The notes under the pieces are model-generated. The model had not been told where the DNA came from and made no database searches. It worked only from the letters and a program-made list of their open reading frames with translations. Below, in pieces: positions 1 through 64,000 of a stretch of DNA of 64,000 nucleotides. A program made the translations under genes and the position numbers. Origin of the DNA: Xestospongia bergquistia (lineage: Eukaryota; Porifera; Demospongiae; Haplosclerida; Petrosiidae); assembly GCA_963965975.1 (NCBI GenBank), contig OZ014416.1, forward strand, positions 7,006,001 through 7,070,000, written 5' to 3'. Numbering within the stretch: position 1 is the first letter of the stretch; every line of letters begins with the position of its first letter.

Positions 1-2432
1 ACTTGTAAATAGTCCCTTATCAAGTATGCACACACTAAAATACATCTATAAATGCATGTATGTGTTATGTACACATGAGTATGTATATATGAGAAGGTTG
101 TTTAATACATTCACTGAGTATTTAAAAACGTATAGATTTACTAGAGATGTGTATACATAGACTTGTGATACACTAAAAACAGCTATATTATGACTGACTA
201 CTTATGAAGAACCACCAATATGCAATGCTTATACACTTAATGTATTAGCAGTCTCAATTATATAAACTTCAATTCAATTAGAATCCATGTTAGGAATGAT
301 TAATTGTACAGTGCTGTAAACAATTAAAGCATCTAGATAACTAATGTAGTAATTATATATATATATGGAAACAATTATGTGCATATATACATTGTAGATT
401 TATTTATTATTCCAATTAACTAAGTAATATGTAATAAATGAAATGAATATGGTATAGCAACTTAAAATGACATGTCACTATTTACTGTTACAAATGTACA
501 TAGTTTCTATTTATTAAATTAATTGTAGTAGTAGTGATTATTAGTACAATTTACAGATTCATTGCCTCATTGTTTACTACTTTCTATGAATTCTAATTAA
601 GAGTATATTTCCTGTGTCATATCAACATGCATGAATAATATTATAAAGGTAGTATGCATTGATTAATTATATGCTCATTAACTTATCATTTTGTAGGAGC
701 ATATATATAATATGCATATATATATACTTTGTTATTCTTATTAATTACATTTAGTGTTATCGTACGTATACATTTAATTTCACAGCTGAATAAAAACTTT
801 TCACATAAATTCCCAATATCTATTACTAGCGACCTATTAAATATTGTATACATTTGTTAACATTTCATTATGAGTGCTATATAGGATAAACTATTTTTTG
901 GCATATCAAATGGGAATATTTTGGTTATATGTAATATAGTTTGAAATGAAAATGTAACATTGAATTATTAAATACTCCATAGGAATTTTGCAGTAACTGA
1001 TACATTACATAATATATCCTTATAGCAATTTATGAGGCCAAACAGAAGTCGTTGTAGGAGTGATTTATGGGTGGGGTCAATGTAGGTGTTTATGTGTATG
1101 TGTAGTCTTTGTAGATGAAATTGTATATGCTTCATTATTTAACCCAATTATATAGCCAGTGATATCACTTACTGATAAGGCTTGTACCTTTAAATAAGCA
1201 GACCTTTATATAAATTTTAACAACTCCATGATTTTACATGTATGTTGATTTAAAATTACACTACGTTTCATGTATATATGTTACCATAATTACTGTGTAA
1301 GTACTATTATAATATAGGTAAGAGCAGTGTTGATGTTAGTTAATATGATATATATACTAGTGTGTGCGTATACTAACGTTATTGGTCTATATTTAAAAAG
1401 TATTACAATTCATCTATGTATTATATGTACTATTATAAATTATCTTAACATACAAATATTATACTGGCTTCTGTTGCACTCTTTTTATTATCAACATAGA
1501 TAACAGACTAAAAAGAGATGATAACAAACACTATCAACACTGGCTGTATTAATTGAAGGTGCATATGATTGTACAATAACTTTTATTAAGAAAAGTAATT
1601 AAGGAGTTAGCTACACATGTTTTGAAGTAGTCTTTGTGAATACAGGTATGGTAAAGCAATTATGTTGGTGAAGTCCCACTTAGAAGCCAAATGTTTGTAT
1701 AAGCCTTTGTGTAGTATGTACATCTACTATGTAATATTGTAATATAAAATTACACAATAGTAGCATAACTCAAGAGTATTACATGACAGACTATGTAACT
1801 GACTAGTATAGTTGTAGTTTTAGTTAAAAGGTAAAAGATGTTTAGTTTAGTTTAGACATATTTTAATTACCTAACTATAAACAGATGATAAAACCACCTA
1901 TAAGTAAATAAATTTAAACTAAAACATATTTTACATGTTTTGGTTTTGTTATCTTATAATATTTTTAGTTAGTTTAAACAAATTAAAAAATACATAAGAT
2001 AGAGAGCACAAAACTAACTACAATTAACTAATAGTAAAACTAACCAAAACTAACAAACAAAAACTAAAACAACATTACAATGACTAGAAGTCATGCATTA
2101 TTCTCATATATATTAAGAACAATAAATGTGTTATATTAAGTAGTTATTGTACAGAGATTAAAAGATTATAAACAAAATTAAACCTACAATTAAAATTTTT
2201 AATAGCACAGACGCTAGCAGTAAAGATACAACCTTTAAAGAAAAAAATAGATGAAAAATAGCTTTTAGAAATCAGCCTCAAATAAAGTGGCCTGATCAGT
2301 TATTAACGAACATACTAAAGGAGTTAGTGGGGAAAATCAAGTGACCATCCTTTCCTCCTACGCTTAATATTTAATTGCAAAACAATCGATCATTTCCTGT
2401 AATAGAGTTAGTTTCTTTTTTGTCGGACTACT
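1..2432. other. AT-rich intergenic DNA upstream of the first TRIM-NHL gene
   Basis: I see no supportable gene. The stretch is strongly AT-rich with short TA runs near 350-365 and 700-725. From position 731 onward it is a close, indel-rich copy of 16,439-18,034, which precedes the second TRIM gene, so 731 marks the left edge of the tandem duplication. About 1,810-2,070 holds degenerate runs of TTTAGTT and its complement. The last ~350 bases before the TRIM start are the best conserved between the two copies and probably contain the promoter; no clear TATA box could be assigned. Confidence 0.6.
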
Positions 2433-4706
2433 ATGGCAGAGAAAGCGTTACCGTATGTAGACTCGTCTGTTTCGTCCTCAACACGGGCTCTTATGAAACT
2501 AGAGGAACAGCTAACTTGTCCTATATGTCTTGAGTTCTTTTTTATGCCCAAGACTTTACCATGTCTTCATTCTTTTTGCCACCCATGTCTTGACGGTCTA
2601 CCACTGGACCATCAAGGAGATAAGGATTATATCTCTTGTCCAACGTGTCGACAAATAGTCCTGTTACCTTTTAATGGAACAGCTGGTTTACCTGTAGCAT
2701 TCCAGATTAACAATCTTGCAGATGTTCACAATCTAATGAGAAAAATGTCAAAGCACATACAACCTACCTGTGATAATTGCACTACAAGTAAAGCTAAAAG
2801 CTATTGTAAAGAATGTGACATGATTCTCTGTCAAGATTGTATCAATAGTCATGAGAACTTGGCCCTAGATGCTTCGGAGCATAAGATAACCAATCTTGAT
2901 AAGGTAGTAATCTCTGTATCTCAGTTGTTTCCTCTAAAGCAGGAGATAAGGTGTTCAACTCATCACGAACCTTTGAAGATCTATTGTGAAAGTTGTGATG
3001 AGCTAATTTGTCATGACTGTACTGTACGCCTTCATAGAGATCATGATTACAAGTTAGTTTCTGACTGCTATCCAGAACATTGCCAAAAGTTAGAATCTGG
3101 CTTAAAATCTCTAAGTGACAAAGTCAATGGTATTAATAATGCTGTAACTACTCTCATGGACAGGGAAAATGAAATACTAAAACAAGGAAACGTTGTCAAA
3201 GAAGAGATACGCACCAATATAGAAGAAATGATCAATTTTCTTCGCCTATCTGAGAATCTGCTGACTAGAGATGTTGATACTATAGTACATAGTAAACTAC
3301 AAGTGTTATCAGAACAGAAGGAATCAGCTAAAAAGAGACTAAATGAACTTAACAATTGTCTGGAACATGTGAAGCAATGTCTTGATATTAGTAATCATCA
3401 TGAACTGGTGACTTCTACGAAACAAGCAATGGAGCACACGACTTACGTAATTGATAATGTCAATATTGACGATTTCTATCCAAAAGAGAAAGCTGATATT
3501 TATTTCAAAGGAAACCCTAACTTTCTTGACAAACTTATTGATGTAGGTGATGTCATATGCCTTACGCCCACTGTTTTGCAACAGTTTAAAATTAATGAGA
3601 TTAGTCCTAATCACATTACTATTAATAATAAAACAGCTTTCTTTCCTTTCTCAATAACGGATCCAGATTCTAGTCTACTAAATGTGCCCTTATCATCACT
3701 TAGTTGTAGTTTAGTACCAGTAATTGGAGAAGCTGCTCCCATCAAAGCAATAGTCACTAATGCTGCTGAACCTGGAGTGTATATACTACACTGTAATAGT
3801 TGTGGTCATCAAAATATAAACATCCAAGTTAATGATGTCCAGATTGATACTATATCAGTAGCGATTCCTTTTAATCCTTTCCTTGATATCATTACTCCAG
3901 TCAATAATATATCCGAGCTTAGCAGTCCTTGGGGAGTTGCTTTGACTAATGACGGACACATTATAGTAAGCGAAAATGAAGGAAACTGTGTGACATTGCT
4001 AGATAGAGATCAAAAAAAAGAAAAGGTTTTTGGTAAAAAAGGTAGCAGGGTCAAGTTTTCAAAACCTCGTGGTGTAGCCTGTACTCAAGACAATAACATT
4101 ATTGTTGCCGATAATCACAGCATTCAGAAGATATCCACAGACGGGAGAAGCATTGTATCTGTTGGTAAACAAGGCAATGGACCCTTGGAATTTAATGCCC
4201 CTCACGGGATTGCAATTTCCCCAATAACAAATCATATTTATATTGCTGATTACTACAACAATCGTATACAGGTCTTAAATCATGACCTATCTTTTTCACA
4301 TTCATTTGGTACTTATGGATTAGCCGAGGGACAGTTCCGTTGTCCAGTAAGCATTGCTTTTGATAACAAAGGGTTAGTGTATGTGACAGACAGTTATAAT
4401 CATCGTATTCAGATATTCACTCCTGATGGAACTTTTTTGTTCCAGTTTGGCATCAAAGGACATAGTCCAGGAAAACTTAATCAGCCAGTAGGGATTACTA
4501 TAGACTCTAACAATTTAATATATATTACTGAAAACACTAGTTGTCGTATCTCTATCTTCACTATTGATGGTCAGTTTGTACGATCTTTTGGAGGGCCGTC
4601 ACTAACCTATGAGTATCAAATTTGTAGTCCTTATGGAATAACATTTGATAAAGAAGGATATTTATATGTCTGTGATGCTGATAATAACAGACTAGTTGTG
4701 TATTAA
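2433..4706 (+). CDS. TRIM-NHL protein (RING, two B-boxes, coiled coil, filamin-like, NHL repeats), copy 1
   Basis: A single-exon gene for 757 residues. An N-terminal RING has Cys29, Cys32, Cys44, His46, Cys49, Cys52, Cys69 and Cys72. B-box 1 follows at about 113-150 and B-box 2 at 174-204, then a coiled coil (about 215-340), a filamin/Ig-like stretch (about 370-470) and about six NHL repeats forming a propeller (about 490-757). This is the TRIM2/TRIM3/TRIM71 architecture, known for RING E3 ubiquitin ligase activity and, in some members, RNA binding through the NHL propeller; which applies here is unknown. All zinc ligands are present. The product is probably cytoplasmic. The gene is tail to tail with the ankyrin GTPase gene, 251 bp away. 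Copy 2 at 18,035 differs by about 37 residues with no indel. Confidence 0.95.
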   Translation: MAEKALPYVDSSVSSSTRALMKLEEQLTCPICLEFFFMPKTLPCLHSFCHPCLDGLPLDHQGDKDYISCPTCRQIVLLPFNGTAGLPVAFQINNLADVHNLMRKMSKHIQPTCDNCTTSKAKSYCKECDMILCQDCINSHENLALDASEHKITNLDKVVISVSQLFPLKQEIRCSTHHEPLKIYCESCDELICHDCTVRLHRDHDYKLVSDCYPEHCQKLESGLKSLSDKVNGINNAVTTLMDRENEILKQGNVVKEEIRTNIEEMINFLRLSENLLTRDVDTIVHSKLQVLSEQKESAKKRLNELNNCLEHVKQCLDISNHHELVTSTKQAMEHTTYVIDNVNIDDFYPKEKADIYFKGNPNFLDKLIDVGDVICLTPTVLQQFKINEISPNHITINNKTAFFPFSITDPDSSLLNVPLSSLSCSLVPVIGEAAPIKAIVTNAAEPGVYILHCNSCGHQNINIQVNDVQIDTISVAIPFNPFLDIITPVNNISELSSPWGVALTNDGHIIVSENEGNCVTLLDRDQKKEKVFGKKGSRVKFSKPRGVACTQDNNIIVADNHSIQKISTDGRSIVSVGKQGNGPLEFNAPHGIAISPITNHIYIADYYNNRIQVLNHDLSFSHSFGTYGLAEGQFRCPVSIAFDNKGLVYVTDSYNHRIQIFTPDGTFLFQFGIKGHSPGKLNQPVGITIDSNNLIYITENTSCRISIFTIDGQFVRSFGGPSLTYEYQICSPYGITFDKEGYLYVCDADNNRLVVY

Positions 4707-4785
4707 CGAATCACATATACATTATTCATTGTTATCAACTTTTTGTTCTTAGTATTTTTTTAACAAAGTTTTATATGGCAATTTA

Positions 4786-4824
4786 AATAAAGTATGGAAC
4801 TCTATTTGTATAACAGTATTTATT
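4786..4824. terminator. Back-to-back poly(A) signals between convergent genes
   Basis: AATAAA on the plus strand (4786-4791) lies 80 bp after the TRIM stop. AATAAA on the minus strand (complement of 4819-4824) lies about 135 bp after the stop of the convergent ankyrin gene. The two mRNA 3' ends must meet or overlap within a few tens of bases. The same pair recurs in unit 2 at 20,388-20,393 (+) and 20,421-20,426 (-). Confidence 0.7.
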
Positions 4825-4957
4825 GAAGCACACACATAAAGTACAACAAAAATTATAAAAATAATTCTAATTTTTCTGCTGTTTGACATCAGATATAACA
4901 GGACATTGTTAATGTTTCATGCCAACGAAAATTCACACATATTGTACACAGATTAAA

Positions 4958-7900
4958 TTAAGTTTCCATACAAGCTGCAGACTCAATAATGTCTTGAATA
5001 AGTCGATTCTCATTTATGCTCTTAAGACCCTCAAATAAATCAGATCTCTTTGCATTTCCTCCACGTAGCCACTCAACTAACATGTCTTTACGTGCTGGTT
5101 GAGGTTGATAGTGATTAGCTGCTTTGATATCCTTAATAACAACATCTTTAATACCAAGATGAATACCCAATATCTCCCAATCATGGACATCTTTCACAAA
5201 TTTAATTAAAGCTGAGAGGTGACACTCATCTATGAGAGAGTGAAGGCATAGTACATTTGTAATTAAAATTGAATATTATTCAATGAGAAATTGATACTGT
5301 AAAGCTTGTAACCAATATCATGTACATATATTATGTCCAAGTTGTAACTCTATGTACCTAATGTTATCAATGATTACACTAGTTATAGATATATTTACTG
5401 ACTTAATGGTCCATCAGGTATAATAGAGCTAACAGAGATTATAGTTGAGCTTCTCCCTAAAGTAACCAAGATATGAAATAAGTACATGTGTACTTATTTT
5501 CTAAAGTATTTTACTTCTAGTATCAGGAAATTGAGAAACAGTATCAGCAGGTGGCTCTACAAACAAAAAAGAAGTGCTATTGATTTACAATTAAGTTATT
5601 TACCTAGGGATCCATCAATTGTGTCATTGCCTGAATGAGCTGTAGCTGAGTCTAATTCTATGTTATATTAATAATGAGATTATAATTATTGACTACCATA
5701 TCTACCAATTGTAGCTGCATCAGTGAAAGAACCAGTAGAAGTGGCAGTATCTAGTGTTGTCATTATAAAAAAATGTTATGTAAATATGGATCCTTTGCCA
5801 GAGATGTGTTTATTTACCTGATTCTTTATCTACCAAAGTGCTTGTACTGCTCTCTATAAAAGTATAGGTAAATAAATCTATATATAATAATTGTACATAT
5901 AGGCTCTATATTAGTTGACATATTGTTTACCTGTTGTAGTTATATTCGAAGAAGGAATAGTTGTAGCTAGAATAGATTGAATAGAATTAAGTTATATGCA
6001 ACAATTTATTTGGATTTTTAAATTTTAAGCGGTTGTCATTAAAGCTATTCAGTAATGTCCAATAGGTGATTGTACAACCTCAAAGTGTATGTTTCAAAGG
6101 AAAGAAATAATGTTGTTTTAAATTTATTTACCAAGATGTGAAATAGGGCTGTCAGGACTCATGTCAACATCTGACTCTAAATGCAATACAATATCATTAA
6201 ATAACTATATCTGACGGTTTTGCTTGAATTACCTGGCAAATTTGACAGAGTGGAACTGACTGGTAAAGTAATATTTGATGCTATGAAATCATTAAAGGTA
6301 TAAAAATACACTGACTATTTACGTACTTAATATTCTGTGTGGTGGACAAGCAGTTTCAGTTGAATTTACAACTAAAAAGGAATAATATATTAAAATAAAG
6401 AAATTGTACTAGGTGGATTACTTGATGGTCCATCTGATATAGAAGGGCCCTCAAACAATGTTCTGTATCCTATAAAAATGTGAAATAAGATGTATTGTAT
6501 AATATTAAATGCCATACCAAATAAAGGTCTACCAACATGTGATTTAAAAGGATGTGTTAAATTTTCTCCTGAAAATCAACATAGCATAATCAATTTCTGT
6601 GTTAGTAAAATGTTATAACTTCTTCTTACCAGTGGATGATGTATCTGATTGAACACTTGATGCTGATATATTACGTAAAAACTCTATAAATAGATAAATA
6701 ACAAAAAATCTAAATTAATAACAATGACTATATATAAGTCTTTTCAAGCTGTTATAATAGCTTTGTTACAAATCAATATCATTATCTACCTTGATGTTGT
6801 GATGTATTGTGGTCAGTTGAAACAGAGACTGATGTTGAATCTGCAGATAATAAAGATTAAAATTGTATCCAATGATTTGTTAATATGTTCTTTATAATGT
6901 ATATACAACACTTACTAGTAAACCAGCAACTTTGTCTACAATTAGTTAAAGGCACTAAAGGAAGCTCTGTCTCAATGCTACATCCGATGATAGGTGGAGT
7001 CTTCATGAATGATATTGTAACTGGATGCATCTTCGGATTAGTTTCTTTAAATCGGTGTTTCAGTTGACATGGTACAGTGACCATACAGTTCAGCACAAGA
7101 TTGTCATAAGCTAATATTTTAGCACATGATGACACAGCTATTTTTATTATTTCAAGGATAACAGGGCAGTTCTCAGTCAGCCCAGTATAATACACCTCTA
7201 TCCAATTAAATGTGTCAACCAATAACATAGAACCTAATAGATCTTCTGAGTAGAGTTTGACTGCATATCTAAGCTGCCTTGGAAAAGTTGGAGAACGACT
7301 GTCTAGAGAAAATAGTGGAGTTTCCTTTCTGCTGAGTAGTGCTACAACTACAGCAGGAAACACCCCCTAAAGAACACAGAAATATAGATAATTGTAACAT
7401 GCATTGCTACAGTAATTACCTGAGGTACCACTTTGTTCTTGAATGTGATGACCATAGGGTCACATGATTTTAGAAAAAAAGACTTATCTTTTATGCTAAG
7501 CTGACTTGGTGGTAACACAATTGGAAGAAAATAACGTTTCACTTTATCAGTAGTGAAAAGAGGGGCAACAATTCGAAGATATTGAAGCAGTTTTAAAAAT
7601 TCTGGCTTTGTAAATAGCGAAGGAACAAAAGGAAGAGAAATTTTATCAAGTAAGGATTCTTCAAATACACCATTCTCTCTAAGTAGTTGTTGGGTCTTAG
7701 AACATAATGTTTGCCCAGCTGGGAGAACATCTTCCGGTACATCTACAAATGAGATCCGTATCAAAGCTGAGAGCATATCCAAAAGGTATTGAGGATTAGT
7801 GAAAATAACGTTTGGAAGGACTTTAGAAAAATACAGAAGCAATGTAAGGGAGTCCAAATAACTCACACATTTCAACACATCATTACTGTCCATTCCTAAC

Positions 7901-10900
7901 TTTATTCCAATAGTATAGCAAGATTCAAGCGAGATAACTCCATGTTCACTATGTGATGCCTCTTCTTTTAAGCATATTTCAAACATATACCAACGTACAG
8001 GTATGGGAACAGGACGACTAATATTTTTCTTAGACATAACTTTTTCGCGTGCCAAAGCAGATATTTTCTGACGATTTCTCACACACAAATTATTAACAGG
8101 GAAAATAAGTTCTTCAGTGGCTTCGTTAAAAAATATAAGATGATCGCGGTAGTCTTGAAGAACATTTAGAAGCTGCATATTTTTCTTTTTTAAAGATTCA
8201 TAAGCTAACCCTTTCAAACCATTTCTTTTGTCATTGCAAGTACCAACCAAAAGAAAATAAGGTTTAGAAGCTTCACTTTCATTTTCTTGCAAGTCATTAG
8301 CATTTTTTGAAGCAGCTATAGAACGCACAAAATGCTCTATAAGCTGTAGGTTGGTCATTTGCAACTGGTTAGGCTGATTGAGTACCTTACCTTGAAGGGA
8401 ATAGCAAAAGTGAGGCTTATCAGATAGGTTTTCTGTTAATTTTGTAACAATAATGTTAAGCATGTTATGGCGTAAAAAAGCTCGAGAAATGTCAGCAAAT
8501 TGAGGTTGACCACCACTATCTAAGAGATGGATCCATGTTGCTTTATGGAGCTCTTCTGACTTAAATGAGAGCCGTCTTGCAAGAGTATGCACCATCTCTT
8601 TAGGGTAGAAATCCATATCTGGTTCAAGCTTAGAATGTAGTGGACTGTCATCACTGAGATTAAATACATCAGAAACTGAGGAAGAGAGACTGTTAGAGTT
8701 CTCCCTATTAGGAAGAGACTCAGGTCGCAATGGCAAAGGAGCTGTTTGTGAAAACACATCTTGTGCAATAGTTATTGATATTGAGTTCTGACATTGTGCA
8801 GATTGGCTCTGAGAAGCAGAACGAAATTGTAAATCTTCTGAGCTAACAGAAGGAGAACGAAAAGAAAAATGCCGTGTTGATCCACCCGAAGTTGACTGAA
8901 AGCTTTCTGATTCATGTTCTTGTATTGCATCAGATAGCATCTTCATTAAGTCTGCCCCAGTTACATTGACCCAGATTTTTCCATTGTCTCTTTCAGCTAC
9001 TCTTTCAATGGCACGAATAGGTCTGGTTGCCAAAGCTGTACTGTTGTGAACTTCAGGAGCAGGCCAGTTAAATAAGAGATACTTGAAGGCTGTCTTTCCA
9101 ACACATGGTGGACCCATTATAACTAACTTTAAGTTAGTGATATAGACACAGCCTTTTTTGAGACCACGTGTTAGAATATACCGACATTCTAAGAGAAAAT
9201 TTAAAAAAATTGTCACAGTTGAAGTGAAATAGTAAAACAAGTTTTGTGCTCTTCTAGGAGTCAACCAGGTATAAAGTATGTACTGATATGATGAATAAGG
9301 CAACAACTGATTACTTTCAAAAGCTTCATTACAACGTGACATGGATTATTTCTCTATATCGGTCAATAGTATGACACTTGTATCTCTGTATGAATATTTG
9401 GTCTGTTTATTTAATACATCTTTTGTATCATGCCATAAGTTATATATGAAATAATTATAGTATATACCTTGATCCATTATTTGGTCAGATAAAAATCTCA
9501 CAACATGACTGTTACATCTAGTTCGAGCCATATCAAGGGGACGATCCTTTCTCTGTACAAACAAGAAAATGCTTACTTTTAATAATAAAATAATCAATAA
9601 TAAAAATGGTTACTTTTTATAAAAGGAAATGACTTACTTTGTTGACAGCATACATGTCTGCATTATATTGACAAAGGAGCTCCACAACTGGAAGATGGCC
9701 ATTATTAGAAGCTATATGTAATGGCGTGCTGAAATCCTATAATGAATTTATACTTATTATAGGCAAGTTATAAATTCACATTGTTTTTATTTAATCTTAA
9801 CCCTGTACGAAGTCAGTTATATATAATGCTAACAGTGGAGTCATTGTTTAGATACTTTACATAAAAGAGATCATATTAAAACAATTTTTTGTTATAATTG
9901 GTAATATTAAGGAATCATAATAAATATTATATATGATGCTTCAAACAAGTCAATATATGCTACATTGCTCTCTTGACTATTTTACATGATATTGTACTTA
10001 CTCTATCAGCAACATTAGGATTGACGCCATGACTGAGTAATAATCGTACAATATCAGTGTGCCCTCCTTCTGCTGCTAAATATAATGGAGCTTCCATATA
10101 CTGTACAATACAAAAACAGATGAAGCAATAAAATTTAAAATGATTGCAATGACATTGACTATAATTGTTCTTACAAACATTGTAATCGATCATGTTTTAT
10201 AATAATTACTAATTTATTGTATTTCTTTTTGTATTGTTAACTAGCAGACCTATTGTTAATACAAATACTTTGTATATATTCACTTTGTTTTTGGAATTGG
10301 GGTCGCCACCAGCCTGCAGTAACAGACATACCACTTCACGATAACCTCTTTTTGCTGCTGCTGCCATTGGGGTCATTTGCTCCTACAAATACTTACATCA
10401 CTCACAAATGCCAACAATTATAGGAATGTTATTTCCCCACCCTTATTAAAACATACTTTGTCAGCAATGTTGGCATTGGCATTATAATTTAATAACAGTT
10501 GTACTACTTCCACATAGCCCTTTTTAGCAGCTAGATATAATGGTGTTTCCCTGTCCTGTATAAACAGAAGTTGTATCAGTGTACTATAAATCAATAAGAG
10601 TCTTAAATAGCTAATTTAATTGTTAAACTATCCAAATTAAGGTATAAAGTGAACACAAAAGAATACCTTATATAAACTCTAACCTTGTTTGTGATGCTTG
10701 GATCAGCACCAGCTAATAAAAGTACTTGTATAACTTGAGTGTGACCATTATGAACAGCTTTATGCAAGGCTGCTCTTTTGTGCTGTAGAGATAAGAAACA
10801 TATAAATTTGCTATAATAAAAGCATAAATTTTATAGGATACAACATTAATGGCTAACAATGAGTCCTTTACCATATATGGTATTTCTCCATATAATTATT

Positions 10901-12694
10901 GGTACACATTTAGTTATTATGTCAATGCAATTTTAATGATAATAACAATCATTTCTTCCTTGTGAACTGCATGCATAGTTAGTCCTATTAGATCAATTAT
11001 CTAATTAACTAACTGATTTATATTAGTCAAACTATTTAAGCAATTAATTAGTCACACTCTTCTAACATGTGTTACAATATAGCTTAATAGGTGAACAATT
11101 AAAAGTAATTTAACAAAATAGTGACTATATATATATATTATGTTATATAAATGTGTTTATCATATTTCAGTGTTGTAATATTAATCGTTATGTATTAAAT
11201 AAATTGCCTTATAAAAACTTACTTCATCCCTACTATTGACATTGGCTCCATTCTCTATAGCAGCTCTTACTTTTTCAATGTTACCAATCTCAGAGAAGTA
11301 TTGAAGTTCATAGTCCTAACATATATTTATGTAAATAGAAATGAAATATAGATAACGCATGAAAATAAGAAATGTTATTGTGATAATTATCGCCATAACT
11401 ACATACTACATAAAATATACGTACATTGTGATCAATGACAGACCGTAAAATTCGTACTACCTGTGCATGACCTTTTTCTGATGCAATTTGTAGAGGTGTC
11501 TCAAGGAACTATAAAATAAAAAGGATGAATATATTATAATATTAGATAGAGCTCATAACATAAGAGCTGATAATTTGTTAGTCTAATTCACTCTTTTAAA
11601 TATTTGGTTAATCTAACCACTTAAATCTCCACCTATCAACTACAAATTAATACAATTCTTGACTCTCAGTTAAGTTATGATAGGAACAAACCAACACTAT
11701 GTACAGTATGACATATGTAAACTTCTTGATAGTTATGTATATAATTATATACAACAATGTTGCATGTGTGTTTTATATACGTAATAATGATATGCTCAAC
11801 TTAATTAATGAATATACACTACTGCACATATTTGTGAGGGAGTGTAAATTTGTCATATCATTGCTCTATAGTCATCATAAATTCCATCATTGCACTTTAC
11901 ATGGAATTCTATAAGGACAGTATAAGCTATAATGTAGTGACAAAATCTTCCAATCAATTTTAACAGCGACATTTTTCATCAGATATTGGTTACAATTATC
12001 AAAACCAGACACTTACTGAATTAGTGATGCTTGGATTGGCCCCATACTTTAATAACACCTTCACTACATCACTATGACCTTTTCTTGCTGCTTTGTGTAA
12101 AGGTGTCCACTGGTACTGTAGAAAATAGCATGTCAAAAAGTTTTAAATGTTATATTAATATAGAACAATCTGAGTATCTCAATAACAGTATTAAATTAAT
12201 GAGAATTACTGAGATATACATTGTAAGAAGAAAATTTTTAAATCATTAAATTTGTTTGCCACATTTGTGGCAATTGTTTAATAACCACATTCCTTGTACA
12301 TGAGTAATCACAAGTGATTATTTCATTATAATTACATTATCTGCACAATTAATTATAGCCCTTTATTTCATTAAACTCACACTATCTGTGCAATTAATTT
12401 TAGCCCCTTTCTCGAGGGCTTTCTTAACTTTGACAATATTACCATTCTCAGCTGCATCACGTAATTGATAGTCCTAAAACATACAAAATATTTATATTAA
12501 AAGACGAGAAGATAAAGGAATTAGTGCAATGACCAACACAATGTAGAATAGCCTTATGTATACACATACAAATATTTAGTACAAATTAAACATTTATTTC
12601 TTACTAAGTCTTACATATAGATCAACTAACAATTAACACTTACCAGATCTTCCTGATTTTCACTCTGTATATAAACTACAGCTGTAGATGCCAT
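4958..12694 (-). CDS. Ankyrin repeat / Roc-like GTPase / COR-like / death-domain protein, intact copy
   Basis: About 27 exons with consistent GT-AG borders and phases can be joined into about 1,360 residues. The ATG is at 12,694 (exon 12,644-12,694). Ten ankyrin repeats follow, one per exon: 12,381-12,473; 12,017-12,115; 11,425-11,508; 11,223-11,315; 10,684-10,782; 10,457-10,555; 10,284-10,382; 10,002-10,100; 9,638-9,736; 9,468-9,552. A large exon (7,420-9,188) holds the P-loop GPPCVGKT (about residues 359-366), the G3-like motif DSGGQPQF and a G4-like GTCNDK. Exon 6,916-7,366 continues the COR-like region. Thirteen mini-exons (5,403-6,840) encode a Ser/Thr-rich linker, and exon 4,958-5,211 a death domain. 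The order resembles DAPK1 without its kinase. A cytosolic GTP-regulated scaffold in death or immune signalling is inferred. Head to head with the membrane GTPase at 14,029. Confidence 0.85.
5403..6840 (-). other. Run of 13 phase-1 symmetric mini-exons (Ser/Thr-rich linker)
   Basis: Between the COR-like exon and the death-domain exon lie 13 consecutive exons of roughly 36-54 bases, each bounded by AG and GT and each starting and ending in phase 1. Together they encode about 203 residues rich in Ser, Thr, Pro, Asp and Asn (for example DTATSTGSFTDAATI, ATTIPSSNITTT, ESSTSTLVDKES). Because all are symmetric, any subset can be skipped without changing frame, so the linker length could be varied by alternative splicing. 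Individual borders were read by eye; a few donors (GTCAGT, GTAATC) are weak. Confidence 0.75.
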
Positions 12695-14028
12695 AGTGTC
12701 TGAGATAAGCTCAATGTTAAAGAGATCATACTACGTCATATTAGCTGACTCACTAAGTAGGCTCTAAAATGATATCACAAGCATCTACACTTACATATAA
12801 ATTGCTAGCATGCACTGAGCATTCTTTTATTAATTTCCTTAATTAGAGGAAATTCATTGGAACGCCCTTAAACGTCATCTGCATATACCTGTCATATTAC
12901 GTCAAAATAACTTCTATATATAGTGGTACTCTCTATAAACAATTATTAACTTTAAAATGTAATCTCTTTGTATGAAATAGTTCATTGGGCATTACCATGT
13001 TGATGAAATAAATGTATTATATAATATATATTACTATTAGTATGTGATTTATTGGATGATTGTGATTTAGCTTATAAGTAAACAATCCTATTGTTATTTT
13101 GGCCAATATTAACTATGCATTCGTATGCTAATCTTATATGTTCATGTTATATTGGCCAATATTATGTATTATGTATGTATTTGTATGCTAATCCACTAAT
13201 ATGTAAGACTTTATACATAAAAGTATATAATAAAATATCATTCGTAAAAATAGGAAAGAGTACAACGTCAAGAACAAAGAGACAAAGTAGGGATAAAACA
13301 CAAATCTCATACAAAAGTCTCTACAAAATTATATTATAATAAAATTACATTATGAATACACACATGTGGTTATTTATGTATTTACTGTATATTAATGGCT
13401 ATTGTACATGTTATAATGTATAATATTCTTTTCTTACTCTTTTATGTTATGCTAATAATTACAGGATGTTATAGTATAATCATTTTAGTGAATATTTTGA
13501 GAAAATCTTACATTCCATTGTACATATTGTTACTTTCTGCAGTGTTACATAAGGTACTCTGAAATAAAATTTTATATTTGTAATTTTAACTGTTTAGAAA
13601 ATTACTGCAAATGTTCATAGTTGTAAAGTAAGTATGAATAAGTAACAGTATTAATACACTCATATAATAGCCAATACAGATACTGTTGACTTACATATAT
13701 GCATATACATTATGTCTGTGTAACAATATTGATGAAAACATGTAGACTAGTTATGGTGTGAAGAAAGTAAAATAAATAATGACTAATTATTATTATTATT
13801 ATTTTAATATAATTACTGCACAAATCTGTAGAAAGTATTAACAAGTAAGTAAGAGTTTACCTAAATAGTGTAAATTACTGATCTTATTTCCGTCTTAGTA
13901 TGAACACAGTCAACTTTCAATATGACATCATCCGCATACTTGAATTTGTAGACGTTCTGTTGTTTTGTTTTTAGTGTTTTAATGTATCATTTGGGACTAT
14001 TGTTATATCATATACCTTCTCAGTCAAC
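12695..14028. promoter_or_regulatory. Divergent intergenic region between ankyrin GTPase (-) and membrane GTPase (+)
   Basis: No gene is supportable. This is the shared upstream region of two head-to-head genes. Visible elements: a 19-base dyad TTTCC-N9-GGAAA at 12,834-12,852; a CRE-like TTACGTCA near 12,898; GTCATCTGCATA near 12,876; and a similar TGACATCATCCGCATA near 13,923 just upstream of the GTPase start. The dyad, the CRE-like site and GTCATCTGCATA recur in unit 2 (27,730-28,944). A regulatory role is inferred from position and repetition only. Confidence 0.4.
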
Positions 14029-15977
14029 ATGATCGAAGCTTGGATCATAAGATACGAAATCAATCTCCTCAAATGGAATACAGCCGTCTTACTGATATTT
14101 TCCTTGGCTTCATTAATAGCACCATCAATAGCTCCCAGTCCTCTCCTAATTCTCTTGTTGGTAGCCAATAATTTTGATATCTATACTATTGGCATTACAT
14201 CGTTCTCCTTCATACTCTTTATGTTAGTGATTAATAAACTGGTTCAAGCTACAATTGGAAGGAGATCTAGAACATTTATTGTATTGGTTGCTCTTACTAT
14301 AGTAATCAGTCCTGTATTGGCAACATTTTGGGTGGTTGGTTCTATCAGTATCTATCAAATTTTTATTGTTTCAGCTCCTATTATTTTGTTCACAGCTGTA
14401 GTACAGCGACTGGTTCTAAGACTAAAACACCTGATGAACAAGGAGATGAACTAGGTACATTATTGTAACATTGTAAATGTATCCTTAGTCATGCAACAAT
14501 GAAAAGCATGTTTGTCCTTCACGTTTTTTGTTGTATGTTCTTGTGTTGATAGAGCTAGTGTGTGTTATTATCTCAATGCTAATATTACTAAAAATAAATA
14601 AGAAACCATAATAATACATCTTTTCATAAAATGACTAGTATCAATATTTATAATCATTCGTAAGCCAATGCTAAAACTATAATTATAACTAAATTTACAT
14701 TTCAATACCAAAACAACAAACTTTAGTCTAAATTGGTTAGTTTCTTGAAAAAATTTATGTACCTTTAAAATCTATTACACACACATGTATATTAGGGCTT
14801 CATAACAGTAGCTCTGACTTCTAAATCATGTAGTTCCCTTATTCTTAGACTTTATACTGTTATACAATTAAATGGTTACATTAGAGATTTTGTGCTTCCT
14901 TGATTATATTTTCTCCAATAGATGACCATCAGTATGAAAGAATCTACAGAAAAACTATTAAAGAATAAAGAAACATTAAAAGTAAACATTATTCAATGTA
15001 TGACTATTGGTCCACCTACTGTTGGTAAAACTACATTAAAAGAACAATTACTAGCTAATATTGAAGATGATACAGTTATTGAGATAGGACATGATCAACA
15101 ACCTAGTAGTCCACTCTTTGACAAACTTAAGAGAGTTGAAGTAACAATAAGTGATTATAAAAACAAGCAGTCACCTGTTACAGTTGCATTACAAAGTAAA
15201 TATGCGTGGAAAGAACTCACATTCAGTGAAGAAGTAGTGGGTTATCTTAAAAAGAAGTCAAAGAAAAACCGTGAAGTTATTGCAGATATGTCAATTTGGA
15301 CTTACTTAATCAGCATGGTCATTGTCGCTCTTTATGTATTCAGTGCGGTAGTGACAATGTATGATAATCCCTTTAAGCTAATACCACTAAATTATGTATA
15401 CAGCATAATAAACGGTCTATTTTATCTTGTCATAATCATCATATCATTTGGTATTCCATTTGCAATTATTTTACTAGCAGTGGATTGGATATATCGTCGC
15501 TGGATAAAACCAAACACAAGAAGCTTCAGTCCTGTAAGTTTTGTTAGAGAAGCTATTGAGAAGATTAATGTGAGAACAGTACCACCTCTCTTCGACCAAA
15601 CTCTAACCATCTACTTCAGAGATTGTGGAGGACAGCCAGAATTCCATGAAGTTCTACCAGCTTTGGTCTCCCATTCCACATTATTTCTTCTTGTTTTCAA
15701 TCTTAATGAAGGCCTTGACACTCGATACAAAGTTACTTATAAAACTAATGATGGTGAGTTGTCTGATCCATATGTGAGCACATTCACAGTAAAACAAGCT
15801 CTCTTACAATGCTTAGCTAGTATTAGCTCAATTGGAAATTATTTAAATCCACCCCAGCTCTGCCTGATCCCTCATTCTCATACCGTTCCCTCGTTCTCCT
15901 TCGTCGCTGGCACCTATGTCAAGCACTTGTATGTCATTTCTGGCAACGTTGGTCATCTGAGTACATCACTAGTCTGA
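14029..15977 (+). pseudogene. Membrane GTPase / death-domain gene, unit 1 copy, broken and truncated
   Basis: Same gene as 28,945-32,525 with three lesions. Exon 1 (four TM segments) has lost four bases near 14,418, so its end runs into TAG at the splice site. Exon 2 (starting near 14,922) has one extra A in a run near 14,948. The net change is -3, but the TAG lies between the two lesions, so they do not rescue each other. At 15,857 the coding sequence, just past the G3 region, is replaced by a BEL/Pao retroelement tail, adding about 40 foreign codons before a stop at 15,977 and removing the G4, COR-like and death-domain parts. The P-loop GPPTVGKT, the TM hairpin and DCGGQPEF are still readable. 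The ATG in exon 2 is unlikely to be a native start because the intact copy reads that spot in another frame. Confidence 0.85.
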
Positions 15978-16438
15978 AACGCTATACAAAATGGCAGCAT
16001 CCATCAAGAAATATTTGTGTTGGAGACATTGTGATTTTGCAAGAGGATAATTTAATTCCCTCGAAATGTCCACTTGCCAGAGTAATTAAGTTTCATGCAG
16101 GCAAAGATGATCTCGTGCAAGTAGTCACTCTGAACATGAACTCAGGAATCTACAAGAGACCAATCTCTAAAATAGCCTTGTTGTTACCCTCTCAAGATGA
16201 TTGATTATGACTCTTTATTGTTGTTAAAGACCATATGGTCTTGCCAAGCGGTATGTTAATGTTTACTATAGTTTGTTTATGTATTATCATTCATTTCCTG
16301 TTTGACCATTATTTATACTAATTATCACTTTCTTAATTATTTTGATCTCGTATAAATTGGAAACACACACTTTTGAAAAAAAAGTTTTTGTTGAATGTCA
16401 AATTTTGTGTCTCGTTCAATCCGGGAGAGAACTCAACA
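15857..16438 (+). mobile_element. BEL/Pao-type LTR retrotransposon tail, 5' truncated
   Basis: After the breakpoint the plus strand reads, in mixed frames, the conserved end of a BEL/Pao polyprotein: the RWHLCQALVCHFWQRWSSEY stretch, a TSLKRYTKW segment, GDIVILQEDN, a HAGKDDLVQVV-like stretch and KRPISKIALLLP, ending in a stop near 16,203. This matches the region after the integrase core (DUF5641-like). A TGTT...AACA block at 16,254-16,438 (185 bp) is a plausible 3' LTR. No 5' LTR, reverse transcriptase or protease is present, so only the 3' end remains. Its right end abuts the start of duplication unit 2 exactly. Confidence 0.8.
16254..16438 (+). repeat. Probable LTR of the BEL/Pao fragment
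   Basis: Starts TGTTAATG after the GCGGTA stretch that follows the polyprotein stop, and ends CTCAACA, giving TG...CA termini. No second LTR is in the window, so this rests on position and termini alone. Confidence 0.55.
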
Positions 16439-18034
16439 GTTATTCTTATTAATTACAATTACTCTTATACGTACGTATACATTTAATTTCACAGTTGAAT
16501 AAAAACTTTTCACATAAATTCGCAATATCTATTACTAGCTACCTATTAAATATTGTATACATTTGTTAACATTTCATTATGAGTGCTATATAGATATTTT
16601 GGCATATCAAATGTGAATATTTTGGTTATATATAATATAGTTTGAAATGAAAATGAAACATTGAATTATTAAATACTCCATAGAAATTTTGCAGTAACTG
16701 ACACCTTACATAATATATCCTTATAGCAATTTATGAGACCAAACACAAGTTGTTGTAGGAGTGATTTATAGGTGGAGTCAATGTAGGTGTAGTGTATGTG
16801 TAGTCTTTGTATATGCTTCATTATTTAACCCAATTATATAGCCAGTGATATCACTTACTGATAAGGCTTTTAAATTTAAATAAGCAGACCTTTATATAAA
16901 TTTTAACAACTCCATGATTTTACATGTATATTGATTTAAAATTACACTATGTTTCATGTATATATGTTACCATAGTTACTGTGTAAGTACTATTATAATA
17001 TAGGTAATAGCAGTGTTGATGTTAGTTAATATGATATATATACTAGTGTGTGCGTATATTAACGTATTGGTCTATATTTAAAAAGTATTACAATTCATCT
17101 ATGTATTATATGTAGTATTATACACTATGTTATCATACAAATATTATAATGGCTTCTGTTGCACTCTATTTATTATCAACATTGATACAGATGGCTGTAT
17201 TAATTGAAGGTGCATATGATTGTACAATAACTTTATTAAGAAAAGTAATTAAGGAGTTAGCTACACATGTTTTGAAGTAGTCTTTGTGAATACAGGTATG
17301 GTAAATGTTGGTGAAGTCCCACTAAAAAGCCAAATGTTTGTATAAGCCTTTGTGTAGTATGTGCATGTACTATGTAATATAATATAAGATTACACAATAG
17401 TAGCATAACTCAAGCATGACAGACTATGCATATGTAACTGACTAGTATAGTTGTAGTTTTAGTTAAAATGTAAAAGATGTTTAGCTTACTTTAGACATAT
17501 TTTAATTACCTAACTATAAACAATGTGACAGATGTTTTGGTTAAGTTTTGTTATCTTATAATATTTTTAGTTAGTTTAAACTAATTAAAAATACATAAGA
17601 TAGAGAGCACAAAACTAACTACAATTAACTAAAAGTAAAACTAACCAAAACTAACAAACAAAAACTAAAACAACATTACAATGACTAGAAGTCATGCATT
17701 ATTCTCATATATATTAAGAACAATAAATGTGTTATATTAAGTAGTTATTGTACAGAGATTAAAAGATTATAAACAAAATTAAACCTACAATTAAAATTTT
17801 TAATACCACAGACGCTAGCAGTAACGATACAACCTTTAAAGAAAAAAATAGATGAAAAATAGCTTTTAGAAATCAGCCTCAAATAAAGTGGCCTGATCAG
17901 TTATTTACGAACATACTAAAGAGGTTGGTGGGGACAATCAAGTGACCATCCTTTCCTCGTATGCTTAATATTTAATTGCAAAAAAAAACGATCATTTCCT
18001 GTTATAGTGCTAGTTTCTTTTTTGTCAGACTACT

Positions 18035-20308
18035 ATGGCAGAGAAAGCGTTACCGTACGTAGACTCGTCTGTTTCGTCCTCAACACGGGCTCTTATGAAA
18101 CTAGAGGAACAGCTAACTTGTCCTATATGTCTTGAGTTCTTTTTTATGCCCAAGACTTTACCTTGTCTTCATTCTTTTTGCCACCCATGTCTTGACGGTC
18201 TACCACTGGGCCATCAAGGAGATAAGGATTATATCTCTTGTCCAACGTGTCGACAAATGGTCCTGTTACCTTTTAATGGAACAGCTGGTTTACCTGTAGC
18301 ATTCCAGATTAACAATCTCGCAGATGTTCACAATCTAATGAGAAAAATGTCAAAGCACATACAACCTACCTGTGATAATTGCACTACAAGTAAAGCTAAA
18401 AGCTATTGTAAAGAATGTGACACGATTCTCTGTCAAGATTGTATCAATAATCATGAGAACTTGGCCCTAGATGCTTCGGAGCATAAGATAACCAATCTTG
18501 ATAAGGTAGTAATCTCTATGTCTCAGTTGTTTCCTCTAAAGCAGGAGATAAGGTGTTCAACTCATCATGAACCTTTGAAGATCTATTGTGAAAGTTGTGA
18601 TGAGCTAATTTGTCATGACTGTACTGTACGCCTTCATAGAGATCATGATTACAAGTTAGTTTCTGACTGCTATCCAGAACATTGCCAAAAGTTAGAATCT
18701 GGCTTGAAATCTCTAAGTGACAAAGTCAATGGTATTAATAATGCTGTAACTACTCTCATGGACAGGGAAAATGAAATACTAAAACAAGGAGAGGTTGTCA
18801 AAGAGGAGATACACACCAATATAGAAGAAATGATCAATTTTCTTCGCCTATCTGAGAATCTACTGACTAGAGATGTGGATACTATAGTACATAGTAAACT
18901 ACAAGTGTTATCAGAACAGAAGGAATTAGCTGAAGTGAGTCTAAATGAACTTAATAATTGTCTGGAGCATGTGAAGCAATGTCTTGATATTAGTAATCAT
19001 CATGAACTGGTGACTTCTACAAAACAAGCACTGGAACACACGACTTACGTAATTGATAATGTCAATATTGACGATTTCTATCCAAAAGAGAAAGCTGATA
19101 TTTATTTCAAAGGAAACCCTAACTTTCTTGACCAACTTATTGATGTAGGTGATGTCATATTCCTGACACCCACTGTTTTGCAACAGTTTAAAATTAATGA
19201 GATTAGTCCTTATCACATTACTATTAATAATAAAACAGCTTTCTTTCCTTTCTCAATAACGGATCCAGATTCTAGTCCACTAAATGTACCCTTATCATCG
19301 CTTAGTTGCAGTTTAGTACCAGTAATTGGTGAAGCTGCTCCCATCAAAGCAACAGTCACTAATGCTGCTGAACCTGGAGTGTATATACTACACTGTAATA
19401 GTTGTGGTCATCAAAATATAAACATCCAAGTTAATGATGTCCAAATTGATACTATATCAGTAGTGATTCCTTTTAATCCTTTCCTTGATATCATTACTCC
19501 AGTCAATAATGTATCCGAGCTTAGCAGTCCTTGGGGAGTTGCTGTGACTAATGACGGACACATTCTAGTAAGCGAAAATGAAGGGAACTGTGTGACAATG
19601 CTAGATAGAGATCAAAAAAAAGAAAAGGTTTTTGGCAAAAAAGGTAGCAGGGTCAAGTTTTCAAAACCTCGTGGTGTAGCCTGGACTAAAGACAATAACA
19701 TTATTGTTGCCGATAATCACAGCATTCAGAAGATATCCACAGACGGGAGAAGCATTATATCTGTTGGTAAACAAGGCAATGGACCCTTGGAATTTAATGC
19801 TCCTCATGGCATTGCAATTTCCCCAATAACTAATCATATTTATGTTGCTGATTACTACAACAATCGTATACAGGTCTTAAATCACGACCTATCTTTTTCA
19901 CATTCATTTGGTACCTATGGATTAGCCGAGGGACAGTTCCATTGTCCAGTGAGCATTGCTTTTGACAACAAAGGGTTAGTGTATGTGACTGACAGTTATA
20001 ATCATCGTATTCAGAAATTCACTCCTGATGGAACTTTTTTGTTCCAGTTTGGCACCAAAGGACATAGTCTAGGAAAACTTAATCAGCCAGTAGGGATCAC
20101 CATAGACCCTAACAATTTAGTGTATATTACCGAAAACTCTAATTGTCGTATCTCCATCTTCACTATTGATGGTCAGTTTGTACGATCTTTTGGAGATCCA
20201 TCACTAACCTATGAGTATCAAATTAGTAGTCCTTATGGAATAACATTTGATAAAGAAGGATATTTATATGTCTGTGATGCTGATAATAACAGACTAGTTG
20301 TGTATTAA
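18035..20308 (+). CDS. TRIM-NHL protein, copy 2
   Basis: Single-exon gene for 757 residues, collinear with the copy at 2433 and about 95% identical (about 37 substitutions, no gap). All RING and B-box zinc ligands, the coiled coil, filamin-like region and NHL repeats are kept, so it should still be a working TRIM-NHL E3-type protein. Changes cluster in the coiled coil (around residues 295-305) and on the NHL propeller, the faces expected to contact partners. It is tail to tail with the decayed ankyrin gene; AATAAA follows at 20,388-20,393. Confidence 0.95.
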   Translation: MAEKALPYVDSSVSSSTRALMKLEEQLTCPICLEFFFMPKTLPCLHSFCHPCLDGLPLGHQGDKDYISCPTCRQMVLLPFNGTAGLPVAFQINNLADVHNLMRKMSKHIQPTCDNCTTSKAKSYCKECDTILCQDCINNHENLALDASEHKITNLDKVVISMSQLFPLKQEIRCSTHHEPLKIYCESCDELICHDCTVRLHRDHDYKLVSDCYPEHCQKLESGLKSLSDKVNGINNAVTTLMDRENEILKQGEVVKEEIHTNIEEMINFLRLSENLLTRDVDTIVHSKLQVLSEQKELAEVSLNELNNCLEHVKQCLDISNHHELVTSTKQALEHTTYVIDNVNIDDFYPKEKADIYFKGNPNFLDQLIDVGDVIFLTPTVLQQFKINEISPYHITINNKTAFFPFSITDPDSSPLNVPLSSLSCSLVPVIGEAAPIKATVTNAAEPGVYILHCNSCGHQNINIQVNDVQIDTISVVIPFNPFLDIITPVNNVSELSSPWGVAVTNDGHILVSENEGNCVTMLDRDQKKEKVFGKKGSRVKFSKPRGVAWTKDNNIIVADNHSIQKISTDGRSIISVGKQGNGPLEFNAPHGIAISPITNHIYVADYYNNRIQVLNHDLSFSHSFGTYGLAEGQFHCPVSIAFDNKGLVYVTDSYNHRIQKFTPDGTFLFQFGTKGHSLGKLNQPVGITIDPNNLVYITENSNCRISIFTIDGQFVRSFGDPSLTYEYQISSPYGITFDKEGYLYVCDADNNRLVVY

Positions 20309-20514
20309 CAAATCACATATACATTATTCATTGTTATCAACTTTTTGTTCTTAGTATTTTTTTAACAAAGTTTTATATGGCAATTTAAATAAAGTTTGGA
20401 ACTCTATTTGTATAACAGTATTTATTGAAGCACACACATAAAATACAACAAAAATTATAAAAATAATTCTAATTTTTCTACTGTTTGACATCAGATATAA
20501 CAGGACATTAATGT

Positions 20515-23500
20515 CTTGAATAAGTCGATTCTCAATTATGCTCTTAAGACCCTCAAAGAAATCAGATCTCTTTGCATTTGCAGATTTTTTTGCATTTCAT
20601 CCACGTAGCCACTCAACTAACATGTTTTATTAAAGCTGAGAGGTGACACTCATCTATGAGAAAGTGAAGGCAACCATAAACCATAGCACATTTGTAACTA
20701 AATATTGACTATAATCAAATGAGAAATTGATACTGTAAAACCTTTAAACAATATAATGTACATATATTATGTCCTTAATGTTGTAACTCTGTGTGCCCAG
20801 GTTATCAATGATTACACTAGTTATAAATGTATTTACTGACTTAATGTTCCATCAGGTATAATAGAGCTAACAGAGATTATAGTTGAGCTTCTCCCTAAAG
20901 TAACTAAAATATTAAATGTGTACATGTGTACTTCTTTTCTAAAGGAATTCACTTCTAGTAACAGGAAATTGCGAAAGAGTATCAGCAGGTGGCTCTACAA
21001 ATAAAAAAAATGTTATTGATTTACAATTAACTTATTTACCTAGGGGTCCATCATGTGAATTGACATTGTCTGAAGGAGTTGTAGCTGAGTTTAACTCTGT
21101 TAAATAAATAATTATATGAGATTATAATTAATGAGTACCATATCTACCAATTGCAGCTGTATTAGTGAAAGAACCAGTAGAAGTGGCAGTAGCTAATGTT
21201 GTCATTATAACAAAAGTTATGGAAATATGAATCCTTTGCTAGAGATGTATTTATTTACCTGATTGCTCACCTACCAAAGTACTCGTACTGCTCTCTATAA
21301 AAATATAGGTAAGTGAAGCTATATAATCATAGATATAGGCTCTAAATTAATTGTTATATTGTTTACCTGTTGTATTAATATCCAAAGAAGGATTAACAGG
21401 AATAGTAGATGTAATGAAATATCATTATATAACTATATGATCACTGTAAAAATTAAATTGTTATTTTAACAATTACTTTGTAGTTTACATCAGTCGGTTA
21501 CTATGGAATATAGAATTTATGTGAATTACTCATTGTGTAATTTGCTGGCATGTAAAAGTACTGAGAAATTACACAATGAGTAATTCACAAAAATTCTATA
21601 TATCATAGTAATCCACCAATGTAAACTACAAAGTAATTGTTAAAATAACAATTTAATTTTTACAGTGATTATATTATGACAGTTTCATTCAAATTACCTG
21701 GCAAATTTGACAGAGTGAAACTGACTGGTAGAGAATGCTATGAAATCATTAAAGTTATAAAAATAGATTAGACAATTTACTTACTTAATATTCTGTGCTG
21801 TGGGTAAGCAGCTTCAGTTGAATTTACAACTAAAAGGAATAATATATTAAAATAAAGAAATTGTACTAGGTGAGTTATGCTTGATGGTACATCTGATGTA
21901 GAAGAGCCCTCAGACAATGCTCTGTATCCTATCAAAAAATGTGAAATAAAATAAGATGTATCACATAATATTAAACGCCATACCAAATAGAGGTCTATCA
22001 GACTGTAATTTGAAAGGATGAGTTAAATTTCCTCCTGAAAATGAAAATAGCAATATCAATAGTAGAATGTTATAACTCCTTACCAATGGATGATGTATCT
22101 GATCGAACAATTGCTGCTGATGTATTACATAAAAACTCTATCAATAGATAAATAATAAAAATGTAAATTAATAACAATGACTCTATATAAGTCTTTTCAA
22201 GCTGTTATAATAGCTTTGTTGCAAATTAATATCATTATCTACCTTGATGTTGTGATGAATTATAGTCAGTTGTAACAGAGACTGATGTTGAATCTGCAGA
22301 TAATAAAGATTAAAATAGTATCCAATGATTGGTTAATATGTTCTTTATAATGCATATACAACACTTACCAGCAGCTTTGTCTACAATTAGTTAAAGGTAC
22401 TAAAGGAAGCTCTGTCTCAATGCTACATCCAATGATAGGTGGAGTCTTCATGAATGATATTGTAACTGGATGCATCTTCCGATTAGTTTCTTTAAATCGG
22501 TGTTTCAGTTGACATGGTACAGTGACCATACAGTTCAGCACAAGATTGTCATAAGCTAATATTTTAGCACATGATGACACAGCTATTTTTATTATTTCAA
22601 GGATAACATTGCTAAGCTGACATGGCGGCAACACAATTAGAAGAAAATAATGTTTAACTTTATCAGTAGTAAAAAGAGGGGCAACAATTCGAAGATATTG
22701 AAGCAGTTTTAAAAATTCTGGCTTTGTAAATAGTGAAGGAACAAAAGGAAGAGAAATTTTATCAAGTAAGGATTCTTCAAATACACCATTCTCTCTAAGT
22801 AGTTGTTGGTTCTTAAAACATAATGTTTGCCCAGCTGGGAGAACATCTTCCAGTACGTCTACAAATGAGATCCGTATCAAAGCTGAGAGCATATCCAAAA
22901 GGTACTGAGGATTAGTGAAAAAAGGACTTTAGAAAAATACAGAAGCATTGTAAAGGAGTCCAAATAACTCACACATTTCAACACATCATTACTGTCCATT
23001 CCTAACTTTAATCCAATAGCATAGCAGGATTCAAGCGAGATAACTCCATGTTCACTATGTGACGCCTCTTCTTTTAAGCATATTTCAAACATATACCAAC
23101 GTACAGGTATGGGAACAGGATGACTAATATTTTTCTTAGACATGACTTTTTCACGTGCTAAAGCAGATATTTTCAGACGATTTCTCACACACAAATTATT
23201 GACAGGGAAAATAAGTTCTTCAGTGGCTTCGTTATAAAATATAAGATGATCCCTGTAGTCTTGAATAACATTTAGAAGCTGCATATTTTTCTTTTTTAAA
23301 GATTTATAAGCTAACCCTTTTAAACCATTTTTTGTCACTGCAAGTACCAACCAAAAGAAAATAAGGTTTAGAAGCTTCACTTTCATTTTCTTGCAAGTCA
23401 TCAGCATTTTTTGAAGCAGCTATAGAACGCACAAAATGCTCTATAAGCTGTAGGTTGGTCATTTGCAACTGGTTAGGCTGATTGAGTACCTTGCCTTGAA

Positions 23501-26500
23501 GGGAATAGCAAAAGTGAGGCTTATCAGATAGGTTTTCTGTTAATTTTGTGACTATAATGTTGAGCATATTATTGCGTAAAAAAGCTCGAGAAATGTCAGC
23601 AAATTGAGGTTGACCACCACTATCTAAGAGATGGATCCATGTTGCTTTATGGAGCTCTTCTGACTTAAACGAGAGCCGTCTTGCAAGAGTATGCACTGTC
23701 TCTTTTGGGCAGAAATCCATATCTGGTTCAAGCTTAGAATGTAGTGGACTATCATCACTGAGATTAAATACATCAGAAACTGAGGAAGAGAGGCTGTTAG
23801 AGTTCTCCCTATTAGGAAGAGATTCAGGTTGCAATGGGAAAGGAACTGTTGGTGAAAACACATCTTGTGCAATAGCTGTTGATATTAAGTTCTGACGTTG
23901 TATAGATTGGGTCTGTGAAGCAGACGGAACGTGTAAATCTAATGAACTGTTAGAAGGACAACGAAAAGAAAAGTGCCATGTTGATCTAGTCAAAGGTGAC
24001 TGAAAGCTTTCTGAAAGATCGTGTTCTTGTAATGCATCAGATAGCATCTTCATTAAGTCTGCCCCAGTTACATTGACCCAGATTTTTCCATTGTCTCTTT
24101 CAGCTACTCTTTCAATAGCACGAATAGGTCTTGTTGCCAAAGCTGTACTGTTGTGAACTTCAGGTGCAGGCCAGTTAAATAAGAGATACTTGAAAGCTGT
24201 CTTCCTGACACATGGTGGACCCATTATTACTAACTTTAAGTTAGTGATATAGACACAGCCTTTTTTGAGACCTCGTGTTAAAATGTACCGACACCCTAAG
24301 ATAAAAAAATTGTCACAGTTGAAGATTAATAGTAAGACAACAAGGTGCTGCTCTAAGAGCCAAACAGACACAGAGTATGTACTGACATAATGAATAAGAC
24401 AACAACAGATTACATCAAAAGCTGCATTACATTAATGTGACATGCATTTATCTATATATGAACCAGTAGTTTGACACTTATACAGTATTCTAAATGCTTG
24501 GCCTGTTTATTTTATGCATCTGTTGTATCATGCCACAAGTTATAGATGAAGTGACAATAGTATATACCTTTGTCCATTATTTGATCTGTTAAAAATCATT
24601 GTTGCGTCTATTTCGAGCCATGTCAAGAGGATGATCATTTCTCTGTATAAACAAGAAAATGATTACTGTTTATATTAGAAAACGACTTACTTTGTTGACA
24701 GCATACATGTCTGCATTATATTGACGAAGCTCCACAACTGAAAGATGGCCATTGTTAGAGGCAATATGTAATGGTGTACAGAAATCCTAAAATGAAGTAA
24801 TAATTATAATAGAGCAAGTTACATATTGTTGCTACTTAATCTAAACTCTATACAAAGTTGCTTACATGTACTACAAACAGTAGATAGCTTTACACAAAAA
24901 GGATATCTTATGACAACAGTTTTGATTACTATCCGTAATAACATGCAATTATAACACAAATTGTATATGCCTGTTTCAAATAAATTAATACATGCTTTGA
25001 TCCCCTCTTGACTATCAAATATACACGACATTGTGCTTACTCTATCAGTAATATTAGGATTAACACCATGACTGAGTAATAATCGTACAATATCAATGTG
25101 CCCTCCTTCTGCTGCTAAATATAATGGAGCTTCCATATACTGTACAATACAAAAACAAATGAATCAATTAAATTTTAAATGATTACAATGATATTGACTA
25201 TCTTTGTTATTATAAACAATCTAAAAGATGACATTATACAAAAAATACAATTCATTTCCTATTTGTTAAGAAGCAGAAAAATACTTTGTACATGCTAATA
25301 CTTACTTTGTTTTTGCTATTGGGGTCACCACCAGCCTGCAATAACAGACGTACTACTTCAGTGTAGCCTCTTTTTGCTGCTACAGCCATTGGAGTCATTT
25401 GTTCCTACAAATACATTCATCAGTGACAACTGACAACCATTATAGGAATGTTACACCCCCTCCCCCCATCCTTATTAAGACATACTTTGTCAGCAATGTT
25501 GGTATTGGCATTATAATTCAATAACAGTTGTACTACTTCCACATAGCCCTTTTTAGCAGCTAGGTATAATGGTGTTTCCCGGTTCTGTATAAACAGAAGT
25601 TGTATTAGTGTACTGTAGATCAATAAGAGTCTTAAATAACTAATTCAATTGTTAAACTATCAGCATTAAGTATAAAGTGAACACAAAAGAATACCTTATA
25701 TAAACCCTAACCTTGTTTGTGATGCTTGGATCAGCACCAGCTAATAAAAGTACCTGTACAACTTGATTGTGGCCATTATGAACAGCTTTATGCAAGGCTG
25801 CTCTCTTGTACTGTAGAACATATAAATTTGCTATAATTAAGCATAACATTTATAGGATACAGCATTAATGGCTAACAATGAGTCCTTTACCAAGGTATTT
25901 CAACATATAATTATTGGTACACAGTTAGGTATTATGTCAGTGCAATTTTAATGATAGTAACACATAATTTTTAAACATTCATTTCTTCCTTGTGAACTAC
26001 ATGCATAGTTAGTCCTATTCGATCAGTTATGTAATCAACTAACTGAATTATATTAGTCAAGCTATGTAAGCAATTAATTAGTCACATTCTTTCTAGTAAT
26101 TATGACATTTGTTATAATATAGCTTATGTAGGTGAACAATTATTTAACAAATAGTGACTATATATATATATATATATAATTATTGTATTATATAAATATA
26201 TTTATCATTTTCAATTTAGTAATATTAATCATTATGTATTAAATAGGAATTGACTTATAAGAACTTACTTCATCCCTTCCATTTATATTTGCTCCATTCT
26301 GTATAGCTATTGTTACTTTTTCAATATTACCAATTTCAGAGAAGTATTGAAGTTCATAGTCCTAACATTAAATATGTAAAGAAATAAAAAATGAAAAATA
26401 GAATAAATGCGTTTTATTATAATTATTTCCATAACTACATATACTATATAAATTATACGTACATTGTGATCAATGACAGACTGTAAAATCCGTACTACTT

Positions 26501-27729
26501 GTGCATGACCTTCTTCTGATGCAATTTGTAAAGCTGTCTCATGGAACTATAAAATAGACACTATTATATTATTAATATTATTATAATATTATTATATATT
26601 ATCTAATATATAATATTAGATACAGCTGACAACATAAGAGGTGATAATTGGTTAGTCTAATTCAATCCTATAAATAATTGGTTATTCTAACTATTTCAAT
26701 CTCCACTTCCAATTCTTGGCTCTGAGGTAAGTTATGATAACACCATACCAACACTATGTACAGTATAATATGTATACACTTCTTCATAGCTACATATATG
26801 ATGTGTATATGCAACAATGTAGTAGGTGTGTTTATACATACATATGCTATGACATGCTTAATTTTATTAATGAATATATTTATACATTATTGCACATATT
26901 TGTGAGGGAGTGTACACTTGTCATGGCATTGTTGCCATAATTTCCATCATTCCAGTGTATCAGAGCAGTGTAAGCTATAGTGCTCTCACTAAATCTTCTA
27001 ATCAATCTTGATAGTGACGTATTTTATCAGATAATTTTGTAACATTATCAAAACCAGACACTTACTGAATTAGTGATGTTGGGATTGGCTCCATACTTTA
27101 ATAACTCCTTCACTACATCACTATGACCTTTTCTTGCTGCTCTGTGTAAAGGTGTCCACTGGTACTGTAATAAAAAGTATGTCAAAAGTTTGTAAAATTT
27201 ATATTAATATAAAACAATCTGAGTATCTCAATAATAGTATACAATGAATGAGAATTACTGAGATATACATTATGAGCAGAACACTTTTTAAATCCTTAAA
27301 ATTATTTGCCTGAATTGTTTCATAACAACATTCCTTGTACATACATAATCACAAGTCATTATTTCATTATAATCACATTATCTGCGCAATTAATTATAGT
27401 CGTTTATTTCATTAAACTCACATTATCTGAGCAATTAATTTTAGCCCCTTTCTCGAGGGATTTTTTAACTTTAACAATATTACCCTTCTCAGCGGCATCA
27501 CGTAATTGATAATCCTAAAGCACACAAATATGATTAAAAGATGATAAGATTAAAAGGAATTAGTACTGTGCGTGCAATGTGGATTACCATTATGTATACA
27601 CATACAAATATTTAGTACAAATTAAACATTTAATTGCCAAGTTCCTTACATATAGATCAATTAACAATTAACACTTACCAGATCTTCCTGATTTTCACTC
27701 TGTATATAAACTATAGCTGTAGATGCCAT
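20515..27729 (-). pseudogene. Ankyrin / Roc-like GTPase / death-domain gene, unit 2 copy, decayed
   Basis: Collinear with 4,958-12,694 from the ATG at 27,729, with ankyrin exons recognisable down to about 24,600. Lesions: the P-loop reads GPPCVRKT, Gly to Arg just before the catalytic Lys (near 24,212); a 2-base deletion near 23,330 and a 10-base deletion near 22,920 shift the frame; about 330 bases including an intron and coding sequence are missing at about 22,608, joining two exons out of context; ankyrin exon 10 has lost part of its end near 24,597; one mini-exon is lost and another frameshifted near 21,700; the death-domain exon survives only as about 120 rearranged bases at 20,515-20,630. 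A truncated transcript could still encode ankyrin repeats, but no GTPase/death-domain product can form. Confidence 0.85.
21439..21668. mobile_element. Foldback / MITE-like hairpin element
   Basis: About 230 bp made of two arms of roughly 104 bp (left arm from TCACTGTAAAAATTAAATTG; right arm ending in the complement CAATTTAATTTTTACAGTGA) around a loop of about 25 bp. Arm identity is about 90% by eye. It is absent from the matching place in unit 1 (about 6,200) and is flanked by TATAT on both sides, a likely target duplication. No coding capacity. It inserted after the duplication, in the mini-exon region of the decayed ankyrin gene. Confidence 0.8.
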
Positions 27730-28944
27730 AGTGTCTGAGATAAGCTCGTTATTTCATATTAGCTGACTCACCAAGTAGGCTTTAAAATGATATCACAAGC
27801 ATTTACACTCACATATATAAAATGCTAGCATGCAGTGAGCAGTCTTTTATTAATTTCCTTAATTAAAGGAAATTTCTTTTGGAACGCCCTTAAACGTCAT
27901 CTGCATACCTCCAATTAAGTATGTCATATTACGTCAAAGTGACTTCTATTATTATTATTATTATAGTGGTATCTCTATAAACAATTATTAACTTTAAAAT
28001 GTAATCTTTTTCTCTGGAATAGTTGATTGGGCATTACCATGTTGCTGAAATAAATGTATTATATATTGCTGTTAGTATGTGATTTATTGGATGATTGTGA
28101 TTTGGCTCAGAAGTAAACAATGCTATTGTTACATTGTCCAGTATTATGTATTCCTATGCTAATCTGCTAATATGTAAGACTTTATACATACAAGTATATA
28201 ATAAAATAACATTCCAAAAAATGGAAAAGAGGACAATGTCAAGAACGAAGAGACAAAATAAGGATAAAACAAATCCACACATAAGTCTCTACAAAAGTAT
28301 ACCATTTTATGAAATGTTGGCACTGAATACAAACATGTGGTCATTTATGTACTTACTGTATGTTAATGATATTGTACATGTTGTAATATTATTTGCTTCA
28401 TGTTATGCTAACAATTACAGGATGTTATACTATAATCATTTTAGTGAACATTTTGAGAAATTTTACATTCCATGGTAAGTACATATTATTACTTTTTGCA
28501 GTGTTAAGGAGCTACTCTGAAATAAAATTTTATATTTGTAATTTAACTGTTTAGACAATTATAACAAATGTTCATAGTTGTAAAGTAAATAACCAACACA
28601 GACATTATTGACTTATGTATACGCATATACATAATGGCGTAACAATATTGACGAAAATATGTATAGACTACTTATGGTGTGAAGAAACTAAAATAAATAA
28701 TCACTAGTTATTGTACAAGACATATCTATAGAATGTATTAACAAGTAAACAAGCATTTATCTAAATTGTGTAAATTACTGATCTTATTTCCGACTTAGTG
28801 TAAACACTGACAGTCACGTGAACAATTTTCAATATGACATCATCGTCCACATATTTGAATTTGTAGGCGTTCTTGTTGTTTTGTTTTTAGTGTTTTAATG
28901 TATCATTTTGAACTATCGTTATATTATATACCTTCTCAGTCAAC
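27730..28944. promoter_or_regulatory. Divergent intergenic region, unit 2
   Basis: No supportable gene. It repeats the layout of 12,695-14,028: dyad TTTCC-N9-GGAAA at 27,854-27,872, GTCATCTGCATA near 27,895, TTACGTCA near 27,930 and a short ATT microsatellite near 27,950. Open frames around 28,134-28,478 are not conserved in unit 1 and look like chance. Confidence 0.4.
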
Positions 28945-31900
28945 ATGATCGAAGCTTGGATCATAAGATATGAAATCAATCTCCTCAAATGGAATACAGC
29001 CGTCTTACTGATATTTTCCTTGGCTTCATTAATAGCACCATCAATAGCACCCAGTCCTCTCCTAATTCTCTTGTTGGTAGCCAATCATTTTGATATCTAT
29101 ACTATTGGCATTACATCGTTCTCCTTCATACTCTTTATGTTAGTGATTAATAAACTGGTTCAAGCTACAATTGGAAGGAGATCTAGAACATTTATTGTAT
29201 TGGTTGCTCTTACTATAGTAATCAGTCCTGTATTGGCAACATTTTGGGTGGTTGGTTCTATCAGTATCTATCAAATTTTTATTGTTTCAGCTCCTATTAT
29301 TTTCTTCACAGCTGTAGTACAGCGACTGGTTCTAAGTACTACTAAAACACCTGATGAACAAGGAGATGAACTAGGTACATTATTGTAACATTGTAAATGT
29401 ATCCTTAGTCATGCAACAATGAAAAGCATGTTTATCCTTCACGTTTTTTGTTGTATGTTCTTGTGTTGATAGAGCTAGTGTGTGTTATTATCTCAATGCT
29501 AATATTACTAAAAATAAATAAGAAACCATAATAATACATCTTTTCATAAAAAGACTATTATCAATATTGATAATCATTCGTAAGCCAATGCTAAAACTAT
29601 AATTATAACTATATTTACATTTCAATACCAAAACAACAAACTTTAGTCTAAATTAGTTAGTTTCTTGAAGAAATTTATACACCTTTAAAATCTATTACAC
29701 GCACATGTATATTAGGGCTTCATAACAGTAGCTCTGACTTCTAAATCATGTAATTCCCTTATTCTCAGACTTTATACTGTTATACAATTAAATGGTTACA
29801 TTAGAGATTTTGTGCTTCCTTGATTATATTTTCTCCAATAGATGAGCATCAGTATGAAAGAATCTACCGAAAACTATTAAGGAATAAAGAAACATTGAAA
29901 GTAAACATTATTCAATGTATGACTATTGGTCCACCTACTGTTGGTAAAACTACATTAAAAGAACAATTACTAGCTAACAATGAAGATGATAGTGTTATTG
30001 AGATAGTACATGATCGACCACCCAGTAGTCCACTCTTTGACAAACTTAAGAGAATTGAAGTAACAATAAGTGATTATAAAAACAAGCAGTCACCTGTTAC
30101 AGTTGCATTACAAAGTAAATATGCGTGGAAAGAACTTACATTCAGTGAAGAAGTAGTGGGTTATCTTAAAAAGATGTCGAAGAAAAATTGTGAAGTTATA
30201 GCAGATATGTCAATTTGGACTTACTTAATCAGCATGGTCGTTGTCGCTCTTTATGTATTCAGTGCGGTAGTGACAATGTATGATAATCCCTTTAAGCTAA
30301 TACCACTAAACTATGTATACAGCATAATAAACGGTCTATTTTATCTTGTCATAATCATTATATCATTTGGTATTCTATTTGCAATTATTTTACTAGCAGT
30401 GGATTGGATATATCGTCGCTGGATAAAACCAAACACAAGAAGCTTCAGTCCTATAAGTTTTGTTAGAGAAGCTATTGAGAAGATTAATGTGAGAACAGTA
30501 CCACCTCTCTTTGACCAAACTCTAACCATCTACTTCAGAGATTGTGGAGGACAGCCAGAATTCCATGAAGTTCTACCAGCTTTGGTCTCCCATTCCACAT
30601 TATTTCTTCTTGTTTTCAATCTTAGTGAAGGCCTTGACACTCGATACAAAGTTACTTATAAAACTAATGATGGCGAGGTGTCTGATCCATATGTGAGCAC
30701 ATTCACAGTAAAACAAGCTCTGTTGCAATGCTTAGCTAGTATTAGCTCAATTGGAAATTATTTGAATCCACCCCAAAAATTTTTTCACAAAATTAAGTCT
30801 ATTTTAATTTGGTATAGAGAAAAGCTTGTTCAATTATGGATTATGAAAGTAACATTGAAGTTCTCTAAGGTAATAATCATTGGCACTCACAAAGATTTAC
30901 TTGATAAAACTGGAGAAGCTGAAGAGAAAGTACAACACATCAATGATCAATTGGAGCTTGAACTAAAAGGCACAGACTGGTACACTAAAGATATGGTCAT
31001 ACCAACAGAGAATGACAGAATATTTTTTGGAGTGAACACGTTCAATCCTAATGACATCAATAAAATAAAAGATTTAGTTCATGAGGTTGCCTTAAATGGA
31101 AGTTATCAGTTAGATATACCTATTCCATGGTTGACATTTGAATTTTATATACGGAAATCACAAAAAAAGGTGATGACTTTGAATGAATGTCAAGAACTGG
31201 CGAAAAAAAGTGAAATATCTCGTGCAGATGAATTTTATGCAGCTTTATGGTTTTTCCATAATGTAGTGGGGATAATAAGGTATTTTAAAAATGTACCTGA
31301 ACTGTATAATATAGTCATTACTGATTCCCAACTACTGTTTGATATTGTTACAGACTTAATTGTTAACACCTTTAATTTCAAAAAGGGCATACGGAGAAGA
31401 AGTGAATATGACAAATTTCGTTCTTCAGGTCGTTTTACAAAGCATCATTTAGAACAGTGTGAAGCTGTTAAGGAGAAGTTGTTATCAGTAGAACAAGTAA
31501 TAGCTGTTCTAGAACATCTTGTTATCATTGCTCCTGTAGGCATAAATGAGTCTAATGAACAGGAGTATTTTCTTCCTTGTGTTTTAGTACATGCTTCTCT
31601 ACCATCTACTCCATTGTTACATAATGATAGTGACATTCCTCCTCTTCTTATTACATTCAAATGTCAATACACTCCAAGAGGTATCTTTAGCTCACTCATT
31701 GCTCGAATCCTTCTAGATGACAAAAACAAGTGGGAACTCTCTACAAAAGAAATATATAGAGATAGAGTTATCTTTTGTATCTTGGATTCAGGACACATTG
31801 TCACCATTACTAACTACTTTAGATTTCTCGAAGTTGTAGTAAAACCACCTCGTAGCAAAGATGAGAAAACAAATGATGACATTTATTTGTCTGTACTAAA

Positions 31901-32525
31901 TCATATTTCTCAATGCCTTTCATACATTACAAACAAACTTAACTACTCAACTACTGCAAGGCATACCTTTGGATTTTATTGTAAAGAACATGATGACATC
32001 TCCATGCTTGAACATTCTGCTGAATGTAATAGCAATGTTAAACCCAAATATACAAGGTGTAATTTTGAAGGATGTCTTACTGCAAACCTCACACCTCAAC
32101 AACAATTATGGTTCTATAAAGAAAGTAAGTTACCAAAACCCATATTCCTGACTTAAACATTATTTGATAGGTAAAGAGGTTATATCTCCTGAAGCAAAAA
32201 ATCCAAAATTTCCTCAAAGATTTGGTAAATAATGCATACATATCTACTTTGCTATTATAGATATCAATTTTCAGATATCACTCATCTTGACATTGTCACT
32301 TCTTATTTGAGAGACAAAAGATTCCCTAATTCATCATGGAAGTCACTTGGTCTTCACTTAGGTTTGTATCAACCCACACTAGATGATATTGACACAAAGA
32401 ACAGAGGAGATCCAGTAAAATGCTTGCAAGATTGTCTTTCTGCCTGGTTGAAGGAAGAAGACAAAGTGATAGAAAAGGGAGGGGCTAACATAGACTCATT
32501 AAGAAATGCTTTAAAGAACATCTAA
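28945..32525 (+). CDS. Multi-TM Roc-like GTPase with COR-like region and death domain, intact plus-strand copy
   Basis: Four exons join in phase (28,945-29,374; 29,842-32,124; 32,171-32,224; 32,275-32,525) to give 1,005 residues. Exon 1 has four hydrophobic segments and ends in GDEL. Exon 2 has the P-loop GPPTVGKT (173-180), a charged stretch, two TM segments (about 268-290 and 303-330), the G3-like DCGGQPEF (377-384) and the G4-like GTHKD (491-495). A COR-like region (about 560-800) includes ITRCSR-free but recognisable [15 protein letters not shown] and YFLPCVL stretches. The last exon is a death domain (about 923-1005). The TM hairpin sits inside the G domain, which would pin it to the membrane while leaving both halves cytosolic. 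The role is unknown; a membrane-anchored GTP switch recruiting death-domain partners is inferred. Upstream 28,800-28,944 is shared with the unit 1 copy. Confidence 0.85.
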
Positions 32526-33015
32526 GAAAAATTTTGGAGTGATAGATTTCAAATGGTTTTAACTTTTTATTCAGCATTGATCATGACCAGACACTACAAT
32601 GATGCATTTCACAACTTATGTTACTTTATTAATTGATTGGTATAATTATAAACAATTATTATATTTTATATAGTAAATATGGATTATGGACTATAATTAT
32701 AAGAATACATATTACAGTTATAAAATTAATATGTAGTTTATAGTTTAAGTTGTAATAATAATAATGTTTAGATTAATTCTTAACATTATTTTTGAATTGA
32801 ATTGTCTTTGTACAATAAGACAGTATTTTTTACTACAACAAGTAGTATGTGGTTTAACACAAAAGTATACCTTTATAATTAATACTTATTAGTGCATTGT
32901 AATACTTGAACAGAATGATAGCAAAGACAATACAATTATCGTGCTATTATTAGTAAACTATGTACTATTATAAAACATGAAAATAGTTATTAACAGAATG
33001 TTATCAAAATAAGTG
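32526..33015. other. AT-rich spacer between convergent genes
   Basis: About 490 bp between the membrane GTPase stop and the end of the minus-strand beta-helix gene. It is AT-rich with no open frame worth reporting and probably holds both 3' UTRs. Confidence 0.5.
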
Positions 33016-36000
33016 TTAGTCATCTTGATCAAACAGTAGTGTTTCTCTTCTCATTACAACTGAAATTGAACTAGTTTCACATATGACAGAAGGAGATCCT
33101 GGGACGATCAAAGGATGTTCGTCATCATCAGATCTATGAGATAATGGCCTTTTCTTAAATATCTTTTTCACTTTTATAATTGGTTCTTTTAGGCAAGACT
33201 TTGATAGACGTCTCCAGATATGATATAAGGTAATACCACAGAATATGGCAAATGATAATGATACTGATACAACACTAGAAAGTTATCTTCTTGACAGTTT
33301 CATGATTTGGGTGTTCATATAAGCCATAAATATGAGGTTAAAAATAAAAGACATCTCTAGACAATTCAAAGGAAAACGATAATATATTCCCCTCAAAAAG
33401 ATATGCAATGATGTGATAACATTTAAAAAACACATCAAGACATCCAAGCTCACGGTACCTTTAGTATCTACAGATACAACTAGTGCTAACACAATACGAA
33501 CTAGTAGTAAAATTCCAGTCCAAAAACGACACTTGTCCTTATATGGCCCTCCATATGCATCAAAGAAAGGCTTTATGTACATTGAAAACTTGCAATATTT
33601 TAAAAGAGGTCTTTCAAGTAATGTTATTGTAAGAAGGAAGAAAGTGTATGGAGCAATTAGTAAAATGAATACAACTAATGAGAACAAGAACAATGATAGG
33701 TGACAATAATCGTTTAGATATAGGACATTAGCATCAATGGTCCACCTCAATAATGTGACTGTACTATTCTCACCACTACACTGAATATTTGTGTAGTAAA
33801 ATGCCTGAAAGACAGTGGGTATCAATTTGGTATAAGAAAGAAGGATCATAGTGGTTAGTACTTGAATTACATGTCTCTCTACAATCCGAACTAATCTGCT
33901 TGAATATCGTGACAAAATTGTGATGAGTATTAGTAGAAACCAAACATAGCCTGGAAAGACAAACTGTAGCCATGTTTTATGACAAGCATTCATACCATTA
34001 TAGAAACAAGTCTCAATACCTAGATCCAAATTGATCCAGGAAATGAATTGACTTAGAAATAAAATAGGACCATTAGGAAAGAAAATAGGTTCATATAATT
34101 TAACAATATTGGCATAGAATACAAGCCCATTGATTGTACCTACAGATACAGTTAGATTTAATCCAATGATGAATGCCACCAGTACTATACCAGCTAAAGC
34201 AAATGGAATAATAAGAATTAAGTAATCATTAGTACATTGGCCACATTGATTGGATCCTAAAATAAGACTGAGTCTTTTAGCACATTGTCCACAGAGTACT
34301 CCAGATCGATTGAGAAGACATTGTGGATCAGGGGAGGTGATTTTAAAATGACTTGTTCCTTCATTGCAATAATCAAAGGGGCACTTTTGATAAATGATAA
34401 GACAATCGGAGTCATTTTGATAACCAATCCACATATCACCATCTCTAGATATAATTTGTTTGTTGATATCACACTTTATTGAAGATGTATTTAATTCAGA
34501 CCTGCAAACGCAAGTGCTGTTTACCAATGGAAAACCAACTGGACAGGACTCAACTATTATTTCAATGGCTTTAGCTGGAGGGTCATAACCATCATATAAA
34601 TTATCTTTAATACTTTCTAGAGTGATAAAGACCTGTGTTGTGTTCAATGAAGAGTTCATTTTAAACCCATAAGTAATAATGTTACAATTTGCACTTAGAT
34701 TGTAGATATGCTCATTAGATGAACTATCAGTAAATTTTATTATACCTTCTGTTAAACCATCCTTTATACCAACAGTTGCAATTGGTGGCATATTAACATT
34801 AGTTCCAGGCATTCCAGTCATGCTTATCTTTGTAATAGAGCAATTTGGTCTTTTTGATTCACAAAAGCAGACTTGTATAGGGTCTGATGACACTACTGAT
34901 AGACCTGTTTGTGTAGGGTAATGAAAATAGTGGTCAAATTTCACATGACATTTATCAATATTACCTCCATATAGGACATCACCAGATACTTCAGCTGTAT
35001 TGTTAACAAAATAAAACATTGGATGTTTTGTTAATATGTTAAAAAAGCAAGCTGTGCCAATATCTACTCCAATGAGTTGTGATACAAAGATTCCTCCACC
35101 TGATATACTCGCATGATTATTGAGAAATGTTATACGTTGCTGTGAAACTATTTCAGACGCATCATATAAAGCAATGCCTCCACCGAATATACCAGAATTG
35201 TTCGCAATTGTGTTGTTATCAAGAAAGATTAAAACACTATGATAACTTAATATGCCAGTTGCATCGTGATTGGTAATCATAATTCGTTGAAATGCAAATT
35301 TATAAACGTTCACTATTGTCACAGCTGATGCAAATTTTCGACGCTTGTCGTGTATTTTATTGGAATCAAATGAAACATCTTTGAAGAAATTTTTTGCAAA
35401 GTACCTCTACTCCATTCTGGTGCAGAAACATACAGTCCAGAGCCTAAAGGTGCAGAATTATTGCTTATAGTAGAGTTATGAAAAAAGATAGTACCAGAAT
35501 TATTAATCCAATTGATCGACACTCCTCCTCCGCGTCGCTGAGCAACATTGTGTAAAAAATAGCTATTCTCAATGCTTACTGAACCGTGTTGGCCCATATG
35601 TATCAAAGCCATACCAGCTCCTTCACAGCAATCATATCTTGTAAATATTGCTTTGCCATAAATACTAATTGTATTTTTTATTGTTAAGGTATAATTACCA
35701 TTGTAAACCCAAAAGTAAAAGTTTGATCCTATTTTAGCACTGTTGTTGTAGAATACAACTGAGTCAATAGTAAACAACATCTTTGTTGGTGGTGCCATTA
35801 GTAAAATACTTAAGCCACCACCAGATTTATTGTAACCATAACCTTGCCCTTGATTATAAAAACAAGTTGGATGATGATTTGAGCCAAAGGTAAAATTGGA
35901 GTACAGAATGTCAACTTTGTAATGTGTTATATTAATAGGTTTCTGAAAATAGTTTATAATGGCATTGCCTTCATAACAATATAAACATCCACGAAGGTGT

Positions 36001-36560
36001 TGATTATTAGCAAACGAGGAATAAGTAATTAACACATTAAAAGTATTGTTAAGATAGAGTCCCAAACTTGAACCATTTTGGACTGATACCCATTTCATTG
36101 TGACAACATTAGTCTCTGTAAAAACTAAACTAAAAGCTTTATATTTTTTTCGGTACCCACAATTTGTTATTGTTAATGATTTCAATGCAACATTGGTACT
36201 CACATCAATTATTATGTTTCCATTGTAATGGCATATTATTATTGAAGTAGATTGCATAATAGTCTCATGGAAGCCTTGTTCTATATGACCCAGTCCCTGT
36301 AGAGTTATATTATTTACACCATTGATCATCAATGTACCTTCTAGAGATTGACTTCCCTCTTGAAAGTAGAAGATTGTATTATTGGTGAAGAAAGTCATAT
36401 AATTAGAAACGTAATAGGAGAGTTTGTGACAAGGTGTGTGAGTAGGACAAGGTTTTCTATTATGATCTGCAGAGACATAATATTCAGAAGCAGTAAAATA
36501 TTCACTATAGATATGCAGTATCACTGATGTTATAAGATAGATTGAGCACCAGGTCATCAC
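33016..36560 (-). CDS. Secreted/surface beta-helix protein with C-terminal multi-TM domain, premature stop
   Basis: The ATG at 36,560 starts a hydrophobic signal-like segment and a YYVSADHNRKPCPTHTPC motif. Repeated short coils rich in Asn, Ser and Gly (NNSA, NNIT, GGGI) indicate a right-handed parallel beta-helix. A Cys-rich stretch (CGQCAKR...CGQC) precedes about six TM segments. Two frames meet at 35.3-35.4 kb; an 80-nt intron (35,404 to 35,325, GTACTT...CATCAG) joins them in frame to give 1,065 residues ending at TAA (33,283-33,285). The same frame stays open for 88 more codons to TAA at 33,016, encoding another hydrophobic segment (about 20 residues) and an acidic tail, so 33,283 looks like a nonsense mutation. 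Such beta-helix plus multi-TM proteins seem to be expanded in sponges (recollection); ligand unknown. Confidence 0.7.
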
Positions 36561-37600
36561 GACAGTGCGTTCTCAAGACGTTTCAATCACCAATACAGTA
36601 ATCACCAATCAATCAATCGATAGACGAGCAAATAAAGCGAGGTGGACTTCGGTGTTTTATACGCGGAAATAACCACATCTCTATACGTCACATGAATAAT
36701 ATATTTTTACTTGCTGTGCAACTTCCATATTAGGTCACTACTTATACAGTATAAATAAAAGTCTACTGTTCTAAATAAAGTACAATATCAACTATAGGGC
36801 TCTCACTACATGTATTCTTTAGAAGCTTTATTAGCTAACATGTGTACAGTTGTCACTATGGTATATACAATATAAACTCCACTACACACTATAATATGTA
36901 CTCATTATGTGACTGCCCATATACATTATACACAGCAAAGCTACCACAGAATACATATAGTGATCGCCTTTTCACATAATACAGAGGAAAGCTGCTACAT
37001 ATAGTGATAGCCCTTACAGCTGTGTAAACTTATTAACATTTCATGAGAATTGTGATTATGGTAGCAGTGGTCAAATCTGCAGTCTGTAATTTTTAAGATT
37101 TCTGGTTACCAGAATACATGTACTGATATTACTGCTATACACTGAAATGCCATTTGACATATAATAAATTCTACAGGTTTCAAGGACATTATCATCAGCA
37201 TCTTCATTAAACTGATTGTAATCATGAATTTACAATGTTAGAGCTCGAGACATGATTGTATATGGCAATAGCCACAATCTAGCACAAACCACAATCATTC
37301 AAAGTAGAAATTGTCTAGTGACACACAATACCAATCTCTACAGCAAGACGTAGAATTTGTAGTCTTAAAGATCACTAAATCTCCCCTCCTGTAGACAGAC
37401 CATGATCTACAGTGGAGTCTGGAGTTTGGTGTTTTGGTTCACAAAGGTAAACCTGTATATATGGACATACTTATTGAGGTGTTTGTGTGTCTACAGTCAT
37501 CTTCAATGAAGTATGAACAAGGGCAAGGGAGTAGGGGGCAAGGCTAAATGATCCCCCAATTCTTATTGGTGAGGTACACTCATGTTCTTAATTTTGACTG
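36561..37600. other. Spacer with degenerate repeats, start of the right-hand duplication
   Basis: No gene seen. From about 36,725 it matches 52,850 onward. It holds a short degenerate minisatellite (36,923-37,020) made of CATAATACAGAGGAAAGCTG-type units and AT-rich filler. Confidence 0.5.
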
Positions 37601-38520
37601 TACATGTAATGTAATAAGAAATGGAAGAATGTCCCTATCATTATGACACAATGGAGTAGATGGAAGAGAAGTATGTACTAGAACACAAGGGAGAAAATAC
37701 TCCTGTTCATTAGATTCATTTATACCTAGCTACAGGAGCAATGATAACAAGATGTTCTAGAACAGCTACTACTTGTTCTACTGATAATAACTTCTCTTTA
37801 ACAGCTTCACAATGCCCTAAATGATGCTTTGTAAAGAGACCTGATAACTGAAACCTGTCATGCTCATATATTCTCCTAAAGTGCTGGCCAAAAGAAAGGT
37901 ATTAACTATTAGGTCTGTTGAAATATCGAAGAGTAGTTAAAGGTCTGTAATGACTATGTTCATCATGTTGGGCACATTTTGGAAATATCTCACAGTCCCT
38001 ATATTATTATGCAGAAACCACAGTGCTGATCATGTCTACGAGTTATATTACATTCCTGAGCGAGGCATTAGCATTCCTGTAGAGACTTTCTTATGCAAAA
38101 TTCAAGTGCCAACAGGTACTGGTACAGGTATATGTAACTGATCATCAACATCAACAGTTGTTGTATTAACTAGATCTTTCAATTTTTCTGATCACTTGGA
38201 TTATAAGTATACACTACAAGGAAAGTTAACCATTTTCATTGATCAGGCATAATCATATCTTTAGAGAACCAGTCTGTACCTTTAAGTTCATTTTTTAGCT
38301 GATCATTGATATGTTGAACTATGTCTTCTGTCTCTGTAATGTCACTAATTTTTTTGTGAGTTCCAATTAGAATTACTTTGGAGACCATAACTTTTACTTT
38401 CTTTTTACACATTTTAGCTATTTATTTCCACAAAAGCATATATATTGACTTGACTCTGCTAGTTCTTGGGTTAGAGTAATTTAGTATTGAGCTAATACTA
38501 GCTAGACAATGTATATAGAT
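37600..38520 (-). pseudogene. Relic 3' part of a membrane GTPase gene
   Basis: Reading the minus strand, pieces match the family from just after G3 (NSRVKS-like) through the G4 and helix regions to the [15 protein letters not shown] and YFLPCVL region, with many stops, frameshifts and missing blocks. There is no P-loop, TM part or death domain. A parallel relic with the same gaps is at 53,930-54,880, so the decay predates the duplication. Confidence 0.8.
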
Positions 38521-38751
38521 ATCACAATATTGCACACTATATTGACTGGATAAGTTATAATTGTAAGAGGATAAAAAATACTGTCATTAACATAAAATGA
38601 TATTTGATTTTCATTATTTTATTCTTTTATTTCTTTATTTGCATATGGTGTCCATGTAGTGTGCGTTGTCGTGTCTGTTACTGCAATCTATTTACAGACA
38701 TATTATGTACTATAGTACAATGATTTTAAATAATATGGTTATATTCAGTAA

Positions 38752-41700
38752 TTACAGTAGAAAAAAATAACAAATAATGACACCTACAATAAACAATACA
38801 GTGAATAAACAAGAGTAGATGCCCAATGTATGACTGCATCTCTGCATGTGTAGAAAAAGAATATAGTACATATTATGGTAATATAGTTACAGTATATAAA
38901 TCTAATAACATATCTCAGTAGCCAATTTATGTGTTTTAGATATACCTGCTTTTTTAGAGAACTTGTAGTAAATGTTGTATCATTTTCTGCACAAAATATA
39001 ATTAAGATAATATAGTGACCATACAGTAATTATAGTTACAATTACTAATGTAGTAAATGTATGTTAGAACAATGATAATGGACTACAGCTATTAGTATGA
39101 AATTCATACCTACACTTCAAGTATTAAGTAGTGATGCATATATACAACCAAAATGTATATGACTTGGTTAAAACAACCAATTTATTTTAACAGTGCTAGC
39201 TATATAGTATAGTGCAAGTAATATAGTAATAGAAGGTTGTCTATTTAGTTATTGAATACTCCAAATTAGGAAATGTACTAGGTGTTATAGTGGTTATTAT
39301 AATAATATCAATTATAATATATTATATTTGATTATAGGGAGTTACTCTACTATACAATACAATGATATGTACTTGGTTTAATTCCAAGAGAATTACGAAT
39401 CTCATTAGCTAGGGATTTATTCTTTAGTGGACCTTCTAAGACACTAATAATATTATTCCATGTCACTGGAGTGGGCTCATTGTTAAACCAGCTCTGTAAC
39501 ATCTTGTCCAACTTAACTTGGTTAGTGAAGTGTGAATTATGGAATCCATTAATGGTGTTAGCATCAACTCCGAGTAGACTTCCAATCTCATCCCACTGAG
39601 TGGACACAGGAGAAAGTAAGTTTAGCAGCATATGTTTATCAGGTTTAGTAGCTGCATGTGAAACTTAGTAAATAGATCAAATAGTTTCTATGTTATTATA
39701 CCTTCACATGAGACTTCACTATGTCGAAAAATTGACACTATAAAAATATAAGGAAAAAGATGGATTTATTGACATGTCTTTATGTACTAAGACATTATCA
39801 TTTGAGGGCAATACTAGAAGCATACATACATAAATTCTCTTTAAAGCCTCACATCTTTTATCAAACCATATTTGCTGCTGTGGTGATAGAACTGCTGTCA
39901 GGTCACCATCAAGACTACACATTGTATGTGAGAACTCAACAATAGCAGGATGATCTTCTATGGAGCTGTCAGTATGTTCTTTACAATAAAAACCAAAAAA
40001 GTGATCTGCAGTATCTGTGTAGTTGAGATTTTGTCTGACATCATTAAGACAATGACTAATATAATGTTGAATGGACACATACACATCTCCTTTACTCTCT
40101 GTAGAACCACGAGGGGGTTTCACAATAATCTCAAGAAATCTAAAGAAGTTAGTAATAGTCACAATATGTCCTAATTTGACAAGACGAAATTTAATTTGAT
40201 TTCTTTTTATATCTTCTGAAGAGAGCTCCCACTTGTCTTTACCATCAAGAAGCATTCTAGCAATGAGTAAGCTAAAGATACCTCTTGGAGTGTAATGACA
40301 TTTGAATGTAATGAGAAGAGGAGGAATGTTACCATCATTACATAACAATGAAGTAGATGGTAGAGAAGCATGTACAAGAACACAAGGGAGAAAATACTCC
40401 TGTTCATTAGACTCATTTATACCTACAGAAGCAATGATAACAAGATGTTCTAGAACAGCTATTACTTGTTCTACTGATAATAACTTCTTTTTAACAGCTT
40501 CACACTGTTCTAAATGATGCTTTGTAAATCGACCAGATAAGCGAAACCTGTCGTGTTCACTTTTTGTCTTTATACGCCTTTTAAAGGAAAATGTATTTAC
40601 AATTAAGTCTGTCACTAAATCAAAGAGTAGCTGAGGATCAGTAATGACTACATTCTGTAGTTTTGGTACGTTTTTAAAATACCTTATTGTCCCTATTTTA
40701 TTGTGTAGGAACCAAAGTGCTGCATTAAATTCATCTCCAAGAGAAATGCTACATTCTTGTGAAAGACTTTGACATTCCTTTAAAGAAATTACCTTCTTTA
40801 CAAACTTTTGCATACAGAAGTCAAATACCAACCATGATACTGGTATTTCAAACTGATAGTCTCCATTTAAAGCTACCTCATTAACTAGATCTTTCACTTG
40901 TTTAACATCACTTGGGTTGAAGGTGTTCACTCCAAGAATAGGATTGCCACTTTCTGTTCGTACAATCATATCCCTAAAGTACCAGTCTGTGCCTTTTAAT
41001 TCATTTTCAAACTGATTGTTGATATAAAAAACTTTATCATCAGCCTCTCCAGTGTCTCCAAGTTTATCTTTGTGAGTCCCAATGATGATAACTTTTGAAA
41101 TTGTCGATTTTTCTTTTTTCTGTAAAATTTTAACTATCATTTTCCACAACAACATAAACATTAATTTGACCGTGTTCATTTGTGGCTTTGAATACTTTCC
41201 AAATGAGCTAATACTAGCTAGACATTGTAGAAGAACTTGTTTAACAGTGAAACTACTCACATATGGATCAGATACTTCATTACTAGTTTTATAAGCAACT
41301 TTGTATTGAGTTTCAAGATGCTCAGAAAGATTGAAGACAAGAAAGAACAAGGTGGAGTGTGGCACTAAAGCAGGGAGAACTTCATGGAACTCTGGTTGTC
41401 CTCCACAATCTCTGAAGTAGATGGTAAAAGTTCGATCAAAGAGAGACTGCACTTTCTTAATATTGTTCTGCTGAAGTGTTTTTTTCATGAGGTCATCTGC
41501 AGTTATGATATTAGCTTTGGTTGTTTTAACACACCATGAATCTAGCCAATTTACAGTCATTGCAATAACACATAATGTAAAATAGAAAGAACCCATAATA
41601 CCATACACGACATTGATGTCTCTAACAGGACTCTGTATTGAAAAAGGTTTTTGCAGTTTTTCAACATTAAGGCTTATATCATACACACGTAAATACCAGA

Positions 41701-43733
41701 ATATAGCTATAACAAGAGGTAAGGCCATCATAGTTAAAAAATTTGTCCAGAACAATACTTCATTAGTACTGACATATCTGTGTTTATTTTGTGACATTGT
41801 TTTGAGACAGCCAATCATTTGTTCATCAATTGTGCAAGTTTTCCAATTATATTTATCTACTGCAACTGTACAAGGTAACTGCTTAGTTTTTATTTCTTCT
41901 AGTGTTATTTGAGCTATTTTAACTTCTTCACATACTGGGCTACTAGGTGGTTGATAATCTGATGTATCAAATGTATGATTAGCAAGCAGATGCTTTTTCA
42001 AGGTAGTTTTACCAACAGAAGGTAGACCAACAGTCATACATTGAATAATGTTTACTCTTAATGATTCTTCTCTTTCTAGTTTTTCTTGGAAGATACGCAT
42101 GTAATTTTGTTCGTCTGCAAAAAATTAAGTGGATATAATTATACGTTGATACACATTGAATATTTACACACATACATTGACAAGTGTTGTTTAGTTTAAT
42201 TGTTAACATTTCACTTTTGTTTAAATATTAACTATCAACTTTACATTTTAACTACTTTAGTATTAAATTAGTAATAAAATGGAAAATAATTAATTTTTAG
42301 TTTTAATTACTAAAAGTCAAGGGCTGGGCTTTTTAACAAATGTATTTTTCAGACTATTTTCAGTATGTAGCAATTTCGATTTATTTAAGACTCAAAAGAT
42401 AAATTAGAACTCAAAACTAGTCAAAAGAATACAATATCTAAGGATTCAAGTACTTTCCGCGACAGTCACTGCTAATTTTGTCAAAATTAAAAACGTGATA
42501 TTTCCATTTCCGCTAATAGAGGAAATATTAGTATGTGTCATTAATTAATGATGTGACAAATGATAGTGTAATAGTAATTAACCTCGCTGTGCGTGGGCGC
42601 ATAGCGAGTAGTGTGTCTGTTACCCTGGCAAATGGCTTTGAACTACTTTAACTCAGCAAATACTGCACTAGTAGCCACCAAACTATAGTGGAGGGTAGCA
42701 AAACTTCTGTACTTCTTAAAAATACTGCCAAAAGGAGCGTGAAACGAACAAAAACCTTAAAAAGTCTGAAACACCTTTGATAAAAAGCACAGCTTTCAGT
42801 GAAGACTTAAAAATTCAATAAAAACCTCCTGGATACAGCTTATGACATTTTCTAACTTTTTTTAAGTGAGAATTTTGGCCAAAATACTTCTTTGGAAAGT
42901 TATGACAGTTTTACTAACTTTTGGCAGTTATATTTGTCGATACATTGAGCGCGAACTAAAAATACTAGCACCATAGCTGTCATTGGAGAATCATTAACTT
43001 TTACTTAGAAGTTGGAAAGTATTGGACATTTTGTCAATTAGCGTGCAAAGTACCCACTAAAAGGCAAAGCTTTTTTCCCCTTTGATTGAAGAGAAATGCT
43101 GAGTCATCAATAATCAGCTTGCGCATCACGTGAGATTACGTCACTTGAGGAGGTCTCTGGATCACTCAAGCACTTTAGTGCATTTTATTAATAATTTGAA
43201 TCTTTACTAAAAAAGATTTAACTAAAGTTTTAGTTTACTAAAACAACACACGTATGCACACACATACCTGTTTCATTGGGATTGATCTTAGTGTGTCTTC
43301 TTAAAGTACTTCTAACAAGCATCATAGCTAAAGATGCATACATACATATCATGAATGAAGAAAATACACTGTTAGCATTAACATAACCAATTATCCACCA
43401 TGACAAAAGTAAAGGACTTGGTATAAGACAGATTGGTATATAGAATGAGATTAATGTTTTAAATGGTCTCCATATTCTTACCATTGCTTGAACTATGAGG
43501 TTGATTATCAATACAAAAGTACCTCCAACAAACACAATAACAATAACACTATTAAATACCTCACGTACATCACAAGTGGATAGAGGTTCTTGGCAAGAAA
43601 TATATTCAGCAAATATGTTGAAAACTAAAAAGAGTTTACCAGAGGTAGGTGCTTCTGCCAAATATAGTACTAGATTCGATAGTAAAAAGAGCATCAAAGA
43701 AAACACCAAGAAAAGAAACAAGACTTTAGTCAT
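38752..43733 (-). CDS. Multi-TM Roc-like GTPase / death-domain protein with C-terminal TM exon (subtype A), intact
   Basis: Six exons join in phase to 1,049 residues: 43,268-43,733 (four TM segments, ending NPNET); 39,853-42,114 (P-loop GLPSVGKT, TM hairpin, DCGGQPEF, GTHKD, COR-like region); 39,702-39,713 (12-nt micro-exon); 39,373-39,651 (death domain with WDEIGSLLGVDANT); 38,946-38,986 (linker NDTTFTTSSLKKQ); 38,752-38,841 (RCSHTLGIYSCLFTVLFIVG then TM and stop). The final exon adds a seventh TM segment after the death domain, so the chain would be tethered at both ends. The second P-loop residue is Leu instead of Pro, at a position not required by the GxxxxGKT consensus. Intron 1 holds about 600 bp of extra sequence. 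Paralogue: 55,129-59,936. Confidence 0.82.
42570..43195. mobile_element. Unclassified insertion in intron 1 of subtype A gene
   Basis: About 625 bp present here but absent at the matching place in 59,400-59,430. It is less AT-rich than its surroundings, begins with a small inverted repeat (CTCGCT ... AGCGAG around 42,583-42,607) and has no coding potential. A non-autonomous transposon is likely, but termini and target duplication are not clear. Confidence 0.45.
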
Positions 43734-43924
43734 ATTTTATTTTCGGGAGTGCCTACTCAACACAGTTTACAGACACACATTGACACATAGCTTGCTATGT
43801 AATTTCGCAAAACCAAACCTTTGCTCAGAGACTACCACGCATAATACAAAAGGAATTTTATTAATATGTAAGATTATATAATTGTGGTTTGTAATAATTA
43901 CGTGTTAATAATGTAATATAGTCT

Positions 43925-44345
43925 AATCAGCATGGAGGAAATAGAAGAGGCCAGCTTGTTCGAGGAGCGTCTGCTAAGCTGGGATATGATAGAGATACCA
44001 GAGCAGATGAAGAGTATTGTTTAATTATTAAGGATAGTGATCTATATAGAAGTAGACCTTCACCTGGGTACCATGATCCTAAAATGCTGGTGGTTGTCCC
44101 TACTTTGTTATAGTAGTATTACATACAGCAATGTCATGATAGTCGTTTGGCAGGCCATCAAGGTTATGAAATGACACTTACAAGAGTATGCTCAAAGACA
44201 TATTGGATCGGCATGGCAAAGGACATTTTCATTATTGCAAAACATGCAAAGTGTGCCAAAAATCTAAATACAACTTATCCCCTCCTTATCCCCTCGTCAA
44301 CACTCCAATCGGAAGATAAGCTTTTATTCGTGGTATGGAATATAG
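43925..44345 (+). mobile_element. Ty3/gypsy-type integrase fragment
   Basis: Plus-strand frames carry the zinc-binding start of a retroviral-type integrase: CHDSRLAGHQGYEMTLTRV, then TYWIGMAKDI, and in the next frame HFHYCKTCKVCQKSKYN, forming the HHCC pattern, followed by PLVNTPIGR. Frame changes and stops show it is dead. No core DDE region, reverse transcriptase or LTR is seen. A shorter, internally deleted copy is at about 60,050-60,240. Confidence 0.75.
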
Positions 44346-44402
44346 ATCCTACATATTCAGAACAGAGAGAAGCTATTTCCGATTGTAGTAATGTACATAA
44401 TT

Positions 44403-45342
44403 TCACAATGAGATGTTACTTGATAATTGGATCATTGACTTGACTCTGCTTGTTCTTGGGTTAGAGTAACTTCCTATTGAGCTAATACCAGCTAGACATT
44501 GTAGAAGAGCTTGCTTAACAGTGAAACTACTCACATATGGATCAGATACTTCACCATTACTAGTTTTATAAGAGACTTTGTATTGAGTGTCAAGACTTTC
44601 ACTAAGGTTGAAGACAGGTAAGAATAAGGTGGATTGTGATACTAAAGCAGGAAGAACTTCGTGAAACTCTGGTTGTCCTCCACAATCTCTGAAGTAGATA
44701 GTAAGCGTTCTATCCAAGAGAGGTTGTACATTTTTGACATCATCATGTTGAAGTGCTTCTTTAAATATATCCTGTGCTAGAGTTGCAAATGATTTTGTCC
44801 ACTGTGAGTATATACAATTAGTCATTAATACAATTAGAATCAAAGAATTAATTAGAATGAATTTGCTAAGAAGCAAAGGAAGAGTAAGATAATAAAGAAA
44901 TAAAAGGCATCCATTCGTGTTTTGAAACTAACTACATTGTTTCTAATTATAATATCTCTCTCTGGCAAGCTAACAAGTGGGAATACAGGACAGTTTACAT
45001 ATAAAGCTACAATTGTTAGCATAAATAATAAAGTCCAAAGGAGATAATCACAGGTGTAACAATAACAGCTGGAGCTACCAATGACGCTAAAGTTTTATTA
45101 GATATAGCTTGAATCAGTCCAATGACTAACATAAAAAACAAGATCAAAGGAAACAAGGAAATAACAATCACAGCGACATCATGTAAACTACCATCAAATT
45201 TTGACCTCAGTAGAATGAGTACTGGACTAAGAACATGGTAGGGGGCCACCAATGAGACCAATGACATTATCAGCAGTATTGTTACACCACAGTGTAGCCG
45301 ATATTTTCCTAAGAAAGAAGGAGAAACTGAGGCTACAACCAT
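44403..45342 (-). pseudogene. Relic 5' part of a membrane GTPase gene
   Basis: 45,342-45,016 reads an exon-1-like TM region (VVASVSPSFLGKYRLHCGV...). 44,876-44,403 reads the end of the TM hairpin, RDCGGQPEFHEVLPALV and on to the SSIGSYSNPRTSRVKS region. Intron 1 and the P-loop segment are deleted between them, so the G domain lacks G1, and frames are broken. It stops at about the point where the 3' relic at 38,520 begins. Confidence 0.8.
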
Positions 45343-45984
45343 AATGGCCTAGATAATTATGAACACACCTACTTTAGTGGTTTGTATCAAGCTGAATCAG
45401 CAATAAGTCATACTACTATAACCTGGACCTTAATATATATTATAGATATCATTATATTACATATTATATTGAACTTGATAAGTCATAAAGGGATAAATAT
45501 TGTCCTTTGAAAACATAATTTGTCAATGTAAAGTCCATGCAGGAAAGCTAGTTCCTTAATTGAGGCATTCATATATAAAACGACTAGAAAAGTATATTGA
45601 TTAGTTGATGTAACTAATCCATGGTCATTTCTGTTGCACAAAATGACATATTGAGAAGTTGTATATACCAGTCAGTTCTTATTAGTATAATAAACTAATG
45701 ACAAGTCATGTAGTTTCATTAGTTGTAGAATAGATTAATTGTTAAAGTTAAAAAATTATGTGCAATGTTAGGCAACATCATATGCAATGTAGTCTATGTC
45801 TTTATTCTAGTATGTTTGTACTTCAGTAATTAACAAGGTTAGGGCATCAGTTGCTTCTTTTTGATAGGGAAGTCTCAACTTCACATTCTAATGAGCCAAT
45901 ATTGTGTAGGTGTTAGAAATATCTATAATGCATTTTCTTAGGAATGTGAGGCTAACTTCATGATAATAATGAATTAGCAGATAA

Positions 45985-46320
45985 TGAAAATGAGATAATC
46001 ACAGGAGTACAACAGCTGGAGCTACTAATGACACTATAATTTTAATAGATATAGCCTGAATCAGTCCAATGACTAACGTAATAACATGATCAGAGGAAAC
46101 AAGGAAATAATTATCACAGTGATAACATTAAAACTGCCATCTTATGTCGACATCAGTAGAATGTACTGGACTAAGTATGTGGTAGAGGGCCACCAATGAG
46201 ACCAATTAGATTACTATCATCACAACTACTACTATATTAATGGAATTAACACCTTTTTAAAAGAGCAGGAAAAACCAAAGCTATTACCATAATTACGTAG
46301 GTAATTATGAACACACCTAC
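45985..46320 (-). pseudogene. Second degenerate copy of the GTPase exon 1
   Basis: Closely resembles 45,035-45,370 (shared blocks such as GATATAGCCTGAATCAGTCC and GGGCCACCAATGAGACCAAT) with extra indels that destroy the frame. A local duplication of the TM exon that has decayed further. Confidence 0.7.
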
Positions 46321-48165
46321 TTCACCAAATATGAGGATAAGGAATATATTATCATATTCTCTATTAACTAGAACCTAATCTACAATAATATAGTGATCAC
46401 AATATTATATGTCATGTCTACCTTTATAAACAATAGAAGAGTACTGTCCAATGAAAACATTGTTTTCAATTGTAAAGTCAATGCTAGCTAAAGCATGAAT
46501 GGTTGTTCCTTAATTGAGTCTTATAATTTTAGAAAATACTTGGGTACATGAAAAGGAATTTAATTATTGACTTTACAGGCATATCAAGGATTTATTATAT
46601 AATCCATGTCCTTGTGTTCTATAAACAGCATTGGACTAGATGACAGTAAGTTTAATTAGTATATTTTGTGTATATGTACATGTTTTATTTTAGAATTTAT
46701 AGCTACAAACATTAATTTGCAAAGTCAAGCTTTTTTGTTGTGTTTGTTACAGTGTTTGTTTATTTAATAGTATAATTATAATTATTAGGAGTTAAAAACA
46801 CTGCAGAGAATTGATAAACTATGATGAGTTTCAAATTCAGTTGAGTGACATATTAAAAAGTCCATACCTTAATTTCATTACTAGACACTTTCAGCTATAT
46901 TCCTATGATTATGTATAATAATCATATGACATCATTTATTTATTATCAACACCATCATTCACATATATGACATGTTCTATTATTATTAAAGTACATATAT
47001 ACTTCTACTTTATAAACACTAACAGCCAGAAAATCTTAAAAAGTCCAAGACATTCATGTCATTGGAGTGGGCTCATTGTCCAAATGGCTCAATCAGTAAG
47101 TCACCATTAAAATGATTGGTTATTTTAATCAATTGATTCATAGTCAATTGGGTTGCATACATCCCCAAGAAAAGTATTAACAATGCACACTATTTTGATA
47201 ACTAATCACTATAGAATTTAAAGTTCATGTACTTAAACAAATGGCTTATTACAAAGGACATTAGTGTAGTATGTAAGAATGTTAATTATACATTCTATAT
47301 AGTGACAGCCCTTACATATAATGACAAGGCAAAGTGACTACAGATTGCATAATGATAGCTCTCACATAAACACATTGGCATTCATAAAAATTATTTTGCT
47401 CAACTAATGAGTTCAGCAGAATATTTCTATTTAATTCAACTCTACATAATGCAGTAATGTAATGTTTAGTACAATGTAGCATCTTCTCTATTATGTGCAT
47501 TGTATATGACAACAATCTACTTTTAATCATCTATATTTATGGATCTATATCAATCCATCTATCCATGCATCAACCAAATTTATCCATCGAACAATAACCT
47601 TTTTGTTTTCACTAAAAAATAGATTAAGCCAAAAAATAAATGACCAGTTACTGGTATAGAGATAATGATATCATAAGACATCTTTAATCAAATAACTACA
47701 TATTTTATTATACACTAGCTTTATACATCTGCATGATATATCTATTTTATCTTACCAGTTTACTAAGTATATAGGACAGGTATAGTTATCTTCAAGACAA
47801 TATTACATCATAAAATATTATACTACAGTAATATACTTAAAACTATATTATGACGCAATCTAAAGTGACTAGTCTCCAAACTTTGTATTCATAAAATTCA
47901 TTGAAAATGTAGTGTTTATATCACTATATATAGTATAGTATTTCAGTTTTGATAGTCAACGTATAATTGTTTTATGATGTTCAAATAAAATAAACGTTTC
48001 GTAAATAAAATGTAGTATAAAGTGGCACATAAAGAATATAAGAAAAATAAATCAACAACATACATTACATTATTATCATTACAAATGTTGTATTTATTTC
48101 AAAAAATGAGCCTCACTCTGTCTAGTTACTATTTATACATGTTGTCTTAATGTAATAAAGACCTG
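46320..48165. other. Spacer with a death-domain scrap and repeat units
   Basis: Mostly AT-rich without a gene. At about 47,055-47,082 the sequence CATTGGAGTGGGCTCATTGT matches the family's death-domain exon, a small relic. At 47,300-47,370 are units of the CATAATA...GACAGCTCT minisatellite type. From about 47,890 it matches 60,540 onward. A minus-strand AATAAA at 48,093-48,098 probably ends the next gene. Confidence 0.5.
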
Positions 48166-48791
48166 CTACGAGGTTCTGCCATGATCTAAACAAGAGAAAC
48201 AATATTGTGTTAATTGTGCCACATTTTTCAAATGTAGCTTAATACATAAAAAAGCATGTCATACATGAGTACATGTCACTCATTCATGATCTAATAAATA
48301 ATTATAACATTATAATCCATTATATACATACTTGCTAAAGTATTTCGAATCTTATTAGATAATGATTTCTTCTTTAGTGGTCCCTCAAAGACACTGACTA
48401 TGTTATGCCATGTTGGAGTTGGTGCATTATCCAACCAGCTCTGTAACATCTTGGACATCTTAACTTGGTTAGATAACTTAGAAGTATGTAATCCCTCAAT
48501 AATGTCAGAATCTACTCCAAGTAGATCACCAATCTCTTGCCACTTAGCACTGACAGAAGCAAGTAATGCCAGCAATGTGTGTTTTTCTGGTTTAGTAGCT
48601 AAAATGGCTATATACAAAATGATAAATAATACGTACTTTATTTACTTTATGTAAATATTACATATTTTATCTATACTATTATATATTCATACCTTCAAGT
48701 AATAGTAAATCAATTTCATTGTCAGAAACTACAGTATTATCTTCATTGGTAGAAACTATAGTATACAAATAAAAAAATAAGTAACTATATG

Positions 48792-48849
<58 letters not shown>

Positions 48850-51800
48850 TGTTAAAATACAAATGAAGAAGACTTTAATATATCATAGTAAACCATTATA
48901 ATATAAGTGTCAACCTATGCACAGGACGAACTTACTTTTTCCATTAAACCATAGCTGTTCTTGTGGTAATAGATATGCTTTAAGACTTCTATTACGACTG
49001 CATGTTGTGTATGTAGGACAATCATTATTACATATAGCAGGATGATCTATAGAATGGCTCTTATGTTCCTTACAATAAAAGCCAAAGTAATGGTCTGCAG
49101 TATCTTTGTAATTAAGCTGATTCTTCACATAAGTTAGACAACGAGAAATATAATGTTGGACAGTGACATAAACATTTTTATCACTTCTTCCATTAAAGCC
49201 ACGAGGAGATTTTACAACAATCTCAAGGAACCTAAAAAAGTTGGTCAAAGTAACATTATGCCCAGTCTTAACAAGATAAAATTCAACTTGATCTCTAAAG
49301 ATTTCTTCTGATGAGAGTTTCCACTTGTCTTTACCATCCAGAAGGATTTTAGCAATGAGTGAGCTAAAGATACCTCTTGGAGTGTAGTGACATTTGAATG
49401 TAATAAGAAGAGGAGGAATGTCACTATAATTATGTAACAATGGAGTAAATGGAAGAGAAGCATGTACTAGAACACAAGGGAGAAAATACTCCTGTTCATT
49501 AGACTCATTTATACCTACAGGAGCAATGATAACAAGATGTTCTAGAACAGCTATTACTTGTTCTACTGATAACAATTTATCCTTAACAGCTTCACACTGC
49601 TCTAAATGATGTTTTGTAAAACGACCAGATAAACGAAACCTGTCATGTTCACTTCTTTTCTTTATTCGTCTTTTAAAGGAAAATGTATTTACAATTAAGT
49701 CTGTCACAATATCAAAGAGTAGCTGAGGATCAGTAATGACTACATTATGTAGTTTTGGTACATTTTTAAAATACCTTATTGTCCCTATTTTATTGTGTAG
49801 GAACCAAAGTGCTGCATTAAATTCATCTCCAAGAGAAATGCTACATTCTTGTGAAAGACTTTGACATTCCTTTAAAGAAATTACATTCTTTTCAAACTTT
49901 TGCATACAGAAGTCAAATAACAACCATGATACAGGTATATCAAATTGATAGTCTCCATTTAAAGCTACCTCATTAACTAGATCTTTCACTTGTTTAATAT
50001 CACTTGGGTTGAAGGTGTTCACTCCAAGAATAGGATTGCCACTTTCTGTTCGTACAATCATGTCCCTAAAGTACCAGTCTGTGCCTTTTAATTCATTTTC
50101 AAACTGATTGTTGATATGAAAAACTTTATCATCAGCGTCTCCAAGTTTGTCTTTGTGAGTGCCAATGATGATTACTTTTGAAATTGTCATTTTTACTTTT
50201 TTCCTCAAACATTTAACTAGACTTTTCCACAACCAAATAAACATTAATTTGACCTTGTTCATTTGTGGCTTTGAGTACTTTCCAATTGAGCTAATACTCG
50301 CTAGACATTGTAGAAGAACTTGTTTAACAGTGAAACTACTAACATATGGATGAGATACTTTACCAATACTAGTTTTATAAGTAACTTTGTATTGAGTTTC
50401 AAGAGGCTCAGAAAGATTAAAGACAAGAAAGAACAAGGTGGAGTGTGGCACTAAAGCAGGGAGAACTTCATGGAACTCTGGTTGTCCTCCACAATCTCTG
50501 AAGTAGATAGTAAAAGTTCGAACAAAGAGAGACTGTACTGTCTCAATAATGTTCTGCCGAAGTGATTTTTTCACAAGGTCATCTGCAGTTATGATATTAG
50601 CTGTGGTTGTTTTAACAGAGCATGAATATAGCCAATTTAATGTCAATGCAATAACACTAAACATAAAAGAGAAAGAACCAATAATATTATACACAATACT
50701 GCTATCAAAAGCATACTGTACTGGAACACGTTTCTGCATACGTATTTTATAATCATCATCATCTTCTTCATACAGTATAAAAAACCAACAACTAAGAAGA
50801 GCTAAGGCCATTATGATTATATAATTGGTCCAGAACAATACTTCATTAGTACTGACATATCTGCGTTTATTCTGTGACATTGTTTTGAGACAGCCAATCA
50901 TTTGTTCATCAATTGTGCATATTTCCCAATTATATTTATCTACTGCAACTGTACAAGGTAACTGCTTAGTTTTTAGTTCTTCTAGTGTTATTTGAGCTAT
51001 TTTAACTTCTTCACATACTGGACTACTAGGTTGTTGATAATCTGGTGTGTCAAATGTATGATTAGCAAGCAGATGCTTTTTCAAGGTAGTTTTACCAACA
51101 GAAGGTGGACCAACAGTCATACATTGAATAATATTCACCTTTAATGATTCTTCTCTTTCTAGTTGTTCTTGAAAGATATGCATGTATTTTTGTTCATCTG
51201 GAAAAAAAATTAAGTGATTATATTAATGCAATTTGAATATTTACACTCACATACATTGACTAGTGTTGTTTTAGTTTAATTGCTAACATTTTCTTTTTCT
51301 TTATACATTAATTGGCAACTTTATAGTTTCACTATTTTAATATTAGTAATTAACATTAGTTGTTAAATGGAAAACATTTTCAGTTTTAATTACTGCAAGG
51401 CTTTTTAATCATGTACACTTCAGACTATTTTCAGATTTCAGTATGTAGCAAATCCAATTTATTGAAGACTCAAGATAAATTAGAACTAAAAATTAGAATG
51501 CGATATCTAAGTATGGTGGTACTCAATTTAACAGTAACTTTCATAAATTTAACACGTGTTGTCGTTTCCGGTAGTAGAGGAAATATTATTAATATTAATT
51601 TTGTCATTAATTAATGACACACTAGTAATAGAATATTCTTAACTAACATAGATTTTAGTGAAAGGTTAAGTTTACTAAAACAAAACAAACAAACACACAC
51701 ACACACCTGTTTCACTGGCATTGATTTTAGTAACTCTTCCTAAAGTAATTCTAGTATATATCATGGCTAAAGATGTATATACAAATACCAGGAATGAATG

Positions 51801-52166
51801 AAGTGCACTGATAGTATTAATATCACCATTTATCCACCATGACATAAGTAAAGGAGTTGGTATAAGACAGATTGGTATATAGAATGAAATTAATCTTTTA
51901 AATGGTCTCCATCTTCTTAACACTGCTTGAACTATAACATTGACGATCAATACACCAACAGCAATTATAATGAAATATACAAATATACCAAGTATATCAA
52001 GAGTGAATGGTCCTCGGCCAGTAATATATGGAGCAAATATACCAAAAACTAAAAAGAGTTTACCAGAGATAATTCCTTCTCTTGATGGATATTGTAATAG
52101 ATTCGACAGGAAAAAGAATATCAAATAAAACACCGAAAAAAGAAACAAGACTTTAGTCAACTTCAT
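48166..52166 (-). CDS. Multi-TM Roc-like GTPase / death-domain protein with short soluble tail (subtype B), intact
   Basis: Five exons join in phase to 1,023 residues: 51,707-52,166 (four TM segments; ATG at 52,166, starting MKLTKVLF); 48,936-51,197 (P-loop GPPSVGKT, TM hairpin with an acidic EEDDDD loop, DCGGQPEF, GTHKD, COR-like region); 48,693-48,755 (acidic linker STNEDNTVVSDNEIDLLLLE); 48,332-48,598 (death domain, WQEIGDLLGVDSD); 48,166-48,185 (NHGRTS and stop). It lacks the C-terminal TM exon of subtype A and instead has an acidic linker before the death domain. All G motifs are intact. Poly(A) signal near 48,093. The intron 2 TA microsatellite (48,797-48,842) may be unstable. The near-identical paralogue at 60,827 has a stop codon. 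Confidence 0.85.
48797..48842. repeat. (TA)n microsatellite in an intron
   Basis: About 46 bases of uninterrupted TA within a longer TATATACA tract between the large exon and the acidic-linker exon of the subtype B gene. The paralogous site (61,435-61,450) is shorter and interrupted. Confidence 0.9.
51565..51583. promoter_or_regulatory. TTTCC-N9-GGAAA dyad in intron 1
   Basis: A 19-base inverted motif found at the same intron 1 place in three GTPase genes (42,507-42,525; 51,565-51,583; 59,349-59,367), followed by a TTAATTAATGA block. The same motif lies upstream of both ankyrin GTPase genes (12,834-12,852; 27,854-27,872). It may be a transcription factor site of palindromic type; function is inferred. 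Confidence 0.35.
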
Positions 52167-53090
52167 GTTCCTCCTTTGTTTTAGCAAGCTAGCTTTAAAT
52201 TATGTAACAGTTGCAATTGCACGAGGTATGAAACACCCATTTCCTCTAACATTAACATTATTCATAGCTATATTAATTATGATAAATAAAAAGAAATCAT
52301 TTATTATAATTTAGAAGGGTCACTCCCTGTTGGTGAGGGTACATTCTTATATAACGAAGCAAATTTGTCCACAATAGTTCACATTTCCACCAATTTTTTT
52401 AATCTCATCAATAGCTCTAGAAAAAAATAGAGATTAATATGGTATGAATATATATTGTATAATGCATGGCATCTATATATAATATGATTATTATAGTTTT
52501 GATATTAATTATAACTATATGTACTTAGGTTGATAGGTTGGGAAGTATACTATAGTCTGATGTGTTTTAGTCAATGTTCAACAGAGACTTCACTATATCC
52601 AGAACAGCTTACAAATGGTCATATACAACTTATAAAACTACTATATATGAATATATTATGTTAACATTGACAATGACAGTTTCAAAAGTCTGTTAATTAA
52701 GTTAATTATTGGATTCCATTAAACCACAGTGATTCTCAATAGAGTCATTATTTTTCTTTCAAACAAATTATAAGTGGGCATACTTTGCCTAATTTAAAAC
52801 CAAACATATCTGAGAGTATAAAATTGCTAACTAAACTATTTTGAGGTCTTCCATATTAGGTCACTACTTATACAGTATAAACAAAAGTCTACTGTTCGAG
52901 TACAATATCAACTATAGGGCTGTCACTACATGTATTCTTCAGAAGCTTTATTAGCTAACATGTGTACAGTTGTCACTATGGTATATACAATATAAACTCC
53001 ACTACACACTATAATATGTACTCATTATGTGACATCAAAGTACTAATAGGACATAGTAAATCCGCTACTACATATTGTAACAGACTTTAT
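52167..53090. other. AT-rich spacer between tandem units
   Basis: No gene seen. It contains the junction near 52,850 where sequence matching 36,725 onward begins (CTTCCATATTAGGTCACTAC). Confidence 0.5.
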
Positions 53091-53091
53091 T

Positions 53092-53280
53092 CATAATACA
53101 CAGCAAATCTACCTTAGAATAGATATAGGAGAGACTTTTCACATAATACATGGCAAAGCCATTACATACAGTGACTGCCCATATACATTATAAACAACAA
53201 AGCTACCACAGAATACATATAGTGATTGGCTTTTACATAATACAGAGGAAAGCTGCTACATATAGTGATAGCTCTTACAG
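53092..53280. repeat. Degenerate minisatellite with alternating 50- and 42-base units
   Basis: Four successive units start with CATAATACA or a close variant (CATTATAAAC) and measure about 50, 42, 50 and 42 bases, each containing a GCAAAGCTACC-like core followed by ATATAGTGAT. Related units occur at 36,923-37,020 and 47,300-47,370. Confidence 0.65.
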
Positions 53281-53929
53281 CACCTGTTTTCATTGCTCAA
53301 GTACATGACCATCTATTTAGTTATGACAGCTGTGTCAACTTATTAGCATTTCATGAGAACTCTGATTATGAAGTATTTGTTGATGGCTGTGGTTAAATCT
53401 GCAATCTGTTTTTTTAGGATTTCTGGTTACCAGTATATATGTACTGATATTACTGCTATACACTGAGAAGCCATTTAACATATAATAAATTCTACAGGTT
53501 TCAAGGAAATCATGATCAGCATCTTCATTAAACTCATTGTAATCATGAATTTACAATATTAGAGACGTGATTGCACATGGCCATAGCCATAATCTAGCAC
53601 AAACCACAGTCATTCAAAGTAGAAAATGTCTAGTGACATGCAATACCAATGTCTATTGCAAGACGTAGAATTCTTACTCTTAAAAAGGTCACTAAATCTC
53701 CCATCCTGTAGACAGACCATGGTCTACAATGTTGTTGGAGTTTAGTGTTTGGGTTCACAAAGGTAAACTTGTATATATGGATCTCATAACATACTGATTG
53801 AGTTGTTTGTGTGTATACAGTCATCTTCAATGCAGTATGAACAAGGGCAAGGGAAGTAGGGGGCTAGGCTAAGTGACCCCCCAATATGCATATGTATTGG
53901 TGAGGGACACTCATGCTCTCAATTTGACT

Positions 53930-54880
53930 GTACATGTAATGTAATAAGAAATGGAGGAATGTCGTTATCATTATGTAATAATGAAGTAGATGGAAGTGAG
54001 ACATTCAAGCATGTATTAGAACACAAGGGAGAAAATACTCCTGTTCATTAGACTCATTTATACCTACAAGAGCAATGATAACAAGATGTTCTAGAACAGC
54101 TATTACTTGTTCTACTGATAATAACTTCTCTTTAACAGCTTCACACTGCTCTAAATGATGCTTTGTAAAGTAACCTGATAACCGAAACCTGTCATGTTTA
54201 CATATTCTCCTAGTGTATTGTATATAGGGCCAAAAGAAAAGGCATTAACTATTAGGTCTGTTGCAATATCAAAGAGTAGTTGAGGGTCTGTAATGACTAT
54301 TTTCCTCATGTTGGGCACATTTTTGAAATATCTTACTGTCCCTACTTTATTATGTAGAAACCAAAGTGCTGTATTAATTAAATTCATCTCTACGAGTTCA
54401 TTACATTCCTGAGCGAGGTATTACCATTCCTGTAGAGACATGACCTTTTTTCTAACTTTCTTATGCAACATTCAAGTGCCAACCATGGTACAGGTATATG
54501 TAACTGATAGTCAACATCAACAGCTGTTGTATATTAACTACATATTTCACTTTTTCTGACCACTATAGGATTATAAGTTAGTATACACTCCAAGGAAAAG
54601 TTTACCATTTTCATTGATCAGGCATAATCATATCTTTCGAGAACCAGTCTGTACCTTTAAGTTCATTTTTTAACTGATCATTGATATGTTGAACTATGTC
54701 TTCTGTCTCTGTAATGTCATTGAGTTTCTTTGATTTAGAATTACTTTGGAGTCCATAACTTTTACTTTCCTTTTACACATTTGAGCTATTTTTCAACAAA
54801 TTTAAAAATATACATATTGACTCGACTCTGCTTGTTCTTGGGTTGGAGTAGCTTCTTATTGAACTAATACTAGCTAGACA
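53930..54880 (-). pseudogene. Relic 3' part of a membrane GTPase gene, second copy
   Basis: Counterpart of 37,600-38,520 with the same missing blocks. The longest open piece (54,387-54,151) reads ALWFLHNKVGTVRYFKNV and then [19 protein letters not shown] before breaking. No P-loop or death domain. Confidence 0.8.
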
Positions 54881-55128
54881 ATGTATAGATATCACAATAT
54901 TGCACATTATATTGACTGGAGAAGTTATAATTATAAGAGAATAAATAATACTGTCATTAACATAAAATGTACTACATAATATTTGACAAAAATAATTTTC
55001 ATTATTTTATTCTCTTTTATTTCTTTATTTGCATATGGTGTCCATGTAGTGTGTGTTGTCTGTTACTAGGTTCTACAATCTATTTACAGACATATTATGT
55101 AGCAGTACAATGATTTTAAATAATATGG

Positions 55129-58100
55129 TTATTCAGTAATAATGGTAGAAAGATAACAAATACTAGTAATGACACCTACAATAAACAATAGAGTGAACAA
55201 ACAAGAGTAGATGCCCAATGTATGACTGCATCTCTGCATGTGTAGAAAGAGAATAAGGTGTATGGTAATATAGTTACAGTATATAAATCTAATAACATAT
55301 CTCAGTAGCCAATTTATGTGTTTAAGATATACCTGCTTTTTTAGAGAACTTGTAGTAAATGTTGTATCATTTTCTGCACAAAATATAATTAAGATAATAT
55401 AGTGACCATACAGTAATTATAGTTACAATTACTAATGTAGTAAATGTATGTTAGAACAATGATAATGGACTACAGCTATTAGTATGAAATTCATACCTAC
55501 ACTTCAATGTATTAAGTATGTAGTGGTTCATATATATAACCAAAATGTATATGACTTGGTTAAAACAACAAAGTTATTTTAACAGTGCTAGCTATATAGT
55601 ATAGTGCTAGTTATACAGTAATAGAAGGTTGTCTATTCTAGTTATTGAATACTCCAAATTAGGAAATGTACTACGTGTATTGTAGTTATTATAATATTAT
55701 CAATTGTAATAATAGGGAGTTACTCTACTATACAATGCAATGATAAGTACTTGGTTTAATTCCAAGAGATTTACAAATCTCATTAGCTAGGGATTTATTG
55801 TTAAGTGGACCTTCTAAGATACTAATAATATTATTCCATGTCACTGGAGTGGGCTCATTGTTAAACCAGCTCTGTAACATCTTGTCCAACTTAACTTGGT
55901 TAGTTAAGTTTGAAGTATGTAATCCATTAATGGTGTTAGCATCAACTTTAAGTAAACCTCCAATCTCTTCCCAATGAGCAGACACAGGAGAAAGAAAATT
56001 TAGCAGCATATGTTTATCAGGTTTTGTAGCTGTGAAACTTAGTAAATAGATCAAATAGTTTCTATGTTATTATACCTTCACATGAGACTTCACTATGTTG
56101 AAAAATGGACACTATAGAAATATAAGGAAAAAGATGGATTTATTGACATGTCTTTATGTACTAAGACATTATCATTTGAGGGCAATACTAGAAGCATACA
56201 TACATAAATTCTCTTTAAAGCCTCACATTTTTTATCAAACCATATTTGCTGTTGTGGTGATAGAACTGCTGTCTTGTCACCATCAAGACTACACATAGTA
56301 TGTGAGAACTCAACAATAGCAGGATGATCTTCTATGGAGCTGTCAGTATGTTCTTTACAATAAAAACCAAAAAAGTGATCTGCAGTATCTGTGTAGTTGA
56401 GATTTTGTCTGACATCATTAAGACAATTACTAATATAATGTTGAATGGACACATACACATCTCCTTTACTCTCTGTAGAACCACGAGGAGGTTTCACAAT
56501 AATCTCAAGAAACCTAAAGAAGTTAGTAATAGTCACAATATGTCCTAATTTGACAAGACGAAATTTAATTTGATTTCTTTTTATTTTTTCCGAAGAGAGC
56601 TCCCACTTGTCTTTACCATCAAGAAGCATTCTAGCAATGAGTAAGCTAAAGATACCTCTTGGAGTGTAATGACATTTGAATGTAATAAGAAGAGGAGGAA
56701 TGTTACCATCATTATGTAACAATGGAGTAGATGGAAGAGAAGCATGTGCTAGAATACAAGGGAGAAAATACTCTTGTCCATTAGACTCATTTATACCTAC
56801 AGGAGCAATGATAACAAGATGTTCTAGAACAGCTATTACTTGTTCTACTGATAATAACTTCTCTTTAACAGCTTCACACTGTTCTAAATGATGCTTTGTA
56901 AATCGACCAGATAAGCGAAACCTGTCGTGTTCACTTTTTGTCTTTATACGCCTTTTAAAGGAAAATGTATTTACAATTAAGTCTGTCACCAAATCAAAGA
57001 GTAGCTGAGGATCAGTAATGACTACATTCTGTAGTTCAGGTACATTTTTAAAATACCTTATTGTCCCTATTTTATTGTGTAGGAACCAAAGTGCTGCATT
57101 AAATTCATCTCCAAGAGAAATGCTACATTCTTGTGAAAGACTTTGACAATCCTTTAAAGAAATTACCTTCTTTTCAAACTTTTGCATACAGAAGTCAAAT
57201 ACCAACCATGATAATGGTATTTCAAACTGATAGTCTCCAGTTAAAGCTACCTCATTAACTAGATCTTTCACTTGTTTAATATCACTTGGGTTGAAGGTGT
57301 TCACTCCTAGGATAGGATTCCCACTTTCTGTTCGTACAATCATGTCCCTAAAGTACCAGTCTGTGCCTTTTAATTCATTTTCAAACTGATTGTTGATATG
57401 AAAAACTTTATCATCAGCCTCTTCAGCGTCTCCAAGTTTATCTTTGTGAGTACCAATGATGATAACTTTTGAAATTGTCATTTTTACTTTTTTCCTCAAA
57501 CATTTAACTAGACTTTTCCACAACCAAATAAACATTAATTTGACCCTGTTCTTTTGTGGCTTTGAGTACTTTCCAATGGAGCTAATACTAGCTAGACATT
57601 GTAGAAGAACTTGTTTAACAGTGAAACTACTAACATATGGATGAGATACTTTACCATTACTAGATTTATAAGTAACTTTGTATTGAGTTTCAAGATGATC
57701 AGAAAGATTAAAGACAAGAAAGAACAAGGTGGAGTGTGGCACTAAAGCAGGGAGAACTTCATGGAACTCTGGTTGTCCTCCACAATCTCTGAAGTAGATG
57801 GTAAAAGTTCGATCAAAGAGAGACTGCACTGTCTTGATAATATTCTGCTGAAGTGTTTTTTTCATGACATCATCCGCAGTTATGATATTAGCTTTGGTTT
57901 TTTAAACACAGTTTGAATATAACCAATTTAGTGTCAGTACAATAGCACATAATGTAAAATAAAAAGAACCAATAATACTATGCACAAAATTTGCATCAAG
58001 AGCACTCTGTATTGGAATACGTTTCTGCATTTTATAGTGTTCTTCATCTTCATCATCAAGCCGCTTTTCATTAACTAATATAGCCCAACATAAAAGAAGA

Positions 58101-59936
58101 GGTAAGGTCATCATGATTATATAATTGGTCCAGAACAATACTTCATTAGTACTGACATATCTGCTTTTATTTTGTGACATTGTTTTGAGACAGCCAATCA
58201 TTTGTTCATCAATTGTGCATATTTTCCAAGTATATTTATCTACTGCAACTGTACAAGGTAACTGCTTAGTTTTTGTTTCTTCTAGTGTTATTTGAGCTAT
58301 TTTAACTTCTTCACATACTGGGCTACTAGGTTGTTGATAATCTGGTGTCTCAAATGTATAATTAGCAAGCAGATGATTTTTCAAGGTAGTCTTACCAACA
58401 GAAGGTGGACCAACAGTCATACATTGAATAATGTTTACTCTTAATGATTCTTCTCTTTCTAGTTTTTCTTGGAAGATACGTATGTAATTTTGTTCATCTG
58501 CAAAAAATTAAGTGAATATATGAATTAATACAACTTGAATGTTTACACACATACATTGACAAATGTTGTTTTACTTTAATTGTTAACATTTGCTTTTTGT
58601 TTAAATAGCAACTATCAACTTTACATTTTAACTACTTTAGTATTACATTAGTAATAAAAAATAAAAATTAAGCTTTAGTTTTCATTACTAAAGTCAAGGA
58701 CAGGCTTTTTATCAAAATGTAAATTTCAAAACTTTTTCAGCATGTAGTCATTTTAATTAATTTAAGACTCAAAAGACAAAGTATAACTCAAAACATGTCA
58801 AAGGAATACGATAATGTAGCGCGGGTGTTGGTATGCAATTAAAGGTAGTGTGAAATATGAAATCATTAAATTGATATGTTAAAGCGTAGAGATATATCTA
58901 CTGCCAACGTTGTCTTTAAAATCGATGCAGTCGCCAAAGAATTTGGATTTTCTCTCAAAGAGAAAGAAAAAAATTACAAAAAGAGTTTGTCTATTTTTTG
59001 GTGAAGCTTGTCTGATTGCATTTCAAGTTTCTCATTGCTTAGCACATCTACAACTATGGAGTATAGACAGGAATATTCATCGTTCTTGTTTTTTATAATA
59101 ACACGATCTTTGGGTTTACTGCTTAAGTCAGAGCAGCAGGAGCAGGAAGATACACATCCACACCTACTTCAATAATATTCATATTTCACACTACTTCTAT
59201 TTGCATACTAACACATTCCTTACTGGGGACAACTCATGTGACCACTAACCAGACCTACTTACGCTTGCGAGTAGGTCTGGGGACGATACTAAGTAGTATA
59301 CAAGTTCATTCGTCACTGCTAGTTTTCTGAAAATTAATGACATTACAATTTCCGGTATTAAAGGAAATATTAGTAATGTCAATTAATTAATGAGATAACA
59401 AGTGATATTAACTATAACTTAAATCCTTACTAAAATAGATTTTTGCTAAAGTTTTAGTTTAGTTTACTAAACAACACACACACACCTGTTTCACTTGCTT
59501 TGATTTTAGTGTGTCTTCCTAAAGTACTTCGAGCATATATCATGGCTAAAGATGTATATACAAATACCATAAATGAATAAAATGAACTGGTAGCATTGAG
59601 ATAACCATTTATCCACCATGACATAATTAAAGGACTTGGTATAAGAGAGAATGGTATATAGAATGAAATTAATCTTTTTAATAGTCTCCATCTTCTTACC
59701 ATTACTTGAACTATAACATTGATTATCAATACAAAAACCCCTAGAACTAGAACAATAACACTAAATATTGGAAGTGTCTCCAGAGCTAATGATTTGGGGT
59801 TAACGATAACTTCAGCATATACGCCGAAAACTAAAATGAGTTTGCCAGCAATACGTGCTTCTCTTGTTGAGCTCAAATATTGTACTAGATTCGCCAGTAA
59901 AAAGAACATCAAAGAAAACACCAATAAAAGAAACAA
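55129..59936 (-). pseudogene. Subtype A membrane GTPase / death-domain gene, second copy, with in-frame stop
   Basis: Same exons as 38,752-43,733: exon 1 59,486 to about 59,936; exon 2 56,227-58,497; micro-exon 56,076-56,087; death domain 55,751-56,029; linker 55,333-55,373; TM tail 55,129-55,233. Two lesions. A 2-base deletion near 59,941, just after the usual ATG, puts that ATG out of frame; an internal Met 10 codons on could still start the TM region. In exon 2, GTT AAA of the paralogue reads GTT TAA (stop at 57,902-57,904), after the TM hairpin and before G3; the frame then stays open to the end. P-loop GPPSVGKT and DCGGQPEF are intact. The body is otherwise unbroken, so the loss is recent, or the stop is polymorphic. 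Confidence 0.75.
58813..59283. mobile_element. Unclassified insertion in intron 1 of the second subtype A gene
   Basis: About 470 bp with no match at the equivalent place in the paralogue (about 42,440). It ends with a short hairpin, CCAGACCTACT at 59,249-59,259 and its complement AGTAGGTCTGG at 59,270-59,280. A short frame at 58,910-59,098 (+) looks like chance. Likely a non-autonomous element. Confidence 0.45.
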
Positions 59937-60826
59937 GACTAGTCAACTTCATGCTCATATTTTATCTTCGGGAGTGGCCAGTTTACAGACACAAAACCCT
60001 TTGTTCAGTGACTACCCACGTAATAATTACGTGTTAATAATGTTAATCAGCATGGAAGACATCAGCTTGTTCAAGAAGCGTTCGCTAAGCTGTATAGAGT
60101 TAGGCCAGAGAAGATGAAGGGTATATAAGATAAGCTTTTATTAGTGGTATGAAATGTAGATATTACATATTCAGAACAGAGAGAAGCTAGTTCCTGATTC
60201 TAGTAATGTACATAATTTCACAATGACATGTTTCTTGATAATTGGATCATCTAAGCATTTTTGAGCAATAGTAAACCTACTTCCTCTGGAAACCATCTTT
60301 CCAAGGTCCTTTCTAGTTAGAGTAAGTATGAAAGTCTCAGGTTCAAGCAACCCCTTATCTTATTTGCTGGAAATGATATAAAGGCAAGTTACCTTAAAAT
60401 GTTTCTTCTTTTTTCTGATACTGGTATCAACACCACAGCCAAGACCATCATACATACAAACAAGATAAATGCCTATGGTCTTTGACAGTGAGCAGTGTAC
60501 TACTCACTGTGAAAGACCATAGGCTCTAGCTATATATAATTCATAAAATTCATTGAATTTTATATCACATAGTATAGTAATTCAGTTTTGATAGTCAACA
60601 TATAATTGTTTTATGATGTTCAAATAAAATAAACGTTTCGTAAATAAAATGTAGTATAAAGTGGCACATAAAGAATATTAGAAAAACAAATCAACAAAAT
60701 ACACCTATGTTATTATCATTACAAAATGTTGTATTTATTTCAAAAAAATGTGCCTCACTCTGTCTAGTTATTGTACTAGTCATTAAATTTTATACATGTT
60801 GTCTTAATTAATGTAATAAAGACCTG
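59937..60826. other. Spacer with a shrunken gypsy remnant and a hairpin
   Basis: About 60,050-60,240 matches parts of 43,925-44,420 with the integrase middle deleted. A 52-base near-perfect hairpin lies at 60,472-60,523. From about 60,540 the sequence matches 47,890 onward. No gene. Confidence 0.55.
60472..60523. repeat. 21-bp-arm hairpin
   Basis: The left arm CCTATGGTCTTTGACAGTGA plus G at 60,472-60,492 pairs with 60,503-60,523, one mismatch in 21, around a 10-base loop. Not present in the paralogous unit. It could be a transposon end, a foldback scrap or a transcribed stem-loop. Confidence 0.75.
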
Positions 60827-63806
60827 CTAGGAAGTTCTGCCATGATCTAAACAAGAGAAACAATATTGTGTTAATTGTGCCACATTTTTCAAATGTCACT
60901 TAATACATAAAAAGCATGTCATAGATGAGTACATGCAACTCATTCATGATCTAATAAATAATTATAACATTATAGTCCATTATATACATACTTGCTAAAG
61001 TATTTCGAATCTTATTAGCTAATGATTTCTTCTTTAGAGGTCCCTCTAAGACACTGATTATGTTATGCCATGTTGGAGTTGGTGCATTATCCAACCAGCT
61101 CTGTAAAATCTTGGACATCTTAACTTGGTTAGATAAGTTTGAAGTATATAATCCTTCAATAATGTCAGAATCTACTCCAAGTAGATCACCAATCTCTTGC
61201 CACTTAGCACTGACAGAAGCAAGTAATGTCAGCAATATGTGTTTTTCTGGTTTAGTAGCTAAAATGGCTATATACAAAATGATAAATAATACATACTTTA
61301 TCTATACTATTATATATTCATACCTTCAAGTAATAGTAAATCAATTTCATTGTCAGAAACTACAGTATCATCTTCATTGGTAGAAACTATAGTATACAAA
61401 TAAAAAAAATAAGTAAGTATATATATACACACACATATATATATATATATATTTATATATACATATATGTTAAAATACAAATGAAGACTTTAATATATCA
61501 CAGTAAGCCATTATAATATATGTGTAAAACTAAAAACTTACTTTTTCCATTAAACCATAGCTGTTCTTGTGGTAATAGATATGCTTTAAGACTTCTATTA
61601 TGACTACATGTTGTATATGTAGGACAATCAGTATTACATATAGCAGGATGATCTTCTATAGAACTGCTCTTATGTTCCTTACAATAAAAGCCAAAGTGAT
61701 GGTCTGCAGTATCTGTGTAATTAAGGTGATTTTTCACATAAGTTAGACAATGACAAATATAATGTTGGACAGAAACATAAACATTTTTATCACTTCTTCC
61801 ATTAAAGCCACGAGGAGATTTTACAACAATCTCAAGGAACCTAAAAAAGTTGGTCAAAGTAACATTATGCCCAGTCTTAACAAGATAAAATTCAACTTGA
61901 TCTCTAAAGATTTCTTCTGATGAGAGTTTCCACTTGTCTTTAAAATCAAGAAGGATTTTAGCAATTAGTGAGCTAAAGATACCTCTTGGAGTGTAGTGAC
62001 ATTTGAATGTAATAAGAAGAGGAGGAATGTCACTATCATTATGTAACAATGAAGTAAATGGAAGAGAAGCATGTACTAGAACACAAGGGAGAAAATACTC
62101 CTGTTCATTAGACTCATTTATACCTACAGGAGCAATGATAACAAGATGTTCTAGAACAGCTATTACTTGTTCTACTGATAACAGTTTATCCTTAACAGCT
62201 TCACACTGCTCTAAATGATGTTTTGTAAATCGACCAGATAAACGAAACCTGTCATGTTCACTTCTTTTCTTTATTCGTCGTTTAAAGGAAAATGTATTTA
62301 CAATTAAGTCTGTCACAATATCAAAGAGTAGCTGAGGATCAGTAATGACTACATTATGTAGTTTTGGTACATTTTTAAAATACCTTATTGTCCCTATTTT
62401 ATTGTGTAGGAACCAAAGTGCTGCATTAAATTCATCTCCAAGAGAAATGCTACATTCTTGTGAAAGACTTTGACATTCCTTTAAAGAAATTACATTCTTT
62501 TCAAACTTTTGCATACAGAAGTCAAATAACAACCATGATACAGGTATATCAAATTGATAGTCTCCATTTAAAGCTACCTCATTAACTAGATCTTTCACTT
62601 GTTTAATATCACTTGGGTTGAAGGTGTTCACTCCAAGAATAGGATTGCCACTTTCTGTTCATACAATCATGTCCCTAAAGTACCAGTCTGTGCCTTTTAA
62701 TTCATTTTCAAACTGATTGTTGATATGAAAAACTTTATCATCAGCGTCTCCAAGTTTGTCTTTGTGAGTGCCAATGATGATTACTTTTGAAATTGTCATT
62801 TTTACTTTTTTCCTCAAACATTTAACTAGACTTTTCCACAACCAAATAAACATTAATTTGACCTTGTTCATTTGTGGCTTTGAGTACTTTCCAATTGAGC
62901 TAATACTAGCTAGACATTGTAGAAGAACTTGTTTAACAGTGAAACTACTAACATATGGATGAGATACTTTACCAATACTAGTTTTATAAGTAACTTTGTA
63001 TTGAGTTTCAAGAGGCTCAGAAAGATTAAAGACAAGAAAGAACAAGGTGGAGTGTGGCACTAAAGCAGGGAGAACTTCATGGAACTCTGGTTGTCCTCCA
63101 CAATCTCTGAAGTAGATAGTAAAAGTTCGAACAAAGAGAGACTGTACTGTCTCAATAATGTTCTGCCGAAGTGATTTTTTCACAAGGTCATCTGCAGTTA
63201 TGATATTAGCTGTGGTTGTTTTAACAGAGCATGAATATAGCCAATTTAATGTCAATGCAATAACACTAAACATAAAAGAGAAAGAACCAATAATATTATA
63301 CACAATACTGCTATCAAAAGCATACTGTACTGGAACACGTTTCTGCATACGTATTTTATAATCATCATCATCTTCTTCATACAGTATAAAAAACCAACAA
63401 CTAAGAAGAGCTAAGGCCATTATGATTATATAATTGGTCCAGAACAATACTTCATTAGTACTGACATATCTGCTTTTATTCTGTGACATTGTTTTGAGAC
63501 AGCCAATCATTTGTTCATCAATTGTGCATATTTCCCAATTATATTTATCTACTGCAACTGTACAAGGTAACTGCTTAGTTTTTAGTTCTTCTAGTGTTAT
63601 TTGAGCTATTTTAACTTCTTCACATACTGGACTACTAGGTTGTTGATAATCTGATGTCTCAAATGTATGATTAGCAAGCAGATGCTTTTTCAAGGTAGTT
63701 TTACCAACAGAAGGTGGACCAACAGTCATACATTGAATAATATTCACCTTTAATGATTCTTCTCTTTCTAGTTGTTCTTGAAAGATATGCATGTATTTTT
63801 GTTCAT
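60827..63806 (-). pseudogene. Subtype B membrane GTPase / death-domain gene, second copy, with nonsense codon; 5' exon outside the window
   Basis: Exons match 48,166-51,197: exon 2 61,542-63,806; acidic linker 61,324-61,386; death domain 60,992-61,258; tail 60,827-60,846. Exon 1 lies beyond 64,000. The sequence is nearly identical to the intact paralogue, with P-loop GPPSVGKT, TM hairpin, DCGGQPEF and GTHKD. One codon differs fatally: CGA (Arg) in the paralogue is TGA here (near 62,658-62,660), just after the FRDMIV stretch, between G4 and the COR-like region. The frame stays open on both sides. A single C-to-T change at a CpG explains it; it may be an allele or a very recent pseudogene. Confidence 0.8.
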
Positions 63807-64000
63807 CTGCAAAAAAATTAAGTGATTATATTAATACAATTTGAATATTTACACTCACATACATTGACTAGTGTTGTTTTAGTTTAATTGCTAACATTTT
63901 CTTTTTCTTTATACATTAATTGGCAACTTTATAGTTTCACTATTTTAATATTAGTAATTAACATTAGTTGTTAAATGGAAAACATTTTCAGTTTTAATTA

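Follow-up and report, generated by a model that had tools for sequence, protein, structure and literature searches.

A putative membrane variant of Roco GTPases in the sponge Xestospongia bergquistia, with two predicted membrane spans inside the Roc G domain

We analysed a stretch of 64,000 nucleotides (the window) from the sponge Xestospongia bergquistia, corresponding to positions 7006001-7070000 of contig OZ014416.1 in a genome of 146 Mb and 21 contigs. The gene at 28945..32525 on the + strand, here called c1, is modelled as three exons (28945-29374, 29842-32124 and 32275-32525) encoding 987 aa, and both of its introns have GT/AG junctions. Exon 1 (28945..29374) is an open frame of 143 aa plus one base, which ends at the donor AACTAG/GTACAT (the slash marks the junction) and encodes about four hydrophobic spans, resolved on the Kyte-Doolittle scale as four separate segments at residues 28-46, 54-72, 84-102 and 111-129. 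Exon 2 (29842..32124) runs from the acceptor CCAATAG/AT to the donor AAGAAA/GTAAGT with 760 codons in one frame from 29844, and holds the P-loop, the hairpin, G3, G4 and COR without a stop. The motifs follow each other in the order first read from the DNA: the G1 P-loop GPPTVGKT (residues 173-180, 29928..29951), the G3 motif DCGGQP at the end of strand b3 (residues 377-382, 30540..30557) and the G4 motif THKD (residues 492-495, 30885..30896). The two transmembrane segments described between G1 and G3 were also recovered, as span 1 at residues 271-289 (30222..30278, Kyte-Doolittle 2.24) and span 2 at residues 312-330 (30345..30401, Kyte-Doolittle 3.32), while the spacing of G1 and G3, originally put at about 197 residues, is 204 in the gene model. 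P0001, a near-identical protein, likewise has exactly two Kyte-Doolittle spans in this gap.

The region after the G domain, which had been called COR-like, gives a COR-A match at residues 570-682 (31119..31457; PF16095, E 3.3e-7) that scores 30.7 bits, under the cut-off of 35.3, and it has a COR fold in the structure model described below. The same profile scores 30.6 bits in c2 and 33.1 bits in c3 with hmmscan, and reaches 35.7 bits, above the cut-off, in c3 and c5 in a six-frame search of the genome. The Pfam Roc profile matched the second half of the c1 G domain alone, with 16.6 bits against a cut-off of 27. Exon 3 (32275..32525) encodes a Death-like domain and the stop codon. Death is the top Pfam match in the corresponding exons of all five copies c1-c5, the region for which a death domain had initially been proposed, but the curated cut-off of 22.6 bits is passed in only two of the five (c2, 28.2; c4, 25.2) and not by c1 (16.1, E 0.013), c3 (14.3) or c5 (15.4). 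No kinase, LRR or NACHT domain was found among the Pfam matches to the modelled 987-aa protein at E values up to 10, a range in which the HMMER filters drop most matches above about 0.1.

A tblastn search of the window and 100 kb on each side revealed eight full-length copies of exon 2 (c1-c8), five of them in the window, together with several fragments. Besides c1, the window holds on the − strand c2 (39353..43733; hydrophobic exon 43733-43268, GTPase-COR frame about 42115-39722, Death exon frame 39664-39353), c3 (48294..52166; 52166-51707, about 51198-48937 and 48641-48294, in the same order), c4 (55731..59909; 59909-59486, about 58498-56096 and 56066-55731) and c5 (60954..63807), a near-copy of c3 whose hydrophobic exon lies past the window end. 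The three-part layout of hydrophobic exon, GTPase-COR exon and Death-like exon is thus repeated in c2-c5, and Death-like exons lie downstream of each of c1-c5, the copies examined for them. The upstream hydrophobic exon ends in a phase-1 ACAG/GT donor in c2 to c6 and c8, a donor of this kind was looked for but not found in c7, and a T-rich AG acceptor precedes exon 2 in all of c2-c8. The four N-terminal transmembrane segments of the earlier note hold as a count for c1 but not as a rule of the family, since the same measure gives 3 to 6 spans in the hydrophobic exons of c2-c8. Its statement that at least five loci of the window share the layout stands for the five full exon-2 copies, although two of them have in-frame stops in exon 2, c4 just past the hairpin and c5. 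In the right flank, c7 has a frame break in exon 2. The P-loop of c8 (contig positions 7085898-7083628) reads GPPSVGET, with glutamate in place of the lysine, in an otherwise open exon 2, so that c8 is possibly a non-binding member. The copies c1, c2, c3 and c6 are open across 754-802 codons with the motifs in place, the P-loop of c2 starting with GLP instead of GPP.

A recent copy of the 5' half of the hairpin gene, comprising exon 1 and the G domain to about residue 455, is found at 14029..15857 on the + strand (tblastn identity 98% and 95%), and no COR match was found within it. The window also contains two very similar TRIM-NHL genes of 757 aa at 2433-4706 (+) and 18035-20308 (+), the first with RING, B-box and NHL repeats by Pfam, and a pair of distant Roco-like genes at 7348-9342 (−) and 22365-24431 (−), about 82-90% identical by tblastn. 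In this pair GPPCVGKT or GPPCVRKT and DSGGQP lie about 200 residues apart, separated by a soluble, Ser-rich insert, and the copy at 7348-9342 gave no Pfam match. The spacing of the TRIM-NHL pair, the duplicated Roco-like gene and the 5' half of the hairpin gene suggests a segmental duplication in the window. Two adjoining frames without a Pfam match occupy 33283-36560 (−), of which one looks like repeat sequence and the second contains several hydrophobic stretches, and a death-like peptide is encoded at 5221-5015 (−).

The hairpin frame is free of stops in all eight copies, while the other two forward frames have 4-12 stops each. Splice sites were checked in seven copies (c1, c2, c3, c5, c6, c7 and c8; the c4 row ends at its stop just past the hairpin). 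None of the seven has a GTRAG donor between the P-loop and the first span, and no in-frame donor-acceptor pair around the hairpin was found among them. Seven weak GT dinucleotides are common to all seven, whereas no downstream AG is; one AG recurs in the six close paralogs but lacks a pyrimidine tract. The reading of the hairpin as an intron, named in the earlier note as a finding that would overturn its interpretation, is rejected in silico on the open frames and this splice-site check. It also belongs to a wider artefact explanation, in which the hairpin segment would be a retained intron, or the G domain a false join of two different genes. The AT-rich host genome, the short introns of this region and the fact that Pfam Roc matches one half at a time are compatible with such an artefact, which is nevertheless largely refuted, and in our estimate very improbable, given the open hairpin frames, the outcome of the splice-site check, the single fold in the model and the dozens of proteins from other records in which the hairpin layout is encoded in one reading frame.

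In AlphaFold models of c1 exon 2 and of the relative P0071, the P-loop and DCGGQP belong to one domain, and the possibility raised at the outset that they might lie in separate domains is rejected by both models, which are built on alignments of the same family and are not independent of each other. The insert follows b2/b2' and precedes b3 in both, which corrects its earlier assignment to the switch I region: it comes after switch I, between b2 and b3. In exon 2 numbering, span 1 lies inside model helix 100-146 and span 2 inside helix 156-193. The joint between span 2 and b3 (194-203) has a pLDDT under 50, and the stretches 48-68 and 75-91 are also of low confidence. The Roc-COR module matches Roco proteins in fold, with a Ras-like Roc G domain carrying G1, G3 and G4 and with COR directly after Roc, and on the basis of the model fold the predicted protein is a member of the Roco family. 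Together, sequence and model make this anatomy well supported. In 31 of 44 proteins the density of lysine and arginine is higher beside the spans than within the loop, a weak positive-inside bias.

To place the hairpin among its relatives, we ran three protein searches, with 156, 90 and 108 matches. The first two (with 120 listed of the 156 matches of the first used) yielded 194 proteins; the 167 with both motifs entered the span counts, the 27 without the motif pair were left out, and proteins first found in the third search stand outside both the counts and the tree. Among P0001-P0064, every one of the 49 proteins with both motifs shows at least two gap spans at a threshold of 1.2 (44 two, 5 three), the other 15 lacking a motif and being excluded. 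At the stricter threshold of 1.6 some of these gaps show one span or none (for example, none in P0041, P0045 and P0060), and the 167 proteins divide into 110 without a gap span, 49 with one to three and 8 with five to nine; the 110 include weak-span members of the two-span clade (P0041, P0045, P0060 and P0067). With the laxer threshold and three window proteins added, 102 are without a span, 6 have a single one, 53 have two or three and 9 have at least four. In a FastTree phylogeny of 160 rows, from which ten near-duplicates had been removed and which was built from the sequence starting just before DxGGQ, one branch separates the 49 two-span rows from the rest and another branch does so for the 9 many-span rows, both with a support of 100. 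Every row of the two membrane clades has at least two spans at 1.2, whereas the 102 rows outside them comprise 96 without a span and 6 with a single one.

The G1-G3 gap of the 110 proteins without a span at the strict threshold measures 129-261 residues. A gap of about 200 residues is therefore not unique to the hairpin family, since many Roco relatives have span-free gaps in this range. These relatives (for example P0069, P0072, P0075-P0119, most of P0126-P0194 with both motifs, and the same-genome loci L030-L037, L041 and L043) share with c1, as far as they were aligned, the P-loop, the conserved ST and W, DxGGQ, THxD and COR, but where c1 has membrane spans their gap is of hydrophilic sequence, which in several of them is acidic or rich in Ser/Pro. 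The many-span relatives (P0065, P0066, P0068, P0070, P0071 and P0121-P0124) have the same insertion point as c1, and P0071 has one Roc fold in its model; their insert contains four or more spans at 1.2, and at 1.6 P0124 has two and the other eight have five to nine. The view that no described family has this layout is thus tempered by the Roco fold and by the long gap common in relatives, while the hairpin does define a clade of its own. These relationships suggest that a Roco family with a long b2-b3 insert made that insert membrane-spanning once or twice; the reverse path, a loss of spans, seems less likely, on a tree whose root is not known and whose span-free rows have long branches. The same order of elements also occurs in another sponge, Amphimedon queenslandica, whose proteins are related to c1 at 37% identity. 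P0055 and P0060 are UniRef entries from this species named 'Death domain-containing protein'. In P0055 an N-terminal span is followed by the P-loop at 103, by two spans and by G3 at 270; its COR-A match scores 32.3 bits, below the cut-off, and no Pfam Death match appeared at E up to 1. The weaker spans of P0060 are visible at the laxer threshold alone.

Conservation was followed in an alignment of 57 rows (3 from the window and 54 of P0001-P0064). Of these rows, 55 retain the P-loop lysine (one has E, one a gap), all have the G3 aspartate and 56 the G3 glutamine, and the T, H and D of THxD are each present in every row. Averaged across up to 600 sampled pairs, identity amounts to 16% for the hairpin, compared with 49% from G1 to the conserved W, 67% from G3 to G4 and 58% in COR. 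For six paralogs, a set without c5 (near-copy of c3) and without c1 (too diverged, with a hairpin synonymous distance to c2-c5 of 1.5 to beyond measure), the hairpin has a pN/pS of 1.17 (0.87-1.65) and the flanks have one of 0.56 (0.37-0.86), and the outer loop is the most variable part, with a dN of 0.53. Positive selection in the hairpin is not proven in these six paralogs, as the interval includes 1, and the variation may reflect either diversifying selection or lost constraint on all but hydrophobicity. A pN/pS near 1 would fit a non-coding segment too and was not counted as evidence for coding. The hairpin exceeds the flanks in synonymous differences too, and part of the contrast may therefore come from gene conversion of the flanks.

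Hairpin variation of this kind could also arise by relaxed constraint in a decaying cluster, in which the array would consist largely of pseudogenes. The broken frames of c4, c5 and c7, the GK to GE change of c8 and the 5'-half copy at 14029 point in this direction. We consider general decay improbable, since c1, c2, c3 and c6 keep long open frames with their motifs, the flanks evolve under the constraint reflected in their pN/pS, P0001 is a 99% identical protein in another record, and motif-bearing relatives exist in Amphimedon.

The succession of Roc and COR is shared with LRRK1, LRRK2, Chlorobium tepidum Roco and Methanosarcina barkeri Roco2, from which c1 differs by its long two-span b2-b3 insert, its N-terminal hydrophobic exon and the lack of a kinase or LRR match. 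The THxD of the c1 family resembles the GTHLD of LRRK2 at G4, whereas its G3, DxGGQ, is unlike that of LRRK2, which reads DFAGR. In G-protein alpha subunits a whole soluble helical domain is inserted between a1 and b2; both these proteins and c1 have a domain between G1 and G3, but the c1 insert lies between b2 and b3. This is the position of the interswitch toggle of Arf-family proteins, a cytosolic sliding hairpin that links nucleotide state to the membrane, whereas in c1 the interswitch itself would cross the membrane. We know of no GTPase with a G domain interrupted by membrane spans, and a search of titles and opening abstracts in the open-licence literature, outside which most subscription journals fall, yielded none with spans inside a Roc or other G domain. 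According to extracts of one paper, DAPK1 combines Roc-COR with a death domain, its kinase preceding Roc, and in these extracts no membrane hairpin is described for it (PMC6337361); c1 would resemble DAPK1 if its Death-like exon, below the Pfam cut-off, is a death domain, and is unlike it in having no kinase match. The same extracts describe LRRK2 as a dimeric, more active Roco protein at membranes (PMC6337361). In brown algae, a non-conserved sequence inserted in the ROC domain (PMC11378527) and ROCO proteins whose C-terminal domain resembles transmembrane proteins (cited in PMC4104024) have been reported, and the extracts of these two papers describe no spans inside the G domain. Membrane-bound NLRs are reported from sponges in part of a further source (PMC12909245), and c1 differs from NLR (NACHT) receptors by the absence of NACHT from its Pfam matches.

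What appears to be new here, as judged from the sequences and models, is a membrane variant of the Roco GTPases, comprising the hairpin clade (49 rows) and the many-span clade. We propose, with a probability of about 0.6, that c1 represents a membrane-integral Roco GTPase with a Death-like end. In sequence and model its layout is an N-terminal hydrophobic exon, a full Roc G domain, COR and a Death-like domain, with the two-span hairpin replacing the interswitch (b2-b3) turn and adjoining both switches. The Roc-COR module would be held at the membrane by the stretch that connects the two switches. Two spans would leave the G-domain halves together on one side, most likely the cytosolic one. The span count of exon 1 varies by copy (3 to 6), so parity is not fixed and the overall sidedness is presumed. 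The fast-changing hairpin and the short outer loop would form the input side, and an event at or beyond the membrane would change the nucleotide state directly. Less surely, the protein would work as a membrane-bound nucleotide switch, in which COR-mediated dimerisation presents the Death domains and sets off cell death or an immune response. We infer that the protein inserts into the membrane, binds GTP, dimerises and signals for death, and a tight mechanical coupling of the hairpin to the switches would be tentative, given the low-confidence stretches of the model.

The hairpin could instead be a plain anchor, which sits in a permissive loop outside nucleotide switching and merely fixes a Roco death-domain switch to the membrane, with other domains or partners as regulators. 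The low-confidence joint between span 2 and b3 leaves room for such a role, and it would agree with the hypervariable hairpin (pN/pS near 1) and with the inserts of comparable length that occupy this position, free of spans, in relatives from this genome and beyond. We regard it as less likely, given that exon 1 already supplies several spans, which makes an extra anchor look redundant, that at least two spans are kept in 49 of 49 proteins with both motifs, and that the many-span clade carries a larger membrane domain at this position. Extending the proposed membrane-bound switch, one could tentatively, and with some doubt, picture a one-chain transmembrane receptor GTPase, in which the Roc interswitch runs through the membrane and back. 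A ligand or a membrane event acting on the hypervariable outer loop would directly move switches I and II, with dimerisation through COR and the assembly of death domains as the result. A single polypeptide would then unite receptor, G protein and death adaptor, and the tandem arrays would represent a diversified recognition repertoire in sponges. In view of LRRK2 at membranes and of the membrane-bound NLRs of sponges, membrane Roco proteins could plausibly serve sponge immunity.

Should the layout hold for the actual protein, it would mean that a membrane domain can be accommodated within a folded G domain, and these proteins would be natural constructs in which a Roco interswitch is physically tied to the membrane; the link of LRRK2 to membranes is medically important. 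They would also be a candidate class of membrane death or immune switches in early animals. The layout can be tested directly with short constructs.

The host genome contains at least 146 COR-A matches, many of them clustered, which by sequence is a very large Roco expansion in one animal genome. In a non-random set of 15 further host loci, picked by hand from different clusters and including one fetched too short, 13 have both motifs in frame (3 two-span, 10 span-free) and one is without G1. Among the many-span relatives, P0121, P0122 and P0123 are about 1220 aa long and have an extra hydrophobic stretch past COR, followed by a Cys-containing region that is possibly extracellular. In four distant relatives (P0181, P0185, P0187 and P0197), a NACHT NTPase and a COR-bearing Roco module occur in one chain according to precomputed Pfam assignments, confirmed by Pfam for P0181, and each of these chains thus carries two different nucleotide switches.
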